64,000 bases of DNA from Bacteroides neonati (GTDB lineage: Bacteria; Bacteroidota; Bacteroidia; Bacteroidales; Bacteroidaceae). The translations under genes were made by a program, and so were the position numbers. Positions 1 to 64,000 of this stretch are shown here, piece after piece. The notes under the pieces are model-generated. The model saw nothing but the letters and a program-made list of their open reading frames with translations. It did no database searches and was not told the origin of the DNA. The stretch covers positions 62,001-126,000 of the forward strand of contig NZ_HG726026.1 of NCBI RefSeq assembly GCF_000499785.1, given 5' to 3'. Each line of letters starts with the position of its first letter. Position 1 is the first letter of the stretch.

Positions 1-112
1 CGGAAATAGCCGCTTGTTGTGCACTTTCAATCAGTCTTTCCTCTTTGTAGAGGCCGGCTTCTTTGATTTCAGCAATCGTGTTGCTAAGGTATTCTTTCAT
101 TTTACCGTACAT
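1..112 (-). CDS. kbl: Glycine C-acetyltransferase (2-amino-3-ketobutyrate CoA ligase), N-terminal fragment
   Basis: The reverse strand is open from an ATG at 112 to the window edge and encodes about 37 residues beginning MYGKMKEYLSNTIAEI, followed by GLYKEERLIESAQ. This is the usual N-terminus of the PLP-dependent enzyme that converts 2-amino-3-ketobutyrate and CoA to glycine and acetyl-CoA, the second step of threonine breakdown. It is divergent from the threonine dehydrogenase gene at 249, which supplies its substrate, so the pair makes one pathway. An internal ATG at 100 is a weaker alternative start. The rest of the gene lies outside the window. Confidence 0.8.
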   Translation of the reverse strand, partial: MYGKMKEYLSNTIAEIKEAGLYKEERLIESAQQAAIS

Positions 113-248
113 AGCGTTTGAGTTTTAAGTTTCTTTGCAAAGGACACTATTTTTCTTGGAATAAACAATTTCTTTTTGCTATAAATGTGAAAAAAAAGTG
201 CTTACTTTGTGCTCCCATTTAGCTTAATATACCTTATAAGTTGTAAGA

Positions 249-1199
249 ATGAAAAATATTTTGGTAATTGGAGCAACCGGACAGATTGGTTCGGAGCTCA
301 CAATGGAATTACGCAAACGCTACGGCAACACAAACGTAGTAGCAGGTTACATTCAAGGCGCAGAGCCCAAAGGAGAATTGAAAGATTCGGGGCCGTCGGA
401 AATAGTAGATGTAACGAACGAGGCAATGATCGAATCGGTAGTGAAGGCTTATCATATCGATACGATTTATAACTTAGCCGCTTTGTTGTCGGTTGTTGCC
501 GAATCAAAGCCCAAGTTGGCTTGGAAGATTGGTATTGACGGGTTATGGAATGTGCTCGAAGTAGCGCGTGTACATGGTTGTGCTGTGTTTACACCTAGCT
601 CTATCGGGTCATTCGGTGCCGATACGCCTCACACCTTGACGCCGCAGGATACCATTCAGCGTCCTCGCACGATGTATGGTGTAACAAAGGTGACCACCGA
701 GATGCTGAGCGACTATTATCACACCAAATATGGAGTCGATACGCGTGCTGTACGTTTCCCGGGCATCATCTCAAATGTAACACCTCCAGGGGGTGGAACA
801 ACCGATTATGCTGTTGATATTTATTATTCGGCAGTAAAGGGTGAGAAATTTGTATGCCCCATTGCCGAAGGAACGTTGATGGATATGATGTATATGCCCG
901 ATGCGTTGAATGCCGCCATCTCATTGATGGAGGCTGATCCAACGAAGTTAGTGCATCGCAATGCTTTCAATATTGCCTCGATGAGCTTTGCTCCCGAGAT
1001 GATTTATGCTGCCATTAAGAAAGAAGTGCCTGATTTTGAAATGGTTTATGACGTAGATCCTTTGAAACAGAGTATTGCCAATAGTTGGCCGGACAGTCTT
1101 GACGACACTTGCGCTCGTAACGAGTGGGGATGGAAACCGGTTTACGATTTGGAGAGTATGACAAAGGATATGCTTGAAAAGTTAAGAGCTAAACTGTAA
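249..1199 (+). CDS. tdh: L-threonine 3-dehydrogenase, SDR/epimerase type
   Basis: A 316-aa NAD-dependent epimerase-fold protein. The Rossmann glycine motif VIGATGQIGSEL lies at residues 6-17, and the catalytic YxxxK appears as YGVTK near residue 143. Length and sequence match the short-chain TDH family (the Flavobacterium and mammalian type), which oxidises L-threonine to 2-amino-3-ketobutyrate; this is not the zinc alcohol-dehydrogenase type of E. coli. The divergent neighbour is kbl, the next pathway enzyme. The stop at 1199 is only 2 nt from the next ATG, so the lipoprotein gene at 1202 is probably co-transcribed. The possibility of a plain nucleotide-sugar epimerase is made unlikely by the kbl pairing. 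Confidence 0.85.
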   Translation: MKNILVIGATGQIGSELTMELRKRYGNTNVVAGYIQGAEPKGELKDSGPSEIVDVTNEAMIESVVKAYHIDTIYNLAALLSVVAESKPKLAWKIGIDGLWNVLEVARVHGCAVFTPSSIGSFGADTPHTLTPQDTIQRPRTMYGVTKVTTEMLSDYYHTKYGVDTRAVRFPGIISNVTPPGGGTTDYAVDIYYSAVKGEKFVCPIAEGTLMDMMYMPDALNAAISLMEADPTKLVHRNAFNIASMSFAPEMIYAAIKKEVPDFEMVYDVDPLKQSIANSWPDSLDDTCARNEWGWKPVYDLESMTKDMLEKLRAKL

Positions 1200-1201
1200 A
1201 A

Positions 1202-2053
1202 ATGAAGAGATTTATTGCTGGGGTTGCTATGCTTGCGTTCTTAGGTTCTTGTGGAAATAAGAAAGCAAGGGTAGACCCCTTCGCAGCAATTACAAATGAG
1301 ATCGATTCTGTTATCATGAAGAAGGATACGCTTCATAAAGAGAAAGAATCTGATGAACCTAAACCGATAGAGGCAGATGAATCATTTGATGATTTCATCT
1401 ACAGCTTTGCTTCCGATGATGCGTTACAGCGTCAGCGTGTACTTTTTCCATTGCCCTATTATAATGGAGAGGCACTCTCTAAAATCGAAGAGAAGTATTG
1501 GAAGCACGACGATTTATTTACGAAACAAAGTTACTACACACTTCTCTTTGAACGTGAAGAAGACATGGATTTAGTGGGTGCCAATACCCTTACTTCGGTA
1601 CAGGTTGAATGGATTTTTATGCCCAAACGAATGGTGAAAAAGTACTGTTTCGAGCGAATTAAAGGCGCTTGGATGCTTCAGGCCATTCGGTTGCAGCCTA
1701 TCGACAATGCCGAAAATGAAGATTTTGTGGTCTTCTTTGATCGCTTTTCAACCGATAGCGTCTTTCAAAGCCAACGCATTAGACAACCGCTTCAGTTCGT
1801 AACGATCGATCCGGACGATGACTTTTCGGTCATTGAAACCACCCTTGATCTTAATCAATGGTTTGCGTTTAAGCCCACATTGCCTACCGATAAGTTATCG
1901 AATATAAACTACGGGCAGAAAAGCGATGGGCAGTCGCCCTATAAGATACTGGCATTGAAAGGTATCGGGAATGGATTCTCTAACATCCTTTATTTCCAGC
2001 GTAAAGGCGATGGAAACTGGGAGTTATATAAGTTTGAGGATACAAGTATTTGA
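1202..2053 (+). CDS. DUF4348-like lipoprotein
   Basis: A 283-aa protein with a lipoprotein signal: basic MKR, hydrophobic core and lipobox LGSC with the cysteine at residue 17. The mature start is low complexity and charged. The core (residues about 60-165) has the [18 protein letters not shown] and [13 protein letters not shown] style of a Bacteroidetes family I recall as DUF4348. Function is unknown; it is presumably anchored to the inner or outer membrane. It starts 2 nt after tdh and ends 10 nt before murB, so it sits in an operon, but nothing in the sequence links it to threonine or wall metabolism. Confidence 0.7.
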
Positions 2054-2063
2054 GGAATTAATT

Positions 2064-3068
2064 ATGATGAAATTAGAACACTGCTCTTTGCTGTCGCACA
2101 ATACCTTTGGTATTGACGTGGCAGCTCGTTGTTTTTTGGAGTATAACTCGGCCGAAGAACTTGGCCGACTGATAGCCGATAGGCAGATTACCGAACCCTA
2201 TTTGCACATTGGTAGTGGCAGCAACTTGCTATTTACTAAAGATTATGATGGGGTTATTCTGCATTCGCGCATTGGAGGCATCGAAGTGATTGATGAAACT
2301 GACGAGTCTGTTTGGGTACGTGTGGGTGCAGGAGTGGTTTGGGATGATTTTGTAGCTTATTGCGTAGCACAGGGTTGGTATGGTGCCGAGAATTTGTCTA
2401 TTATTCCAGGCGAAGTCGGAGCGAGTGCTGTACAGAACATCGGCGCTTACGGTGTGGAGGTAAAAGATTTGATTACCGTAGTCGAAACCATGAATATGAG
2501 AGGAGAAATTGTCTCTTATCCGGTCGAAGCATGTGCCTATGCTTATCGTGATAGTTTGTTTAAACGCTCTGATATGAAAGATGTTTTTGTGATTTACGTC
2601 TGCTTCCGGTTAAGTAAAATAGAGCGCTACACTCTCAACTATGGTACCATTCTTCAAGAACTCGAAAATCATCCGAACGTGACGCTCGAAGCGGTGCGCC
2701 AATCCATCATTGCCATTCGTGACAGTAAACTGCCCGATCCCCATGTGGTGGGCAATGCGGGAAGTTTCTTTATGAACCCTGTCGTCTCTCGGGCACAATT
2801 TGAGCCTTTGCAGCGGCAATACCCTCGGATGCCTTTTTACGAGGTGAGCGAGAATAAGGTGAAGATCCCTGCCGGCTGGATGATTGACCAGTGTGGTTGG
2901 AAAGGCAAGGCGTTGGGAGCGGCTGCCGTGCATGATAAGCAGGCGTTGGTGCTGGTCAATCTGGGTGGTGCTACGGGTGCCGATGTGATTGCGTTGTCGG
3001 ATGCTGTGCGTGCTTCTGTGTGTGAGAAGTTCGGAATCGATATCCATCCCGAAGTTAATATTGTCTGA
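2064..3068 (+). CDS. murB: UDP-N-acetylenolpyruvoylglucosamine reductase
   Basis: MurB reduces UDP-GlcNAc-enolpyruvate to UDP-MurNAc with NADPH and FAD in the cytosol, the second committed step of peptidoglycan synthesis. The 334-aa product carries the FAD-binding blocks [10 protein letters not shown] and [17 protein letters not shown], the substrate-tyrosine loop YRDSLFK, the serine-containing [10 protein letters not shown] (catalytic proton donor), [13 protein letters not shown], and the C-terminal HPEVNIV with the conserved Glu. This is the type I (E. coli-like) architecture. The reading frame is open back to 1971 inside the lipoprotein gene, but ATG 2064 gives the family-like N-terminus and a clean 10-nt gap. 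The stop overlaps the next ATG as TGATG. Confidence 0.95.
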
Positions 3069-3826
3069 TGAAGAGGTTAAGGATACTCGGTAGTGGAACG
3101 TCGACGGGAGTTCCCGAGATTGGTTGTACCTGTGAGGTCTGTACTTCGAAAGATCCTCGAGATAAACGTTTGCGTGCCTCGGTGCTACTCGAAACAGGTG
3201 ATGCTCGGATACTGATTGACTGTGGTCCCGACTTTCGCGAGCAAATGCTTCCTTTGTCATTCGGTAAAATTGACGGCGTGCTGATTACTCATGAACATTA
3301 CGATCATGTGGGTGGGCTCGACGACTTGCGTCCCTTCTGTAAGTTTGGCGAAATTCCGATTTATGCCGAAACTTATACTGCCGATCGGTTGCGTACGCGT
3401 ATGCCTTACTGCTTTGTCGAACAAACCTATCCGGGAGTGCCTCGCATTCCTTTGCGCGAAATCGAAGTAGGTCACCCATTTTTTATTAATCAAACCGAAA
3501 TTATTCCCCTGCGGGTGATGCACGGTCGTCTGCCTATTCTGGGTTATCGCATCGGAAATGTGGCTTATATTACCGATATGTTGACCATGCCCGACGATTC
3601 GTATGAACAATTAGCCGATCTTGATGTTTTGGTGATGAATGCGCTTCGTCCGGCTCTCCATCCTACCCATCAAAATTTGGTTCAAGCACTGGATACGGCA
3701 AAGCGCATCAGTGCAAAAGAAACCTATTTCATTCATATGAGCCATCATATGGGTTTGCATGCGGATGCAGTCAAAGAGCTTCCTCTACATGTCCATTTAT
3801 CCTTTGATGGGTTAGAAATATTTTAG
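3068..3826 (+). CDS. MBL-fold metal-dependent hydrolase, PhnP-like
   Basis: A 252-aa metallo-beta-lactamase-fold protein. The metal-binding signature HEHYDHVGG sits near residues 76-84, a second His lies in MHGRLP, Asp in ITDM, and a late HMSHHMG supplies further ligands. The N-terminal cluster GCTCEVCTS resembles the extra zinc site of PhnP and other cyclic-phosphodiesterase-like members. A phosphodiesterase activity is a family-level inference; the substrate cannot be read from sequence. It overlaps the murB stop by one base (TGATG), implying translational coupling, and is followed by a new promoter at 3834-3864. Confidence 0.8.
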   Translation: MKRLRILGSGTSTGVPEIGCTCEVCTSKDPRDKRLRASVLLETGDARILIDCGPDFREQMLPLSFGKIDGVLITHEHYDHVGGLDDLRPFCKFGEIPIYAETYTADRLRTRMPYCFVEQTYPGVPRIPLREIEVGHPFFINQTEIIPLRVMHGRLPILGYRIGNVAYITDMLTMPDDSYEQLADLDVLVMNALRPALHPTHQNLVQALDTAKRISAKETYFIHMSHHMGLHADAVKELPLHVHLSFDGLEIF

Positions 3827-3833
3827 CAAAAGT

Positions 3834-3864
3834 TTTGTTTCTTTTGTAGAATTTATTATTTTTG
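3834..3864 (+). promoter_or_regulatory. Bacteroides-type promoter for the 3891 gene
   Basis: TTTG at 3834-3837, a 19-nt spacer and TATTTTTG at 3857-3864 match the Bacteroides sigma-ABfr consensus (TTTG, 19-21 nt, TAnnTTTG). It begins 8 nt after the MBL-fold gene stop, so the 540-aa gene is a separate transcription unit with a short leader of about 20 nt. Confidence 0.7.
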
Positions 3865-3890
3865 CGCGTAACCGATAAATTCTAACTCGT

Positions 3891-5513
3891 ATGAAGCTTC
3901 GTGTTCTCATGAAAATATCCGTTTTCACCTCTATTGTGCTTTTTTGTACAGCACTTATTGCATACCTGTTTCTTCGGATGACGGCTGTTGAGAATAACGA
4001 AAATTTCAATCTTTACAAACTCGTGCCTACCGATGCTGTTGCGGTTCTTGAAATCAACGATGTTGAAGAGCTTATAGGTGACATTGACGAGCTTGATTGC
4101 AGTCGTGATCATCATTTTTTATATATTTCCCATCTGTTTTCTTTGTTGAAAACGAATCTTTATGCATTAAAGGAGGAGAGCGCTCACGGTTTGAGTCGGC
4201 AGATGAATCAGATGCTGCTTAGTTTTCATGAACCCGATAGTGATAAAAACCAAGTACTTTATTGCAGTCTGGGTACAGGTGATTTTGGCTTGATTGAGCG
4301 ATTGATTCAAAAATACTTTTTGGGCGCTTCCATGGTAAAAACTGCTCAGTATAAGGGTAAGGATATTCGCATCTATCCCATGCCCGATGGGAGCTTTCTC
4401 TCTTGCTATGTTACCTCGCAGTTTGTGGCCGTCAGCTTTCAGAAAAAACTGATTGAACAGGTAATGGATGCCTACTCTTCGGGGCATTCGCTATCTCGGG
4501 ATCCATCCTTCAAGATGACTCGGGCAAAGAAACCTATAAACGGTGCTGTCACTATTTATGCGCGGATGCAATCGCTCGATATGGGCAAGATGACCGATGG
4601 GGCCTTTTCTACGATCTCTTTAGGTGGTTGGACCGAGTTCGATGTGAGGATGGGGGGTAAGACGCTCTATTTTACCGGTGTCAGCCACGATACCGACACT
4701 TGTCTGACGTTTATGAATGTGCTGCGCAAACAGCGCGCTATCGAAGGTTTCCTGCCCGAATCGCTCCCTGCTACGACGTTTTTCTTCAGCCGTCGTTCGG
4801 TCAGTGATCTGCAAACAGTATTCGATTTTACCTCCGAGCAAGCATATCTAGATTCTGTACAGTCCTCTTATATGCATGCCAGAGACGCTGAGCTTATAGC
4901 TTATTTGCAAGAGAATGGTGGTGTGGAGATGATGACTTGTGTTTTTGAAAACAAGGATACTGCGGCTCTTCCGGCGGTAGTGATGAGCTTTTCGATAAAT
5001 GATCCGCCCGGAGCCGAACGAATGTTTAAAAATCTTCTTAAAACGACTCCGGGCGATCCGCTAGCGCCTTTATGGCAATTTGTAGAGAATCGATCCATTG
5101 CTTCGCAATTCTTCCCCGTTTATCGGATGCCCCGCAATACGCTGTTTGCTCGATTAACCGGTATTGGCACTGCCGATCTGCACACTTATGCATGCTTCTA
5201 CGGTGGTAGGATGCTGCTCTCTCCCGACCCCGAACACTTGCTACTTTACATCGAATGCATTGAAAACGATGATGTCATTGACCTCGAGACTGTGTCCGAC
5301 GAAGGCATTTCCGATCTGTCCGAATTGTATCATTTTATGTTCTTTTCCGATCTTGAAAAAGTGTTCGATCAACCCGAAAATTACGTACGGTTGATTCCCG
5401 GTTTCTTCTTTCGGAATGCCGAGTTCTTTCGGCACTTTAAACTTTCGGCCCAGTTTACCTGCACTGATGGGGTGGTGTCGCCCAATGTGGTGTTGCTGTA
5501 CAAAGGCGATTGA
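3891..5513 (+). CDS. Membrane-anchored protein of unknown function (DUF3352-like)
   Basis: A 540-aa protein with one N-terminal membrane segment (about residues 9-27, ISVFTSIVLFCTALIAYLFL) and a long extracytoplasmic body without catalytic motifs that I recognise. The body opens with LVPTDAVAVLEINDVEEL, which is the pattern of large Bacteroidetes proteins resembling DUF3352; this assignment is tentative. A second in-frame ATG at 3909 would give a start closer to the membrane segment. It has its own promoter and is followed by 545 bp without a gene, so context gives no functional clue. Confidence 0.6.
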   Translation: MKLRVLMKISVFTSIVLFCTALIAYLFLRMTAVENNENFNLYKLVPTDAVAVLEINDVEELIGDIDELDCSRDHHFLYISHLFSLLKTNLYALKEESAHGLSRQMNQMLLSFHEPDSDKNQVLYCSLGTGDFGLIERLIQKYFLGASMVKTAQYKGKDIRIYPMPDGSFLSCYVTSQFVAVSFQKKLIEQVMDAYSSGHSLSRDPSFKMTRAKKPINGAVTIYARMQSLDMGKMTDGAFSTISLGGWTEFDVRMGGKTLYFTGVSHDTDTCLTFMNVLRKQRAIEGFLPESLPATTFFFSRRSVSDLQTVFDFTSEQAYLDSVQSSYMHARDAELIAYLQENGGVEMMTCVFENKDTAALPAVVMSFSINDPPGAERMFKNLLKTTPGDPLAPLWQFVENRSIASQFFPVYRMPRNTLFARLTGIGTADLHTYACFYGGRMLLSPDPEHLLLYIECIENDDVIDLETVSDEGISDLSELYHFMFFSDLEKVFDQPENYVRLIPGFFFRNAEFFRHFKLSAQFTCTDGVVSPNVVLLYKGD

Positions 5514-6058
5514 GCCCGATCTTTGCGGGTGCGTGCAGCAGTTTGCTACTCATAGCTGTTCGGAATAGAATACCTTTTCGTTTCATAAGAAGCATCTTTT
5601 TCCCGTGGGCAAAATATCTATCGTTTTCGAAACGCTGTTTTTATCCGAGAGGTAGAGAGTGAATTTTTCTTTCGTTAGCTCACTGGGGATGAATATGTGA
5701 ACTTTTTTTGTTTGATATTTGTACGCTTTTTCTTCTCTTTTTCCGCTTGTCGAGTCTGTTTACTTATGTGTACCCTAAGGTATACCCCTTGATATGTAGT
5801 AATATATTTGTTATCATTGTGTTATGTGTTTCTGTATTGAGGTCTTGGTGTACGGGTCAGTGCCACAATATAAAATAATTATAAAAAATAAAAGATAGAT
5901 CTTTTCGTTTCCTTTTTGGCATAAAAAAACAAGTGCGGTGCATTAGTTTGCTTGTGTAACGGAGAAAATAAACGCAAATTTTATAACCCACAGAAATGTT
6001 TTTTGTAAATATTTGTGTGAGTTGTAAAATCTGCGCTAAAATAAGTCGGACAGGTTGC
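5514..6058. other. Intergenic stretch without recognised gene
   Basis: About 545 AT-rich bases between the convergent 3891 gene and the DUF3127 gene. I see no credible ORF, no tRNA-like fold and no strong rho-independent terminator for either neighbour. A short imperfect palindrome around GGTATACC near 5780 is the only local structure noticed, and it is weak. Confidence 0.4.
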
Positions 6059-6430
6059 TTAGAACGGTAGGTCGTCTTTGGCGTCACCGCTCAAAAATTC
6101 GGGTGCAGCCGATGGTGCGGGTGGGGGAACCGGAGCTCCGGTAGTCATAGGGGCGCCGGCACTTACGCGTTCAACCTTCCATGCACGGATACTGTTAAAC
6201 CAGCGATCTTGCCATTGACGTGCATCAATATCAAATGAAACGGTCAGTTCCTCGCCCATTTGAATATTGAATTGCTCTATTTTATCAGTGCCGAATACCT
6301 CAAAGCACATTTTGCGAGGATATTGATCGTGATTTTCAACAACAAACTCTTGTGCTTTCCACTCGTTGCCTGTTTTAGATACTCCACCCTTGGGCTGGAG
6401 TATGGCGATAATTTTTCCTGTAAATTCCAT
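6059..6430 (-). CDS. DUF3127 single-stranded-DNA-binding-like OB protein
   Basis: A 123-aa Bacteroidetes protein: an OB-fold-like core (residues 1-90, starting MEFTGKIIAILQPKGGVSKT) with a WKAQEFVVE strand and WFNSIRAWKVE, then a Pro/Ala-rich linker and the acidic tip DDLPF. This layout mirrors bacterial SSB, whose C-terminal DDIPF tip recruits repair and replication proteins. The family is known as DUF3127; binding of single-stranded DNA is inference from fold and tail. It is divergent from dnaN, the replication clamp gene. A near-consensus -7 box (TACCTTCG on the minus strand, 6460-6453) lies just upstream. Confidence 0.85.
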   Translation of the reverse strand: MEFTGKIIAILQPKGGVSKTGNEWKAQEFVVENHDQYPRKMCFEVFGTDKIEQFNIQMGEELTVSFDIDARQWQDRWFNSIRAWKVERVSAGAPMTTGAPVPPPAPSAAPEFLSGDAKDDLPF

Positions 6431-6581
6431 TATGATAATTTTAAAATCTGCGGCGAAGGTACTATTTTTTGGGAATATCCGACGAACAACTCCTGTTTTT
6501 TCTCTCTTTTGTTAGGGTGAGCCAATCTTTTTTTGTAATTTTGTGCATTGATAAAACTAAAATTTAAACATTCGGAAATAT

Positions 6582-7706
6582 ATGAAATTTATCGTTTCAA
6601 GTACCGCTCTTTCGAGCCGTTTGCAAGCTATCAGCCGCGTGATTAACTCAAAAAACGCATTGCCTATTTTAGATTGTTTTCTCTTTCAGTTGGAAGACGG
6701 AACGCTGTCTGTAACTGTTTCTGATAGCGAAACTACTATGGTTACCTCGGTCGAGGTGAACGATAGCGATACGAATGGTCGTTTTGCTGTTGTAGCCAAA
6801 ACATTGATCGATGCACTGAAGGAAATACCCGAACAGCCACTTGCGTTTGATGTCAATCCCGAATCGTATGAAATTACTGTTCGATACCAGAATGGTGTGT
6901 ATAGCCTTGTGGGACAAAATGCCGACGAATTTCCACAATCGGCTTCGCTGAGCGATAGTGCCGTGCGTGTGGAGATGAACGCTTCGGTGTTGCTTAACGG
7001 CATCAACCGTTCGGTATTTGCTACAGCCGACGATGAACTTCGTCCGGTGATGAATGGTATTTATTTTGATATAACCACCGAAGATATCACGATGGTAGCT
7101 TCGGATGGACATAAGCTGGTACGTTGCAAAACACTGGCTGCTCATGGAAATGAACGTGCCGCTTTTATTCTGCCTAAGAAACCTGCCAATTTGTTGAAGA
7201 ACCTCTTGCCCAAAGAGCAAGGCGAAGTGGTGATCGAATTTGACGAACGCAATGCAGTCTTTATGCTTGAGAGCTATCGTATGGTGTGCCGCCTGATAGA
7301 AGGACGTTACCCGAACTATAACTCGGTTATCCCGCAAAACAATCCGCACAAAGTGACGGTAGACCGCCAGCAACTGATCGGAGCCTTGCGCCGTGTCTCT
7401 ATCTTCTCGTCTCAATCGAGCAGCTTGATCAAGCTCCGCATTCAGGAGAACCAGATTGTGGTTTCGGCACAAGATATCGACTTTTCGACTTCGGCCGAGG
7501 AAACACAAGTGTGCCAGTATGCAGGAGCGAGCATGAGCATCGGCTTTAAGTCGACCTTCCTGATCGATATTCTGAATAATATCTCGGCAGACGAGGTGGT
7601 GATCGAGCTCGCCGATCCTTCGCGTGCCGGTGTGATTATCCCCGTAACACAAGAAGAAAACGAGAATCTGCTCATGCTGCTGATGCCGATGATGCTGAAT
7701 GATTAA
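6582..7706 (+). CDS. dnaN: DNA polymerase III beta subunit (sliding clamp)
   Basis: A 374-aa clamp that dimerises around DNA and tethers polymerase III, and binds many repair factors through its hydrophobic cleft. The N-terminus MKFIVSSTALSSRLQAISRV, the ALPILDCFLF block, the middle domain with VMNGIYFDITTEDITMVASDGHKL and the C-terminal LLMPMMLND are all family-typical, and length fits three repeated clamp domains. It is followed after 33 nt by a DnaQ-type exonuclease, coaBC and recN, so repair and replication genes cluster here. No dnaA gene or obvious oriC lies next to it, as is usual in Bacteroidetes. A -7-like TAATTTTG is at 6536-6543. Confidence 0.96.
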   Translation: MKFIVSSTALSSRLQAISRVINSKNALPILDCFLFQLEDGTLSVTVSDSETTMVTSVEVNDSDTNGRFAVVAKTLIDALKEIPEQPLAFDVNPESYEITVRYQNGVYSLVGQNADEFPQSASLSDSAVRVEMNASVLLNGINRSVFATADDELRPVMNGIYFDITTEDITMVASDGHKLVRCKTLAAHGNERAAFILPKKPANLLKNLLPKEQGEVVIEFDERNAVFMLESYRMVCRLIEGRYPNYNSVIPQNNPHKVTVDRQQLIGALRRVSIFSSQSSSLIKLRIQENQIVVSAQDIDFSTSAEETQVCQYAGASMSIGFKSTFLIDILNNISADEVVIELADPSRAGVIIPVTQEENENLLMLLMPMMLND

Positions 7707-7739
7707 TTTTCTCCCTCTAGAGAAACTAAAACAGAAGAA

Positions 7740-8513
7740 ATGAAATTGAACCTCAAAAATCCCATTGTTTTCTTTGACCTCGAAACAACCGGGATTAATA
7801 TCAACGCAGACCGTATTGTCGAAATCTGCTATCTCAAGGTTTATCCTAACGGAAACGAAGAGGCTAAAACCTTGCGCATCAACCCCGAAATGCATATCCC
7901 CGAATCTTCGTCGGCCATTCATGGCATTTACGATGAGGATGTGGCAGACTGCCCAACCTTCAAGGAGGTGGCACGCAACATTGCCAACGATATCGAAGGG
8001 TGCGACCTGGCAGGATTTAACTCCAACCGTTTCGACGTTCCTGTGCTCGCCGAAGAGTTTCTGCGTGCAGGAGTCGATATTGACATGACTAAACGCAAGT
8101 TGGTGGACGTACAGGTGATTTTCCACAAGATGGAGCAACGCACCCTGTCGGCCGCTTATAAGTTCTATTGCGAGAAAGAGTTGGAAGATGCCCACACGGC
8201 CGAAGCCGATACACGTGCCACCTATGAGGTACTGCAATCGCAGCTCGAACGCTATGCCGACGAACTGAAAAACGACATGGCGTTTCTCTCCGACTACTCG
8301 AGTTACAATAAGAATGTCGATTTCGCCGGACGCATGGTGTACGATGAAAATGGCGTAGAGGTATTCAACTTCGGAAAGTACAAAGGACAAATCGTGTCTG
8401 AAGTGCTTAAAAAAGATCCGGGCTATTATAGCTGGATTCAGAACAGTGATTTTACACTCAATACCAAAGCGGTGCTGACCAAAATCAGACTGCGCGAGCT
8501 AACCGGGAAATAA
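7740..8513 (+). CDS. 3'-5' exonuclease, DnaQ/ExoX-like
   Basis: A 257-aa DEDDh exonuclease. Exo I is FFDLETTGIN (Asp and Glu near residues 13 and 15), Exo II lies in LAGFNSNRFDVPVLAEEF, and Exo III is AHTAEADTRATYEV with catalytic His and Asp. The C-terminal 50 residues (FGKYKGQIVSEVLKKDPGYY) form the ExoX-like C-terminal module seen in proofreading or single-strand exonucleases of this group. It follows dnaN by 33 nt and ends one base before coaBC, so it is probably co-transcribed with both. A role in proofreading or repair is likely; whether it serves as the replicative epsilon subunit cannot be told. Confidence 0.88.
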   Translation: MKLNLKNPIVFFDLETTGININADRIVEICYLKVYPNGNEEAKTLRINPEMHIPESSSAIHGIYDEDVADCPTFKEVARNIANDIEGCDLAGFNSNRFDVPVLAEEFLRAGVDIDMTKRKLVDVQVIFHKMEQRTLSAAYKFYCEKELEDAHTAEADTRATYEVLQSQLERYADELKNDMAFLSDYSSYNKNVDFAGRMVYDENGVEVFNFGKYKGQIVSEVLKKDPGYYSWIQNSDFTLNTKAVLTKIRLRELTGK

Positions 8514-8514
8514 G

Positions 8515-9717
8515 ATGCTGAAGGGGAAGAAGATTATTTTAGGAATTACCGGTAGTATTGCCGCTTATAAGGCGTGCTACATTATCCGCGGGCTCATTAA
8601 GCAAGGGGCCGAGGTACAGGTAGTTATCACTCCTGCCGGAAAGGAATTTATTACGCCGATCACTTTGTCGGCTCTTACCAGTAAACCTGTTATCAGTGAG
8701 TTCTTCGCACAGCGCGACGGTACTTGGAACAGTCATGTTGATCTAGGTCTCTGGGCCGATGCCATGCTCATTGCTCCCGCTACCGCCGCCACTATCGGCA
8801 AGATGGCAAACGGGATAGCCGACAATATGCTTATCACTACCTACCTGTCGGCCAAAGCGCCGGTGTTCGTTGCTCCGGCAATGGATCTCGATATGTTTGC
8901 CCACCCCTCTACGCAGCAGAATTTGGAGACGCTGCGTGGCTTCGGTAACCATATTATTGAACCGGGATTGGGCGAGCTTGCCAGTCATCTGGTAGGAAAA
9001 GGGCGGATGGAAGAGCCCGACGCTATTATCAAGGTGCTCGACGAGTTCTTTGCCTCGACCGGCGAACTCAACGGGCGGAAGATACTCATTACCGCCGGGC
9101 CTACCTACGAGAAGATCGATCCGGTACGCTTTATCGGCAACTACTCATCGGGCAAGATGGGTTTCGCGCTGGCCGAAGAGTGTGCCCGCCGTGGTGCTGA
9201 GGTTTGCCTCGTTGCCGGGCCGGTACAACAGGAGGTGAGCCACTCGGCTATTCGACGCATCGATGTGGAATCGGCTGCCGAAATGTACGAGCAGGCCATG
9301 CTGAACTACCCGACAACCGATGCAGCCATTCTTTGTGCTGCTGTTGCCGACTTTACGCCCGACAGCGTAGCTGATAAGAAGATAAAACGCGAAGGCGAAG
9401 AGCTGATCTTACACCTCAAACCGACGCACGATATCGCAGCCGCTTTGGGACAAATGAAAAAAACGGGACAGAAACTGATTGGTTTTGCCCTCGAAACCAA
9501 CAACGAACAAGAGCACGCCAAAGGCAAACTGGACCGGAAGAACTTCGACTTTATCGTGCTCAACTCATTGAACGATGCCGGAGCCGGATTCCGTCACGAT
9601 ACCAATAAAATCAGTATCATCGACCGCGAAGGAACAACCGAATTTCCGTTGAAATCGAAACAGGAGGTGGCGCAAGACATTATCGACCGCTTGGTTCATC
9701 AACTTGTCAAACCGTAA
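8515..9717 (+). CDS. coaBC: Bifunctional phosphopantothenoylcysteine decarboxylase/synthetase
   Basis: A 400-aa fusion making 4'-phosphopantetheine from phosphopantothenate and cysteine (CoA pathway, cytosol). The CoaC half (1-185) has GSIAAYKA, the catalytic-His region NSHVDLGLWADAM and APAMDLDMF for the PxMNxxMW motif. The CoaB half (about 188-400) has ITAGPTYEKIDPVRFIGN, KIKREGEE and GFALETN. In the substrate clamp the E. coli ACGDxGxGRM reads ASHLVGKGRM, so the reductive cysteine (Cys158 in E. coli) is Ser here; I believe this is common in the phylum. It sits one base after the exonuclease and 3 nt before recN. Confidence 0.93.
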   Translation: MLKGKKIILGITGSIAAYKACYIIRGLIKQGAEVQVVITPAGKEFITPITLSALTSKPVISEFFAQRDGTWNSHVDLGLWADAMLIAPATAATIGKMANGIADNMLITTYLSAKAPVFVAPAMDLDMFAHPSTQQNLETLRGFGNHIIEPGLGELASHLVGKGRMEEPDAIIKVLDEFFASTGELNGRKILITAGPTYEKIDPVRFIGNYSSGKMGFALAEECARRGAEVCLVAGPVQQEVSHSAIRRIDVESAAEMYEQAMLNYPTTDAAILCAAVADFTPDSVADKKIKREGEELILHLKPTHDIAAALGQMKKTGQKLIGFALETNNEQEHAKGKLDRKNFDFIVLNSLNDAGAGFRHDTNKISIIDREGTTEFPLKSKQEVAQDIIDRLVHQLVKP

Positions 9718-9720
9718 CAT

Positions 9721-11388
9721 ATGCTACGTTCATTATACATTCAGAATTATGCCTTGATAGAGAAACTGGATATCCGTTTCGAGACAGGCTTTTCCGTTAT
9801 CACGGGCGAAACCGGTGCGGGAAAGTCGATCATCTTAGGGGCTATCGGTCTGCTGCTGGGGCAGCGGGCCGATGTGAAATCGATTCGTATGGGAGCTACC
9901 AAATGTGTCATTGAGGCACGCTTCGATATCTCCTCTTATCAGATGGAACCGTTTTTCGAAGACAATGAACTGGAATACGAACCCGACTGTATCTTACGGC
10001 GCGAGGTCTATGCTTCGGGCAAGAGCCGGGCGTTTATCAATGACACTCCCGCCTCTCTTACGCAGATGAAAGAGTTGGGCGAACAGTTGATCGACGTTCA
10101 TTCCCAACACCAGAATCTGCTTCTTAATAAGGAGGGCTTTCAACTCAATGTACTCGACATACTGGCACACAACGATGCGGTGATCGAAGACTATCGCCGT
10201 CTTTACACACATTGGAAGCAGTTGGACAGAGAGTTGGCCGAGCTCATAGCTCTTGCCGAACAGAGCAAGGCGGACGAAGATTTCGTGCGCTTTCAGCTCG
10301 AACAACTCGAAGAGGCTCACCTCGAAGGAGGGGAGCAGGAGGAGCTCGAACAAGAATCCGAAACGCTGAACCATGCCGAAGAGATCAAAGCCGGACTCTA
10401 TCGGGTTGAACAACTGCTGGCTTCCGATGAAGGCGGACTGCTGTCGGCACTGAAGGAGAGCCTGCACATTCTCCAAGGATTGCAGAAGGTGTATCAACCT
10501 GCCGGAGAGTTGGCCGAACGCATCGAAAGTACATATATTGAACTAAAAGACATTTCACACGAAGTAGGAGCCATCGGCGAGGGGGTAGAGTTTAACCCCG
10601 CCCGTCTGGACGAGGTGAACAATCGCTTAAACCTTATCTATTCGCTCCAACAGAAACATCGCGTGCAAACGCTCGAAGAACTGATTGAGCTTACCGAAGA
10701 GTATCGCCGGAAGCTTTCCGATATTACCTCCTACGATGATCGAATTGGCGAACTGACTTTGCAGCGCGATACACAATATAATAAGGTGAAAGCACAAGCC
10801 GCCCTGCTTACCAAAGCTCGGGTGCTTGCCGCCGCCGAAGTGGAGAAGCAGATGGCTTCGCGATTGGTACCGCTGGGTATGCCCAACGTGCGTTTTCAAG
10901 TCGAGATGGGGTTTCGCAAAGAGCCAGGGTTGCAGGGAGAAGACACAGTTAGCTTCCTCTTCTCGGCCAATAAGAACGGATCGTTGCAGCAGATTGCTTC
11001 GGTGGCTTCGGGGGGTGAAATTGCCCGCGTGATGCTTTCGATTAAAGCCATGATAGCCGGAGCCGTGAAGCTGCCTACTATCGTTTTTGATGAAATTGAT
11101 ACCGGTGTATCGGGTGAGATAGCCGACCGTATGGCGGATATCATGCAAGAGATGGGCGAACAAAACCGTCAGGTAATCAGCATTACCCATCTGCCGCAGA
11201 TTGCCGCACGCGGCCGTGCCCATTATAAAGTCTATAAAAAAGACAATGATACAGAAACCAATAGCCACATCCGTCGCCTTGCCGACGAAGAACGGGTAGA
11301 AGAGTTGGCTCAGATGCTGAGCGGTTCGACACTTACCGATGCGGCTTTAAATAATGCAAGAGTTCTATTGGGGTTTGCTGCGAAATAA
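9721..11388 (+). CDS. recN: DNA repair ATPase RecN
   Basis: A 555-aa SMC-like ATPase acting in double-strand-break repair. Walker A GETGAGKS is at residues 29-36; a long coiled-coil region covers roughly 150-360 with many Glu/Leu heptads; the ABC signature SGGEIARVMLSIKAM and Walker B TIVFDEIDTGVSG follow near residues 435-465; the late ISITHLPQIAA is the H-loop. Length matches RecN (about 550 aa). It is the last gene of the dnaN-exonuclease-coaBC-recN series, starting 3 nt after coaBC. Confidence 0.95.
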   Translation: MLRSLYIQNYALIEKLDIRFETGFSVITGETGAGKSIILGAIGLLLGQRADVKSIRMGATKCVIEARFDISSYQMEPFFEDNELEYEPDCILRREVYASGKSRAFINDTPASLTQMKELGEQLIDVHSQHQNLLLNKEGFQLNVLDILAHNDAVIEDYRRLYTHWKQLDRELAELIALAEQSKADEDFVRFQLEQLEEAHLEGGEQEELEQESETLNHAEEIKAGLYRVEQLLASDEGGLLSALKESLHILQGLQKVYQPAGELAERIESTYIELKDISHEVGAIGEGVEFNPARLDEVNNRLNLIYSLQQKHRVQTLEELIELTEEYRRKLSDITSYDDRIGELTLQRDTQYNKVKAQAALLTKARVLAAAEVEKQMASRLVPLGMPNVRFQVEMGFRKEPGLQGEDTVSFLFSANKNGSLQQIASVASGGEIARVMLSIKAMIAGAVKLPTIVFDEIDTGVSGEIADRMADIMQEMGEQNRQVISITHLPQIAARGRAHYKVYKKDNDTETNSHIRRLADEERVEELAQMLSGSTLTDAALNNARVLLGFAAK

Positions 11389-11490
11389 CGGCCGACACAT
11401 GGCGGAGTGCGTCGCTCTGCCCGTCAGGCGATGAATCACAGCATGGCAGACTCCATTGATTGTAAATTTCCTAATTCGTAAATAAAGAAA

Positions 11491-12231
11491 ATGACTGATA
11501 ACAATGAAATGATTTTTGGCGTACGTGCCGTAATCGAAGCCATACAGGCCGGTAAAGAAATTGATAAGATCTTAGTAAAGAAAGATATACAGAGCGATTT
11601 GTCGAAAGAGCTTTTTGCCGCCCTGAAGGGTACGCTGATCCCTGTACAGCGTGTGCCGGTAGAGCGAATCAGCCGTATTACTCGCAAAAATCATCAGGGG
11701 GTAGTAGCGTTTATCTCTTCTGTAACCTACCAGAAAACAGAACAACTGGTTCCCTTCCTTTTTGAACAAGGTAAAAATCCCTTGTTCGTGATGCTCGACG
11801 GCATAACCGATGTGCGTAACTTTGGTGCCATTGCCCGTACCTGCGAATGTGCAGCGGTGGATGCCGTTATTATTCCTGCTCGTGGTAGCGTAACGGTAAA
11901 TGCCGATGCCATGAAGACTTCGGCCGGTGCGTTGCATACCTTGCCGGTGTGTCGCGAACAGAACTTGAAAAATACCTTGCAATTCCTCAAAGACAGCGGT
12001 TTCCGCATTGTGGCTGCCACTGAGAAGGGCGATTATGACTACTCGAAAGGCGACTATACAGGTCCTATGTGTATTATCATGGGTGCAGAAGATACAGGTG
12101 TCTCTTATGACAACTTGGCGCTATGCGATGAATGGGTGAAAATCCCCATGCTCGGAACCATCGAGTCACTTAATGTATCGGTAGCCGCAGGTATTTTGAT
12201 TTATGAAGCCGTGAAACAACGAAATAACTAA
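11491..12231 (+). CDS. rlmB: 23S rRNA 2'-O-ribose methyltransferase, SpoU/TrmH family
   Basis: A 246-aa SPOUT methyltransferase with an N-terminal substrate-binding domain (residues 1-75, IFGVRAVIEAIQAGKEIDKI) and the knotted SAM-binding domain. The three SpoU motifs are visible: DVRNFGAIARTCE, CIIMGAEDTGVS and IPMLGTIESLNVSVAAGI. This is the RlmB subgroup, which methylates G2251 in the ribosomal P-loop of 23S rRNA, although TrmH-type tRNA activity cannot be excluded from sequence. It starts 102 nt after recN and ends 15 nt before the TPR protein gene. Confidence 0.88.
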   Translation: MTDNNEMIFGVRAVIEAIQAGKEIDKILVKKDIQSDLSKELFAALKGTLIPVQRVPVERISRITRKNHQGVVAFISSVTYQKTEQLVPFLFEQGKNPLFVMLDGITDVRNFGAIARTCECAAVDAVIIPARGSVTVNADAMKTSAGALHTLPVCREQNLKNTLQFLKDSGFRIVAATEKGDYDYSKGDYTGPMCIIMGAEDTGVSYDNLALCDEWVKIPMLGTIESLNVSVAAGILIYEAVKQRNN

Positions 12232-12246
12232 TATACACTACGATAC

Positions 12247-13950
12247 ATGAAAAAGAATCTACTACTAACTTTCATGCTCTGCCTGTTAACCCAGGCAGGC
12301 ATGGCACAAGCACCCAAATGGGTGGAGAAAGCCAAACGAGCTATATTCTCCATCATTACTTACGATACGAATGATAAAATATTGAATACCGGTAATGGTT
12401 TTTTTGTAACCGAAAACGGCGTGGCACTGTCGGACTATTCTGTCTTTAAAGGTGCCCAACGCGCAGTGATCATTGACTCCGATGGCAAGCAGATGCCGGT
12501 GAATGCCATTTTGGGTGCTAACGATATGTACGATGTGATTAAGTTCAGCGTAGGTATTACCGATAAGAAAGTAGCTGCTTTGCAGATTGCTCCGGTTCCG
12601 CCCGTTGTAGGTGCTCCTATTTATCTTTTGCCTTATTCTACGCAAAAAGATCGCATATCCACACAAGGAACAGTGAAAGCCGTTTCTAAGATAGCAGAGA
12701 AGTATTATTACTATACACTTAACATGCCTCTAAAAGATAAGATGGTTAGCTGTCCGCTGATGAATGCCGAAGGACAAGTTTTTGGTTTGGCTCAACGTTC
12801 ATCTGGTCAGGATACGGCTACTACTTGCTATGCTGTGGGAGCTGCATTTGCTCTTTCGCAAACCATTACAGCTCTGTCGTCAGGCGATGCCACGCTTCGA
12901 AGCATCGGCATAAAGAAAGGATTGCCCGAAACGGAAGAGCAGGCACTTGTATTCCTCTACATGGCCTCTTCGCAGGTATCTGCCGATGAGTATGCGATCT
13001 TGTTAGATGATTATGTACGCCAGTACCCCACTAGTGTCGATGGGTATATGCGCAGAGCCAATAATTGGTTGATTACAGCGAAAGAAGATGCCGATCTTCA
13101 GAAAGCTGCTGCCGATATGGATCAAGCATTGAAGGTTGCAAAGAAAAAGGACGAGGTTTATTATAACCTTGCCAAGATGATTTATAATTACCAGCTAAGC
13201 AAGCCCGAAAAGGTATTTAAGGATTGGACTTATGATAAAGCTCTGGAGTATGTACGCACTGCCTTTTCTATCGATCCGCAGCCTGTGTATACACAGCTCG
13301 AGGGAGATATTCTTTTTGCCCGGCAAGATTATGCCGGAGCATTGGTGTGCTACGAGAAGCTCAATTCCACTCCGTTGGCATCGGCATCTACTTTCTTCAA
13401 TGCAGCCAAAACGAAAGAGTTACTCAAGGCAGATCCTAAGGAAGTTATTGTGCTGTTAGATAGTTGTATTGCCCACTGTCCGCAACCCATTACGGCCGAT
13501 ATGGCTCCCTATCTTTTAGAGCGCGCACAAGTGAATATGAATGCGGAGTTGTACCGTGCGGCTATGCTCGATTACGATGCCTATTTCGCAGCAGTTGGTG
13601 GTAAGGTGAACGATGTCTTTTACTATTATCGTGAGCAGGCGGCCTTCAAAGCCAAGCAGTTTCAACGTGCGTTGGACGATATTGCCAAGGCCATTGAACT
13701 CAATCCGAAAGAGCTTACCTATCGTGCCGAACAAGCAGTAATCAACCTACGCGTAGGGCGCAATGAAGGAGCTGTGAATGTGCTGAACGAAGCTCTCAAG
13801 ATAGACCCCAAATATGCCGAAGCCTATCGTTTACTGGGCATTTGTCAGATACAATTAAAGAAGAATACCGAGGCTTGCGCCAGCTTTGCCAAAGCAAAAG
13901 AACTGGGCGATACGAATGTGGATGAATTAATACAGAAACATTGTAAGTAA
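12247..13950 (+). CDS. Secreted trypsin-like (degenerate) plus TPR protein
   Basis: A 567-aa protein with signal peptide (residues 1-20, cleavage after AGMAQA). Residues 25-200 look like the chymotrypsin/HtrA fold: GNGFFVTENGVALSDYSVF, then YDVIKFSV and SCPLMNAEGQVFGLA. In active relatives these blocks carry the catalytic His, Asp and GNSGGP serine; here they read SDYSVF and SCPLMN, so the triad appears lost. Residues 215-567 are tetratricopeptide-type helical repeats (for example ALDDIAKAIELNPKELTYRA). It is probably a periplasmic or surface scaffold rather than a protease. A strong terminator follows at 13973. Confidence 0.78.
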   Translation: MKKNLLLTFMLCLLTQAGMAQAPKWVEKAKRAIFSIITYDTNDKILNTGNGFFVTENGVALSDYSVFKGAQRAVIIDSDGKQMPVNAILGANDMYDVIKFSVGITDKKVAALQIAPVPPVVGAPIYLLPYSTQKDRISTQGTVKAVSKIAEKYYYYTLNMPLKDKMVSCPLMNAEGQVFGLAQRSSGQDTATTCYAVGAAFALSQTITALSSGDATLRSIGIKKGLPETEEQALVFLYMASSQVSADEYAILLDDYVRQYPTSVDGYMRRANNWLITAKEDADLQKAAADMDQALKVAKKKDEVYYNLAKMIYNYQLSKPEKVFKDWTYDKALEYVRTAFSIDPQPVYTQLEGDILFARQDYAGALVCYEKLNSTPLASASTFFNAAKTKELLKADPKEVIVLLDSCIAHCPQPITADMAPYLLERAQVNMNAELYRAAMLDYDAYFAAVGGKVNDVFYYYREQAAFKAKQFQRALDDIAKAIELNPKELTYRAEQAVINLRVGRNEGAVNVLNEALKIDPKYAEAYRLLGICQIQLKKNTEACASFAKAKELGDTNVDELIQKHCK

Positions 13951-13972
13951 AGCAAGTGAGAAATAAAAAAAG

Positions 13973-14015
13973 AAAAAATCCCTGTTAGTCAATAAAGAGT
14001 AACAGGGATTTTTTT
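13973..14015 (+). terminator. Rho-independent terminator after the TPR protein gene
   Basis: The arms AAAAATCCCTGTTA (from 13973) and TAACAGGGATTTTT (14000-14014) pair perfectly around a 12-nt loop and end in a T run. A-rich on the left and T-rich on the right, it could work in both directions, but only the + strand has an upstream gene. Confidence 0.85.
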
Positions 14016-14110
14016 GGTTTCGGTTTAGGTTTAGAACATTTGGTTTAGGTCTTTTCTCTCATGTAACTGTCAATATAAATACGGCGACGATAGAAATACT
14101 GCATTGTTTC

Positions 14111-14140
14111 TTTGCTTTTTCTTCTTTTTTTATATCTTTG
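14111..14140 (+). promoter_or_regulatory. Bacteroides-type promoter for the DUF805 gene
   Basis: TTTG at 14111-14114, an 18-nt spacer and TATCTTTG at 14133-14140. Because it lies inside the longest possible reading frame (open from 14112), it argues that translation starts downstream at 14202. Confidence 0.75.
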
Positions 14141-14201
14141 TTTGTGCAAATACTTGATAGCGAGTAATTCACTTATTTATTCATTTATAAATTCATTTAT
14201 T

Positions 14202-14783
14202 ATGTTCAAAGCTCCTTTCTCTTTTGACGGTCGTATTCGTCGGATTGAATACTTCTTGTCTTATCTTATTGCCGGTTTGATTAGCGGATTGATCTGGGGT
14301 CTTTTATTTGCCGGATTGATGGCAGGCTCTATGCTTGGTTCTACCTCGATGATGGCTGGCGGAACTCTCTTTGGTGCATTGATAGGAATCGTGGTCTATG
14401 TTGCTATGCTTTGGTTTTGTTTGGCTCAAGGGGTCAAGCGTTTGCATGATGTCGATAAAAGCGGTTGGCTTATTCTCCTTCTTTTCATTCCTGTTGTTGG
14501 ATTTGTGTTTGGTTTATATCTATTGTTTGCCGATGGTACGGTTGGTCCGAATCAATTTGGACCCGATCCCAAGAACCGGATGCCTTATCAGGCTCCGAGT
14601 AATCCGGCCAGTCCTGTTAATGTAACTGTAACAATTAATCGCGATGAGGTGAAAGTAGAAACGACCGACTCTCCCAAAGAAACAGTGGTAGAAGAAGCGG
14701 TGGTAGAAGTTCCGGCAGACGATGCGCCCATTGATGAAACTCCTTCACATGATGGTCCTGCAACGAAGCATACCCTTAAATAA
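14202..14783 (+). CDS. DUF805 membrane protein
   Basis: A 193-aa integral membrane protein. It opens with MFKAPFSFDGRIRRIEYF, has three to four hydrophobic segments, and shows the DUF805 hallmarks VKRLHDVDKSGW and FADGTVGPNQFGPDPK. The C-terminal 55 residues are acidic and Val/Glu-rich and extend beyond the usual domain. The frame is open from 14112, but the promoter at 14111-14140 makes ATG 14202 the likely start. Function of the family is unknown. It stands alone between a terminator and the ridA gene. Confidence 0.88.
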   Translation: MFKAPFSFDGRIRRIEYFLSYLIAGLISGLIWGLLFAGLMAGSMLGSTSMMAGGTLFGALIGIVVYVAMLWFCLAQGVKRLHDVDKSGWLILLLFIPVVGFVFGLYLLFADGTVGPNQFGPDPKNRMPYQAPSNPASPVNVTVTINRDEVKVETTDSPKETVVEEAVVEVPADDAPIDETPSHDGPATKHTLK

Positions 14784-14808
14784 ACGGTAAATTTCTTCAA
14801 TTATTTAT

Positions 14809-14858
14809 CCTTCTGTGATCTTCATTTCTAACGATTGATTTTCGCAGAAGGTCTTTTT
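14809..14858 (+). terminator. Possible terminator after the DUF805 gene
   Basis: CCTTCTG (14809-14815) pairs with CAGAAGG (14845-14851), followed by TCTTTTTTTG. The stem is only 7 bp and the loop is 29 nt, so this is a weak call, supported mainly by the T run and its position between two separate genes. Confidence 0.45.
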
Positions 14859-14912
14859 TTGTTATCTTCGAACCCTGAAAGACAGGTTAAACCTATTAAT
14901 ATAGATTATACA

Positions 14913-15287
14913 ATGAAGAAAGTAATTTGTAGTGAAAAGGCTCCGGGTGCTATCGGCCCTTATAGCCAGGCTATTGAAGCCAATGGAATGATTTTTGTAT
15001 CGGGTCAGCTACCTATCGATGCTGCAACAGGCGAGATGCCCCAAGGTATCGAGGCGCAGGCACGTCAATCACTCGAGAATATGAAGCATATTTTAGAAAC
15101 AGCCGGATTAACCATGGCTGATATAGTTAAAACGACTGTTTTCTTGCAAGACATGTCTTTGTTTGCCGGTATGAACGGGGTGTATGCTACCTATTTTGAC
15201 GGTGCTTTTCCAGCTCGCTCTGCGTTTGCAGTCAAAGCATTGCCCAAAGATGCCTTAGTAGAGATTGAGTGCATCGCGGCTCGCTAA
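14913..15287 (+). CDS. ridA: RidA family enamine/imine deaminase
   Basis: A 124-aa YjgF/YER057c/UK114 protein that hydrolyses reactive enamine and imine intermediates released by PLP enzymes. Typical blocks: GAIGPYSQAIEANGMIFVSGQ near the start, the mid-protein SLENMKHILETAGLTMADIV, the active-site Arg in FPARSAFAVKALP and the terminal VEIECIAAR. The frame is open to 14835, but ATG 14913 gives the standard N-terminus MKKVICSEKAPG. The last 33 bp overlap the 3' end of folC on the other strand, so the two genes converge tail to tail. Confidence 0.93.
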   Translation: MKKVICSEKAPGAIGPYSQAIEANGMIFVSGQLPIDAATGEMPQGIEAQARQSLENMKHILETAGLTMADIVKTTVFLQDMSLFAGMNGVYATYFDGAFPARSAFAVKALPKDALVEIECIAAR

Positions 15288-16589
15288 TAAATCGGCTACT
15301 ATAAAACTACTGCCTCCTACGAAGATAAAATCTTCCGGGAGGCTTTTTTCTTTTGCTGCCTGTACAGCTTCGCACACGCTCTCGTAGCAATCTCCGTGTA
15401 AACCAAATTCCTGTGCCTGTTTCTTAAGTGCCTCTTCCGGCAAGGCTCGTTTGACACTTGCTTTGGTAAAGTAGTACGTCGCGTGCGTGGGCAAAAGACT
15501 CAGCATGGTATGAATATCCTTATCGTTCACCATCCCGATCACGATGTGCAGATGCTCACCGTGGCAATGCTCCAATTGCTTGCAGATGTATTGCATCCCG
15601 TGTACATTGTGTCCCGTATCGCACAGAATAGTGGGGTGATCGGATAGCTTCTGCCATCGTCCCATCAAGCCTGTTAGTTCGCAAACAGACCGGAAGCCTT
15701 CGCGTATATGCTTCTCTTCGATGCGATAGCCTGCTTGCTGTAACTGAGCCACTGCGTGTAGAATGGTATTCGCATTTAACTCTTGGCAGTATCCTCCCAA
15801 CTCGCTTTGCAGATTGGCGTATGTTTTGGTTTGATAAACCACGCTTGTGGTATCTTCTGCCCTAACCGATACCTCTGTTGGACGGTTGGCGGGTTCTACA
15901 CGAAGCACTTGTTGTGTTTCCTCTGCAAAGATAATAGGTGCATTGACTGCTGCCGCCCGTTGAACAAAAACCGATTTTGTTTCAGGTGTGGTTTCGCCTA
16001 TAACTACCGGTATATTTGCTTTGATGATACCCGCTTTCTCGGTCGCAATTTTCTCCAGCGTATTTCCTAAAAACTGTGTATGATCCAAGCCGATATTGGT
16101 AATGATACACAGGTCGGGCTGTATGATGTTGGTGCAATCCAAGCGTCCGCCCATACCCGTTTCAATGACGGCTACCTCTATGTTCTCATCGGCAAAATAA
16201 CGGAAAGCCATCGCTGTGGTCAGCTCGAAGAAAGAGGGGTGTAGGGGTTCGAAGAATGGACGTTGTTCTTCTACGAAATTGACTACATACGCTTCGGGGA
16301 TCGGTTGTCCATTGATGCGAATGCGCTCTCTGAAATCGAGTAGGTGAGGAGAGGTATATAAGCCTACGCGATATCCTGCCGATTGCAAAATAGCAGCTAA
16401 GGTATGCGAACAGCTCCCTTTGCCATTGGTTCCGGCTACGTGGATGGTGCGGAATGACCGATGTGGATGATCGAAATGTGCATCGAGTGTTTGTGTGTTT
16501 TCTAATCCTTCTTTATATGCTTTGCTTCCTATTTGCTGAAACATGGGTACACTTTCATATAAGTAGTCTAAAGTCTCCTTATAGTTCAT
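15255..16589 (-). CDS. folC: Folylpolyglutamate synthase / dihydrofolate synthase
   Basis: A 444-aa Mur-ligase-family enzyme that adds glutamate to dihydropteroate and to reduced folates, in the cytosol. The P-loop VAGTNGKGSCSHTLA lies near residues 51-65, followed by GLYTSPHLLDFRERIRINGQ, VIETGMGGRLDCTNI, the GLDHTQFLGNTLEKIA Mur-ligase block and ILCDTGHNVHG at the start of the C-terminal domain. Length is family-typical. The gene is monocistronic in appearance and overlaps the ridA 3' end by 33 bp on the opposite strand; no terminator separates them, so mutual antisense transcripts are possible. Confidence 0.94.
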   Translation of the reverse strand: MNYKETLDYLYESVPMFQQIGSKAYKEGLENTQTLDAHFDHPHRSFRTIHVAGTNGKGSCSHTLAAILQSAGYRVGLYTSPHLLDFRERIRINGQPIPEAYVVNFVEEQRPFFEPLHPSFFELTTAMAFRYFADENIEVAVIETGMGGRLDCTNIIQPDLCIITNIGLDHTQFLGNTLEKIATEKAGIIKANIPVVIGETTPETKSVFVQRAAAVNAPIIFAEETQQVLRVEPANRPTEVSVRAEDTTSVVYQTKTYANLQSELGGYCQELNANTILHAVAQLQQAGYRIEEKHIREGFRSVCELTGLMGRWQKLSDHPTILCDTGHNVHGMQYICKQLEHCHGEHLHIVIGMVNDKDIHTMLSLLPTHATYYFTKASVKRALPEEALKKQAQEFGLHGDCYESVCEAVQAAKEKSLPEDFIFVGGSSFIVADLLASRDALNLY

Positions 16590-16721
16590 TTTTGTAATAT
16601 TTAACGGGTCAGTAATCTTTATTGTCTATTTATTTGTTATCTTAGAAACATCAATTGTAATGAGGGCATTGGATTGATGATTCTACTTGCAAATATCAAC
16701 ATTTAAATCTAGAAAGAAAGT

Positions 16722-18047
16722 ATGGGAACAAAGAAAAATTTTGTAATTGATACAAATGTTATTCTTCATGATTATAACTGTCTGAAGAATTTTCAGGAGA
16801 ATGATATTTACCTCCCTATTATTGTTTTGGAAGAGTTGGATGAGTTTAAAAAAGGTACCGAACAGATTAACTTCAATGCTCGAGAGTTTGTCCGCGAGCT
16901 GGATTTAATAACGGATGACAACCTCTTTTCGACAGGAGCACCCTTGGGCGAGGGGCTAGGCCGTTTGTTTGTAGTGACCGGAACGGTCGATGCTCCCAAA
17001 GTGTCTTCTTCCTTCCCGGTGCCCAAACCCGATCATCAGATACTGGCAGTCGCCGAATACCTCGAAGCAAAATATCCGAAAATGAAAACGATACTTGTAA
17101 CCAAGGATGTAAATTTGCGTATGAAGGCTCGTTCGATTGGTGTATTGTGCGAGGATTATATTACTGATAAAGTTGTAAATATCGATATCTTCGATAAGTC
17201 TAGTGAGATTTTTGATAATATTGATCCTACATTGATTGATCGCATTTATTCTTCCAAAGATGGGTTGGATATTGGCGAGTTTGATTTCAAGGACATTATT
17301 CGACCCAATGAATGTTTTGTGCTAAAGAGCGACCGTAGCAGTGTGCTTGCCCGGTATAATCCCGTTTCGCGAACCGTATACAGAGTCAATAAGACCAAGA
17401 ACTATGGCATTGAACCACGCAATGCCGAACAGACGTTTGCTTTTGAAATACTGAATGATCCTCACGTCAAGTTGGTTGCCTTGACCGGAAAGGCAGGTAC
17501 CGGTAAAACGTTGCTAGCACTTGCTGCAGCACTCGGTAAACTATCTGACTATAAACAAATATTACTGGCGCGTCCGATTGTTGCCCTTTCAAATAAAGAT
17601 ATTGGCTTTTTGCCTGGAGATGCACAAGAAAAGGTTGCTCCCTACATGCAGCCTTTGTTCGATAATCTGAATGTTATTAAGAATCAATTTCCAAGCAATT
17701 CTCCTGAAATTAAACGAATTGAGGATATGCAAAAGAGCGGACAACTGGTTATTGAAGCACTCGCTTTTATTCGCGGACGAAGCTTGAGCGAAACATATTG
17801 TATCATTGACGAAGCTCAGAACTTAACACCCCACGAAGTCAAAACAATCATCACACGTGCCGGTGAAGGTACAAAGATGGTTTTTACGGGCGATATTCAG
17901 CAAATTGACCATCCGTATCTCGATAGCCAATCCAACGGCCTTGTTTATATGATCGACAGAATGAAAGACCAGTCTATCTTTGCTCATATAAATCTGATCA
18001 AAGGAGAGCGAAGCGAGTTGAGCGAACTGGCCAGTAACTTAATGTAG
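16722..18047 (+). CDS. PIN domain plus PhoH-like ATPase
   Basis: A 441-aa PhoH2-type protein. The N-terminal PIN nuclease domain (residues 1-140) has FVIDTNVILHD with the first acidic residue, a middle VLEELDEFKKG and a late VTKDVNLRMKA. The C-terminal PhoH ATPase has Walker A TGKAGTGKT near residue 254 and a Walker B-like CIIDEAQN. PhoH2 proteins are described as sequence-specific RNA-unwinding ribonucleases related to toxin systems. It stands alone, with a long hairpin at 18072-18135 downstream. Confidence 0.9.
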   Translation: MGTKKNFVIDTNVILHDYNCLKNFQENDIYLPIIVLEELDEFKKGTEQINFNAREFVRELDLITDDNLFSTGAPLGEGLGRLFVVTGTVDAPKVSSSFPVPKPDHQILAVAEYLEAKYPKMKTILVTKDVNLRMKARSIGVLCEDYITDKVVNIDIFDKSSEIFDNIDPTLIDRIYSSKDGLDIGEFDFKDIIRPNECFVLKSDRSSVLARYNPVSRTVYRVNKTKNYGIEPRNAEQTFAFEILNDPHVKLVALTGKAGTGKTLLALAAALGKLSDYKQILLARPIVALSNKDIGFLPGDAQEKVAPYMQPLFDNLNVIKNQFPSNSPEIKRIEDMQKSGQLVIEALAFIRGRSLSETYCIIDEAQNLTPHEVKTIITRAGEGTKMVFTGDIQQIDHPYLDSQSNGLVYMIDRMKDQSIFAHINLIKGERSELSELASNLM

Positions 18048-18071
18048 ATTGCATGAATAATATTGATTAAT

Positions 18072-18135
18072 TTATAAATAAATATGCTAATGCATAGGCT
18101 GCTTTAAGTCGATGCATTGGCATATTTGTTTATAA
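18072..18135 (+). terminator. Long hairpin downstream of the PhoH gene
   Basis: TTATAAATAAATATGC (from 18072) through AATGCAT (ending 18095) pairs with 18112-18135 over 24 bp. The only two differences are left T against right G, which are G-U pairs in RNA, so the transcript forms an unbroken helix around a 16-nt loop. The tail after the stem is not a clean T run. It is probably a terminator or 3'-end stabiliser for the PhoH transcript. Confidence 0.55.
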
Positions 18136-18186
18136 GAAATTTGACTCATTTTACATCGATTTATGATGGTTTTGATAAAATTGCAG

Positions 18187-18194
18187 TATCTTTG
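18187..18194 (+). promoter_or_regulatory. -7 element for the nucleotide-sugar dehydratase gene
   Basis: TATCTTTG, a perfect Bacteroides -7 box, lies 32 nt before the ATG at 18227. I do not see a TTTG at the expected distance upstream, so the -33 part is weak or missing. Confidence 0.55.
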
Positions 18195-18226
18195 CACCGC
18201 CTAAAAAAACTATAACTGTAAAACGA

Positions 18227-20131
18227 ATGAAACAAAAATTTCTTCAACGATATCTTTCCGTAAAGGTGTTGCCTATTTGGACAATCCTGCTGATTGATGT
18301 CTTTATTATTATTGTATCCTGTTTGTTGGCTTATGCCCTTCGTTACGATTTTCGTACTTTATTCTTCAACACTACTACTATTGCAAAAAGTATTTCGTGC
18401 GTTGTCTTTATTAATCTGATCTTTTTTCGCGTATTTCGCACCTATTCGAACGTTCTTCGTTTTTCCTCTTTTGTTGATATCATGCGTATTTTTACTTCAC
18501 TTACGGTATCATACGGGATATTGATCATATTAAGAGTATTGACTGAATCGTTTATGGGTGTGTGGATCGTTCCTGTCAGTGTTTTATTGATGGCTTATAT
18601 CATTAACTTCTCCCTGATGACTTGTTCACGAATCGTGGTGAAGTTGTTCTTTGAGATTCTTAATTTCGATAGACGCAACATGACTAATGTATTTATCTAC
18701 GGTGCCAAAGAGGCAGGTGTGAATATTGCGAAAGCGTTGCGCGTTAAGTTGATGAATAATTATCGCCTCAAAGGATTTATTGCCGACGAACCCGAGCTTA
18801 TTAATAAGGTGATCATGGGGGTCAAGATATTCCCAAACGACGATACGCTGATGGATAATCTGGCGGATAAAGATATACATGTCATCATTGTTTCTCCGGC
18901 AAAAATGGAAGAACTCAAGAAGTCGGATATGATTGATCGTTTGCTAGAGAGCAATATCAAATTGCTCACCTCTCCACCTTTAAGTGAATGGGGCGGACAA
19001 TCTTTAAAAAGCACACAACTGAAGGAAATTCAGATTGAAGACTTATTGCAGCGCGAGCCTATTCAGGTCGATCTTCATAAAATAGCCTCCACCCTCGAAG
19101 GCAAGCGAGTGATGATTACCGGAGCTGCCGGTTCTATCGGTAGTGAGATTATGCGGCAGGTTGCTTCGTTCAATCCCTATAAACTGATCTTAATTGATCA
19201 GGCAGAAACACCTCTACACGATGTTCGCCTCGAACTGCAAGACCGCTGGCGAGATATTGACGCCGAAACGATTGTGGCAGATATCTCCAACTCAACTCGT
19301 ATGGATGCGATCTTTCATGAGTACAAACCGCAGTATATATTTCATGCGGCAGCCTACAAGCATGTACCGATGATGGAGGATAATGTGTCCGAGTCTATCC
19401 AAGTCAACGTAGCCGGTACGCGTATACTGGCCGATCTGGCAGTGAAATACGGAGCCGATAAGTTTGTGATGATTTCGACCGATAAGGCAGTAAACCCTAC
19501 CAACGTGATGGGATGTTCCAAGCGTATTTGTGAAATCTACGTGCAATCGTTAGCTAAGAAGATACAAGCACAGGGAGGTAAGTCGGTGCAGTTTATCACC
19601 ACCCGTTTTGGCAATGTATTGGGGTCTAATGGTTCGGTGATTCCTCGTTTTCGCGATCAGATTCAACGAGGCGGTCCGGTTACAGTGACCCATCCCGAGA
19701 TTATCCGCTACTTTATGACCATCCCCGAAGCTTGTCGTTTGGTACTCGAAGCCGGAAGCATGGGCAATGGAGGAGAGATTTATATATTCGACATGGGTAA
19801 GCCGGTGAAGATAGTCGATCTGGCTAAGCGTATGATCAATCTTTCCGGACGCAACGAGGTGAAGATAGAGTTTACCGGTCTTCGTCATGGCGAGAAGTTA
19901 TACGAAGAACTATTAAATATAAAAGAGCTGACCAAGCCTACCTATCACGAAAAAATTATGGTTGCTACGGTGCGCGAATACGATTATGATGAAGTAAAGC
20001 AACGTATTCAACAACTGATTGATATCAGTTACACTTACGACCAGATGAAAACGGTTATGGCCATGAAAGATATTGTTCCTGAGTTTCTAAGCAAAAACTC
20101 TTGCTTTGAAGCCCTCGACAACAAGAGATAA
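18227..20131 (+). CDS. Membrane nucleotide-sugar 4,6-dehydratase (WbpM/CapD/PglF-like)
   Basis: A 634-aa protein with four N-terminal membrane helices (about residues 15-135), a first Rossmann-like domain (VFIYGAKEAGVNIAKAL) and a C-terminal SDR catalytic domain. The latter has TGAAGSIGSEI near residue 297 and the catalytic segment STDKAVNPTNVMGCSK, where the usual SDR Tyr is Met as in UDP-GlcNAc C4,6-dehydratases. Such enzymes start synthesis of dideoxy or diamino sugars for capsule, O-antigen or glycoprotein glycans. No other glycan genes follow immediately, so the pathway it feeds is unknown. A perfect 28-bp terminator hairpin follows 5 bp later. Confidence 0.9.
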   Translation: MKQKFLQRYLSVKVLPIWTILLIDVFIIIVSCLLAYALRYDFRTLFFNTTTIAKSISCVVFINLIFFRVFRTYSNVLRFSSFVDIMRIFTSLTVSYGILIILRVLTESFMGVWIVPVSVLLMAYIINFSLMTCSRIVVKLFFEILNFDRRNMTNVFIYGAKEAGVNIAKALRVKLMNNYRLKGFIADEPELINKVIMGVKIFPNDDTLMDNLADKDIHVIIVSPAKMEELKKSDMIDRLLESNIKLLTSPPLSEWGGQSLKSTQLKEIQIEDLLQREPIQVDLHKIASTLEGKRVMITGAAGSIGSEIMRQVASFNPYKLILIDQAETPLHDVRLELQDRWRDIDAETIVADISNSTRMDAIFHEYKPQYIFHAAAYKHVPMMEDNVSESIQVNVAGTRILADLAVKYGADKFVMISTDKAVNPTNVMGCSKRICEIYVQSLAKKIQAQGGKSVQFITTRFGNVLGSNGSVIPRFRDQIQRGGPVTVTHPEIIRYFMTIPEACRLVLEAGSMGNGGEIYIFDMGKPVKIVDLAKRMINLSGRNEVKIEFTGLRHGEKLYEELLNIKELTKPTYHEKIMVATVREYDYDEVKQRIQQLIDISYTYDQMKTVMAMKDIVPEFLSKNSCFEALDNKR

Positions 20132-20135
20132 GACA

Positions 20136-20203
20136 AAAACAGCGAAAAGTGAAAACGGGAAGATAGCTTGACTATTCTTCCCGTTTTCACTTTTCGCTGT
20201 TTT
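20136..20203. terminator. Bidirectional terminator with a perfect 28-bp stem
   Basis: The arm from AAAACAGCGAAAAGTG (20136) to 20163 is exactly complementary to 20176-20203, with a 12-nt loop that can pair further if one T is bulged. It is A-rich on one flank and T-rich on the other and sits between two convergent genes (stops at 20131 and 20219), so it can end both transcripts. Confidence 0.9.
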
Positions 20204-20218
20204 GCTATTTGAATGGGC

Positions 20219-21196
20219 TTATGCCTTGTTCGAGAAGTATTTCAAGAACTGAGTACGTTCCCACATATTGATTCCCTCCGCATCTTTGGCTTTTAGCTTT
20301 CCTTTAAATTGCGGAATATTCTTAAACCCTTGTCGCTGCATCCAGCTTTCGAGAAAGTGATTGCTTTCACTAATAAAACTGTTTGTGTTTTGATAGATCA
20401 CACTACACATCTCTACTGCCGAAGCTCCGGCCAGAAGAGCCTTTATTACAGCTTCCGGCTTGTGGATACCGCCCGATGCTGCATAATCGATTTTATCGAC
20501 CAACGATGAAGCGATGCCGATCCAGCGCAATGGAGTCGACAGGTCATCGGCATGGCTGAATACATTGCCCGATATCTGTTCCAATTTCTCAATATCAATA
20601 TCCGGTTGATAACAACGATTGAAAAGAACAACTGCTGCTGCACCGTTGGCATAAAGCTGATCGATCAATGCGATAGGATTGGTCAGGTTGTCGCCCAACT
20701 TCATAATTACCGGAATATGTATTGTTTTCTTGATGTGGCTCAAAATATCGATGTGACGTTGCTCAAAGGTTCCGTATGTATATTGAAGAGAAGTCTGCAA
20801 AGCCAGAATATTGATTTCGAGTGCATCGGCTCCCGCCTGTTCTATCTGTTTGGCAAAGTCTATCCACTCACTGTCGGTATAGCAGTTAATGCTGGCAATG
20901 ACAGGAATGGTACATACCTTTTTGCTTTCTTTGATGAGATCCAGGTATTCGGACAGCGCGTGATTGCGGATGTATTCCTCCAGGTAGTCACTTCCTTCCG
21001 GATAATATGACGGATTTCTTAATCGGTCGGCTTCCAGTGTAATTTGTTCTTCAAAAAGAGATTTCAGAACAATGGCTCCTGCTCCGGCTGCTTCCAGCTT
21101 TTCGTTTTTGGCAGCGGTGTTGGTCAATCCCGAACTGCTGATAATAATAGGATTCTTTAGTTTCAATCCTGCAAAAGTTGTTTGTAAATCGGTCAT
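20219..21196 (-). CDS. Dihydroorotate dehydrogenase-like flavoprotein
   Basis: A 325-aa TIM-barrel protein of the DHOD superfamily: TFAGLKLKNPIIISSSGLT at the start, then IPVIASINCYT, ALEINILALQ, IPVIMKLGDNLTNP and the late ASGGIHKPEAVIKALLAGA phosphate-binding region for FMN. It differs from genuine PyrD by having GLTNTA at the substrate end and by the neighbourhood, which contains no pyrimidine genes. It is probably an FMN oxidoreductase of unknown substrate. It ends a DUF4494-yggS-DHOD-like operon, 18 nt after the YggS gene. Confidence 0.8.
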   Translation of the reverse strand: MTDLQTTFAGLKLKNPIIISSSGLTNTAAKNEKLEAAGAGAIVLKSLFEEQITLEADRLRNPSYYPEGSDYLEEYIRNHALSEYLDLIKESKKVCTIPVIASINCYTDSEWIDFAKQIEQAGADALEINILALQTSLQYTYGTFEQRHIDILSHIKKTIHIPVIMKLGDNLTNPIALIDQLYANGAAAVVLFNRCYQPDIDIEKLEQISGNVFSHADDLSTPLRWIGIASSLVDKIDYAASGGIHKPEAVIKALLAGASAVEMCSVIYQNTNSFISESNHFLESWMQRQGFKNIPQFKGKLKAKDAEGINMWERTQFLKYFSNKA

Positions 21197-21214
21197 GATA
21201 TGATTGATTGATGG

Positions 21215-21883
21215 TTAATAATTTCTTTCTCCGAAAATCTTACTACCTACCCGTACCAGCGTACTCCCTCGGGCAATGGCCAGATGGTAATCATGAGACA
21301 TCCCCATGGATAGCTCCTTAAACTGTGGCGCATCAACAAAGAACGTGACTCTCAACTCCTCGAAGAGGTTGTGTAAAGTCTCAAACTCCCGGTCTATCTG
21401 TTTCGTATCGTCGGTATTGCTCGCCATGCCCATGAGTCCGCATATACGTATGTTCTCCAATGTTTTCCATGCTCCGTCTACAAGCATCGCCCGGCATTCG
21501 TCGGGACTGAAACCAAATTTAGTCTCTTCCTGTGCTACGTGCACTTGCAACAAACAGTCGATGACTCGTCCTACCTTTTGTGCTTGTTTATTCACCTCGG
21601 TGAGCAGTTTGTACGAGTCAATTCCGTGAATCATGGCTACATAAGCAGCCATATACTTTATTTTGTTTGTTTGCAGATGGCCGATGAAGTGCCACTCAAT
21701 ATCGTTGGGTAAGCTCTCTTGTTTTGCTGTCATCTCCTGCACTTTGCTCTCTCCGAAAATGCGTTGTCCTGCCCGATAAGCCTCTTCGATTTCTTCGTTC
21801 GGATTAAATTTCGAAACAGCAACCAACCGAACTCCTGTGGGGAGTTCGGCCAGCACTTGCTTTAAATTATCAGCAATACTCAT
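21215..21883 (-). CDS. YggS/PROSC family PLP homeostasis protein
   Basis: A 222-aa alanine-racemase-fold protein that binds pyridoxal 5'-phosphate and buffers its free pool. Visible are LVAVSKFNPNEEIEEAY with the PLP lysine, GQRIFGESKVQE, WHFIGHLQTNK, LLQVHVAQEETKFGF, and LSMGMSHDYHLAIARGST with the phosphate-binding end. The DUF4494 gene is 3 nt upstream and the DHOD-like gene 18 nt downstream, so all three are one operon on the minus strand. Confidence 0.93.
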   Translation of the reverse strand: MSIADNLKQVLAELPTGVRLVAVSKFNPNEEIEEAYRAGQRIFGESKVQEMTAKQESLPNDIEWHFIGHLQTNKIKYMAAYVAMIHGIDSYKLLTEVNKQAQKVGRVIDCLLQVHVAQEETKFGFSPDECRAMLVDGAWKTLENIRICGLMGMASNTDDTKQIDREFETLHNLFEELRVTFFVDAPQFKELSMGMSHDYHLAIARGSTLVRVGSKIFGERNY

Positions 21884-21886
21884 GGT

Positions 21887-22351
21887 TTATACTTCCGGTT
21901 TATCGTTAGGACCTTCACCATAAGGATATACATCCATAATCGATGTTTCGGCTACCATACCAATCTGATAATCGGCCATGGTACCCTTCATGCCTTCGTC
22001 CAGCTTCTTTACTGCGTCGCGCAGATCGGCAGCCTGTACCAATACCTGAGTGGATGATTTCTTTTCGGCACCGCTCTTCTCATCGAGTGTAATGAAAATC
22101 AATTTACACTTAAACCAGCGGTCTGCCGATTCCTCATCGCTTGCAAAAAGCTCGCTGTAGTTGGCACGCTTGATGTCCGAAACCGTAAATTCACCGGTAA
22201 TAAACGGTGTCATCTCTTCGATAATACGGGCTTCGGCCTCTGTAAAGCTTAGTGCATCAACCAGATAAGGTTCGGTTACTTTTTTGTTCATTCCATTCTC
22301 CATTACTTTCTCGTAACGGATCTTGCATTCAAACCATGTATGCATTGACAT
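21887..22351 (-). CDS. DUF4494 protein
   Basis: A 154-aa cytosolic protein of a Bacteroidetes-only family, recognised by WFECKIRYEKVMENG, ALSFTEAEARIIEEM and the repeated WFKCKLIFITLDEKSG element. No catalytic motif is evident and the role is unknown. It is the first gene of the operon with yggS. A minus-strand -7 box TATCTTTG is at 22438-22431, about 80 nt before the start. A second Met two codons in is an alternative start. Confidence 0.85.
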   Translation of the reverse strand: MSMHTWFECKIRYEKVMENGMNKKVTEPYLVDALSFTEAEARIIEEMTPFITGEFTVSDIKRANYSELFASDEESADRWFKCKLIFITLDEKSGAEKKSSTQVLVQAADLRDAVKKLDEGMKGTMADYQIGMVAETSIMDVYPYGEGPNDKPEV

Positions 22352-22430
22352 GTTTCTTGAGTTTTTTTAATTAATGAATTGTTTCTTTTTATATATTCTA
22401 CAGGCACTTTTTGGTGTCTATTACAAGCTG

Positions 22431-22438
22431 CAAAGATA
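22431..22438 (-). promoter_or_regulatory. -7 element for the DUF4494-yggS operon
   Basis: CAAAGATA on the + strand reads TATCTTTG on the minus strand, the consensus Bacteroides -7 box, 80 bp upstream of the DUF4494 start. No clear -33 TTTG is visible. Confidence 0.5.
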
Positions 22439-22593
22439 ATTGAAAATACCTCTTTTTGCATCTGTGATGCTAAAGAATTTCCCGAATCTTGCATTATTGA
22501 GCGAAAGATAGTGATTTCAGGGCAATTATGTTGCACGAATAGGCGAGAATGATTTAATTTGTAGACTAAAGTTGAAAAACAGTAAGAATAATC

Positions 22594-25446
22594 ATGCAAA
22601 AATTACTCTCATTACCGCCCAATCTTGTGGCTTCTTTTTATGACTTGGAGCATGTAAATCGTGCCGATTGGTTTTGTACCTCCGATCCGATAGGTATGAA
22701 ATTAGGATCGGGTGGTGGTACTACCTGGCTGTTGCAGGAGTGTTATCGTCAGGCTGCAACCGATCAAACTCAATCGGAATGGTTGGCATCCGAAAAACGA
22801 ATCTTGCTGCATGCCGGCGGACAAAGCCGCCGCTTGCCCGGCTATGCTCCTTCGGGTAAAATTCTGACTCCTATCCCGGTGTTTCGTTGGGAGCGTGGAC
22901 AGAAGTTAAGTCAGAATCTGCTTTCGTTGCAATTGCCCTTCTACGAGCAAATCATGCAGAAGGCTCCCGAAACATTGCGTACCATGATCGTGAGCGGTGA
23001 TGTATATATACGTGCCGAGAAACCTTTACAAACCATACCTGAAGCCGATGTAGTATGCTACGGACTGTGGGTTGATGCCTCTTTGGCAAGCCATCACGGT
23101 GTCTTTCTGTCGCATCGAAAACAACCCGATCAGCTCGATTTTATGTTGCAGAAACCCTCACTGGGCGAACTCGAAAGGCTGTCTTCTTCTCATTTGTTTC
23201 TGATGGATGTAGGCATTTGGATGCTTAGCGACCGTGCGGTAGAGCTGCTCATGAAGCGCTCGCATCAGGAGGGAAAGAAAGATGTGTTGAGGTATTACGA
23301 TCTTTATTCCGATTTCGGCCTTGCGCTGGGCAATCATCCGCGTACCGAAGACGATGAGCTAAATGCTTTGTCGGTAGCCATTCTGCCTCTGCCCGGTGGT
23401 GAGTTCTACCATTACGGTACTAGCCGTGAGCTGCTTTCGTCGACCGTAACACTGCAAAACAAAGTGCACGATCAGCGTCGTATCATGCACCATAAGGTGA
23501 AGCCTAATCCGGCCATCTTTACACAGAACACCATTGTAGAATTGCCCCTTACCCCGGCCAATGATCAGGTATGGATCGAAAATAGTTATGTGAGCCAACG
23601 CTGGCAATTGGGTACGCGCCATATCATCACCGGTGTGCCCGGCAATGATTGGGTGCTTAAACTGCCCGACGGCGTTTGTGTCGACATCGTGCCTGTGGGC
23701 GACACCGCTTGGTGCGTGCGTCCTTATGGCTTCGACGATGCCTTTAAAGGAGACGTGTGCGATGATACGACTCTCTTTCAGGGAGTACCTTTCGGTGCGT
23801 GGCTTACGCAGCGCGGCTTGACTACTGCCGTGCTATCGGGTCGGAAAGATGACCTGCAAGCCACTGCTATCTTCCCGTTGGTCGAAAGTGTCGAAGAGAT
23901 GGGATGTGTGCTTCGTTGGATGGTTTCCGAACCCCATCTCGAAGAGGGAAAGACCATTTGGTTGCGCAGCAAACGCCTCTCGGCCGATGAAATATCGGCA
24001 CAAGCAAACCTGCAACGACTGTATGAACAACGTGATTCGTTTAGAAAAGAGAATTGGAAAGCATTGTCTGCCAATTACGAAAAGAGTGTTTTTTATCAAC
24101 TCGATCTGGCCAATGTAGCCGATGAGTTCCATCGTTTCCATTTGCCGCCTCCTGCCGTGCTGCCCGAAACGGCACCCCAACTACAACGCAGTTGCAACCG
24201 GATGTTGCGTGCTCAGATATTGAAACTCGATGGGAAGCCCTATACTGAAGATGAAAGCAATGCTTTTGCTCTGTTGCGCGAAGGATTGCTGACCGACCTG
24301 TATGAACACAAGAACCAACCGCAACTCAATGTCTATACAGACCAGATTGTTTGGGGGCGCAGCCCGGTACGCATCGACCTGGCAGGTGGGTGGACGGATA
24401 CTCCGCCTTACTCATTGCAGGCCGGTGGCAATGTGGTGAATCTGGCTATTGAACTCAACGGACAACCCCCTCTTCAGGTATACATCAAACCCGCTAAAGA
24501 GCATCAGGTAGTGCTTCGCTCCATTGATATGGGTGCGTTAGAGATAGTGACGACTTTCGAAGAACTGATGGAATATGGTAAGGTCGGTTCGCCGTTCTCC
24601 ATACCCAAGGCAGCGCTGGCACTGGCGGGTTTTGTTCCGGAGTTCTCGCAAACCCGCTACCCCTCTTTGCAAGAACAACTCAAAGCCTTTGGATCGGGTA
24701 TTGAGATAACCTTGTTGTCGGCCATTCCAACTGGATCGGGGCTCGGAACCAGCTCTATTCTTGCATCGACCGTGTTGGGAGCCATGAGCGATTTTTGCGG
24801 CCTTGCATGGAATAAGAACGAGATATGCAGTCGTACGCTGGCTCTTGAACAGTTGCTCACTACCGGTGGCGGATGGCAAGACCAATATGGCGGCGTGCTT
24901 CAAGGCATCAAGCTTTTGCAAACAGAGGCAGGCTTCGCACAGGAACCGTTGGTTCGCTGGTTGCCCGAACACCTCTTTACACACCCCGAATACAAAGATT
25001 GTCATTTGCTTTACTATACCGGTATTACCCGTACGGCAAAGGGAATATTGGCCGAAATAGTACGCTCTATGTTTCTGAACTCTTCTTCGCACCTTCGCTT
25101 GTTAACGCAGATGAAGGCGCATGCATTGGATCTTTCGGAAGCCATTCAGCGCAATCAGTTCGAAGAATACGGCACATTGGTCGGTACAAGTTGGATGCAG
25201 AATAAAGCACTCGACAGTGGCACCAATCCGCCCGAGGTCGAAGCGATCATCCGACAAATAAAAGACTATACGCTCGGCTACAAGCTTCCGGGAGCCGGTG
25301 GGGGAGGATATCTCTATATGGTAGCCAAAGATCCGCAGGCTGCTTTGCGCATCCGGGAAGTACTCACGCAGAATCCGCCCAATTCCTGTGCACGTTTTGT
25401 TGAAATGTCGCTTTCGCAATTAGGACTTCAAGTATCCCGTTCGTAG
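22594..25446 (+). CDS. fkp: Bifunctional fucokinase / L-fucose-1-P guanylyltransferase
   Basis: A 950-aa fusion, matching the length of Bacteroides fragilis Fkp. It converts exogenous L-fucose to fucose-1-phosphate and then GDP-fucose in the cytosol, used to fucosylate capsule and surface glycoproteins. The N-terminal half is the pyrophosphorylase (HAGGQSRRLPGYAPSGK at about residues 73-89). The C-terminal half is a GHMP kinase with RIDLAGGWTDTPPYS near 592, the ATP loop PTGSGLGTSSILA near 711 and PGAGGGGYL near 900. Upstream the intergenic region is shared with the divergent DUF4494 operon. Confidence 0.96.
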   Translation: MQKLLSLPPNLVASFYDLEHVNRADWFCTSDPIGMKLGSGGGTTWLLQECYRQAATDQTQSEWLASEKRILLHAGGQSRRLPGYAPSGKILTPIPVFRWERGQKLSQNLLSLQLPFYEQIMQKAPETLRTMIVSGDVYIRAEKPLQTIPEADVVCYGLWVDASLASHHGVFLSHRKQPDQLDFMLQKPSLGELERLSSSHLFLMDVGIWMLSDRAVELLMKRSHQEGKKDVLRYYDLYSDFGLALGNHPRTEDDELNALSVAILPLPGGEFYHYGTSRELLSSTVTLQNKVHDQRRIMHHKVKPNPAIFTQNTIVELPLTPANDQVWIENSYVSQRWQLGTRHIITGVPGNDWVLKLPDGVCVDIVPVGDTAWCVRPYGFDDAFKGDVCDDTTLFQGVPFGAWLTQRGLTTAVLSGRKDDLQATAIFPLVESVEEMGCVLRWMVSEPHLEEGKTIWLRSKRLSADEISAQANLQRLYEQRDSFRKENWKALSANYEKSVFYQLDLANVADEFHRFHLPPPAVLPETAPQLQRSCNRMLRAQILKLDGKPYTEDESNAFALLREGLLTDLYEHKNQPQLNVYTDQIVWGRSPVRIDLAGGWTDTPPYSLQAGGNVVNLAIELNGQPPLQVYIKPAKEHQVVLRSIDMGALEIVTTFEELMEYGKVGSPFSIPKAALALAGFVPEFSQTRYPSLQEQLKAFGSGIEITLLSAIPTGSGLGTSSILASTVLGAMSDFCGLAWNKNEICSRTLALEQLLTTGGGWQDQYGGVLQGIKLLQTEAGFAQEPLVRWLPEHLFTHPEYKDCHLLYYTGITRTAKGILAEIVRSMFLNSSSHLRLLTQMKAHALDLSEAIQRNQFEEYGTLVGTSWMQNKALDSGTNPPEVEAIIRQIKDYTLGYKLPGAGGGGYLYMVAKDPQAALRIREVLTQNPPNSCARFVEMSLSQLGLQVSRS

Positions 25447-25471
25447 TTGGCAATTGGCTGAATTATAGAAA

Positions 25472-25582
25472 GTTATATTTTCTATATAACCTTGCTTGCA
25501 AAAGTACGTATTTAATGCTGTGTTAATATACTAGTTTATACAGCATTAAGTACGTACTCTTTGATACCAAGAATACGTACTT
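25472..25582 (+). promoter_or_regulatory. Inverted repeats upstream of the alpha-galactosidase gene
   Basis: AGTACGTATTTAATGCTGT at 25503-25521 and its near-perfect inverse at 25540-25558 (one mismatch in 19) are separated by 18 bp. A third related piece, AATACGTACTTATTAA, begins at 25572. Just upstream, GTTATA (25472-25477) pairs with TATAAC (25485-25490). The repeated TACGTA core suggests an operator for a sugar-responsive regulator of the gene at 25644, although the first part could also end the fkp transcript. Confidence 0.5.
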
Positions 25583-25643
25583 ATTAAAACTCACAATTAA
25601 CAAAATAGGTTGAATTGTTAAACCTGCAATCTAATTTAATACC

Positions 25644-27800
25644 ATGAAAGTCAAATTCTTTTTTCTGATCTGCTTTTTATGCATATCGTGTGCGTTGAAG
25701 TCGGCGGATAAGCCGGTTATCAAAATTGCTACCAATCAGGTGCATCTTATTTATAGAGTTGCCGATAATGGACGTTTGTATCAAAGCTATCTGGGCAAGC
25801 GTCTGAATCATGATTCGGATATCGCTTTTTTACCCTTGGGAAAAGAGGCTTATATCACCCACGGACTCGAAGATTATTTTGAACCTGCCATTCACTTGTT
25901 GCATAATGATGGTAATCCGTCTCTGTTGTTGAAGTATGCATCTCACACCGTAAACCAAGTGTTGCCGGGTGTAGAAGAAACTGTGATTACGTTGCAGGAT
26001 GATAAATATCCCGTGACCGTTCTCCTACATTTTGTTGCATACGGCAAAGAAAATTTGATAAAAACCTATACCGAAATCAGTCATAAAGAGAAGAAACCGG
26101 TGGAACTGCATAAGTACGCCTCTTCTATGCTTCACCTCAACCGCAGCAACTATCTCTTAACGGAGTTTGTAGGTAATTGGGCGAGTGAAGGTCAAATGAA
26201 AGAGACTCCGCTGGAGTTTGGAAAGAAAATTTTAGATACCAAGTTAGGTAGTCGTGCCAACATGTTCTGCTCGCCTTTCTTTCAGTTGGCGTTAGATGGC
26301 AAAGCAGATGAGAACAGTGGCGAAGTCCTTGTCGGTACACTGGGGTGGACGGGCAATTTCAGCTTTCTTTTTGAAGTCGACAACAGAAACTGGCTCCGCA
26401 TTGTGTCGGGTATCAATCCTTACGCTTCGATATACCGTCTGAAGCCGAACGAAGTGTTTCGTACCCCCGACTTCTATTTTACGTACAGTTTCAACGGTAA
26501 AGGAGAAGCCAGTCGCAATTTTCATGATTGGGCACGTAACTATCAGGTAAAAGATGGGAACAAAGACCGTATGGTATTGCTTAATAACTGGGAATCCACT
26601 CATTTTGATTTCAACGAAAACAAGCTTGAGCAACTGATGGGCGATGCCGTAGAGCTAGGTGTAGATCTATTTTTGCTCGACGACGGATGGTTTGGCAACA
26701 AGTATCCCCGCAATAGCGACCGTCAAGGTCTGGGCGATTGGGAGGTAATGACTACCAAGCTACCCAATGGCATTGCTCACCTCACTCAAGTGGCCAAAGA
26801 GAAGGGCGTGAAATTTGGATTATGGATAGAACCCGAAATGGTAAGTCCGAAGAGCGAACTTTACGAAAAGCATAAAGATTGGGTGATTCATTTACCCAAC
26901 CGCGATGAATACTACTACCGTAATCAGATGGTGTTGGATCTGAGCAACCCCAATGTGCAGGATTTTGTTTTCAGTGTGGTCGACAACCTGATGACCAACT
27001 GTCCCGATATCGCCTTTTTCAAGTGGGATTGTAACAGCCCCATAACCAATATCTATTCGGTATACTTGAAAGATAAGCAATCGCATCTTTACATTGATTA
27101 TGTACGAGGTCTGTACCGAGTGCTCGAACGTGTGAAAGCCAAATACCCCAACCTGCCCATGATGCTTTGTTCCGGTGGTGGTGCACGTTCAGACTACCAA
27201 GCATTGAAGTACTTCACCGAGTTCTGGCCTAGCGACAATACCGATCCTATCGAACGTTTATTTATTCAATGGGGATATTCGCAGGTATTTCCCGTGAAAA
27301 CGATGTGTGCACATGTCACTTCCTGGAACAAGAATACCAGTATCAAGTTTCGTACCGATGTAGCCATGATGTGTAAGTTGGGTTTTGATATGAAGTTGGA
27401 GGAGATGAGCCGGAACGAACAAGCCTATTGCCGCGATGCCGTTAAGAATTATCGTGCATTGAAGCCGGTTGTTATGGAAGGCGACCAATACCGTTTGGTT
27501 TCTCCTTACAGTGGAAACCATACGTCTACGATGTACGTGGAAAAAGATCAGCGTAAAGCAGTGGTGTTTGCATTTGATATACATCCCCGTTATGCAGAAA
27601 AGTTGTTTCCGGTGCGTTTGCAGGGGTTGAACGCTGATACGATGTATCGGGTGAACGAAATAAATGGTATGCCGGGTACTGTCTCTTCTTTATCGGGAAA
27701 TGGAAAGCTATTTTCCGGCGAATATCTAATGAACATTGGGTTGTCTCTTTTTACAGGATCTCAGCTGAATAGCCGGGTGGTCGAGGTAGTGGCAGAATAA
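25644..27800 (+). CDS. Alpha-galactosidase, glycoside hydrolase family 36
   Basis: A 718-aa secreted or periplasmic GH36 enzyme that removes terminal alpha-galactose from oligosaccharides such as melibiose or raffinose. A signal peptide covers about residues 1-21 (MKVKFFFLICFLCISCALKS); the Cys could be a poor lipobox. The central TIM barrel shows LLDDGWFGNK, GLWIEPEMVSPKSELY, FFKWDCNS with the nucleophile Asp, and FWPSDNTDP with the acid/base Asp. An N-terminal beta domain and C-terminal beta sheet fit the family. It is preceded by inverted repeats and closed by a terminator at 27828. Confidence 0.93.
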   Translation: MKVKFFFLICFLCISCALKSADKPVIKIATNQVHLIYRVADNGRLYQSYLGKRLNHDSDIAFLPLGKEAYITHGLEDYFEPAIHLLHNDGNPSLLLKYASHTVNQVLPGVEETVITLQDDKYPVTVLLHFVAYGKENLIKTYTEISHKEKKPVELHKYASSMLHLNRSNYLLTEFVGNWASEGQMKETPLEFGKKILDTKLGSRANMFCSPFFQLALDGKADENSGEVLVGTLGWTGNFSFLFEVDNRNWLRIVSGINPYASIYRLKPNEVFRTPDFYFTYSFNGKGEASRNFHDWARNYQVKDGNKDRMVLLNNWESTHFDFNENKLEQLMGDAVELGVDLFLLDDGWFGNKYPRNSDRQGLGDWEVMTTKLPNGIAHLTQVAKEKGVKFGLWIEPEMVSPKSELYEKHKDWVIHLPNRDEYYYRNQMVLDLSNPNVQDFVFSVVDNLMTNCPDIAFFKWDCNSPITNIYSVYLKDKQSHLYIDYVRGLYRVLERVKAKYPNLPMMLCSGGGARSDYQALKYFTEFWPSDNTDPIERLFIQWGYSQVFPVKTMCAHVTSWNKNTSIKFRTDVAMMCKLGFDMKLEEMSRNEQAYCRDAVKNYRALKPVVMEGDQYRLVSPYSGNHTSTMYVEKDQRKAVVFAFDIHPRYAEKLFPVRLQGLNADTMYRVNEINGMPGTVSSLSGNGKLFSGEYLMNIGLSLFTGSQLNSRVVEVVAE

Positions 27801-27827
27801 AAGTTTATTGAGAATAATCTAAATTGA

Positions 27828-27900
27828 AGGCAGAACTGTGTCAGAGACAGAGTGTAGAATGATCTACATACTCTGCTCTTGTGCCGTTCTGCCTCTTTTG
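27828..27900. terminator. Terminator between convergent genes
   Basis: AGGCAGAAC (27828-27836) pairs with GTTCTGCCT (27886-27894), and an inner stem forms from CAGAGTGTAGA with TCTACATACTCTG. A TCTTTTG tail follows on the + strand. It separates the alpha-galactosidase from the convergent DUF1349 gene. Confidence 0.65.
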
Positions 27901-27908
27901 GTTAATTT

Positions 27909-28559
27909 TTAGTCTGCATTTTTCATTAACCATTCTGTTCTACGCATATCGGGTAGGTGTTTTACTTTGAAATGCTCAAACGTGGCATTGAACCCTTGTC
28001 CGTCGGGGCACGCTCCCATGAATCCGACCATTACGGGGACGTGATCCTGTAGCCATGCATTGCGCATCATCACATACGTTTTATCGTCGAAAGAATAAAA
28101 AACCTCAACTGCGTCCAAACGTCTTATGGCTTTAATCCAAACGTATGGCACTGGTTTTTCAAGTGTAATAACACTCCAGTCGGAGGTTTTATGAGTAACG
28201 ACCGTGCTTAAATTGTATTTACCATCTACAAATTCAACACCTGCTTTGATATAGTTTTCGTGGTCGGTGCGAAGCATTAATCCTGCTTGGTCAAAACGAA
28301 CTTTATAATCACCCGATATCTTTACCTTTACTTCAAATTCGCCCCCATACGTGGCATAGTAAAAAGGTGCATCGTCTACTGTAAATCCATAATGAGAAAT
28401 ACGCCAATAGTCACTTTGCGGAGTGACGAACATAGAGACGGTATTATTCTTTATCGTCCATTGTTGTGGTTCGTTAAACCATTGCATTTTTTCCAATGAC
28501 TGTGCAAAGACACTGGGTGCAATTGCAATGATAAATAAATTTAGTAATACTTTTTTCAT
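27909..28559 (-). CDS. Secreted DUF1349 protein, concanavalin-like fold
   Basis: A 216-aa protein with signal peptide (MKKVLLNLFIIAIAPSVFA, residues 1-19). The mature part follows DUF1349: MQWFNEPQQW, then FYYATYGGEFEVKVKISG, FDQAGLMLRTDHENYIKAGVEFVDG and YVWIKAIRRLDAVEVFYSFD. This is a regucalcin-neighbouring, jelly-roll family that probably binds carbohydrate; no catalytic residues are assigned. It is divergent from the LuxR-type regulator at 28709, and both may be driven from the palindromic -7 box at 28648-28663. Confidence 0.82.
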   Translation of the reverse strand: MKKVLLNLFIIAIAPSVFAQSLEKMQWFNEPQQWTIKNNTVSMFVTPQSDYWRISHYGFTVDDAPFYYATYGGEFEVKVKISGDYKVRFDQAGLMLRTDHENYIKAGVEFVDGKYNLSTVVTHKTSDWSVITLEKPVPYVWIKAIRRLDAVEVFYSFDDKTYVMMRNAWLQDHVPVMVGFMGACPDGQGFNATFEHFKVKHLPDMRRTEWLMKNAD

Positions 28560-28647
28560 TTAATACATTTTTATTAGTTAGCAGAAAAAAAAGATGTTAT
28601 TTGAACAGAAAACATCATTTCCTATATTCAAATAACCATTGATATTA

Positions 28648-28663
28648 TACCTTTGCAAAGGTA
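28648..28663. promoter_or_regulatory. Palindromic divergent -7 box
   Basis: TACCTTTGCAAAGGTA is a perfect 16-bp palindrome that presents TACCTTTG, a Bacteroides -7 box, on both strands. It lies between the divergent genes at 28559 (minus) and 28709 (plus), 53 bp before the plus start and about 90 bp before the minus start. Clear -33 TTTG elements are lacking on both sides. Confidence 0.55.
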
Positions 28664-28708
28664 ATACATTGCTGTATGATGTGCAATGGTAAATAATAAC
28701 CATAGAAG

Positions 28709-29470
28709 ATGAAGGAATTAGCAGAATTAGAGAGTCGATTGCTCGAACAGGATTTTATTCCACAACAAAAAAACTGTGTTTTAGAGCAGTACAAACAGAC
28801 CGCAGCGATGTATGCTCAAATAGAAAATTCAATAGCTGTTTTGAGCGACCTGAAAGACAGAAAAAGTTATATATACAATGGAGCGCTTGGCGAAGTACTC
28901 GATTTATACCCCAAGAACGCCGCCAAAGAAATTAATTCCATTTGGGAAGAGGATATCTATAACCGTATCCATCCGGACGATATAGTAGCACGGCACGCTT
29001 TTGAATTGAAGTTCTTTCATTTGCTCAAAAAGACACCCATTCGGCAACGTATCCATTTTCGTACGCATAGTTTCCTACGTATGGCAAACTCGAAGGGCGA
29101 GTATCTATCGGTTTTACATCGCACTTTTTACTTGTGCAACCAAAGTAATGGTACTTTGTGGCTCGCATTGTGTTTGTATAACTTTGCACCTACTAGCGAA
29201 CCCATACTTTCTTTCGAAGGAATAATACAAAACTCACTAACCGGTGAGCTGCTAAAAGAGTCGAACGATACTGTTCCGGAAATTATTTCGTATCGCGAAA
29301 AGGAGGTGTTAAACTTGATAGAACAAGGCATGCCGAGTAAGCAAATTGCGATAAAATTAGCTATAAGTAAAAATACGGTCGACCGTCATAGGCAGAATAT
29401 TATGGAAAAACTACGAGTCGGAAATTCGATGGAGGCAATCAAAGTGGCCCACGAACTGAATATCATATAA
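28709..29470 (+). CDS. LuxR-type transcriptional regulator with PAS-like sensor region
   Basis: A 253-aa one-component regulator. Residues about 50-170 resemble a PAS fold (IYNGALGEVLDLYPKNAAKE, RIHPDDIVARHAFELKFFHL, YLSVLHRTFYLCNQ). The C-terminal 60 residues are a GerE/LuxR helix-turn-helix: SYREKEVLNLIEQGMPSKQI, then LAISKNTVDRHRQNIMEKL. No signal peptide or membrane segment is present, so the ligand would be cytosolic. It is divergent from the DUF1349 gene and shares a palindromic promoter region with it, which suggests control of that gene or of itself. Confidence 0.85.
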   Translation: MKELAELESRLLEQDFIPQQKNCVLEQYKQTAAMYAQIENSIAVLSDLKDRKSYIYNGALGEVLDLYPKNAAKEINSIWEEDIYNRIHPDDIVARHAFELKFFHLLKKTPIRQRIHFRTHSFLRMANSKGEYLSVLHRTFYLCNQSNGTLWLALCLYNFAPTSEPILSFEGIIQNSLTGELLKESNDTVPEIISYREKEVLNLIEQGMPSKQIAIKLAISKNTVDRHRQNIMEKLRVGNSMEAIKVAHELNII

Positions 29471-29514
29471 CTCCTCAAATTCATAAGCTACGCTCACGGT
29501 AAAAAAGTAGATAA

Positions 29515-29544
29515 TTTAGTGAAAAGGTAACAATTTTCACTAAA
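29515..29544. repeat. Perfect 11-bp inverted repeat
   Basis: TTTAGTGAAAA (29515-29525) and TTTTCACTAAA (29534-29544) are exact inverses around an 8-nt loop. There is no T run after it, so it may be an operator or an mRNA 3' hairpin of the regulator gene rather than a terminator. Confidence 0.5.
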
Positions 29545-29620
29545 AACAGACGCGGTCGCTTAAAATAATCAAAAAACACAAAAAGTTCTTACGAATTCTC
29601 ATTAAATAGCCGAAAAGCAT

Positions 29621-29628
29621 TACTTTTG
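29621..29628 (+). promoter_or_regulatory. -7 element for the TPR gene
   Basis: TACTTTTG fits TAnnTTTG and lies 30 nt before the ATG at 29658. No -33 TTTG is seen at the expected distance. Confidence 0.45.
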
Positions 29629-29657
29629 TTTTACTTATACGTATTAAAATAGAACCG

Positions 29658-31709
29658 ATGATAAAAAAAATACTAACAGCACTCTTGTTGTTTCCTACGT
29701 TGGTATGTGCTCAGATAAACACAGACAGGGTAATGATGATTGCTCGCAATGCCCTTTATTTTGAGGACTACGTTTTGTCTATTCAGTACTTTAATCAAGT
29801 AATCAATGCGAAGCCTTATTTGTATGAACCTTACTTCTTTCGGGGATTGGCAAAGATCAACCTGGACGATTTTCAAGGAGCCGAAGCCGATTGTGATGCT
29901 GCCATCGAGCGTAACCCCTTTGTAGTAGGCGCTTATCAGATACGTGGCTTGGCACGTATTCGCCAGAATAAATACGCCGAGGCTATCAGCGATTATAAAA
30001 AGGCGCTACACTACGATCCCGAAAATGTAACCCTTTGGCACAACCTGACGCTGTGTCATATTCAAGAAAAAGATTATAAGTCGGCTGAAGAAGATTTAGG
30101 TCATCTGCTGGCTGTTTCTCCCCGCTATACACGTGCCTACTTGATGCGTGGCGAGGTGGCGTTGAACCAAAAAGATACGGTGAGGGCATTGAATGACTTC
30201 AATACGGCTATTTCGATGGATAAATACGACCCCGACGCCTGGTCTTCGCGTGCCATTGTTTATTTGCAGCAAGCCAAGTATGCCGATGCCGAAGCGGACT
30301 TGAACCAGGCCATTCGTTTGAGTGCCCGAAATGCGGGAAACTATATCAACCGCGCTTTGGCTCGTTTTCATCAAACAAACTTGAGAGGGGCGATGAACGA
30401 TTATGATCTTGCACTCGATATCGATCCCAATAACTTTATCGGGCACTACAACCGTGGTTTGTTACGTGCGCAAGTGGGCGATGATAACCGAGCCATCGAG
30501 GACTTCGACTTTGTGCTCAATATAGAGCCCGATAACATGATGGCTACCTTCAATCGTGGCTTGTTGCGTGCTCAAACAGGTGATTATCGCGGAGCTATCA
30601 AGGATTATACCACCGTGATCGATCAATATCCCAACTTTTTGGCGGGTTATTATAGCCGTGCTGAGGCTCGGCGCAAAATGGGCGATCGAAAAGGAGCCGA
30701 GATGGACGAGTTTAAGGTCATGAAAGCTCAATTGGACAAACGCAACAATGTGGGGGTGAATGATAAAGCGGTAGCCGAGAACAAGGATGGCGACAAGAAC
30801 GACGGTGATGCAAAGGATGGCAACAAAACCCGTAAGAAGTCGGATAAGGATATGAACAACTATCGGAAAATTGTGATTGCCGATGATACGGAAGCAGAAC
30901 AGAAGTACAAGAGCGATTATCGCGGACGTGTGCAGGATCGGAATGTCAATATCAAGATGGAACCGATGTTTGCGTTGACCTATTACGAGAAGGTGAGCGA
31001 GGTGAAGCGATCGGTGAATTATCATAAATTCATCGACGCATTGAACCGAAGCAACGAGCTTCCCAAGCGTTTGTACATTAGTAATATCGAGTCGCCGCTA
31101 ACCGAGGAGCAAGTGAAGTTTCACTTTGCGTTGATCGATGCGCATACGTCGGCTATCGTGGCCGATGGAAAAGATGCGCGTAAGCGTTTCTCGCGTGCTC
31201 TTGATTTCTATCTCGTGCAGGATTTTGCCAGCTCTATCGACGATTTGACACAAGCTATTTTGCTCGACGATACCTTCTTCCCCGCCTACTTCATGCGTTC
31301 GCTGGTGCGCTACAAACAGTTGGAATATCAAAGAGCTGAAGCTGGTGCAACCGACTCGTCGCCATTGAGCAACTCTACCGCTGCTAAGCCCGAAGTGGGT
31401 GCTGTTGACTATGAGGTGGTTCGGAAAGATTTGGATAAGGTAATTGAACTGGCTCCCGATTTTGTATATGCTTATTACAATCGCGCCAACATAGCGGCTA
31501 TGCTGAAAGATTATCGTGCGGCTATTGTCGATTATGACAAAGCAATTCAATTGAATCCGGAGTTCGCAGATGCCTATTATAACCGTGGCTTGACTCACAT
31601 CTTCCTAGGAAATAACCGACTGGGTGTAGCCGATTTGAGCAAAGCAGGCGAATTAGGTATTGTTTCGGCATACAACATCATTAAGCGTTTTACCGAGCAA
31701 CCGGAATAA
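29658..31709 (+). CDS. Secreted TPR-repeat protein
   Basis: A 683-aa protein with a signal peptide (MIKKILTALLLFPTLVCA, residues 1-18) and two arrays of tetratricopeptide repeats. The first array spans about residues 25-355 (repeated patterns such as AEADLNQAIRLSARNAGNYI and NFIGHYNRGLLRAQVGD), then comes a charged, Lys/Asp-rich linker of about 40 residues, and a second array covers about 500-680 (VYAYYNRANIAAMLKDYRAA). It is likely a periplasmic or outer-membrane scaffold. It has its own -7 box and ends 80 nt before thrS. Confidence 0.85.
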   Translation: MIKKILTALLLFPTLVCAQINTDRVMMIARNALYFEDYVLSIQYFNQVINAKPYLYEPYFFRGLAKINLDDFQGAEADCDAAIERNPFVVGAYQIRGLARIRQNKYAEAISDYKKALHYDPENVTLWHNLTLCHIQEKDYKSAEEDLGHLLAVSPRYTRAYLMRGEVALNQKDTVRALNDFNTAISMDKYDPDAWSSRAIVYLQQAKYADAEADLNQAIRLSARNAGNYINRALARFHQTNLRGAMNDYDLALDIDPNNFIGHYNRGLLRAQVGDDNRAIEDFDFVLNIEPDNMMATFNRGLLRAQTGDYRGAIKDYTTVIDQYPNFLAGYYSRAEARRKMGDRKGAEMDEFKVMKAQLDKRNNVGVNDKAVAENKDGDKNDGDAKDGNKTRKKSDKDMNNYRKIVIADDTEAEQKYKSDYRGRVQDRNVNIKMEPMFALTYYEKVSEVKRSVNYHKFIDALNRSNELPKRLYISNIESPLTEEQVKFHFALIDAHTSAIVADGKDARKRFSRALDFYLVQDFASSIDDLTQAILLDDTFFPAYFMRSLVRYKQLEYQRAEAGATDSSPLSNSTAAKPEVGAVDYEVVRKDLDKVIELAPDFVYAYYNRANIAAMLKDYRAAIVDYDKAIQLNPEFADAYYNRGLTHIFLGNNRLGVADLSKAGELGIVSAYNIIKRFTEQPE

Positions 31710-31749
31710 CATTTATTTGATAAAAATCTGAAAAGTCAAAAGAAAACCT

Positions 31750-31757
31750 TATTTTTG
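31750..31757 (+). promoter_or_regulatory. -7 element for thrS
   Basis: TATTTTTG matches the Bacteroides -7 consensus and lies 33 nt before the thrS start. A TTTG at 31716-31719 is too far (30-nt spacer) to be a standard -33 box. Confidence 0.5.
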
Positions 31758-31789
31758 CGAGCTAATAATAGAAATATAACATCACACTT

Positions 31790-33730
31790 ATGATAAAGAT
31801 AACATTTCCCGATGGCTCTGTTCGTGAGTATAACGAAGGAGTGAACGGTCTGCAAATTGCAGAAAGCATCAGTTCGCGTTTGGCACAAGACGTTTTGGCT
31901 TGTGGGGTAAACGGCGAAATTTATGATTTAGGACGTCCCATCAACGAGGATGCCGCTGTGGTTCTCTATAAATGGGACGATGAGCAAGGTAAGCACGCCT
32001 TCTGGCATACCAGTGCCCACTTGCTCGCCGAGGCTTTGCAGGAGCTATACCCGGGCATTCAGTTTGGTATAGGACCCGCTATCGAAAACGGTTTCTACTA
32101 TGATGTAGATCCGGGCGAAGCGGTAATCAAGGAAGGCGACCTGGCAACGATCGAAGCCAAAATGGCCGAGCTGGTAGCCAGAAAAGAGGCTGTAGTAAGA
32201 GCCGATATTGCCAAAACCGATGCGCTGAAAATGTTTGGCGAACGTGGCGAAACATACAAATGCGAATTGATCTCCGAGCTCGAAGACGGTCGTATCACTA
32301 CCTATACGCAAGGTGCATTCACCGACTTGTGTCGCGGACCGCACTTGATGACTACCTCGCCGATTAAGGCTATTAAGCTGACCTCGGTGGCCGGAGCTTA
32401 CTGGCGTGGACACGAAGACCGTAAGATGCTTACCCGTATCTACGGTATCACCTTCCCGAAAAAGAAGATGCTCGATGAATACCTGGTGTTGATGGAGGAA
32501 GCTAAAAAACGCGACCACCGCAAAATCGGTAAAGAGATGGAGTTGTTCATGTTCTCCGAAATGGTTGGAAAAGGATTGCCGATGTGGCTTCCCAAAGGAA
32601 CCGCGCTACGTTTGCGTTTGGAAGACTTCCTTAAGAAAATTCAACGACGTTTTGGATACCAGCAGGTCATGACTCCGCATATCGGTAACAAGCAACTGTA
32701 TATCACTTCGGGTCATTATGCCAAATATGGCAAGGACTCTTTCCAACCGATACATACGCCCGAAGAGGACGAAGAGTATCTGTTGAAACCGATGAACTGC
32801 CCTCACCACTGTGAGATTTACAAATGGCAACCTCGCTCGTACAAAGACCTTCCTTTGCGTTTGGCAGAGTTCGGTACTGTATACCGCTACGAGCAAAGTG
32901 GTGAGTTGCACGGATTGACTCGTGTGCGCAGTTTTACACAAGATGATGCACACATCTTCTGTCGTCCCGATCAGGTGAAAGATGAATTCCTTCACGTAAT
33001 GGATATTATCTTTATTATTTTCAAAGCACTTGACTTTGAGAATTTTGAAGCTCAAATCTCTTTACGCGATCCCAACAACCGTGAGAAGTATATCGGTAGC
33101 GATGAAAACTGGGAAAGAGCCGAACAGGCCATCATCGAGGCTTGTGCCGAAAAGGGCTTAAAGGCTAAGATCGAATTGGGCGAAGCTGCCTTCTATGGTC
33201 CTAAGCTTGACTTTATGGTACGCGATGCCATTGGTCGTAAGTGGCAGTTGGGAACGATTCAGGTTGACTATAACCTGCCCGAGCGTTTCCAATTAGAGTA
33301 TACCGGTAGCGATAACATGAAGCACCGTCCTGTGATGATTCACCGTGCACCGTTTGGTTCTATGGAGCGTTTCGTTGCTGTGCTTATCGAGCATACCGGT
33401 GGTAAATTCCCCTTGTGGCTTACTCCCGATCAGGTAGCTATTCTTCCCATCAGCGAGAAGTTTAATGACTACGCACAGCAAGTAAGAACTTATCTGGATA
33501 CGCAAGATATCCGTGCCATTGTAGACGATCGTAACGAAAAGATTGGCCGTAAAATACGTGATAATGAGATGAAACGTATTCCTTATATGCTTATCGTAGG
33601 TGAGAAAGAAGCCGAAAATGGTGAAGTTTCAGTTCGTAGACAAGGCGAAGGAGACAAGGGAACAATGAAATTTGAAGATTTTGGTAAAATTTTGAACGAA
33701 GAAGTTCAGAATATGATAAATAAATGGTAA
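31790..33730 (+). CDS. thrS: Threonyl-tRNA synthetase
   Basis: A 646-aa class II synthetase. The N-terminal TGS domain (residues 1-60, [16 protein letters not shown]) is followed by the editing domain with [17 protein letters not shown], the catalytic core with motif 2-type [20 protein letters not shown] and the zinc residues including [10 protein letters not shown], motif 3 [16 protein letters not shown], and a C-terminal anticodon domain with VAILPISEK. The gene heads the conserved thrS-infC-rpmI-rplT series. No T-box or long leader precedes it. Confidence 0.97.
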
Positions 33731-33845
33731 CTTTGCGCGCAATTGTAGAAGCACGGTGTCAAGATGACGCTCTAAAGTACGCTGATACATTAATAAATAA
33801 ATTAATTTGGTAGTAAATAAAAAACAAACTGGTAATCGTTATTTA

Positions 33846-34472
33846 ATGAAGAATGACAGCTTAAAAGGGCAATACCGGATCAATGAACAGATTCGTGCCA
33901 AGGAAGTACGTATTGTGGGTGAGGAATCAGAACCTCAGATTTTTACGATCGCGCAAGCTTTGAAAATGGCTTCAGATCAGGAACTGGATCTTGTCGAGAT
34001 TTCTCCCAATGCACAACCCCCTGTTTGTCGTATTATTGACTACTCTAAATTCCTTTATCAGCAGAAGAAGCGTCAGAAAGAGCAAAAGGCGAAACAGGTA
34101 AAAGTAAACGTGAAAGAAATTCGTTTCGGTCCGCAAACAGACGACCATGATTACAACTTTAAGTTGAAGCATGCCATCGGTTTCTTGGAAGACGGAGATA
34201 AAGTGAAGGCTTACGTTTTCTTCAAAGGACGTTCAATCCTTTTCAAAGAGCAAGGAGAAGTTCTTTTGTTGCGCTTTGCCAATGACCTCGAAGATTATGC
34301 GAAAGTAGATCAGTTGCCGGTACTCGAAGGCAAGCGTATGATTATCTTCCTTTCTCCGAAGAAGAAAGAAGCTAGTGCACCGAAGAAACCCGCTGCACCT
34401 AAAGTAGTAGCTCCCAAAGCCGAAGCAAAACCTGCCGAAGCGGTTGAAGCAAAGGAAGCCAAAGCAGAATAA
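33846..34472 (+). CDS. infC: Translation initiation factor IF-3
   Basis: A 208-aa IF-3 from ATG 33846 ([20 protein letters not shown]); the frame is also open from a TTG at 33807, giving 221 aa, and infC often uses rare start codons, so the upstream start cannot be excluded. The N-domain has [19 protein letters not shown] and [20 protein letters not shown], and the C-domain has [22 protein letters not shown] and RGRSILF-like [12 protein letters not shown]. The tail is an Ala/Pro/Lys-rich extension absent from E. coli IF-3. It lies between thrS and rpmI in the classic order. Confidence 0.95.
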
Positions 34473-34537
34473 AGAAAAATGCGTAACGCGCAGGTATAGT
34501 GCGTTGCCATCTATTTAATAATTTAAAAACAAGTAAG

Positions 34538-34735
34538 ATGCCAAAGATGAAGACTAACTCCGGTGCAAAAAAAAGGTTTACCCTTACCGGAACAGGTAAA
34601 ATCAAAAGAAAGCACGCTTTTCACAGTCACATTTTGACTAAGAAATCAACCAAGAGAAAAAGAAACCTGTGCTACTCTACAACTGTTGATGCAACAAATG
34701 TGAGCCAGGTGAAGGAACTCTTGTGCATGAAGTAA
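34538..34735 (+). CDS. rpmI: 50S ribosomal protein L35
   Basis: A 65-aa very basic protein starting [20 protein letters not shown], with [20 protein letters not shown] typical of L35. The frame is open back to 34499 but ATG 34538 gives the standard N-terminus. It is located between infC and rplT as in most bacteria. Confidence 0.97.
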
Positions 34736-34836
34736 CCAGAGAAGCGTACAACGTATTATTAAAGTATTAACCGGATGTATAGCTTTAAGTTCGCTACATG
34801 AAGCAGCGGCGCTAACATTCAAAAAAGAGTAAAACT

Positions 34837-35187
34837 ATGCCAAGATCAGTAAATCATGTTGCTTCGAAAGCAAGAAGAAAGAAAATTTTGAAATTGACCA
34901 GAGGTTACTTTGGTGCAAGAAAAAATGTATGGACCGTAGCTAAAAACACTTGGGAGAAGGGTTTGACGTACGCGTTCCGTGACCGTAGAAACAAGAAAAG
35001 AAATTTCCGCGCGCTTTGGATACAACGTATCAACGCTGCTGCACGTCTTGAAGGAATGTCATATTCTAAATTGATGGGTGGCTTGCACAAAGCTGGTATC
35101 GAAATAAACCGTAAGGTTTTGGCCGATTTAGCAATGAACCACCCAGAGGCTTTCAAAGCTGTGGTTGCTAAAGCAAAGGCTGCCTAA
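34837..35187 (+). CDS. rplT: 50S ribosomal protein L20
   Basis: A 116-aa basic protein starting [20 protein letters not shown]; the [16 protein letters not shown] block, [20 protein letters not shown] and the [16 protein letters not shown] end identify L20, which binds 23S rRNA early in 50S assembly and represses this operon in other bacteria. A very strong terminator follows at 35211. The 101-bp gap before it shows no leader structure that I can identify. Confidence 0.97.
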
Positions 35188-35210
35188 GTTTCAATCGTTT
35201 ACGATTTGTG

Positions 35211-35247
35211 AAGTGCCGGATACATCCATGTATCCGGCACTTTTTTA
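35211..35247 (+). terminator. Terminator of the thrS-infC-rpmI-rplT series
   Basis: AAGTGCCGGATACAT (35211-35225) and its exact inverse (35228-35242) form a 15-bp stem ending in TTTTTT, 24 nt after the rplT stop. Confidence 0.92.
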
Positions 35248-35310
35248 TGTATAAACAGGTGCTATGAGATGTGAAAAAAGCAATTTGCCGTAAACAAAGT
35301 CCTTTAATCT

Positions 35311-35342
35311 CTTGTTTAATTGGCGTAGAAAGATTACATTTG
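35311..35342 (+). promoter_or_regulatory. Promoter with long leader for the 35551 gene
   Basis: CTTG (35311-35314), a 20-nt spacer and TACATTTG (35335-35342). With a start codon at 35551 this predicts a leader of about 200 nt, long for this genome. Confidence 0.5.
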
Positions 35343-35425
35343 TAGTACGAAAAATATAAGCCGTATCGACTTGATCGGGAAACTCTTCAAATTAATCTGA
35401 TGCACCGAGAAAGTTTCGTTTCTTA

Positions 35426-35554
35426 ATGGCGGGCCACATCCTTCGGGACAGCTTTAAGCCGGTGGATTACAAAAAGAGCGAACACTCAAATCTTGTTCTA
35501 TCAGAGTTTCATCACATCGTCGGTACGGCTTTCTTTTATATTCTCCCCCTATGA
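35426..35554 (+). CDS. Possible 42-aa upstream ORF
   Basis: ATG 35426 opens a 42-codon frame (MAGHILRDSFKPVDYKKSEH at the start) whose TGA overlaps the ATG of the next gene as ATGA, the arrangement used for translational coupling elsewhere in this window. It lies wholly in the long leader after the 35311 promoter. No family is recognised, and it may be chance; it is reported because nothing else explains this 363-bp stretch between rplT and 35551. Confidence 0.25.
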   Translation: MAGHILRDSFKPVDYKKSEHSNLVLSEFHHIVGTAFFYILPL

Positions 35555-36321
35555 TATTCTACTTTTCAGGTACAGGAAACTCAAAGTGGGTTGCACAGCA
35601 ACTTGCCGACGTACAACAAGAAAGACTCGTATTTATACCCGATGCTTTACGAAGCGCAACAACCGAATTCTCTCTGCAAGAAGAGGAGAAGGTGGGTTTC
35701 GTTTTTCCGATCTATTCATGGGGGCCTCCGCCTATCGTGCTGGAGTTTATTCATCAACTGGTGCTGCATGGCGCCGAAGCGCACTACCTTTTCTTTGTTT
35801 GCTCTTGTGGCGATGATACGGGGTTGACCGAAAGCGTCATGCGCAAAGCATTTGCAGCGCGTGGGTGGGAGTGTAGTGCCGGATTCTCGGTAGCTATGCC
35901 CAACAACTATGTGCTGCTGCCGGGTTTCGATGTCGACAGCAAAGAGGTGGAGCAACAGAAGCTCTTGCATGCACAACCGACTCTGGACGAAATAAATCGG
36001 TTGATCGAAGAGCGGCAGCCACTCTTTCGGTGTCACGAAGGGAGCATGCCTTTCCTTAAAACAAGGTTAATCTATCCGCTTTTCGTCCGTTACGGCATAT
36101 CGGCCAAGAAGTTTTGGACAACAGATGCGTGTGTAGCTTGCGGACGCTGTGAAAAGGTATGCCCGATGCAGAATGTAACGATGGATCACCAAAAGCCCGT
36201 CTGGGGCGAGCATTGCACCTCCTGTCTGGCTTGTTACCATGTGTGTCCGAAGCGAGCCGTGCAATACGGCAAACAGACCAAGGGGAAGGGACAGTACTTT
36301 AACCCTCAGGCTCTGAAATAA
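35551..36321 (+). CDS. EFR1-type flavodoxin plus 2x[4Fe-4S] ferredoxin
   Basis: A 256-aa redox protein. Residues 1-160 are a flavodoxin-like domain with the FMN phosphate loop FYFSGTGNSKWVAQ. The C-terminal 75 residues carry two cluster motifs, CVACGRCEKVCP and CTSCLACYHVCP, each with four cysteines. This architecture is the EFR1 family of anaerobes, thought to shuttle electrons in the cytosol. It is flanked by a strong terminator on each side and has its own long-leader promoter, so it is a single-gene unit. Confidence 0.88.
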   Translation: MIFYFSGTGNSKWVAQQLADVQQERLVFIPDALRSATTEFSLQEEEKVGFVFPIYSWGPPPIVLEFIHQLVLHGAEAHYLFFVCSCGDDTGLTESVMRKAFAARGWECSAGFSVAMPNNYVLLPGFDVDSKEVEQQKLLHAQPTLDEINRLIEERQPLFRCHEGSMPFLKTRLIYPLFVRYGISAKKFWTTDACVACGRCEKVCPMQNVTMDHQKPVWGEHCTSCLACYHVCPKRAVQYGKQTKGKGQYFNPQALK

Positions 36322-36322
36322 G

Positions 36323-36366
36323 AAATGGCGAATAACTCACACCTGCCGGGTGGTTATTCGCCATTT
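36323..36366. terminator. Bidirectional terminator between convergent genes
   Basis: AAATGGCGAATAAC (36323-36336) and its exact inverse (36353-36366), with an inner CACC/GGTG pairing, form a long stem right after the 36321 stop and 17 bp before the xpt stop at 36384. Confidence 0.85.
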
Positions 36367-36383
36367 ATCATGCTTGTCGACTC

Positions 36384-36950
36384 TTACTTAATAACAATCT
36401 CGCAGTGCGACAGGTCTTCTATAATGGCAAGGCTCTCTACTCTGATGCCTTTTTCTTCGATCTTTTTGCGGCCGTGCTGGAACTCTTTCTCGATGATGAA
36501 TCCCATACCTACCAGCGAAGCACCGGCTTGATTAATCAGGTCGATAACCCCCAAGGCTGCATTGCCATAGGCAAGGAAGTCGTCGACGAAGAGCACTTTA
36601 TCATTGGGCGTGAGGAAATCGGAACTGATCACGACATCGTAATCGCGGTCTTTGGTAAACGAATGAACCGTTGTGCTCAAAACGTTCTGAATCGTTTTGG
36701 GGGATTTTTTCTTCGCAAATACAACGGGTAGGTCTAACAGATACCCGGTCATGATAGCAGGGGCAATACCGCTGGCTTCGATCGTCATGATCTTGTTTAC
36801 TCCGGTTGATGCAAATCGGCGTACAAATTCTACACCGATTGATTTCATTAACGTTGGGTCCATCTGATGGTTGATAAAGCTATCTACTTTCAAAATACCA
36901 CCTTCAAAACACCTGCCATCTTGCAGGATTCTCTTTTTTAATAACTGCAT
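36384..36950 (-). CDS. xpt: Xanthine phosphoribosyltransferase
   Basis: A 188-aa type I PRTase salvaging xanthine to XMP with PRPP in the cytosol. The N-terminus [20 protein letters not shown], the [15 protein letters not shown]-type hood region and the PRPP loop [14 protein letters not shown] match Xpt, as does the length. It starts 9 nt after the paaK stop, so it is probably the last gene of the ior-paaK transcript, with no evident metabolic link. No purine riboswitch is visible before it. Confidence 0.92.
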
Positions 36951-36959
36951 ATTTAGGTT

Positions 36960-38270
36960 TTATTTATTATCGCGCAAATCGTTCACCCGTACGGCTTTGC
37001 CCTCGCTTTGAGGAAGACTGCCTTTTTTGACAAGTTTCAGTTTGGGGGTGACCAGAATTTCATCCTTTAACTGATGAGTGATGGATTTGCGGATACGTTC
37101 CAGTTCGATATAGTTGTCGGTAGAGAGATCGCTCAACTCTACTTCTACAATCATTTCGTCTTGATTGTTAATGGTTTCAAGTGTAATCAGATAATTGCTA
37201 CCCAGTTGGGGGAATTGCACCAATATCTTTTCAACTTGCATGGGGAATATATTGACACCTTTGATGATAAACATATCGTCGCTGCGGCCTTTAATTCGAT
37301 CGATACGCAGGTGCGTGCGTCCACAAGGGCATTGACCGGGAAGGATGCGGGTGAGGTCGCGCGTGCGATACCGGATAAGCGGCATCATCTCTCTGTCGAG
37401 CGTTGTCAGCACCAGTTCGCCAATCTCACCTTCGGGCATAGGATCTCCGGTTTCGGGGTCGATGATTTCGACCAGAAAGCAGTCTTCCCAGAAGTGCATA
37501 CCGTTTTGTTCGGTACACTCGAAGGCCACACCGGGGCCATTCATTTCAGTCATTCCAAAACTGTTGTATGCTTTTACGCCGAGCATCTTCTCGATCTTTC
37601 GGCGTTGCTCATCGGTGTGAGGCTCAGCACCGATAACCAAGGTTTTCAAGCTAGTGCTAGCAGGGTCGATGCCTTCTTCTTGGAAGACTTCTGCCAAACG
37701 GATAGCGTAGCTGGGAATGGCGTGCAGGGCGGTTGACTGAAAGTCGGTAATGAACTTAATCTGTCGCTTACTGTTGCCCGCTGCCGCAGGTACGGTTAGT
37801 GCTCCCAAGCGCTCAGCACCATACTGGAAACCTAGTCCGCCTGTAAACATGCCATAGCCCGAACTGTTTTGAAAGACATCGGTTTTGCGGATACCTACCA
37901 TATACAAGCACCGGGCCACAAGGTTGGCCCAAGAGTCAAGATCGTGTTGTGAGTGTACAATAACAGTGGGGTTTCCAGTGGTTCCGCTCGATGAGTGAAT
38001 ACGCACACCATCTGCTTTCATATCGCCTGCCACCAATCCGAAAGGGTAGTGTGCCCGCATGTCTGCTTTGGTAGTAAAGGGGAGTTGACGGATGTCGTCG
38101 ATTGACTGAATGGTGTTTTCTGTAATGTGCTGTTTGGTAAAAACTTCTTTGTAAAAGGGGGCGTGGGCGGCCATCGCTACTGTTTTCCGGAGTCGTTGGA
38201 GTTGCAGTTGTTGCAACTCCTCGCGACTCATGATTTCTATCTCTTCTTCCCAGTATGATTGTGTACTCAT
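36960..38270 (-). CDS. paaK: Phenylacetate-CoA ligase
   Basis: A 436-aa adenylate-forming enzyme. The AMP-binding P-loop HSSSGTTGNPTVIVHS, the SFGMTEMNGPG motif, YRTRDLTRI and the KGRSDDMFIIKGVN hinge are all present. It interconverts arylacetate, ATP and CoA with arylacetyl-CoA; beside IorAB it probably runs towards arylacetate and ATP. Its start overlaps the iorB stop by 4 nt, which indicates translational coupling and a shared function in aromatic amino acid fermentation. Confidence 0.93.
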   Translation of the reverse strand: MSTQSYWEEEIEIMSREELQQLQLQRLRKTVAMAAHAPFYKEVFTKQHITENTIQSIDDIRQLPFTTKADMRAHYPFGLVAGDMKADGVRIHSSSGTTGNPTVIVHSQHDLDSWANLVARCLYMVGIRKTDVFQNSSGYGMFTGGLGFQYGAERLGALTVPAAAGNSKRQIKFITDFQSTALHAIPSYAIRLAEVFQEEGIDPASTSLKTLVIGAEPHTDEQRRKIEKMLGVKAYNSFGMTEMNGPGVAFECTEQNGMHFWEDCFLVEIIDPETGDPMPEGEIGELVLTTLDREMMPLIRYRTRDLTRILPGQCPCGRTHLRIDRIKGRSDDMFIIKGVNIFPMQVEKILVQFPQLGSNYLITLETINNQDEMIVEVELSDLSTDNYIELERIRKSITHQLKDEILVTPKLKLVKKGSLPQSEGKAVRVNDLRDNK

Positions 38271-38857
38271 TGTCCCTTCGTTAAGTTCTCAGCAATCTCT
38301 TTGCCTGCGGCAAGTGCTTTCAGGTTCATTTCTACGATGGCTTCTCCTTTGCGTTCGAATATCTCGCGAATACTATCCTGAATTTTTTCGTAATCGATAC
38401 CCAAGAAAGGAATGGTAGCTCCGAGTAGTACCATGTTGGCCACGCGGACAGAACCTACCTCCTTGGCGATACTGTCGACATTGAACATTACCTTGTGGGG
38501 CAGCTTGTCGATTTCGGCTTTGATGGCTGCCTCGTCGGGATAGTTAGGGATGTTGATAAATGGAGTTTCGTTGGTCACCAACCAGCCTTCGGGAGAAAGA
38601 TAGGGCAGATAGCGCAGGCCTTCCATCGGTTCGAGAGAGATAATCAGGCCGCACTTACCTTTGGGGATAAGGTCCGAGGCGATGGGTTGATCGCTGATGC
38701 GTAGGTTCGATTGTACATCGCCACCGCGCTGGCTCATTCCGTGTACTTCGGCTTGTTTCATATACAGGCCGTTTTTCAGGGCTGCTTTACCGATTACTGT
38801 GGCGATAGAGAGGATACCTTGTCCACCAACGCCCGATAGGATAATATCTTTCTTCAT
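38267..38857 (-). CDS. iorB: Indolepyruvate:ferredoxin oxidoreductase, beta subunit
   Basis: A 196-aa gamma/beta-type subunit of the 2-oxoacid oxidoreductase family: LSGVGGQGILSIATVIGKAA at the start, then QAEVHGMSQRGGDVQSNLRI, and VLLGATIPFLGI. With IorA it oxidatively decarboxylates aryl pyruvates (indole-, phenyl-, hydroxyphenyl-pyruvate) to aryl-acetyl-CoA with ferredoxin reduction. It starts 3 nt after the iorA stop and overlaps paaK by 4 nt. Confidence 0.93.
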   Translation of the reverse strand: MKKDIILSGVGGQGILSIATVIGKAALKNGLYMKQAEVHGMSQRGGDVQSNLRISDQPIASDLIPKGKCGLIISLEPMEGLRYLPYLSPEGWLVTNETPFINIPNYPDEAAIKAEIDKLPHKVMFNVDSIAKEVGSVRVANMVLLGATIPFLGIDYEKIQDSIREIFERKGEAIVEMNLKALAAGKEIAENLTKGQ

Positions 38858-38860
38858 GGC

Positions 38861-40453
38861 TTATTTACTTCTTTTTTTACGTGATAATGTCTGGATACAC
38901 TCTCTGCGAGGGATGATGACTGATACACCGTTGTAGTCTATCTCTTCACGTATCATCTGCTTCATCTCTTCGTAGTTTTTCTTGAGAGGAGTGACTACGC
39001 GCAAGTGCGCCGGATCAACACCCAGGCCTAGGCAGATAGCTTCGATGCGTCCTGTTCCGGCCGAATCTTGTCCGCCGGTCATGGCTGTTGTTTCATTGTC
39101 GGAAATGACGATCACCACGTTTGAGTTTTCGTTCACGCAATCGAGCAGTCCCGTCATACCCGAGTGGGTGAAGGTAGAGTCGCCGATCACGGCTACCGAC
39201 GGATGCAGTCCGGCATCGGCCGCACCTTTGGCCATGGTGATCGATGCACCCATGTCTACGCACGAGTTGATGGCATTGAACGGAGCGTTCGATCCCAATG
39301 TATAACAACCGATATCGCTGAATACCTTATGAACCGGGTACTCTTGGCGCAACACTTCCGAAAGGGTGATATACATATCACGGTGTCCACATCCTTCGCA
39401 TAGGGCGGGTGGACGCATCTCGACAAGCGAAGGGGTTTCGAAGAGCGACTTATTTTCTTTGCCCACAGCGCGGGCTACTGAGTCGGGAGTCAGTTCGCCG
39501 TCTTGCGACAATGTGCCGTCGAGACGCCCTTTTACCTTCAGTCCGATGCCAAGGTATCCCTTGAGCTGTTTCTCTACGAAAGGCTGTCCGTCTTCGAGAA
39601 TGAGAATCTCGTCGCAAGCCTCTACCAACTGCATGATTTGCTTTTTGGGAAGGGGATACTGCCCGATCTTCAATACCGGATATTCGCATCCTTCGGGATA
39701 GTTCTCCATCAAGTAGTTGTAGCCGATGCCACAGGCAATGATGCCCAGCTTCTTGTTCGGCCCGTCGGTATAGCTATTGTAAGGTGAGTTTTCGGATGCT
39801 CGGATAAATTCGTCCTGCCGTGCCAGTAGTGCCTTGTAGCGTTTGCGCGCATTGCCGGGCAATAAGATGAACTGGCGTGGGTCTTCGCTGAAAGCCATTT
39901 CGTTTTGTGGCTTTTGTGCGTTGCGCTCTACGCCCGAGCGCGAGTGCGCCAAGCGTGTAACCATACGCATGAGCAGGGGCTCTCCGGTTTGTTCGGAAAA
40001 CTCAAAACCGTTGTACACCATATCGTAAGCCTCTTGTTGGTTACTGGGCTCGTACATCGGTATGAGCGAGAAGTCGCCATAGAAGCGGCTGTCTTGTTCG
40101 TTTTGCGACGAGTGCATACTGGGGTCGTCGGCAGCAATGACAATGAGTCCGCCCTTTACTCCGGTGATGGCCGAGTTGATGAAGCAGTCGGCAGCCACGT
40201 TCATGCCCACATGTTTCATGCATACCAAGGCACGCTTTCCGGCAAACGACATGCCCAGTGCCGTTTCCATAGCTGTTTTCTCGTTCGACGACCATCGGCT
40301 GTGAATATTCCTCTCGCTCGTGATCGGAGCCATTTGAATGTACTCGGTAATCTCAGTAGAAGGAGTGCCGGGATAGGCATAAACGCCCGATAATCCGGCA
40401 TCTAGTGCAGCTTGTGCAATGGCTTCATCGCCAAGTAATAGTTGCTTACTCAT
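38861..40453 (-). CDS. iorA: Indolepyruvate:ferredoxin oxidoreductase, alpha subunit
   Basis: A 530-aa thiamine-diphosphate enzyme subunit. The N-terminal half has the GVYAYPGTPSTEITEYI and ANDVAADCF-like core (HVGMNVAADCF); the C-terminal half binds ThDP (LCEGCGHRDMYITL, then VIGDSTFTHSGMTGLLDC and ISDNETTAMTGGQ). Classical IorA, as in Thermococcus and Methanothermobacter, ends in a two-cluster ferredoxin domain; this protein stops at RRECIQTLSRKKRSK just where that domain would begin, so an external ferredoxin must interact directly or the enzyme is a short variant common in Bacteroidetes. It heads the ior-paaK-xpt operon. Confidence 0.92.
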   Translation of the reverse strand: MSKQLLLGDEAIAQAALDAGLSGVYAYPGTPSTEITEYIQMAPITSERNIHSRWSSNEKTAMETALGMSFAGKRALVCMKHVGMNVAADCFINSAITGVKGGLIVIAADDPSMHSSQNEQDSRFYGDFSLIPMYEPSNQQEAYDMVYNGFEFSEQTGEPLLMRMVTRLAHSRSGVERNAQKPQNEMAFSEDPRQFILLPGNARKRYKALLARQDEFIRASENSPYNSYTDGPNKKLGIIACGIGYNYLMENYPEGCEYPVLKIGQYPLPKKQIMQLVEACDEILILEDGQPFVEKQLKGYLGIGLKVKGRLDGTLSQDGELTPDSVARAVGKENKSLFETPSLVEMRPPALCEGCGHRDMYITLSEVLRQEYPVHKVFSDIGCYTLGSNAPFNAINSCVDMGASITMAKGAADAGLHPSVAVIGDSTFTHSGMTGLLDCVNENSNVVIVISDNETTAMTGGQDSAGTGRIEAICLGLGVDPAHLRVVTPLKKNYEEMKQMIREEIDYNGVSVIIPRRECIQTLSRKKRSK

Positions 40454-40502
40454 ATCTTTATTTTAAATTTAATGTTAATCGAAGTTTGTTCTTTTTATCT
40501 GG

Positions 40503-40510
40503 CAAAGATA
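40503..40510 (-). promoter_or_regulatory. -7 element for the iorA-iorB-paaK-xpt operon
   Basis: CAAAGATA reads TATCTTTG on the minus strand, a perfect Bacteroides -7 box 50 bp before the iorA start. No clear TTTG is at the -33 position. Confidence 0.6.
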
Positions 40511-40537
40511 CATTTTTGCCGTCATTTTATAATGAAT

Positions 40538-41575
40538 TTAGTTGAAAATCTTCCTTTCGTTCAGCGCCTTCCAATATCTTTTTGCGTTGACCATGTGCTC
40601 GTTGTAGTTGGCTGAAAAGTTGTGCGTGCCCGAAAAATCCTCTTTTGCGCACATGTATATATAATTGTGCTTCACGTGATTAAGTACGCTGTCGATGCCT
40701 TTGGGTGAAGGGATGCGGATAGGGCCGGGAGGTAGTCCGGCATGTATGTACGTATTGTAAGGAGAATTGGTACGTAGGTGCTCGTTAGAGATGCGGCGCA
40801 ACGAAAAATCTTGCAAAGCGAACTTAATTGTGGGGTCTGCTTGCAAGGGCATGCCGGCTTGTAGGCGGTTGATGTATAGCCCGGCTACCATTGGCTTTTC
40901 GGCATTGTTGTTGGTTTCCTCCTCAACAATCGAAGCCAAGGTGACTACCTCTTCGGGAGTCATGTTCATCTGTTTCGCCTTGGTTAGCCGCTCGTCGTTC
41001 CAGAACTTGCGGTGTTCCTTTTGCATGCGCGTAAAGAAATCTTCTACACTCATGTCCCAGTACACCTGATAGGTTTCGGGGATGAAAAGGCAGGCCATTG
41101 TTTCGGGTTTATAACCCAGTTTCGCCTGAAAGGTGGTGTCGAGCAGTTGCCGGGCTACTTCGGCTGAGTCAATCATCAGTTGCTTGCCGATACTGCGAGC
41201 CAATCGGTCGAGAGTCCGTACACTGCCGATGGTGAGATTGATGGGGTCTTGATGGCCTCTGGATAAGCGGCTGTACACGCGATAGACATTATCTCCCGGT
41301 TGAATGACGTAGCGTCCGGTGTGTACGTTCTGGTCGAAGTTGCGCAACTTTGCCATCAGCAAAAATCCGTTGAAGTTGGCGGGACGACCGATGGTTTTCA
41401 GCTTCGTATAAACCGAATCGGGCGTGTCGTCGCGGTCGATGTATATCGATACTTTCTCGTTGGGGCGGAACTGCGGGTATAAGAAATAATAATAAGCTAT
41501 ACCTATGATTACAATGCCCGTCAGGATGACTATTCCGATGGCAATAAGCCCTGTCTGTTTCCTTTTTTTGTTCAT
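40538..41575 (-). CDS. mltG: Endolytic transglycosylase MltG
   Basis: A 345-aa inner-membrane lytic transglycosylase that cleaves nascent glycan strands near the synthesis machinery. An N-terminal membrane helix (about residues 10-32) is followed by a LysM-like part (GRYVIQPGDNVYRVYSRL) and the YceG domain with the catalytic Glu in ASIVEEETNNNAEKP and LPPGPIRIPSPKGIDSV near the end. The frame extends to 41605, but a -7 box at 41610-41603 makes ATG 41575 (MNKKRKQTG) the real start. It is a single-gene unit. Confidence 0.93.
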   Translation of the reverse strand: MNKKRKQTGLIAIGIVILTGIVIIGIAYYYFLYPQFRPNEKVSIYIDRDDTPDSVYTKLKTIGRPANFNGFLLMAKLRNFDQNVHTGRYVIQPGDNVYRVYSRLSRGHQDPINLTIGSVRTLDRLARSIGKQLMIDSAEVARQLLDTTFQAKLGYKPETMACLFIPETYQVYWDMSVEDFFTRMQKEHRKFWNDERLTKAKQMNMTPEEVVTLASIVEEETNNNAEKPMVAGLYINRLQAGMPLQADPTIKFALQDFSLRRISNEHLRTNSPYNTYIHAGLPPGPIRIPSPKGIDSVLNHVKHNYIYMCAKEDFSGTHNFSANYNEHMVNAKRYWKALNERKIFN

Positions 41576-41602
41576 GGAAATGATGAATTTTGAAAATTGC
41601 TC

Positions 41603-41610
41603 CAAAGATA
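41603..41610 (-). promoter_or_regulatory. -7 element for mltG
   Basis: The minus strand reads TATCTTTG here, 28 bp before ATG 41575. This sits on top of the longer alternative start at 41605 and so excludes it. Confidence 0.6.
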
Positions 41611-41814
41611 GGAAGAAATCAAATACAACACCTCTTCGGTTTGCAATAGTTTGTGTAAAGTCTCGTCATTTTTTACTTCCTAATAGATATAGATGTGTTT
41701 GTGCTGGTGTATGTTTCCTTTTGTTCGTTTGCAAGGAAACGAAAAAGACACTGCAAGCAATCTTTCGTGTGTTTACAACAGAACAAACAGTATACTGAGC
41801 GTTGTGGAGTAAAT

Positions 41815-42648
41815 TTATTCAATTCCCCATTTATTTGGTTGAAATGACCCCTCTAACTGTTCCTCAAGTTCATCGGGCAAGGGAGCGAAGAAGTCCATAC
41901 CCGTCAGCTTTTCAACGCTGTCTACCGTAACGGCATAGCTCTTTAGTGGTGATACCGAGCGAGCATTGTCAAAGAGAAACCCAATAGCTTTGGGTGACGC
42001 CCCGTAGAGCGAAAGAATGACTTTGAAGAATTGCCTCGGCACAACGACTCGATTGCTGCCTATCGTTCGTGGAAACTTGTCGACAACAGGGCCACAGATA
42101 ATGATAATGGCACTGTCGGCAATGACCCAGTCGCGTGTTTTCTCTTCTAAGTCTTTCCATTTGCGGCGATTCAGTTCTGGGTGTTGCGGACATACGTTGC
42201 TAAAATAAAATGACTCTTTCATCACCTTGCTATTCCACTTCATATCGGCCGCAGGAGCCATGTGCCCTTTATCGTAGCCCGAGCGTGCATAATCGCTGTT
42301 GGTAGGCATGCCGCCTTCGGCTAGCGGATCGCTAGTGAAGCGGTCGCTGCGTTTCTCTTTCCCCTTCGTCTCCTCCCGGGTGAGTTCATAGGCTACCCAG
42401 TTGGGTATACGCCATTCTTTATTATATGAAACGGTGTAACCTGTGTGTTGAATAACCTGCTGTTGCCTGTCGGTCAGTCCCCTCGGGAGTTCGAGATTGT
42501 CGTACTTCTCTATGGGCATTGCCGTGTTGACCACCGTTTGCTGGCTGTAAAGGTGTAGCCCATAGCATACCGGTATTAATACTAGTATCGCCAGCAAGTA
42601 TCCTATTTTAAATGTCGATTTTGATTTCCTTCTTTTTTTTGCTTTCAT
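41815..42648 (-). CDS. Membrane-anchored DNA/RNA non-specific endonuclease
   Basis: A 277-aa protein with a basic N-terminus, one membrane helix (about residues 15-32) and an NUC1/Serratia-type beta-beta-alpha nuclease domain. The active-site signature DRGH reads YDKGHMAPAADMKWN, with the His as general base, followed by the metal-site Asn in FSNVCPQHPELNRRKW. It would act outside the cytoplasm, perhaps on environmental DNA. The frame extends up to 42783, but ATG 42648 (MKAKKRRKSK) gives the expected basic-hydrophobic start. It is single and precedes the accessory region. Confidence 0.88.
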   Translation of the reverse strand: MKAKKRRKSKSTFKIGYLLAILVLIPVCYGLHLYSQQTVVNTAMPIEKYDNLELPRGLTDRQQQVIQHTGYTVSYNKEWRIPNWVAYELTREETKGKEKRSDRFTSDPLAEGGMPTNSDYARSGYDKGHMAPAADMKWNSKVMKESFYFSNVCPQHPELNRRKWKDLEEKTRDWVIADSAIIIICGPVVDKFPRTIGSNRVVVPRQFFKVILSLYGASPKAIGFLFDNARSVSPLKSYAVTVDSVEKLTGMDFFAPLPDELEEQLEGSFQPNKWGIE

Positions 42649-43000
42649 GCGGCTGTTTGTTTGCGGTATGAGTTGAAAAGTACAACAAAGAACGCAAAAT
42701 GATTTGTTGGCTCCAATAGTTTGTACTGCTTTTTGCGTTTCTTTAACCCCGTTGTACGCTTGTTTCTGTGTGTATTTACTCAATCTGTTTATTGCTTCCG
42801 ATCAAATCTTAAGCGATTTTATGTTTATAATGTTGATTTATAGAATGTTTGTTTTGGGTTTTGGCATATCCTTTGTCTGATTATTGGTATAAGAGTTTAA
42901 TAAAAATAGTAAAGATAAACACTTACAATTGTGAGAAAGGTAATAGTAGTAGCAATGATTAATCAAAGAAGCCTTTGCGATAAATAGGGTAGGTTATCAC

Positions 43001-43088
43001 CCGCAGATTTTTAGATCGCACAGATTCTTATTATTTCAGATTATTAATAATCAAAATCATATAATTCACGCAATTTGTTAATCTGTGG
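43001..43088. repeat. Palindromic intergenic repeat (CCGCAGATT family)
   Basis: The 650-bp gap between the nuclease gene and the 43300 gene holds no credible ORF. It contains CCGCAGATT (43001-43009) facing AATCTGTGG (43080-43088) with several internal CAGATT/AATC and TTATT pieces between them. From memory, elements built on ACCGCAGATT recur in intergenic regions of Bacteroides; copy number in this genome cannot be seen here. Confidence 0.4.
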
Positions 43089-43245
43089 TTGAAATGACTG
43101 AGCAAGGAGTTATTATTCACTCTCTTTTTTCTACGACTTGTATTCATCGGTTGTTGAAACGATTGCCCTTGTCATCTTTGGAGCTTACATCACTTCTCGC
43201 TCTTCATCTCTTGTTTTTATTAATAAAAAATAAGCTATTTGCTTG

Positions 43246-43274
43246 TTTGATTGTATTTTAAAGTAGTATATTTG
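43246..43274 (+). promoter_or_regulatory. Promoter of the orphan CIS tape-measure domain gene
   Basis: TTTG (43246-43249), a 17-nt spacer and TATATTTG (43267-43274). It lies 25 bp before ATG 43300 and rules out the nearer upstream ATG at 43276. Confidence 0.6.
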
Positions 43275-43299
43275 AATGAAAATTCAGAAACACAGCCAT

Positions 43300-43869
43300 A
43301 TGAACCATGATTATTTAGCTACTTCGCAAGATGAATCGAAGCATGTTCCGATATCAAATGCCGGACTTGCTCTGTTATCCCCGTGGTTTCCGCACCTTTT
43401 CTACACGCTTGGGTGGTTAAATGATGAAAGAACGAATTTTAAAGATGCTGACTCATGTGTACGTGCCGTTTTTGCTCTTCAGTATCTTGTTGGTTCGGAT
43501 CAGAGTGAATTTTCTAAAGAAGAGCTGGTTTTTAACTGCATTCTTGTAGGGTGTCCTTTCACTGTTTCGCTTCCCGGTGAATTGGAGTGTAGTAAAGCGG
43601 AGAAAGAGGTGCTTGATGCTCTTTTGCAAGAGATAAAAGCTGCATGGCCTAAAATGAGAAATACTTCAATAGAGGAGTTTCAGAGTTCTTTTATCGAGCG
43701 TAGTGGTTATCTGGAACAAAAGGAAGAGGAATTGTTGCTAACGGTTGGTCAACGATCTTACGATTTATTTCTTAACTCTCTTCCATGGACATTCGGTTTG
43801 ATTCGTTTTCCTTGGTTGGAAACTACGATCGTTGTTAATTGGAGGTCAGGCAATCGTCCAAATTGGTAA
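43300..43869 (+). CDS. Orphan C-terminal domain of a contractile-injection-system tape-measure protein
   Basis: A 189-aa protein whose whole length matches the conserved C-terminal domain of large CIS tape-measure proteins (CIS_TMP family): ISNAGLALLSPWFPHLFYTL, then the ALQYLVGSD and FNCILVGCPF segments, a mid AWPKMRNTSIEEFQSSFIER and the end LPWTFGLIRFPWLETTIVV. Full-length family members are far longer. No other CIS gene (sheath, tube, baseplate) is in the window. Its own promoter and lack of frameshifts argue for a working stand-alone protein rather than debris. The frame continues to ATG 43276, which overlaps the promoter and is less likely. Confidence 0.78.
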   Translation: MNHDYLATSQDESKHVPISNAGLALLSPWFPHLFYTLGWLNDERTNFKDADSCVRAVFALQYLVGSDQSEFSKEELVFNCILVGCPFTVSLPGELECSKAEKEVLDALLQEIKAAWPKMRNTSIEEFQSSFIERSGYLEQKEEELLLTVGQRSYDLFLNSLPWTFGLIRFPWLETTIVVNWRSGNRPNW

Positions 43870-43914
43870 ATAAATTTATGAAAGTAATATAAACCCTTCA
43901 AACAAACGACACAC

Positions 43915-44268
43915 ATGAAACAGTTTTTTTTAATGCTAGTGTTTTTTGGAATCCTTTCGGTTTCCTGTAGCAGAACAACTTCTCTTACCGTTCGCGGAAA
44001 ATTGTCTATAGGCCACGAAGTATCTTCGTTTATCCCTTGTGGAGATACAACAGATTATTGGGTCGATGACCAGACGGGCGAGTTGGATAGCCTATACAAA
44101 ACCGTTGTTGGCGAAAATTCCGAACCCTATGCTCCTGTATATGTGGAGTTGAAAGTAAATAAAGTAGATCGTCCTACGGAAGGGTTTGCTGCCGAGTACG
44201 ATGGAATGTATGAGGTCGTTGAGATAATCAAAATAGAACCGATTGAGGAAAATTCTAATTGTAAATGA
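43915..44268 (+). CDS. Small lipoprotein, NlpE C-terminal/OB-like
   Basis: A 117-aa lipoprotein with lipobox LSVSC (Cys about residue 19). The mature part, GKLSIGHEVSSFIPCGDTTD, then YWVDDQTGELDSLYK and PYAPVYVELKVNKVD, resembles the OB-type domain that follows the main domain in NlpE-like envelope proteins. The likeness is moderate and no function is assigned. It follows the CIS-domain gene by 45 bp and is probably in the same transcript. Confidence 0.65.
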   Translation: MKQFFLMLVFFGILSVSCSRTTSLTVRGKLSIGHEVSSFIPCGDTTDYWVDDQTGELDSLYKTVVGENSEPYAPVYVELKVNKVDRPTEGFAAEYDGMYEVVEIIKIEPIEENSNCK

Positions 44269-44391
44269 GTCTTTTAAATTGAGGTGTGGTGTGTGAAATA
44301 GTTCTGCTTTTTTACAATCAATATCTTCGAGTTTAGGTACTTTTTGTGTTATTAAATATTCCTTTAAATTAGCAATAAGAGAGGTATAAAG

Positions 44392-44399
44392 TATCTTTG
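44392..44399 (+). promoter_or_regulatory. -7 element for the Hint-like gene
   Basis: TATCTTTG, 20 bp before ATG 44419, with TTAG at 44369-44372 as a near-match to the -33 TTTG at a 19-nt spacing. Confidence 0.55.
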
Positions 44400-44418
44400 T
44401 TATATAATTCAAAATACC

Positions 44419-44835
44419 ATGGAGTTAAAGAAAACTGCTACAGTCCTTATGGCCGATGGATCAACAAGGAAAATTAGTGATATCCACATCGGTGATAGGA
44501 TTTTAAATCCTAATGGAAATATGCTTGTTGTCGAGAATGTTTTTTGTGGAACAGAGACTGCTCTCGTTTCCATAATGACTATTAGCAAAGAAGAATTATG
44601 TATGTCAATGAGTTCTTTTGTCGAAACAGATAGAGGCATAATTAGTGCACGAGACATACAGCTTTCCGATTCGATAAAGACCATAAACGGCTTTGTTAAA
44701 CTCGAAGAAATAAAAGTTATTTCTAATGAAGATCCTGTGTATCTTTTGCTTCTAAACGTTCCCTTATCCCGATATATTGTAAATGGTTCGTTCATTGTTG
44801 GGGATATGAGTTGGATGATGTATCAGAAGCGATAG
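44419..44835 (+). CDS. Stand-alone Hint (Hedgehog/intein)-like protein
   Basis: A 138-aa protein that matches the Hint fold end to end: ATVLMADGSTRKISDIHIGD resembles block A (normally C-x-x-GTxVLM), FVETDRGIISARDIQLSD resembles block B (usually with a TxxH), and YIVNGSFIVGD matches block G. The N-terminal Cys/Ser needed for autoprocessing is absent (MELKKTATVLM), the block B His is not evident and no terminal N-Cys is present, so it is probably non-splicing. It has its own promoter. Its stop lies exactly where homology to hicA begins. Confidence 0.7.
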   Translation: MELKKTATVLMADGSTRKISDIHIGDRILNPNGNMLVVENVFCGTETALVSIMTISKEELCMSMSSFVETDRGIISARDIQLSDSIKTINGFVKLEEIKVISNEDPVYLLLLNVPLSRYIVNGSFIVGDMSWMMYQKR

Positions 44836-44933
44836 TTCTAGTTGTACCGAATCATAATGACAAAGGCATTGAGAAAGACACTTATTACAGCATTTTGAGG
44901 CAAGCGGGCAAAAGTGGCTTAGTTAAAAAATAG
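44835..44933 (+). pseudogene. hicA: hicA toxin remnant (C-terminal third)
   Basis: The frame from 44835 to the TAG at 44931-44933 reads VLVVPNHNDKGIEKDTYYSI followed by LRQAGKSGLVKK, which is the end of HicA (typically VxVPxHxxKxIxxGTxxSILKQAGL). The first half, including the dsRNA-binding-fold start and the catalytic His motif GSH, is missing and replaced by the Hint-like gene. It sits 9 bp before hicB in the normal hicA-hicB order. I infer a deletion or insertion break near 44835. Confidence 0.75.
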
Positions 44934-44942
44934 GAAGTAAAT

Positions 44943-45335
44943 ATGAAAACAGTAGACGTAATCGTTGAACAGGCTGGTAAGAATCTGAGTGCTTACATTG
45001 AAGGTGCATCTATCATTACAGTTGGTAATGATATGAATGAGTTGGAGGATAATATGAAGGAAGCAATCGAATTATACTTGGATGATAACACTAATCCTTG
45101 CGAAGTATTATCCGGGGAGTTTGAGCTGAAGTTTAAGATTGATGCTGCAACCTTTATCAACTATTACAGCAATATCTTTACTAAAGCTGCATTGAGTCGG
45201 ATTACAGGAATTAATGAACGCCAATTATGGCATTATGCTGCCGGTGTACATAAACCCCGTAAACAGCAGTTGGAGAAGATTCAGAAAGGGATTCAATCTT
45301 TGACCAAGGAGTTGTCAGCAATAAATTTGCTTTAA
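44943..45335 (+). CDS. hicB: HicB-like antitoxin (orphan)
   Basis: A 130-aa protein with the HicB RNase-H-like N-terminal half (VDVIVEQAGKNLSAYIEGAS, NELEDNMKEAIELYL) and a C-terminal helix-turn-helix (FTKAALSRITGINERQLWHY) that binds the operon promoter. In family HicAB systems it neutralises HicA. Here hicA is truncated just upstream, so this antitoxin has no cis partner and may be a free regulator or an anti-addiction copy. Confidence 0.85.
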   Translation: MKTVDVIVEQAGKNLSAYIEGASIITVGNDMNELEDNMKEAIELYLDDNTNPCEVLSGEFELKFKIDAATFINYYSNIFTKAALSRITGINERQLWHYAAGVHKPRKQQLEKIQKGIQSLTKELSAINLL

Positions 45336-45382
45336 ACTATAACAGAATAATTGATGTTAGAGAACTAAGAATTGGAAGCTAT

Positions 45383-45742
45383 GTGTATCTGTTTAGGAGC
45401 ATCGCCCCATGTAAAATAACAGATATTGGATATAGCGAAATCGAGAGAGATAGGTATGAAGTAGGCGGATTATCTTCCGACTCTGTACTTCGTACTTATG
45501 TTGATAATCTTAATCCTATTCCAGTTACTAACGAACTTCTTATGAAGTGCGGTTTCAGAAAGGAGAAGGATAGCTTTTATAGAGCTGATCTAGGGAACAT
45601 CGTTTTAATTCAGTATGGGTATTACATTCAGTTGATGAAGTGTACAAGTGAAACTATCCGTGTAGTGAAAATAGAATTCTTGCATCAACTTCAAAATTTG
45701 TATTATAGCTTAACTGGTAGAGAACTTGAAGTAAATCTTTAA
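45383..45742 (+). CDS. Bacteroidales phage-associated protein of unknown function
   Basis: About 119 aa from a GTG at 45383. The sequence IPVTNELLMKCGFRKEKD and the end FLHQLQNLYYSLTGREL match a small family common in Bacteroides mobile elements, whose members usually begin with MxELRIGNYV. Here the codons before the GTG read VRELRIGSYVYLF in the same frame, but no in-frame ATG/GTG/TTG is seen before them back to hicB, so either a non-standard start (ATT at 45350) or loss of the 5' end is possible. It ends just before a terminator. Confidence 0.6.
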   Translation: MYLFRSIAPCKITDIGYSEIERDRYEVGGLSSDSVLRTYVDNLNPIPVTNELLMKCGFRKEKDSFYRADLGNIVLIQYGYYIQLMKCTSETIRVVKIEFLHQLQNLYYSLTGRELEVNL

Positions 45743-45767
45743 ACCCTTACCTTAATCAAAGAGCATA

Positions 45768-45803
45768 AGCGTGGTTCCCGTTGGGTATCACGCTATTTTT
45801 ATT
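45768..45803 (+). terminator. Terminator ahead of the phage cassette
   Basis: AGCGTG (45768-45773) pairs with CACGCT (45789-45794), extended by an inner CCCGTTGGG, and is followed by ATTTTTATTTT. It insulates the phage cassette from the hicB region. Confidence 0.8.
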
Positions 45804-45835
45804 TTAGCACAAGCGTGTGTCTATCTGTATCTTTG
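45803..45835 (+). promoter_or_regulatory. Promoter of the phage structural cassette
   Basis: TTTA (45803-45806), a 21-nt spacer and TATCTTTG (45828-45835), 12 bp before ATG 45848. It directly follows a terminator and starts a run of about twelve rightward genes. Confidence 0.65.
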
Positions 45836-45847
45836 AACAAAAAAGGT

Positions 45848-46975
45848 ATGGCAATACTTAAGATCTACAATGACATCGCCGATGAAGAAAGCAAGAATAT
45901 GAAGCTCTGGTTTACCGGGGTAGATTCAACTTGCTTTAAAGACATCGACGAATTCCTTTCTTCCATTCCGGAAGATGATAAATCCATTGACATAAAAATG
46001 AACTGTCCCGGGGGTTCTGTCTCCGAAGGATGGGCTATCTACGATAAATTGCGTGATAGCGGAAAGACGATATCTGTGACCGTTGAAGGGCTATGCGCTT
46101 CGATGGCCACTGTACTGCTATTGTCCGCCCCGAAAGGTAAACGGATTGGTCTGCCTAATTCTGAGTATCTAATCCACGCACCCTACATTCCAGAGTATAC
46201 CCTTGCCGATGCTTACAGAGCGGATGATCTGCGAGTCATTGCGGATAGTTTGGAAGAGGATACATCTAAGCTTCTTGACCTTTACGTAGAGAGGACCGGT
46301 GCCAAGCGTGAAGAGTTGGAGGCAATCATGGGAGAAGATAAGCGCATGAGTGTGGAAGAGGCAAAACGTCTTGGATTCATTGATAGTATAAAAGTGCCAT
46401 CAACGGCAAAAGTAAATAACCATAATTTTAGAGGTATGAATAAAAAGAAAGAAGTGACAGTAAAGCAAGGCTGGTTAGACAAAGTGCTTGCTAAAGCCGG
46501 GTATGCAAAGATTGAAGATGTACCGGTTGTTGACATGGAACTATCAACTGCTGACGGTGAAACGTTAACGGTTGAACGTGAAGAGGGAGAACCGCAGGTT
46601 GGCGATGTTGCAAGTCCTGATGGTGAGTTTGTAATGCCCGATGGATCTACTATCATTGTTGCAGAGGGTGTGATTACAGAGATCAAGCCGGCGGAAGAAG
46701 AAACGGAGAGTGAAGTTTCTCAATTGCAGGCGCGCATTGATGAATTGGAAATTGAACTTGAAGCGACTAAGGCACAAGCCAAGTCTCAATCTGATATGAA
46801 GATTCTAAATGCCGTGAAAATGGCTGGTGGTGAAGCTTGGTTGGCCAAGAATTGTTCGACATATAAAGTTGCCGGACGTGCGCAGACTCAACGCCATGAT
46901 GATCATGCTGAGAAAGAGACTCCGCTTCAAAAGAAGTTGAGGGAAGAGAAGGAAAAACGAGTTGCTAAAAAGTAA
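45848..46975 (+). CDS. ClpP-like prophage head maturation protease
   Basis: A 375-aa protein. Residues 1-190 are a ClpP/S14-fold protease with MNCPGGSVSEGWAIYDKL, the catalytic Ser in EGLCASMATV (about S85) and His in YLIHAPY (about H110). Residues about 200-375 are acidic with a coiled coil (VSQLQARIDELEIELEATKA) and probably act as a scaffold, as in protease-scaffold fusions of tailed phages. ATG 45848 is chosen over the longer frame from 45815 because the promoter lies between them. It precedes the capsid gene by 20 nt. Confidence 0.88.
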   Translation: MAILKIYNDIADEESKNMKLWFTGVDSTCFKDIDEFLSSIPEDDKSIDIKMNCPGGSVSEGWAIYDKLRDSGKTISVTVEGLCASMATVLLLSAPKGKRIGLPNSEYLIHAPYIPEYTLADAYRADDLRVIADSLEEDTSKLLDLYVERTGAKREELEAIMGEDKRMSVEEAKRLGFIDSIKVPSTAKVNNHNFRGMNKKKEVTVKQGWLDKVLAKAGYAKIEDVPVVDMELSTADGETLTVEREEGEPQVGDVASPDGEFVMPDGSTIIVAEGVITEIKPAEEETESEVSQLQARIDELEIELEATKAQAKSQSDMKILNAVKMAGGEAWLAKNCSTYKVAGRAQTQRHDDHAEKETPLQKKLREEKEKRVAKK

Positions 46976-46995
46976 AGAATAGGAGGAAAGAATTT

Positions 46996-48057
46996 ATGTT
47001 GGATTTTTCAAAATTAACTCCCGACAATCAAGCGGTCAAGGATCTGAAAGAACTGATTCAATTGACTGTCTTTTTGAGCGAGGATATGGCTCAGTTCATG
47101 ACGTTCATGCCAAAGGTGACTACCGGCAAGAAGCTTGGTTTTATTGGTGAGATGGAAGATGTTGGTAAGGCTGGTGCAGGATGTGACCCGACATATCAAA
47201 AGGTTGCCATAGCAGCAGCTCAGAAAGAATGGAAGCTTGGATCATGGGAAGTTCCATTGGAAATGTGCTATTCAGAGCTAGAAAATACCATTGCACAGTA
47301 TTGCTTGAAGACCGGCACTGAAATAGCTGATCTTACTTCAACGGAGTACATGGATGGGATTGTTCTTCCAAAGCTGCAAGAGGCTATGATGAAAATGCTT
47401 TGGCGTTTTACGTGGTTTGGTGACGAATCGGCTGCCAGCATTACAAGTGGTGGTCAGATCACCGATGGTCTGAATATTGAGTTGTTTAAAACCTGTGATG
47501 GTTTTTTCAAGCGTTTGTTTGCGATCTGTGCAACCAATGCCGACCAGCATACAGCTATTGCCGCGAATAGTGAAGCATCTTATGCGTTACAACGTGCTAA
47601 AATGAAAGAGATCGGTGCTGCTACGTCTGTATTTGATGCGATGCTCGAAGATGCCGATAGCCGTATTTTCCAGAAGTCTGATCATGGGATATTTGCCACC
47701 AAATCCTTGTGTGATGCTCTTTCTCGTGATATCAAAGAAAAATACAAGGTGATCATGCCTTGGACAACAATCTTTGATGGCTTGGAAGTGGGGGAATATG
47801 ATGGCGTAAGAGTTATCAAATGTTCTATTTGGGATCGGTTTATTCAAGCCTATCAGAACAACCAAACGAAACTTAACCTACCGCACCGTGCGGTTTTGTG
47901 CTCTCCGAGTAATCTGTTTTATGGCTGTGAAGGTGATAACCCCATGTCTGAACTTGATATTTGGTTTGAACGCAAACCTCGCAAGAATTACATCTATTCT
48001 ACCGGTAAGTTAGGTGCTCTTATCGGTGAAGATAATTTAGTTCAAGTCGCTTATTAA
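46996..48057 (+). CDS. Putative major capsid protein
   Basis: A 353-aa soluble protein with no signal. It opens MLDFSKLTPDNQAVKDLKEL and ends with SELDIWFERKPRKNYIYSTG and LVQVAY. Its position directly after the protease-scaffold gene, its length and its alternating alpha/beta content suit a HK97-fold capsid of Bacteroidales phages, and I recall related proteins annotated that way; sequence motifs alone do not prove it. It is followed after 15 nt by the next gene in the cassette. Confidence 0.7.
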   Translation: MLDFSKLTPDNQAVKDLKELIQLTVFLSEDMAQFMTFMPKVTTGKKLGFIGEMEDVGKAGAGCDPTYQKVAIAAAQKEWKLGSWEVPLEMCYSELENTIAQYCLKTGTEIADLTSTEYMDGIVLPKLQEAMMKMLWRFTWFGDESAASITSGGQITDGLNIELFKTCDGFFKRLFAICATNADQHTAIAANSEASYALQRAKMKEIGAATSVFDAMLEDADSRIFQKSDHGIFATKSLCDALSRDIKEKYKVIMPWTTIFDGLEVGEYDGVRVIKCSIWDRFIQAYQNNQTKLNLPHRAVLCSPSNLFYGCEGDNPMSELDIWFERKPRKNYIYSTGKLGALIGEDNLVQVAY

Positions 48058-48072
48058 AGAAGGAGGGATTAT

Positions 48073-48690
48073 ATGGGTTTATGTGATTCTATTATTAAAA
48101 AATCGATATCAGTAGATTGCGCCAACCCCATCACCAAGGGGTTGGAGGCAAACGGTTTGATAATCAACCGTCAAGATGTTGATTTTGCGGCAACGGTATT
48201 TGACGGTAAGCGAAATAATATCGTCAAGACGTTGGTTTTGAAAACGGGGAAGAAAGGATTTGAAGTTCATTGCCCCGGCGCGACACCATTTACTGGAGCT
48301 AAGACTTCTTTGGAAAAAGGAACGTACAAAAGCAAGTGGACTAATGATATTCCTTTGGTTGTTCTCGATAATGGGCCTGAGGTGTGCGAAGATATTATCG
48401 AAGGGTTGGCGAACGGTGAATATGTCGTTATCCTACGCAATAAGCATAAAGGAGAAAATGGCAGTGCCGAGTATCAGGTTTATGGATATTATCAAGGGTT
48501 GCGCTCAGAAACTATCGAAAACGATAAATACTCAGAGGATACGGATGGGGGATGGGCTGTTTCGTTAAAGGAAACAGGCTCTCCTAAAGCGGCTGTATTT
48601 TTCTTTAATACTGATACGAAAACAACTGAGATTCAGTTTGCGACCTTAACGGATTCTGGTGAAGGGGAACCTGAAAATCCATTTGAATGA
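48073..48690 (+). CDS. Phage virion protein of unknown role
   Basis: A 205-aa protein with mostly beta-type, Gly-rich sequence (GANGLIINRQDVDFAAT-like start; WAVSLKETGSPKAAVFFFN near the end). There is no signal, membrane segment or recognisable motif. Its place after the capsid gene is where tail-tube, decoration or head-completion proteins lie in tailed phages; none can be chosen from sequence. Its stop overlaps the next ATG (ATGATG). Confidence 0.5.
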   Translation: MGLCDSIIKKSISVDCANPITKGLEANGLIINRQDVDFAATVFDGKRNNIVKTLVLKTGKKGFEVHCPGATPFTGAKTSLEKGTYKSKWTNDIPLVVLDNGPEVCEDIIEGLANGEYVVILRNKHKGENGSAEYQVYGYYQGLRSETIENDKYSEDTDGGWAVSLKETGSPKAAVFFFNTDTKTTEIQFATLTDSGEGEPENPFE

Positions 48691-49280
48691 TGTATCAGGA
48701 TGCATTAACCAAAGTAAATGAATTGAAAGCCCGTATGGATTCGGGCTTTTCAGATCAAGATAAGACATCCATATCTAAATTGTACGGTAGTGTACTCAGC
48801 AAGAATGTGGTGAATACCCGTTGTAGCGATTGTTATCGCGATGCTTTAATTGAAGTATATAATTATTTAAAACGTGAGAGGAAGATGAAAGAAAAATGTG
48901 ATTATTCATTGAAGAATGGAGTAGTGCTCCAATTCTTCGGTACCAGTGAAGTGTATACCAATGCCAATCTGACGAACGACGTTTCGGAAAAATACCTGAA
49001 ACAGTTCCCGGCTGCCGCAGAAACTCTTTTCGCTCATACTCCGGCTGATTTGGAAGATCGCTTGGCTAAGTATGACGAAAAGCAGAAAGAGGAAACGGTA
49101 GCTCTCAACGAAAATTTAGTCCAAGAATTAGCCGAGAAACTGGCAGGCGATGTGACCAAGAAATCGTTGAAAGAAGAGTACAAAGAATACGAAATCGACG
49201 GCAAGAAGGTGACTGCACGCTTACTAGATGCTCACATCAAGGCTGCTGATGAGTTGAATCTTTCGAAGGGAGGAAAGTAA
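48687..49280 (+). CDS. Phage cassette protein of unknown function
   Basis: A 197-aa, highly charged and mainly helical protein. A CSDCYRDALIEVYNYLKRE segment near residue 46 is reminiscent of small phage packaging or head proteins; the second half (VALNENLVQELAEKLAGDVT) looks coiled. The family is not recognised. It overlaps the previous gene by 4 nt and ends 3 nt before the portal-like gene, so all are co-translated. Confidence 0.5.
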   Translation: MMYQDALTKVNELKARMDSGFSDQDKTSISKLYGSVLSKNVVNTRCSDCYRDALIEVYNYLKRERKMKEKCDYSLKNGVVLQFFGTSEVYTNANLTNDVSEKYLKQFPAAAETLFAHTPADLEDRLAKYDEKQKEETVALNENLVQELAEKLAGDVTKKSLKEEYKEYEIDGKKVTARLLDAHIKAADELNLSKGGK

Positions 49281-49283
49281 GCA

Positions 49284-50459
49284 ATGAATGTAAAGACTGC
49301 AAAGAAACCAGAGTCGAGAATAGACACAAATTATTTGTCGAAGTTCAAGATGAGCACTTTCGGCAATGATAATCTGTATCCACAAACAATAGCTTCAATC
49401 GCTGCATCATCCGGTACAGCAACGCTATGCTTGAATCGATATGCGAAATTCATTGAAGGAAATGGTTTTAAAAATGTGGACTTTGCAGAGGTAGCTGTTA
49501 ATCGATCAGGAGATACGGCGGATAGTATTCTTCATTTGCTATCACAAGATTTGGCAAAATTTGGAGGATTGGCCATACACGTAAACTATAACCTGCTTGG
49601 TGAGATTGTCGAAATTCAGCACGTACCGTTTGAAAATTGCCGACTTGAAGAAGAGGATGAGAATGGGTATGTGTCACATATTCTCATACATCCTGATTGG
49701 CGTGGGAAGAAGACAAGAAATGGGGTAATAGTTAAGGTTGATAGCAATAACGTGGATCGCATCAATGTGTTCAATCCAAGAAAAAATGTTGTTTTATCGC
49801 AGATAGATAAAGCTGGTGGATTAGAGTATTACAAAGGGCAGGTGTTGTGGGTTAGCATGGCCGGCAGTAATACTTATCCACTAGCTATCTATGATTCAGT
49901 GATAACAGAAATGAGTACGGATGAAGGTCTTTCCAACATCAAAAATCGAAATACACGTAACAGCTTTCTTGTCTCTTGTATGCTTGTGGTCAAAAAGGGA
50001 TCGCCAAGAATTAACGATAATGGGGAAGAGGTTGAGACCAAATTGATTGAAGCTGATGATTTGAAGAGGTTTCAAGGAGACACAAACGGTAATAAAATAA
50101 TGCTTGTCGAGCTCGAGCAAGACGAAGAAGAACCAAAGATCGTGCCCTTTACGACCGCAAATTATGATAAGGATTTTACCGTTACTGACAATAGTACTGT
50201 CGAGCGTATCTACGCTGCTTTTAGTCAAGAGTTATTTTATGCCATACGAATTGGTAAATTGGGGTTTTCCGGTCAGGTGATGCGCGATGCTTACGAGTAT
50301 TATGCCGGTCAAGTAACGAATGAACAGCGATTTATTGAAAGGGCTTTTGATAAGGTATTTCGCTATTGGTATGTTCCTGTAAATCCTTCGATGAATTTTA
50401 GTATTCAACCTATTAAATATATGAATAGTGATGGAAATACATCTGATAACCAAGGGTGA
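49284..50459 (+). CDS. Portal-like protein
   Basis: A 391-aa protein that resembles phage portals: the N-terminal DNLYPQTIASIAASSGTAT, then a tunnel-like helical end (AAFSQELFYAIRIGKLGFSG, EQRFIERAFDKVFRYWY). Portals form the dodecameric ring at the head vertex through which DNA enters. The family call is moderate. The order is unusual because portal genes normally precede the protease and capsid genes; here it lies four genes later and no terminase is beside it. The next gene overlaps its 3' end by 29 nt. Confidence 0.62.
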   Translation: MNVKTAKKPESRIDTNYLSKFKMSTFGNDNLYPQTIASIAASSGTATLCLNRYAKFIEGNGFKNVDFAEVAVNRSGDTADSILHLLSQDLAKFGGLAIHVNYNLLGEIVEIQHVPFENCRLEEEDENGYVSHILIHPDWRGKKTRNGVIVKVDSNNVDRINVFNPRKNVVLSQIDKAGGLEYYKGQVLWVSMAGSNTYPLAIYDSVITEMSTDEGLSNIKNRNTRNSFLVSCMLVVKKGSPRINDNGEEVETKLIEADDLKRFQGDTNGNKIMLVELEQDEEEPKIVPFTTANYDKDFTVTDNSTVERIYAAFSQELFYAIRIGKLGFSGQVMRDAYEYYAGQVTNEQRFIERAFDKVFRYWYVPVNPSMNFSIQPIKYMNSDGNTSDNQG

Positions 50460-50943
50460 TGTACTCTCTTTAGCTAGACCTACCTCGGTGCACGTCGATG
50501 AATCTGATGTTGATGTGTTTATTGACGAAACGGAGCAGTTAGATATCATTCCTGCAATAGGGTGTGATCTGTTTTTGGATATTCAAGGAAACTTATCGGG
50601 TCCGAAATACGAAACGCTGTTAATGGGTGGTGTATACGTCGGTAGAGACGGTAAAAAGCACCTGTTTAAAGGGCTTAAAACGGCAATGGCTTATTATGTG
50701 TATGCTCGATTAGTGAAAAATGATGGCCGTATTCTTTCAGAAAGTGGTTTTTTATCACACAATGACGAATATGGGGAAAAGGTAGATGATAAACAGAAAT
50801 ATGCAAGCTATCATGATGCTTTGAATGTAGGTAAAAGGTATTTAGCAGATGTGCTCAACTACTTAAAGACTACCAATCAGACTTTTGATAAGAGAGCTAA
50901 AGTGAAAAATAACGGAACAAGAATAATTGCAATAGGTGAATGA
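50431..50943 (+). CDS. Putative head-tail connector protein
   Basis: A 170-aa protein from ATG 50431. The sequence DVFIDETEQLDIIPAIGCDL and LKTAMAYYVYARLVKNDGR resembles small Bacteroidales phage proteins (DUF6712-like in my memory) that lie after the portal and are thought to be connector or neck proteins. The preceding GTG at 50428 is a less likely start. It overlaps the portal gene by 29 nt and the fibre gene by 4 nt. Confidence 0.55.
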   Translation: MEIHLITKGDVLSLARPTSVHVDESDVDVFIDETEQLDIIPAIGCDLFLDIQGNLSGPKYETLLMGGVYVGRDGKKHLFKGLKTAMAYYVYARLVKNDGRILSESGFLSHNDEYGEKVDDKQKYASYHDALNVGKRYLADVLNYLKTTNQTFDKRAKVKNNGTRIIAIGE

Positions 50944-53900
50944 TGAGTGATACAGCTGAAGTGTTGAAGAAGCTGGCATTGCAAGTACGTAATGCTTCTT
51001 CTGCAGGGGAAAATACCGCGGAGAGGGTAGGACGGGTGCTTATGGGGTTGTTGGAGCTCCTTGATAATGACAACGAAGAGCTAAAGAAACTCTTCCTATC
51101 CAAGACCGGCCCCGATCAGACCGACTTCCTATTAAAGCTGTTGGGTGGTGCTGAAATAAGGAGTGGTTTAACCGTTGATAGCCTCATTGCCGAAGAGCTA
51201 GCCAAGTTAAAGAAGGGGTTAAACGTCACAGGTGGTGCGGATATCGACTACTTGCGTGTCCTTGAAACGATCTCTTCAAAGCTAGTTGATGCGGTGCAGG
51301 TGAATGCTACGAATGTAACCGCCACTGATAAGGTCAAAGGCGCAAAGGGTGAGTTCAATCTACTTGAAGCATTAGAAAGGATCATTGCGAAAGATGCAAC
51401 CTTTTCTGGTGACCTCTCTTCATTCGATTACGTCGAAAAGCTAATCGGATGGGCTATCAACAAAAAAGGGCATATCGATGCCGGATCACTTCGTTTACGT
51501 GATTTTCTTGAAGTACCTGAGTTACGATACAATCGAGTAACCGTTGTTTCCGGTGAGCAATGGAGTGCTCCGGGTGGCGGTATTATCGCCGAGGTGGACA
51601 CAGCTAATCGCATCATTACGATGAAACTTGAACCGGGAGAGCTGGCGGCTATTGCGATAGACGACATTTGCAAAGCAAAGTTCAATAACAACACAGGCTT
51701 TCAGACTGCCTACTTCCGCATCGTTGAAAAGATTGAAGAAGAAGGAAAGTATAAATACACCCTTCGCACCGGTTACGATTTCCATCCACAAAAAGCGATG
51801 CACTTTGTGGCGTATGGTAACTTTACAGACAAAGAGCGTCAAACATCGGCATATACCACACGTACCTATCAGCGTTATTTGTCCGGGGTGAATAACTGGG
51901 AGATTACCAAAGATATGGTGATGATGCAATTAGGTGATTTGTCTAATTTGAAGCTATTCGGTATCGATATGACCGGGCATAGTGCCTATTTGCGTAACAT
52001 CTATGCTACCGGGTCTATTCGTGTACTTTCTGCCGATGGTGCCACCGAAGTGCCCGTTCCTGTATTTAAGGGTGATTGGGTAGTCGGAAAATACTATTAT
52101 TACGACGAAGTAACCCATAATGGCAGTACATGGATTTGTATCGCTGAAAGCTTTACTACGCAAGTGCCGGGCGACAATGCTACGGACTGGCTCAAATCTA
52201 TATCAAAGGGCGATACCGGTGCAACAGGTGCCACCGGAGCGGTAGGCCCAACAGGAGCAACGGGTCATACAGGATCGCAAGGTATACCGGGTACATCTCA
52301 ATTCTTTCATGTACGTTATTCTACTGCTGCCAACGGTAATCCAATGATTACCACACCAAGCACTTATATTGGAACTGCCGTAACCGCTAGCGCAACCGCA
52401 CCCACATCGTATACCTCATACGTTTGGGCGCAATTCAAAGGTTCACAAGGTCCTGCAGGTACAAATGGTATTGCAGGTCCTGCGGGTGCTGATGGAAGAA
52501 CAAGTTACTTACACATCAAGTACTCGGACAATGGTACTACTTTTACCGCAAACAATGGTGAGACTCCGGGTGCATGGATCGGACAGTATGCGGACTTCGA
52601 GCAGGTAGATAGTACTGTATTTGGAGCGTATACTTGGACGAAGGTAAAGGGGGATACAGGAGCAACCGGTGCAGTTGGCCCAACGGGTGCCACGGGAGCA
52701 ACAGGAGCCACAGGCCCTACGGGTTCACAAGGTATTCCCGGCACATCGCAGTTCCTGCACGTTCGTTACTCTGCCAATGCCAACGGTAATCCGATGGTGA
52801 CCACTCCCAACACTTATATTGGTATAGCTGTCACAGGAAGTTCGACCGCACCTACTGCCTACACCTCATACACCTGGGCACAGTTCAAGGGCTCGCAAGG
52901 TCCTGCAGGTACAAATGGTATTGCAGGTCCGGCAGGCGCAAACGGACAAACATCATATTTGCATATCAAGTACTCCGATAATGGTACGACTTTCACTGCA
53001 AACAACGGTGAAATACCCGGGCAGTACATTGGTCAGTATGTCGATTTTACTCAAGCCGACAGCATGACTTTTTCGGCTTATACATGGACGAAGGTAAAGG
53101 GTGATACGGGTGCAGTTGGGCCAACGGGTCCTATCGGTCCCATCGGTGCAACAGGAACTACCGGTGCGACAGGTCAAGTTGGTCCCGTTGGACCAATCGG
53201 TCCCACAGGTGGTAAGGGCGACAAAGGCGACAAAGGTGACGCCATTGCATCCTCTTACATGAATGGAGTCATGAAGTATGCCGATCCGTTTTTTCGGACA
53301 AGTGCAAACTCCACGAACCGATATAATAATTCAGGTGGCAGCACCAGTATTTGGGAACGGTTAGTAAAGCCCGATGGCGTACCGGGTCCAAGTGGCTATT
53401 ATATGAGATATCGGTATTTAGGTGGTGGTTCAACTTCACCCGGGCTCGGTGGGTTCTATTTCGGCACGCAGACTTATAGGCATTGCGAGTTTATTGCTCG
53501 TATTATAGCCAATATCCCCAAGGGGTATACCATTAATTATGCGTCCAATGCTTCAGGCGATAATCCTATTTCGGAATGGTTGACGCCCAACATCGGCACC
53601 GGCACTTATACCGAATACGTTTACCGTGTCAAATGCTCCGGTACGGGTACATTCTCTAGTGGTATGTATTTTTACTTTGTTGGATCTGACGTCGCATTTA
53701 ACGTTGAAGTAGCCTATGCCACTGTATTTGACACGATGGCCAATGATCGTACTACCTACATTGATTCGAACGGAGTGTATACCGGTACACTCGTGGCGCA
53801 ACAAATTACCGCTACCAATGTCGTATTTGGAACGGCTAATATAGGAGACGGTACCATCACCAATGCTAAAATTGCCAATTTAGATGCCGGTAAGATCAAT

Positions 53901-54764
53901 ACCGGGTTTCTGAATGCGGCTCGTATATCAGCCCTGTCAATCACTGCCGATAAAATCGCCGGCGGAACGATTACCGCTGATAAACTGAATGTTGCTAACG
54001 TACAGGCTGCTTTGGTCACAGCTAAAGCAATAGAATCGTTGGATATAACAACCGGTCGGTTGACGGTAAAAGATGGGGCGCGCATCGGTGGTATGGTTAT
54101 AGAAAACAATATGCTCAAAGGAGGCAGCATGGTGCTTACCGAAGGTGCAGTTGTTGGCGGTTTTACGATCTCAAAAGATATCTCAGGCTACTCATTAATC
54201 AATAATGACCTGAGTGCAAAAATTGAAATAACGGCATCCAATAATAGATATCTTCGAATTGGTGGAAAATCTAGTACCATGATGGCAATGCGGCTAGACG
54301 CGGCATCAGACGGGTATGGGAATGAGGGGTTATCAATTCAGTCATACGGTACCAATAATGTATGTTTAAGCCTAATTGCTAACGCTGGAAGTGCATATTC
54401 TATACGCTCATTCGGATCACATGTGTTTGGCCAACGAAATGGAGAGATTTGGAACGCGCCCGGTGTTTTATGGGCAGGACGAGTGAATGCATGGGGAACA
54501 CTTGAAAATAGTTGGGGAAATGGATGTACGGCATCTACACGACGTACGAGCGATGGTAACTATACCATTAGCCATAACCTTGGACACAATCAATACTATG
54601 CCATAATACAATGTACACCGTATGCGACAGATGGATGGAGGTATATGATCGGCATGATTGGAGCAAAAGGCTTAAGTAGTTTTGACATCGCTCTTGTTGA
54701 TGCTGGCCAAGGCCTTAAAAATTGCGCATTCGAGGTGTTTATCGTAGGTAGGAATAAGTTTTAA
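50940..54764 (+). CDS. Large collagen-repeat tail fibre / host-recognition protein
   Basis: A 1274-aa phage protein. An N-terminal helical region (residues 1-200) with SAGENTAERVGRVLMGLLEL probably attaches to the virion. Residues about 423-767 alternate collagen-like Gly-X-Y runs (GATGATGAVGPTG, GPIGPIGATG, GDKGDKGDA) with globular modules, and two modules are tandem copies of about 147 and 150 residues. A trimerising repeat region (NIGDGTITNAKIANLDAGKI) follows, and the distal part (ISHNLGHNQYYAIIQC to the end) is a likely receptor-binding tip. It is the largest gene in the window. Confidence 0.82.
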   Translation: MMSDTAEVLKKLALQVRNASSAGENTAERVGRVLMGLLELLDNDNEELKKLFLSKTGPDQTDFLLKLLGGAEIRSGLTVDSLIAEELAKLKKGLNVTGGADIDYLRVLETISSKLVDAVQVNATNVTATDKVKGAKGEFNLLEALERIIAKDATFSGDLSSFDYVEKLIGWAINKKGHIDAGSLRLRDFLEVPELRYNRVTVVSGEQWSAPGGGIIAEVDTANRIITMKLEPGELAAIAIDDICKAKFNNNTGFQTAYFRIVEKIEEEGKYKYTLRTGYDFHPQKAMHFVAYGNFTDKERQTSAYTTRTYQRYLSGVNNWEITKDMVMMQLGDLSNLKLFGIDMTGHSAYLRNIYATGSIRVLSADGATEVPVPVFKGDWVVGKYYYYDEVTHNGSTWICIAESFTTQVPGDNATDWLKSISKGDTGATGATGAVGPTGATGHTGSQGIPGTSQFFHVRYSTAANGNPMITTPSTYIGTAVTASATAPTSYTSYVWAQFKGSQGPAGTNGIAGPAGADGRTSYLHIKYSDNGTTFTANNGETPGAWIGQYADFEQVDSTVFGAYTWTKVKGDTGATGAVGPTGATGATGATGPTGSQGIPGTSQFLHVRYSANANGNPMVTTPNTYIGIAVTGSSTAPTAYTSYTWAQFKGSQGPAGTNGIAGPAGANGQTSYLHIKYSDNGTTFTANNGEIPGQYIGQYVDFTQADSMTFSAYTWTKVKGDTGAVGPTGPIGPIGATGTTGATGQVGPVGPIGPTGGKGDKGDKGDAIASSYMNGVMKYADPFFRTSANSTNRYNNSGGSTSIWERLVKPDGVPGPSGYYMRYRYLGGGSTSPGLGGFYFGTQTYRHCEFIARIIANIPKGYTINYASNASGDNPISEWLTPNIGTGTYTEYVYRVKCSGTGTFSSGMYFYFVGSDVAFNVEVAYATVFDTMANDRTTYIDSNGVYTGTLVAQQITATNVVFGTANIGDGTITNAKIANLDAGKINTGFLNAARISALSITADKIAGGTITADKLNVANVQAALVTAKAIESLDITTGRLTVKDGARIGGMVIENNMLKGGSMVLTEGAVVGGFTISKDISGYSLINNDLSAKIEITASNNRYLRIGGKSSTMMAMRLDAASDGYGNEGLSIQSYGTNNVCLSLIANAGSAYSIRSFGSHVFGQRNGEIWNAPGVLWAGRVNAWGTLENSWGNGCTASTRRTSDGNYTISHNLGHNQYYAIIQCTPYATDGWRYMIGMIGAKGLSSFDIALVDAGQGLKNCAFEVFIVGRNKF
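52209..53099 (+). repeat. Tandem duplication inside the fibre gene
   Basis: Units 52209-52649 (441 bp) and 52650-53099 (450 bp) encode the same order: Gly-X-Y run, SQGIPGTSQF, HVRYS...NGNPM, TYIG, TSYTWAQFKGSQGPAGTNG, SYLHIKYSDNGTTFTANNGE and TWTKVKGD. Differences are spread out, so the copy is not recent, but long identical blocks remain. Confidence 0.85.
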
Positions 54765-54781
54765 CAATAAAATAACAAATT

Positions 54782-55120
54782 ATGAAAATCGATTTTAGAA
54801 AAATTGAGGTGAAAGACATTGATGGCGGTCCTCGATGGAAGAAAGTGAAAGATGAAAATGGAGAGCTTCACCCTTTGGAAGGTGTCCCCGAAGTTTATGA
54901 CATTTCTAAGGATTTGGGCAATGTGATTTACAATAACACACCCGATCTTGGCGAAATGGAACTTGGACGTGAAATCTATAGGAATGGAGAGGTCGATATA
55001 GATGCACAACAGGCAGTTGTGTTGAATAAGTACATTCGTATGGGGCTTGTTGCCTTCATTCAAGAGGCTGTTTGCCCTATGTTAGACAATATTATTAATC
55101 AAAATCAATCAAAATCATGA
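54782..55120 (+). CDS. Small phage cassette protein
   Basis: A 112-aa acidic, soluble protein starting MKIDFRKIEVKDIDGGPRWK. Similar small proteins (DISKDLGNVIYNNTPDLGEM, IYRNGEVDIDAQQAVVLNKY) recur near tail genes of Bacteroides prophages; the function is unknown and could be a tail-assembly chaperone. The next gene overlaps its stop by 4 nt. Confidence 0.55.
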   Translation: MKIDFRKIEVKDIDGGPRWKKVKDENGELHPLEGVPEVYDISKDLGNVIYNNTPDLGEMELGREIYRNGEVDIDAQQAVVLNKYIRMGLVAFIQEAVCPMLDNIINQNQSKS

Positions 55121-55422
55121 ATCAAGAAGCATTAGCGAGACGATTATCCTTATTGGATAGTCTCTCATTCATCAAAGTATCCTCAGGTGAGGTACGTCAA
55201 CTCAGAGTAATCAGAGGTGAGAATAGAACTAAAATAGTTGCTCCCATTATCGAAGAGTTAACTACTAATGTCGATCAAGAAAAGGCTGGTTATATTCAGA
55301 AGCTACTTGTCGATCATGAGTATAACGAGGAGGGAGAATGTGTCTCTATTCTGCAAGGAGAAGAAAGAGCACAGCTTGAATCTGCGTTAGTTGACTACAT
55401 TGTAGCCGGAGGGGAGTTATAA
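55117..55422 (+). CDS. Small phage cassette protein
   Basis: A 101-aa soluble protein beginning MNQEALARRLSLLDSLSFIK; no motif recognised. It overlaps the previous gene (ATGA) and is closed by a GC-rich hairpin at 55436, so the two form the end of the structural part of the cassette. Confidence 0.5.
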   Translation: MNQEALARRLSLLDSLSFIKVSSGEVRQLRVIRGENRTKIVAPIIEELTTNVDQEKAGYIQKLLVDHEYNEEGECVSILQGEERAQLESALVDYIVAGGEL

Positions 55423-55435
55423 ACCAAACGAAAAA

Positions 55436-55465
55436 CCGCCCGACCTATCACAGACCGGGCGGAGT
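55436..55465 (+). terminator. GC-rich hairpin between structural and lysis genes
   Basis: CCGCCCG (55436-55442) pairs with CGGGCGG (55456-55462), flanked by AAAAA and AGTTT. It comes 14 nt after the 55117 gene stop. The T run is poor, so it may attenuate rather than stop transcription into the lysis genes. Confidence 0.6.
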
Positions 55466-55620
55466 TTCCACTAACTTAAATATAGCTACGTAATGAATTT
55501 ATGACTAATTAATTCTTTGCAAAGATAGGGCATTGATTATCTGCGCACAATCGCTTTATGTAGGTATAGTTTCAGTTAGGGTAATTATAACAAGGTAGTA
55601 TAATCGTAAATAAAGAGTAA

Positions 55621-56055
55621 ATGGATGAAAGGAATGTGATTGGAGGTATTACCACCGCTGCCTTAAGCGGTTGTATTGAGTTCTTGGAGCCGCTTCGGTG
55701 GTTCTTCTTGCTGGGGTTAATTCTCATCCTTGCCGACCTACGGTTCGGGATTAGTGCGGCTAAGGTTCGCAAGGAGAAGGTTCGTTCATCACGGGCTATC
55801 AGAAGGACGATAAACAAGATTATTGATTATCTGTGTTGGATTTTCACGGCCGGAGCATTGGGTGCAACGTTCGGTGCGCCTTTTGGCATCACTGCATTGC
55901 CTGCACTAGTGATGCTTGTTGTGTACGGCATAGAGATCAATTCTTGCTTCGCTAATTACTTTGAGGCGAAGGGGAAAAAGATCAAGGTAAATATATTCAA
56001 GTTCTTCGCTAAGAAGAGCGATATCATTGAAGTAGAAGAGGAGGAGACAAAATGA
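55621..56055 (+). CDS. Phage holin family protein
   Basis: A 144-aa membrane protein with two to three hydrophobic segments (about 20-40, FFLLGLILILADL; 65-90 with WIFTAGALGATFGAPFG; and 90-110) and a charged C-terminus. This matches the phage holin family found upstream of amidases in Bacteroides prophages. It would permeabilise the inner membrane to release the endolysin. Its stop overlaps the amidase start (ATGA). Confidence 0.8.
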   Translation: MDERNVIGGITTAALSGCIEFLEPLRWFFLLGLILILADLRFGISAAKVRKEKVRSSRAIRRTINKIIDYLCWIFTAGALGATFGAPFGITALPALVMLVVYGIEINSCFANYFEAKGKKIKVNIFKFFAKKSDIIEVEEEETK

Positions 56056-56546
56056 AAACAATCGATTCAATTATTATTCATTGCTCGGCCACACGTGCCG
56101 GGCAAGATTTGAGAGCCAAGGATATTGCAAAGATGCACCTTGCTCGCGGCTTTAACCAGATTGGCTATAATTTCGTGATTGACCTTGATGGTACCGTCGA
56201 GAATGGCCGTCCGCTCTCCATCGACGGAGCACACTGTAATACCAAAGGGTTCTCCGGTGTTTCGTACAACAAACACAGTGTCGGTATTTGCTACATCGGT
56301 GGGCTGGATGCTAACGGTAAGCCGGCAGATACTCGTACGGATGCGCAGAAGAATGCTCTTTGTGACTTGGTGGCAAAACTCTGTAAAGAGTACCCTATTA
56401 TTGAACTGCTTGGTCATCGTGACACATCACCTGATGCAAACGGTAGCGGAGAGGTGGAATCATTCGAGTTCATCAAGTCGTGCCCATGCTTTGACGTGCG
56501 AAGTGAGTTTAGTAACTTTATGAAAAATGTAGTGATAAGGCCATGA
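56052..56546 (+). CDS. N-acetylmuramoyl-L-alanine amidase (endolysin)
   Basis: A 164-aa amidase_2 enzyme. The zinc ligands are visible as IIIHCSATRAGQD (His), GAHCNTKGFSG and GHRDTSPDANG (His), and the FDVRSEF end is family-typical. It cleaves peptide stems from the glycan during lysis. No signal peptide is present, so export depends on the holin. It overlaps the holin and the next gene by 4 nt each. Confidence 0.9.
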   Translation: MKTIDSIIIHCSATRAGQDLRAKDIAKMHLARGFNQIGYNFVIDLDGTVENGRPLSIDGAHCNTKGFSGVSYNKHSVGICYIGGLDANGKPADTRTDAQKNALCDLVAKLCKEYPIIELLGHRDTSPDANGSGEVESFEFIKSCPCFDVRSEFSNFMKNVVIRP

Positions 56547-57139
56547 AAAAGTATTTGATTATTGCGATAGCATTCATCGCATTATTGGGAGGGGTTAGTT
56601 ACCTCTTCCAGCAGAACCGAAAGCTACAAGCAGAGAATGAACGGAAGTCTGGGAATATTGAAACACTCATGGATACCGTAAAGCACTACAAGGTAGCTGT
56701 CAAGCATGGAGATAGCCTATTAATGGTAAACGCTGCCTCTGTATCTGCATTGAACCTCACTATTGACGAGTTCAAGAAGTATCGGGTCGATGATGCAAAA
56801 CTTATCAAGGAACTGGGAATCAAAAACAAGTACCTGGAATCAATTGCCAAGGTGTCTACTGAAACCAAAGATACCATACCCAAAGAGGCTTGGAAGCCGT
56901 CGAAAGAGCTACCTGACTGCTTGGAATACTCTGATAAATGGGCAACGGTCACAGCCTGCTTCAAGGATTCTACGGTAATGTATGCTACTCGTGATAGCTT
57001 GGCCTTAGCCGTCCACAGAATACCCAAAAAACGCTTCCTTTGGTGGACGTGGGGAACGAAAGGATATAAGGTGGAGATAGTCAATTTTAATCCGAGGTCG
57101 GAGGTCAAATATAGTGAGCTTATTCAAGTCAAGAAATGA
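56543..57139 (+). CDS. Spanin-like membrane protein in the lysis cassette
   Basis: A 198-aa protein with one N-terminal membrane helix (about residues 4-19, YLIIAIAFIALLGGVSYL) followed by a coiled coil (QNRKLQAENERKSGNIETLM) and a C-terminal globular part with KKRFLWWTWGTKGYKVEIVN. The third position after holin and amidase and the anchored coiled coil are typical of inner-membrane spanins. Sequence identity to a defined family was not established. It is closed by a perfect terminator. Confidence 0.65.
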   Translation: MKKYLIIAIAFIALLGGVSYLFQQNRKLQAENERKSGNIETLMDTVKHYKVAVKHGDSLLMVNAASVSALNLTIDEFKKYRVDDAKLIKELGIKNKYLESIAKVSTETKDTIPKEAWKPSKELPDCLEYSDKWATVTACFKDSTVMYATRDSLALAVHRIPKKRFLWWTWGTKGYKVEIVNFNPRSEVKYSELIQVKK

Positions 57140-57145
57140 AAGTTG

Positions 57146-57188
57146 AAAACTACAGGATTCAAGCATAAAAGATGAATCCTGTAGTTTT
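57146..57188 (+). terminator. Terminator ending the phage cassette
   Basis: AAAACTACAGGATTC (57146-57160) and its exact inverse (57174-57188) form a 15-bp stem with a 13-nt loop, ending in TTTT, 7 nt after the last cassette gene. Confidence 0.88.
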
Positions 57189-57344
57189 CTATTTACACAA
57201 AATATTGTGGACAGTGGCATAAAATGAAAAAGTCGTGAATGCAATTAGCTCACGACTTTTATTATTTACTTATGATTATTCTCGCTTAAACTACCCTTCG
57301 GTATCACCATAAAGTATTGTTTTCATATATCTATATTTTATATA

Positions 57345-58289
57345 TTAATTCCTTTTGAGTGCAAAGATATAACCTTGTCTTGGTAAAATCAAACCTTTAT
57401 AGGAATATTCTTCGCTTGTTTTGTCATTTTTAACAGGTTTATAATCCTCGGAGGTTCCTCTACATATAAAAGATACATCCATATCATTAGGGTGATTGAA
57501 GGTTACACTCAAATTTCTAACAATGTATTTTGCTCTAAAGCCAATATCAAAATCGTAATCAAAGCAATATTTTCGTTCTCGCTTCTGAACAATTTCATAT
57601 TTACTTTTTCCTTCAAGCTCAATATCGCATTGGTGTAAATATTCCATTTTTTTATTGTTAATAGTGGTAGTAATTTGGGGAGTTTTTTCAATATCGTCAA
57701 CCCAACACGACACTTTAGAATAATACTCATCCTCTTCAAGATTTTTGATGTTTATCCAAGTTTTTAATGGTATTGTGAATTTTTGTTGATTTTCGGCAAT
57801 AAGATCAAATGTGATTGTGTCTTGGACAATAATAAAACGTCTATCAGCATCTGCCCACTTTACATCTGTAATTACTCTATAATTATCGTAGTAGCTTACT
57901 TCATCATCTGCTAGATAATGTTTTTTTATAAGCTCAAGAAGTTCTTTGCTCATTTTGGGAAATTTAGACCTGAACATAGTTTTTGAAACTAATTCCCATA
58001 TTTCAACTATATTTCTTTGATTGCTTAAAAATTTCTCAGAATACACTATGTCTTGTAAGTCTCTTTTGAATATTCCTAAAAATTGAGCGGCATTAGATAA
58101 ATAACCAATAATCACACCTATAACTAATACGTCTGATATCTTTATAACGATTTCTTTCCAGATGCTTGCTGTGTCAAATCCAAAGTATCCAAATGCATAC
58201 CCTCCTATTCCTATTAATAATATCAGCCAAGCAGAGCCTCCTTTAAACTTGTCGTACGACAATAAGCTCTTATAGTTCATAGTATTCAT
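57345..58289 (-). CDS. Two-TM membrane protein of unknown function
   Basis: A 314-aa protein on the minus strand, opposite to all neighbours. Two N-terminal membrane helices (about residues 18-36 and 45-65; AWLILLIGIGGYAFGYFGF and ISDVLVIGVIIGYL) precede a cytosolic alpha region (70-150) and a beta-rich end finishing LPRQGYIFALKRN. I do not recognise a family. The two-TM plus cytosolic-sensor layout is shared with membrane effectors of defence systems, but this is not evidence of one. It is low in GC compared with the cassette. A TATATTTG -7 box lies upstream (58348-58341). Confidence 0.6.
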   Translation of the reverse strand: MNTMNYKSLLSYDKFKGGSAWLILLIGIGGYAFGYFGFDTASIWKEIVIKISDVLVIGVIIGYLSNAAQFLGIFKRDLQDIVYSEKFLSNQRNIVEIWELVSKTMFRSKFPKMSKELLELIKKHYLADDEVSYYDNYRVITDVKWADADRRFIIVQDTITFDLIAENQQKFTIPLKTWINIKNLEEDEYYSKVSCWVDDIEKTPQITTTINNKKMEYLHQCDIELEGKSKYEIVQKRERKYCFDYDFDIGFRAKYIVRNLSVTFNHPNDMDVSFICRGTSEDYKPVKNDKTSEEYSYKGLILPRQGYIFALKRN

Positions 58290-58428
58290 TCAGTTCTTAT
58301 ATTTATTTTGTTAAAATTAAAACATTGCTTTTATTTTCTGCAAATATATTCTTTTTTTTTGTATTAAAGTTATATTTCTATATTTATGGTCTTTTTTTAC
58401 TGCAAATATCAATAACTTATTACATTTC

Positions 58429-58457
58429 GCCCCGTCTACCAACGGGGCTTTCTTTTT
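58429..58457 (+). terminator. Rightward terminator without an upstream rightward gene
   Basis: GCCCCGT (58429-58435) pairs with ACGGGGC (58442-58448) and is followed by TTTCTTTTT. It faces rightward but the only gene to its left is on the minus strand, so it must serve read-through from the phage cassette or an unannotated transcript. Confidence 0.7.
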
Positions 58458-58519
58458 CCCAATAAACTATATTTTTTACATTTATCTATTTTCTAAACTG
58501 TATATCTGATAAATATGTT

Positions 58520-58527
58520 TATATTTG
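58520..58527 (+). promoter_or_regulatory. -7 element for the HEPN gene
   Basis: TATATTTG, 27 bp before ATG 58554. It lies inside the longer reading frame from 58515 and so supports the downstream start. Confidence 0.55.
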
Positions 58528-58553
58528 TAAAATTAATCAATAATACTAAGAAA

Positions 58554-59024
58554 ATGAGTAGTTATAATGCTGAAACTGACTTTATCACAAGAACAAAAAA
58601 TATTTTAGAACAATATGATCAAAATAATTCCACAAGGCAGCCAGGCGAGATATATGATGTCACTTTATTGTTGAATTGTCTGATAGGGTTAGTTGTTATC
58701 CCACGGGAACGTTATACGGATAAAGTACCAGAAATTAATGTTGATGGAGATTGGGGAATTGCAGAACACATTGAACTTATTAAAGGTAGAAAGACTCTGA
58801 AGAAAACCGTAAAGCATATTAGAAATTCCGTAGCTCATGGTAATGTAAATCCGATTAGCGAAGATGGTGTATCAATTACTCATGTTAAGTTTAAAGATTG
58901 TATCCCATGTCGCAATTGTGGCGGTGAGGTAACATTTGAGGCTAAAATACCAGTCAAAGCATTAAGAGTCTTTACGGTCAAATTTGCAGATATAATGTTG
59001 GACATTATAAATATACCTCATTAA
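58554..59024 (+). CDS. HEPN-family protein (pEK499_p136-like)
   Basis: A 156-aa helical protein. The sequence DFITRTKNILEQYDQ, then YDVTLLLNCLIGLVVIPRE, fits the pEK499_p136 HEPN group; the nuclease signature RxxxxH is present as RNSVAHGN near residue 97. CIPCRNCGGE could bind metal. HEPN proteins of this type are RNA-cutting toxins or defence effectors. ATG 58554 is preferred over 58515 because of the -7 box between. The next gene starts one base after its stop, which suggests a two-gene module. Confidence 0.8.
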   Translation: MSSYNAETDFITRTKNILEQYDQNNSTRQPGEIYDVTLLLNCLIGLVVIPRERYTDKVPEINVDGDWGIAEHIELIKGRKTLKKTVKHIRNSVAHGNVNPISEDGVSITHVKFKDCIPCRNCGGEVTFEAKIPVKALRVFTVKFADIMLDIINIPH

Positions 59025-59025
59025 C

Positions 59026-59241
59026 ATGAAAACACTATCGAAAATATCAATTAAGGCAGCTACTTTCTTAAAATGGGAAGGGTACGATATTGATAAAGTT
59101 AAGCACTGTATGACCCTTCCTGATTTTTCGTTCATGCTTTGTGAAAATGCTAAAGAAAGAAAGGTTGCAGGAGTGACTAAATCATTGCCTTATGTAGTAT
59201 ACAATCCAAAAGGATATGATATAAGCCAGTCTCCTTATTGA
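59026..59241 (+). CDS. Small protein paired with the HEPN gene
   Basis: A 71-aa basic protein starting MKTLSKISIKAATFLKWEGY with no family recognised. It begins one base after the HEPN stop and must be co-translated with it. An antitoxin or partner role is possible from position only. Confidence 0.5.
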   Translation: MKTLSKISIKAATFLKWEGYDIDKVKHCMTLPDFSFMLCENAKERKVAGVTKSLPYVVYNPKGYDISQSPY

Positions 59242-59338
59242 CTTGTTTTGGCTCCTTAAATTCATGCATATCCTTAATTCCTTTTACATTTTATTCTGTT
59301 AGAAGAGGTATTTGATCCATAATATAAATATAATTAAT

Positions 59339-59773
59339 ATGGCTAAATTAGATGAAGCTAAAACATTGATACACTCTTATGAGTGTAAGTATCGTAACCC
59401 AAAATTGATTCCTTTTTTGATCAGTGATAAATACGACTTGTTTCCAACCGATAGTGAATCCGTTAATTGCTGGCCTAAATGCTATCCTTATGTAGATAGA
59501 GCAGGGGTTTATTTAGTAATGGATGCTGAAGATAATATATTGTACATTGGAAAATCGTCTGTAGCAGTAGGTCGAAGGTTAGGACGATACTTTGGTTACA
59601 GTGCTGATGGTAAGTCGTGCCTAATAAAAGATGAAAATTGGACTAAGCCTCCTAAATATATAGTAACGGTCGCTGTACCAATTGATTCTCCTTTTGAATG
59701 TGCTTCTTTGGAAGAATTTTTACTAAAAGAGATAAAGACGTCTGATAATTATAATTTATCAAAACGTTCATAA
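59339..59773 (+). CDS. GIY-YIG domain protein
   Basis: A 144-aa protein with a GIY-YIG-type nuclease domain: AGVYLVMDAEDNILYIGKSS holds the two tyrosines, VGRRLGRYFGYS the arginine, and ASLEEFLLKEI the metal-binding glutamate. There is no DNA-binding domain, so the target is unknown. The frame runs back to 59312 but ATG 59339 (MAKLDEAKTL) is the better start. Related stand-alone members occur as morons or defence-linked nucleases. A short terminator follows. Confidence 0.75.
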   Translation: MAKLDEAKTLIHSYECKYRNPKLIPFLISDKYDLFPTDSESVNCWPKCYPYVDRAGVYLVMDAEDNILYIGKSSVAVGRRLGRYFGYSADGKSCLIKDENWTKPPKYIVTVAVPIDSPFECASLEEFLLKEIKTSDNYNLSKRS

Positions 59774-59801
59774 GTAAAACAATTGTATCATGATTATATT
59801 T

Positions 59802-59829
59802 ACTCCACTTCAACGAAGTGGAGTTTTCT
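59802..59829 (+). terminator. Terminator after the GIY-YIG gene
   Basis: ACTCCACTTC (59802-59811) and GAAGTGGAGT (59815-59824) form a 10-bp stem with a 3-nt loop and a TTTTCT tail. Confidence 0.85.
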
Positions 59830-59883
59830 AGTAAACCTGCTGTCAAACATCTTTCAACTTACGATTAACTGCATAAACTTAAG

Positions 59884-59891
59884 TATCTTTG
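59884..59891 (+). promoter_or_regulatory. -7 element for the 59916 gene
   Basis: TATCTTTG, 25 bp before ATG 59916. It overlaps the alternative TTG start at 59889 and so rejects it. Confidence 0.6.
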
Positions 59892-59915
59892 GCTAAATAT
59901 AAAAAAGGAAAAAGT

Positions 59916-60518
59916 ATGTCATGCAATAGGTTTCGAAAAATAAAAAAGACAAATAGATGCTTTGATCACATTGATGAACTAATTCTTGCGAATAGTAAGA
60001 GTGAGGACGAGAAATATGATTCAATTATTGCCCATTATAAAGCGACGCATTCGGAGAGAGATAAACATTTAGCGGACATAAAGAATGCTGCCAAAATAGA
60101 AAACGCGATAGTTCTAGCAGCTACTGCAAGAGATGGCGAGGGACGTAAACATGGACACCAAAATTTAATACCTCCATCGGATCTACAGCAGTTCTCAGAC
60201 AGTATTTTGATGCGAAAAGATGATATCGTTGCTGCCGATTCTTTTGGTCAACTGTATAATATTATAAAAGAATCTAAGGTGGGAGGGGTAGGAGATCTTT
60301 GTATTTATGATACGGCTCATAGGTTAGGTCATTATCTTGGATTGTCGCCGGATGTAATCTATTTGCATAGGGGAACAAAAGAAGGAGCCACTAAATTGAT
60401 AGGTAAGATAAAAGAGGCCTATATTTCCAAAGACATGTTGCCTGTCCCCTTTCAAAGAGAAGATTTGTCTAATTCTGAGATAGAAGACATCTTGTGCATT
60501 TATAAAAAACATTTTTGA
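59916..60518 (+). CDS. Protein of unknown function, 200 aa
   Basis: A soluble, charged protein without a recognised family. Notable blocks: AIVLAATARDGEGRKHGHQN at about residues 64-83 and a conserved-looking VGDLCIYDTAHRLGHYLGLS near 127-146, followed by VIYLHRGTKEGATKLIGKI. The latter pattern recurs, to my memory, in small proteins scattered in bacterial accessory regions. The D, H and R residues could form an active site. It has its own -7 box and is not obviously in an operon. Confidence 0.55.
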   Translation: MSCNRFRKIKKTNRCFDHIDELILANSKSEDEKYDSIIAHYKATHSERDKHLADIKNAAKIENAIVLAATARDGEGRKHGHQNLIPPSDLQQFSDSILMRKDDIVAADSFGQLYNIIKESKVGGVGDLCIYDTAHRLGHYLGLSPDVIYLHRGTKEGATKLIGKIKEAYISKDMLPVPFQREDLSNSEIEDILCIYKKHF

Positions 60519-60712
60519 TCATTATAACGGTATTTATTTTGCTTATGTTACCACTCTGAAAAATGGATTTTAGTTCTGGGAGTGGGGCTTTTCATTATAC
60601 AATATTTGAAGCGAATTATATATGATCCGGAAATAAATACTGCCTTCCTTAAAATCTATCACGCTTTCAAGAAAATCCTTTAATAACTAAACGCAGTGTA
60701 TTGTCTTTTTCT

Positions 60713-60720
60713 TACCTTTG
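60713..60720 (+). promoter_or_regulatory. -7 element for the DUF2589-like gene
   Basis: TACCTTTG, 25 bp before ATG 60745; no good -33 TTTG. Confidence 0.5.
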
Positions 60721-60744
60721 CGTATGAACTAAAGAATCTATACC

Positions 60745-60957
60745 ATGGAAGAGCAAAGCAATCTATCTCCTGACCAAAGCCAAGAAGAACAATCTTCTAA
60801 GCGTCCAGATAACCGTGCAATCGATAGTTTTAAAGGACTCCCAATAGATGGTCTAATCGGAGGCCCTTTAAGAGCAGCTGCTGAAGCACAGCAAGAATTG
60901 GCAAATAGCACAAAAGAATTTTTGAAAAAAATGGCAGCTGAAGAAAATAATTCATAG
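60745..60957 (+). CDS. DUF2589-like mini-protein
   Basis: A 70-aa protein with an acidic, Gln/Ser-rich start and the core FKGLPIDGLIGGPLRAAAEA, then QQELANSTKEFLKKM. This matches the first helix region of DUF2589 proteins (LPxxxLIGGPLxAxxxAQxxxAxSTxxF), which are usually longer. The role of that family is not settled. It is preceded by its own -7 box and lies between the 200-aa unknown and the Xre/AAA/subtilase genes. Confidence 0.6.
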   Translation: MEEQSNLSPDQSQEEQSSKRPDNRAIDSFKGLPIDGLIGGPLRAAAEAQQELANSTKEFLKKMAAEENNS

Positions 60958-61019
60958 CAATAAATATCACTGGATCTTCAATATCATAATAGTCTGTGAA
61001 TTATTTATATCCTTGTATG

Positions 61020-61050
61020 TTGTTGTTCCAAAATTAATACTTATATTTGC
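61020..61050 (+). promoter_or_regulatory. Promoter of the Xre-AAA-subtilase operon
   Basis: TTTG (61020-61023), a 19-nt spacer and TATATTTG (61043-61050), a full-consensus Bacteroides promoter 46 bp before ATG 61096. Confidence 0.75.
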
Positions 61051-61095
61051 CTAAATATAGATAAAAAGCAAATATTGTTGCAAATTACATAAATT

Positions 61096-61308
61096 ATGGT
61101 AGCCATGGGCATTTCAATAAATAGAATAAAAGTAGTGCTTGCTGAAAATAAAAAGACAAATAAATGGTTAGCTGATGTACTTGGTAAAAATGCAGCAACT
61201 GTGTCTCGTTGGTGTACAAATGAAAGCCAGCCGTCCGTTGAAACGTTTTATCAAATAGCAAAATTGATCGATATAGACATAAGGGAGCTTTTTAATAAAA
61301 CGAAGTAG
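61096..61308 (+). CDS. Xre-family HTH regulator
   Basis: A 70-aa single-domain helix-turn-helix protein: ISINRIKVVLAENKKTNKWL, then ADVLGKNAATVSRWCTNESQ (recognition helix) and PSVETFYQIAKLIDIDIREL. ATG 61105 is an alternative start. It is 4 nt upstream of the AAA ATPase gene and just behind a consensus promoter, so it most likely autoregulates the three-gene operon. Confidence 0.88.
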   Translation: MVAMGISINRIKVVLAENKKTNKWLADVLGKNAATVSRWCTNESQPSVETFYQIAKLIDIDIRELFNKTK

Positions 61309-61312
61309 AATA

Positions 61313-62314
61313 ATGGCTAGAGCAGATTTAATAGTAGATTTAGTGCGATATGCGATCACCGGGAATAAACCTATGATCAAAAAAGTCACTGAGGCAATTG
61401 TTTCTGAGGAAAGAAAGAAACAACATACGATTTTGGCTGATAAAATAGAGAATGAGCTAAATAAAATTCGAGCTACTGATAGCTCTAATAATACAAGCTT
61501 AAACACTAATGGTAAAGCAATAATAGATTACAGAGCTGAAAGCTTAATCACGGAGATAACTCCAACAAAAAGATTATCAGATTTAATTCTGCCAACAGAA
61601 GTGCTTACCTCATCAAATCAGTTTATTCAAGAGCAGTTTAGAGTTGACTTATTACGCTCTTATGGACTTGAACCAAGGAACCGAATTCTTCTCATTGGCC
61701 CTCCTGGTAATGGAAAAACATCATTAGCTGAGGCATATGCCGAAGCCTTGATGGTGCCATTGTATGTTGTCAAATATGATAGTCTGGTCGGAGCTTATTT
61801 GGGTGAGACTGCATCAAGGTTGCGGAAGTTAATGGATTATGTTAGCACAAGGAAATGCGTGCTATTTTTTGATGAATTTGAAACTTTAGGTAAAGAGCGT
61901 GGCGATATCCATGAAACTGGTGAAATTAAACGAGTTGTTAGTTCTTTATTGTTACAGATTGACAATCTTTCTAGTCATGTAATCGTTATTGGTGCTACAA
62001 ATCATCCGGAGTTATTGGATAGAGCTGTGTGGAGAAGGTTCCAGATCAAAATATCCCTGCCAATTCCAACAAGGGTGAATATTGTTTCATGGCTAGATCA
62101 ATTTCAAAATAAGCATAGAATTCGATTTGAATATGCTTCTGAAACGATAGCTAAAAAACTATTAGGGATAAATTATGCTGAATTAGAAGAATTTGGTCTG
62201 TCAATATTAAGACAGTATGTATTATCTTTACCGGATTCAAATATGAAAGACATTGTATCTAATGAGTTGAAAAATAAAGCAAATAATATATCTGACTCAG
62301 AGTCTAAGAAATAA
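61313..62314 (+). CDS. ietA: AAA+ ATPase, IetA-like
   Basis: A 333-aa AAA+ protein. Walker A LIGPPGNGKTSLAEAYAEAL is near residues 127-146, Walker B CVLFFDEFE near 182-190, sensor 1 and the arginine finger in GATNHPELLDRAVWRRF; the last 80 residues are the small helical lid. The first 90 residues are a helical, charged region. In IetAS (described in the 2020 survey of defence genes by Gao and colleagues) an AAA ATPase precedes a subtilisin-like protease; the same order, spacing (8 nt) and sizes are seen here. Name and role are by analogy. Confidence 0.8.
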   Translation: MARADLIVDLVRYAITGNKPMIKKVTEAIVSEERKKQHTILADKIENELNKIRATDSSNNTSLNTNGKAIIDYRAESLITEITPTKRLSDLILPTEVLTSSNQFIQEQFRVDLLRSYGLEPRNRILLIGPPGNGKTSLAEAYAEALMVPLYVVKYDSLVGAYLGETASRLRKLMDYVSTRKCVLFFDEFETLGKERGDIHETGEIKRVVSSLLLQIDNLSSHVIVIGATNHPELLDRAVWRRFQIKISLPIPTRVNIVSWLDQFQNKHRIRFEYASETIAKKLLGINYAELEEFGLSILRQYVLSLPDSNMKDIVSNELKNKANNISDSESKK

Positions 62315-62322
62315 TTTATATT

Positions 62323-64000
62323 ATGCCAAATAATCATCCTTTATTATTTTTCCCAGAACCTATTTCACTTCAAAAAAAGGCAGGAGTTCGATTCATTCCG
62401 AAATCTATATCTTATCCATCAAATGATAGACAAACGGAACGTTTATCCCCATTGTTTGATGCATTATGTAGATCATTTGAACATCAAAGAGTTGATATTC
62501 AAAACACACCTGTGGGAATAGACCCCGAACAGGTGCTCGTATTTGAGACTATAGGCAATGTAGAGAACTTCATTATAGCAATCGGAAAGACAGATGGCTT
62601 GGAATGGATGGGTGAGATAGAATTGGATGATATATGTCCTTCTGATGATTTTCATTATACTGAGGTTGGATCAGAAGAAAAAAGTCTTCATGGGCGATTA
62701 TTTTTAACAATGACTAACCAGAGGGCTATGACTGAAATGTTATCTCTTTGGAGAGAGTACTCTGCTAATCCAAACATCAGATTCCGAAAAGGATTAAATG
62801 GATTTAAGGCTTTATTTAAACAACTTTATACTATCCGTAGATGGGATGTGCAGGATCGTTTAATCGAAACTAATGTTATTGAATATTGGAAAAAAGATAT
62901 AGAAGCAAATGAACAGAATATCCGTTTTGAATTACAATTGTGGTATAGTGCATCTGCTGAAAAAAGAGATACATCATTTCGTAGGGTATCTACCATCGTT
63001 GAATCATTAAACGGAAGATGCCTAGTTCACTCTGTTATTGAAGAAATATCTTATCACAGTATATTAGTAGAATTGCCATCAACTGCTATACAGGATATTA
63101 TCAGTACCCAAGACACTCAGTTGGTGAGATGTGATCAGGTGATGTTTTTTAGGCCATCTGGACAAATAGCAATTGTCTCAGATATTGAATCCGATGGGTT
63201 TGTTAGTGATGAGTTTTCTGATGATGAATTGCCAAGTGGTGAACCAGAAGCAGCTATTTTTGATGGACTTCCTGTTAATAATCACCAGAAGCTATCTAAT
63301 AGAATTATGGTTGATGATCCTGATGATTATAGTGATGGATATACAGTTCAACATAGAGTTCATGGAACAGCAATGAGTTCCTTGATAATACATGGTGATA
63401 TCAATGACAATGAGAAGGCGATATCAACCCCATTATATATTAGACCTATAATGAAGCCTGTAGCTGGGATGTCTAGTTCGATAGAAAAAGTACCTAGCGA
63501 TGTGTTATTTGTTGATTTACTCCACAGGGCAGTTAAGAGATTGTTCGATGGAGAGGGAGATAGCGTTCCTATTGATTCTATTAAACTCATCAACCTGTCT
63601 ATTGGAGATAGCTCCCTGTTGTTTTTTCATTCGATGAGTCCTGCTGCAAAATTATTAGATTGGCTTAGTTGGAAATACAATGTGCTATTTATAATTAGTG
63701 CAGGTAACCATGTTGATGTTCTTGAGATGTCAACCTCATACAGAGACTTCAAGGCATTAAGTGATCAGCAAAAAGAATATATTATCTATAATACTATTAT
63801 CAACGATAGAAGGAATAGAAGAATACTGTCGCCATCAGAGAGTATGAATAATATTACGGTAGGCTCAATAAGCGTAGATAATTCTCCTGAGAATTATTGC
63901 GAAAGGAGAATAAATCCGACTTTACATGTGTTACCAAATGTTTATTCTTCTTTTGGCGGTGGCTATAGGAAGTCCATAAAGCCTGATTTTGTTTATTATG
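62323..64000 (+). CDS. ietS: Subtilisin-like serine protease, IetS-like (3' end outside window)
   Basis: ATG 62323 opens a frame that is still open at the window end (about 559 codons). The S8 triad is partly visible: Asp in AAIFDGLP (about D314), His in HGTAMSSLI (about H347) and the oxyanion Asn in ISAGNH (about N462). The nucleophile GTS motif should come shortly after SSFGGGYRKSIKPDF, beyond 64000. The first 300 residues are a long N-terminal region typical of IetS-type proteases, without a signal peptide, so it acts in the cytosol. It follows the AAA gene by 8 nt. Confidence 0.82.
   Translation, partial: MPNNHPLLFFPEPISLQKKAGVRFIPKSISYPSNDRQTERLSPLFDALCRSFEHQRVDIQNTPVGIDPEQVLVFETIGNVENFIIAIGKTDGLEWMGEIELDDICPSDDFHYTEVGSEEKSLHGRLFLTMTNQRAMTEMLSLWREYSANPNIRFRKGLNGFKALFKQLYTIRRWDVQDRLIETNVIEYWKKDIEANEQNIRFELQLWYSASAEKRDTSFRRVSTIVESLNGRCLVHSVIEEISYHSILVELPSTAIQDIISTQDTQLVRCDQVMFFRPSGQIAIVSDIESDGFVSDEFSDDELPSGEPEAAIFDGLPVNNHQKLSNRIMVDDPDDYSDGYTVQHRVHGTAMSSLIIHGDINDNEKAISTPLYIRPIMKPVAGMSSSIEKVPSDVLFVDLLHRAVKRLFDGEGDSVPIDSIKLINLSIGDSSLLFFHSMSPAAKLLDWLSWKYNVLFIISAGNHVDVLEMSTSYRDFKALSDQQKEYIIYNTIINDRRNRRILSPSESMNNITVGSISVDNSPENYCERRINPTLHVLPNVYSSFGGGYRKSIKPDFVYY

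Follow-up and report, generated by a model that had tools for sequence, protein, structure and literature searches.

The window analysed here, a 64,000-nucleotide stretch of a Bacteroides neonati contig (G000:C8:62001-126000, G000 being our own genome), ends inside a three-gene unit in which we found xre, ietA and ietS arranged head to tail, with intergenic gaps of 4 nt and 8 nt. Coordinates are those of the window, and sequence past its end was read on L005, the next stretch of the same contig. The features are as follows.

44943 to 64000, on to the equivalent of 68637 (integrase, then tRNA-Thr), no strand: phage-derived integrated element that holds the unit (span of IMG/VR UViG_2617271080_000021)
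61020 to 61049, forward strand: Bacteroidota-type promoter, TTG at 61020 and -7 box TATATTTG at 61042-61049 (pattern match)
61096 to 61308, forward strand: xre, 70-aa single-domain HTH_3 regulator, probable start 61105 (ORF, Pfam)
61313 to 62314, forward strand: ietA, 333-aa AAA+ ATPase, PADLOC PDLC04232 (Pfam, PADLOC, alignment)
62323 to 64000, forward strand, stop at the equivalent of 64893: ietS, S8 protease of 856 aa, PADLOC PDLC04233 (PADLOC, alignment)

A preliminary description had recognised here a 70-aa HTH protein, an AAA+ ATPase with intact Walker and Arg-finger motifs and an S8 protease with Asp, His and Asn sites, and each of these assignments was borne out. Xre matches Pfam HTH_3 at 6.5e-9, the other matches above cut-off being HTH_26 and, weakly, Phage_CI_repr (9.3e-5), and comparison with relatives suggests that the Met at 61105 is its start. 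IetA matches Pfam AAA at 3.6e-31; when aligned with four relatives, its FFDE (Walker B) and WRRF motifs show no variation, and the Walker A motif is GPPGNGKT in IetA itself and two relatives and GAPGNGKT in the other two. IetS is cut by the window end and was completed on L005, and this extension past 64000, proposed earlier as the way to find a GTS motif, supplied the catalytic Ser as S607 in GTSNAAA, which begins at residue 605. The full-length protein matches Pfam S8 at 4.6e-9. In an alignment of IetS with 17 homologues that are 36-47% identical to it (18 sequences in all), D314, H347, N462 and S607 do not vary. The protease is presumably cytosolic. In a predicted model (pLDDT 65) the subtilase fold covers approximately residues 306-704, and the best structural matches, KP-43 and SubHal, span 306-826 with a Z of 18; a PDB sequence search with IetS returned nothing at 0.1. 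Within residues 1-300, a beta-alpha-beta-beta-alpha-beta stretch at 199-278 resembles a subtilase propeptide, but we do not assign it as one, few structural matches extending there (ranks 35 and 47).

Ahead of xre, TTG together with TATATTTG fits what we take to be the Bacteroidota promoter pattern, and the -7 box lies 67 nt ahead of a conserved INR codon, the commoner spacing being 26-41 nt. A sigma-70 scan yielded 23 sites against a shuffle mean of 22.8, and the unit's promoter was not one of them. The full-consensus promoter of the preliminary description is therefore valid for the Bacteroidota type only, a full sigma-70 promoter being absent from the scan. Just upstream of the promoter, 60745-60957 encodes a 70-aa protein with a DUF2589 start (3e-6), perhaps a remnant.

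IetAS identity and mobile setting

Searches with the PADLOC profiles gave 2e-145 for IetA and 2.9e-204 for IetS, the latter from the 559 residues inside the window. By every feature examined, namely profiles, motifs, gene pair and mobile setting, the pair is a member of IetAS, as had been proposed from the letters of the window, and its active site is intact; IetAS is already known, and this subtype is present in the PADLOC defence library. A missing catalytic serine or housekeeping closest relatives had been named as evidence that would speak against this identity. The Ser is present, and same-subtype relatives lie, by reading, beside type I restriction-modification (RM) genes (L039 and L040) or in a conjugative element (L088). 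No match to IetS was found at 1e-5 among 50,697 records of sequenced phages, and in plasmids there were 78 records, every one below 60% identity.

Related AAA/subtilase pairs have been described as toxin-antitoxins. In Mycoplasma mycoides, loss of the ATPase gene alone is lethal and the pair works in an E. coli neutralisation assay (PMC8562856), and SgiAT of SGI1 consists of a subtilase toxin and an AAA antitoxin that resemble IetAS of pTiC58 (PMC5006074). Because these relatives are toxin-antitoxins, we read IetS as a putative toxin and IetA as its putative antitoxin. The preliminary description mentioned neither this toxin-antitoxin character nor the prophage surroundings of the unit.

When examining the surroundings, we observe that a viral contig of 23,695 bases in IMG/VR encodes IetA and IetS identical to those of the unit, with neighbours that match by reading. 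The region at 44.9-57.1 kb contains phage genes, including a head maturation protease and a portal (PHROGs; 7 of 10 scanned proteins match), as well as lysis-type genes (by reading); no terminase or tail-tube genes were seen among the 10 proteins scanned and the ORFs read at 44419-57139. Downstream of the unit follow UmuC/UmuD-like genes (by reading), an integrase (Pfam Phage_int_SAM_5) and tRNA-Thr. The left edge at 44943 is a coordinate of the IMG/VR contig, and the attachment-site search did not fix the exact edge, with no direct repeat of at least 14 bases between L005:9641-9880 (integrase end and tRNA-Thr) and the window. Five relatives (G406, G404, G409, G403 and G408) were compared at tRNA-Thr. 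In G406, homologues of window 31.8-42.8 kb are followed by one long unrelated gene and tRNA-Thr, the phage block is absent, and the homologue of the next gene of our genome (L005:10315) stands two genes further on. Compared with G406, the block is therefore inserted DNA, which makes the unit a passenger of an integrated element derived from a phage. In G404 three other genes separate the homologues of 38.9-42.8 kb from a tRNA-Thr on the opposite strand, and the left flank of the element was not seen in G409, G403 and G408.

Besides head and lysis-type genes, the phage-like block holds one 1274-aa collagen-like fibre, and at its left edge is a Hint-domain fragment (44419-44835; Hom_end_hint 8.4e-7, below cut-off), possibly the remains of an intein-split gene. 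Genes for a HEPN protein (pEK499_p136, 1.5e-25; 58515-59024) and a GIY-YIG protein (5.1e-6; 59312-59773) adjoin the unit and may be extra defence cargo.

IetAS occurs in further mobile settings. G476 has the order Xre-IetA-IetS in an apparent conjugative element (L088, by reading), with an IetS 53% identical to ours. G481 has flanks that match this element at 93% and 91% around a slot holding a different IetAS subtype without Xre, whose IetS is 22% identical over 412 residues; near-identical conjugative-type elements (L088/L089 versus L090) thus carry two IetAS subtypes in one slot. G165 has another subtype in an apparent prophage (by reading), which has in common with the element of the window a lysis-type protein (38%) and a 314-aa protein (62%). 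The latter, of no assigned function, is encoded at window 57345-58289 and at L046:10354-11298, both of them regions with IetAS, of different subtypes.

The Xre family and the operons it opens

We assembled 49 distinct IetA loci, with three identical copies and one fragment removed, of which 48 had at least 250 nt upstream. The pool was filled by differently designed searches and cannot count as unbiased, and the own Xre family was the only one sought. Within the pool, the family stands ahead of IetA at 4 of 48 loci; all four are among the 14 loci of the own order, and none is among the 34 others, two of which are viral contigs without a known host. As 44 of 48 loci are without it, Xre is not needed for the pair and is outside the usual IetAS system. 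On the IetA tree the presence of Xre needs two changes, forced also by well-supported branches: our copy forms a clade with those of G143 and G476 (support 100/100), and G277 is apart. On the Xre tree the IetAS-linked copies likewise need two changes when the tree is free, but an AU test on the 70 columns does not reject a single clade (p 0.133). The earlier suggestion of a regulator added in Bacteroidales therefore stands as far as this count and the two branches go, but the regulator is not specific to IetAS. Regulators of other kinds may be present at these loci; at L040, an ORF6N-like gene was seen upstream (by reading).

The genome carrying the window has five copies of the Xre family, each first in a defence-like operon (5/5).

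Operon 1: IetAS
Operon 2: Drt3a/Drt3b (PADLOC 1.5e-90 and 1.7e-184)
Operon 3: HsdM-HsdS-PrrC-HsdR
Operon 4: cytosine methylase, AAA protein and DUF2357/PDDEXK protein
Operon 5 (on C6): 91-aa Mrr_cat_2 gene, HD-CE/HATPase protein (PADLOC 4.1e-7) and AAA_21 protein (Ppl, 1.1e-27)

The fifth operon is a predicted, not a named, defence system; its 91-aa Mrr_cat_2 gene (L092:5694-5969) covers the first half of the domain only and thus looks truncated, and the genes behind it are long. HTH_3 matches number 19 in this genome, 14 of them outside the family, and as a control the next genes of 10 of these 14 gave no PADLOC match at 1e-8 (0/10). With five copies each opening a defence-like operon, and relatives that mostly precede RM or other defence genes as set out below, the description of this Xre as dedicated to IetAS had to be dropped.

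Across the order, the family is present in 100 of 393 genomes (E 1e-10), and in a sample of the phylum, at the stricter cut-off of 1e-12, in 13 of 197 genomes besides our own. Among the matches listed we took 144 family copies, leaving out the five of our genome and the G143 copy before IetAS, dropped six near a contig start and drew 60 at random from the remaining 138; L130 was dropped for want of an open xre, which left 59 loci, and one of them, L150 (before IetA, G277), was among the sequences behind the profile. At 53 of the 59 loci a PADLOC model recognises the next gene at 1e-8; 23 of these genes were scanned singly and 30 were assigned by phmmer cluster, either with a scanned protein or, for the five Snf2 proteins, by match tally (five members matching DrmD). 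These matches are to be read as similarity, not function. Named genes account for 43 of the 53, with 34 of restriction-modification or PglX type, 5 Snf2/DrmD-like, and IetA, DUF4297, SspB and MkoA once each. The other 10 comprise 6 members of PADLOC candidate families, 3 pAgo matches, probably through one shared domain, and 1 WYL protein. No PADLOC match was seen for six next genes (L138, L143, L158, L127, L129 and L175); that of L127, of 90 aa, was not scanned singly and the gene after it is without a match, and in L129 a type III methylase comes second, in L175 an HsdR. Sorted by their first effector gene, the operons fall into about twenty groups.

Partitioning the neighbours by side, the 59 downstream proteins matched 308 PADLOC models, single models by up to nine proteins, whereas the 56 upstream proteins matched 54 models, each of them hit by a single protein. 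This control is weak because the upstream proteins, taken as the nearest ORF of at least 80 aa, are shorter and often spurious, and the number of matching proteins among the 56 was not given. Outside the order there were 14 loci, two of them without a next gene inside the examined stretch; the promoter box is present in 5 of 14, and 4 of 14 next genes (L230, L231, L241 and L244), the only ones assigned, cluster with the classified set. That the family often fronts unrelated anti-phage systems hints at a common mode of control.

In 62 of 64 loci (the 59 and the five of our genome) the next gene is on the same strand and begins between 40 nt before and 61 nt after the end of xre. Of 66 xre genes, 54 have the motif TAnnTTTG no more than 100 nt upstream, against a mean of 6.2 and a maximum of 12 in 200 shuffles, and in 43 of these 54 it is 26-41 nt ahead of the INR codon. 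We compared 52 promoters with a usable box, column by column, with 48 other promoters taken from the loci examined (320 tests each). Promoters of the own Xre clade are enriched in T at -4 (29/33; p 4e-6) and C at -13 (20/33; 6e-5), both of which the unit's promoter carries, and those of the other clade in T at -17 (19/19; 4e-7). These columns would agree with an operator that is specific to the family and placed between the -33 and -7 boxes, and shared descent of the cassette could be an alternative source of them. No conserved operator palindrome was found, k-mer enrichment giving mainly forms of the -7 box, and an inverted repeat in the own leader, dropped as a candidate, was not seen, by eye, in the leaders of the two nearest relatives. 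On the Xre tree, 21 operon groups need 37 changes (minimum 20, shuffle mean 43.6, 0 of 200 shuffles as low); the partner of the cassette is inherited to some degree, yet has changed many times, and 70 columns resolve poorly.

Readings of the regulator and of the pair

We favour, with a probability of roughly 70%, an account in which the element carries xre-ietA-ietS as a unit of IetS toxin and IetA antitoxin, with Xre as a portable autoregulator that holds expression safe; for Xre, this is the most likely role. IetS would be a cytosolic subtilisin-like protease kept harmless by its AAA+ partner IetA, and once the balance is broken, by phage infection or by loss of the element, it would act and halt or kill the cell, which would presumably make the pair anti-phage. 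Expressed from the promoter in front, which it would share with the pair, Xre would bind between the -33 and -7 boxes, probably repressing rather than activating, and keep expression safe; its family, in Bacteroidota, would consist of portable autoregulators at the head of many unrelated defence operons. Its single HTH domain without an obvious sensor counts against the autoregulator account, as do the 44 of 48 IetAS loci without Xre, the missing palindrome and the figures from outside the order (box at 5 of 14 loci, clustering next gene at 4 of 14).

The pair might instead be an addiction module only, which retains the prophage-like element and has no anti-phage role. SgiAT helps to maintain SGI1, a similar pair of pTiC58 is described as determining plasmid stability (PMC5006074), our IetAS lies near an integrase, the G476 copy in an apparent conjugative element, and the G481 slot holds another subtype. 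We consider this somewhat unlikely, given that L039 and L040 adjoin type I RM genes as in defence islands, that the Mycoplasma pair lies on the chromosome, where those who described it doubt a plasmid-maintenance role (PMC8562856), and that addiction and anti-phage roles are compatible. It is unlikely, too, that Xre is mainly an activator, acting after entry into a new host as a delay switch of the C-protein kind: the 34 of 59 next genes of RM or PglX type would suit such a switch, and delayed restriction is known from C proteins (PMC6237814). Of those 34, however, 22 have the methylase gene in first place, 9 a gene for the restriction subunit, 2 one for a fused enzyme and 1 PglX, so that the layout does not by itself hold back only the nuclease; moreover, the conserved columns between the boxes occupy a position that would suit repression. 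That Xre is simply a CI-like repressor of the phage-derived element, placed before ietA by chance, we regard as very improbable. Its location and the weak Phage_CI_repr match would agree with this, but the order Xre-IetA-IetS recurs in the conjugative element of L088 and beside type I RM at L039 (by reading), contexts that contradict it, and the family opens defence operons in general.

Beyond the portable-autoregulator reading, each of the five Xre of this genome might also control the promoters of the others, tying the IetAS, DRT3, type I RM/PrrC, cytosine methylase and Mrr/HD-CE operons into one cross-regulated immune regulon, which new operons would join through the same promoter-xre cassette, re-attached to new effectors many times in Bacteroidales. 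The presumed recognition helix is nearly the same in all five (T-V-S-R/K-W-C), and their promoters differ among themselves around the box, which makes easy cross-binding less likely; we hold such a regulon to be quite doubtful. The point of interest is that, across the order, a single small Xre family is linked to many defence operons, which offers a tractable handle on the control of immunity genes in Bacteroidales, a dominant gut order, after horizontal transfer, and a sequence marker for spotting new defence operons.

Comparison with known systems

C proteins are small Xre-type genes before RM genes, and our Xre shares with them its size, its type and next genes that are often RM; membership of that class is not established, and no C protein appears by name among the 16 PDB matches of Xre at 0.01. 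The nearest of these solved relatives, 3bs3 and 3omt (~3e-28, profile), carry names without a function ("putative DNA-binding protein" and "uncharacterized protein"). Among the matches listed, judged by titles and abstract beginnings, no publication treats this family as a regulator of defence.

With known IetAS (PDLC04232/PDLC04233) the unit shares gene pair, order, AAA and S8 domains and profile scores, and it differs by the additional xre in front; the other IetS models, PDLC02197-02202, are far from our IetS (4.5e-17 to 7e-11, with the 559 window residues). The likeness to SgiAT of SGI1 and to IetAS of pTiC58 lies in a subtilase toxin with an AAA antitoxin on a mobile element, and, unlike in our unit, no xre gene is mentioned for them in the available text of the source (PMC5006074).

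Among regulators, BrxR/CapW likewise adjoins many defence systems as a single family (about half of BrxR homologues), but is a wHTH-WYL protein with a likely ligand site (PMC9122601), whereas the 70-aa Xre is one HTH domain with no WYL domain among its above-cut-off Pfam matches. CapK/CapS genes also stand ahead of diverse immune operons, as a kinase and a DNA-damage-responsive STAS-wHTH repressor (PMC13373217), and Xre has no such partner gene or STAS domain. RptR, a 79-aa repressor linked to type I RM, is conserved in Gammaproteobacteria and, according to its authors, has no close structural homologue in the PDB (PMC12255303), whereas Xre is an ordinary HTH_3 protein with solved relatives; the RptR structure 9R2Z is not among the 16 matches of Xre at 0.01 in a profile search. 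RptR and Xre are alike as tiny regulators before defence operons, with control of the own promoter reported for RptR (PMC12255303) and proposed here for Xre.
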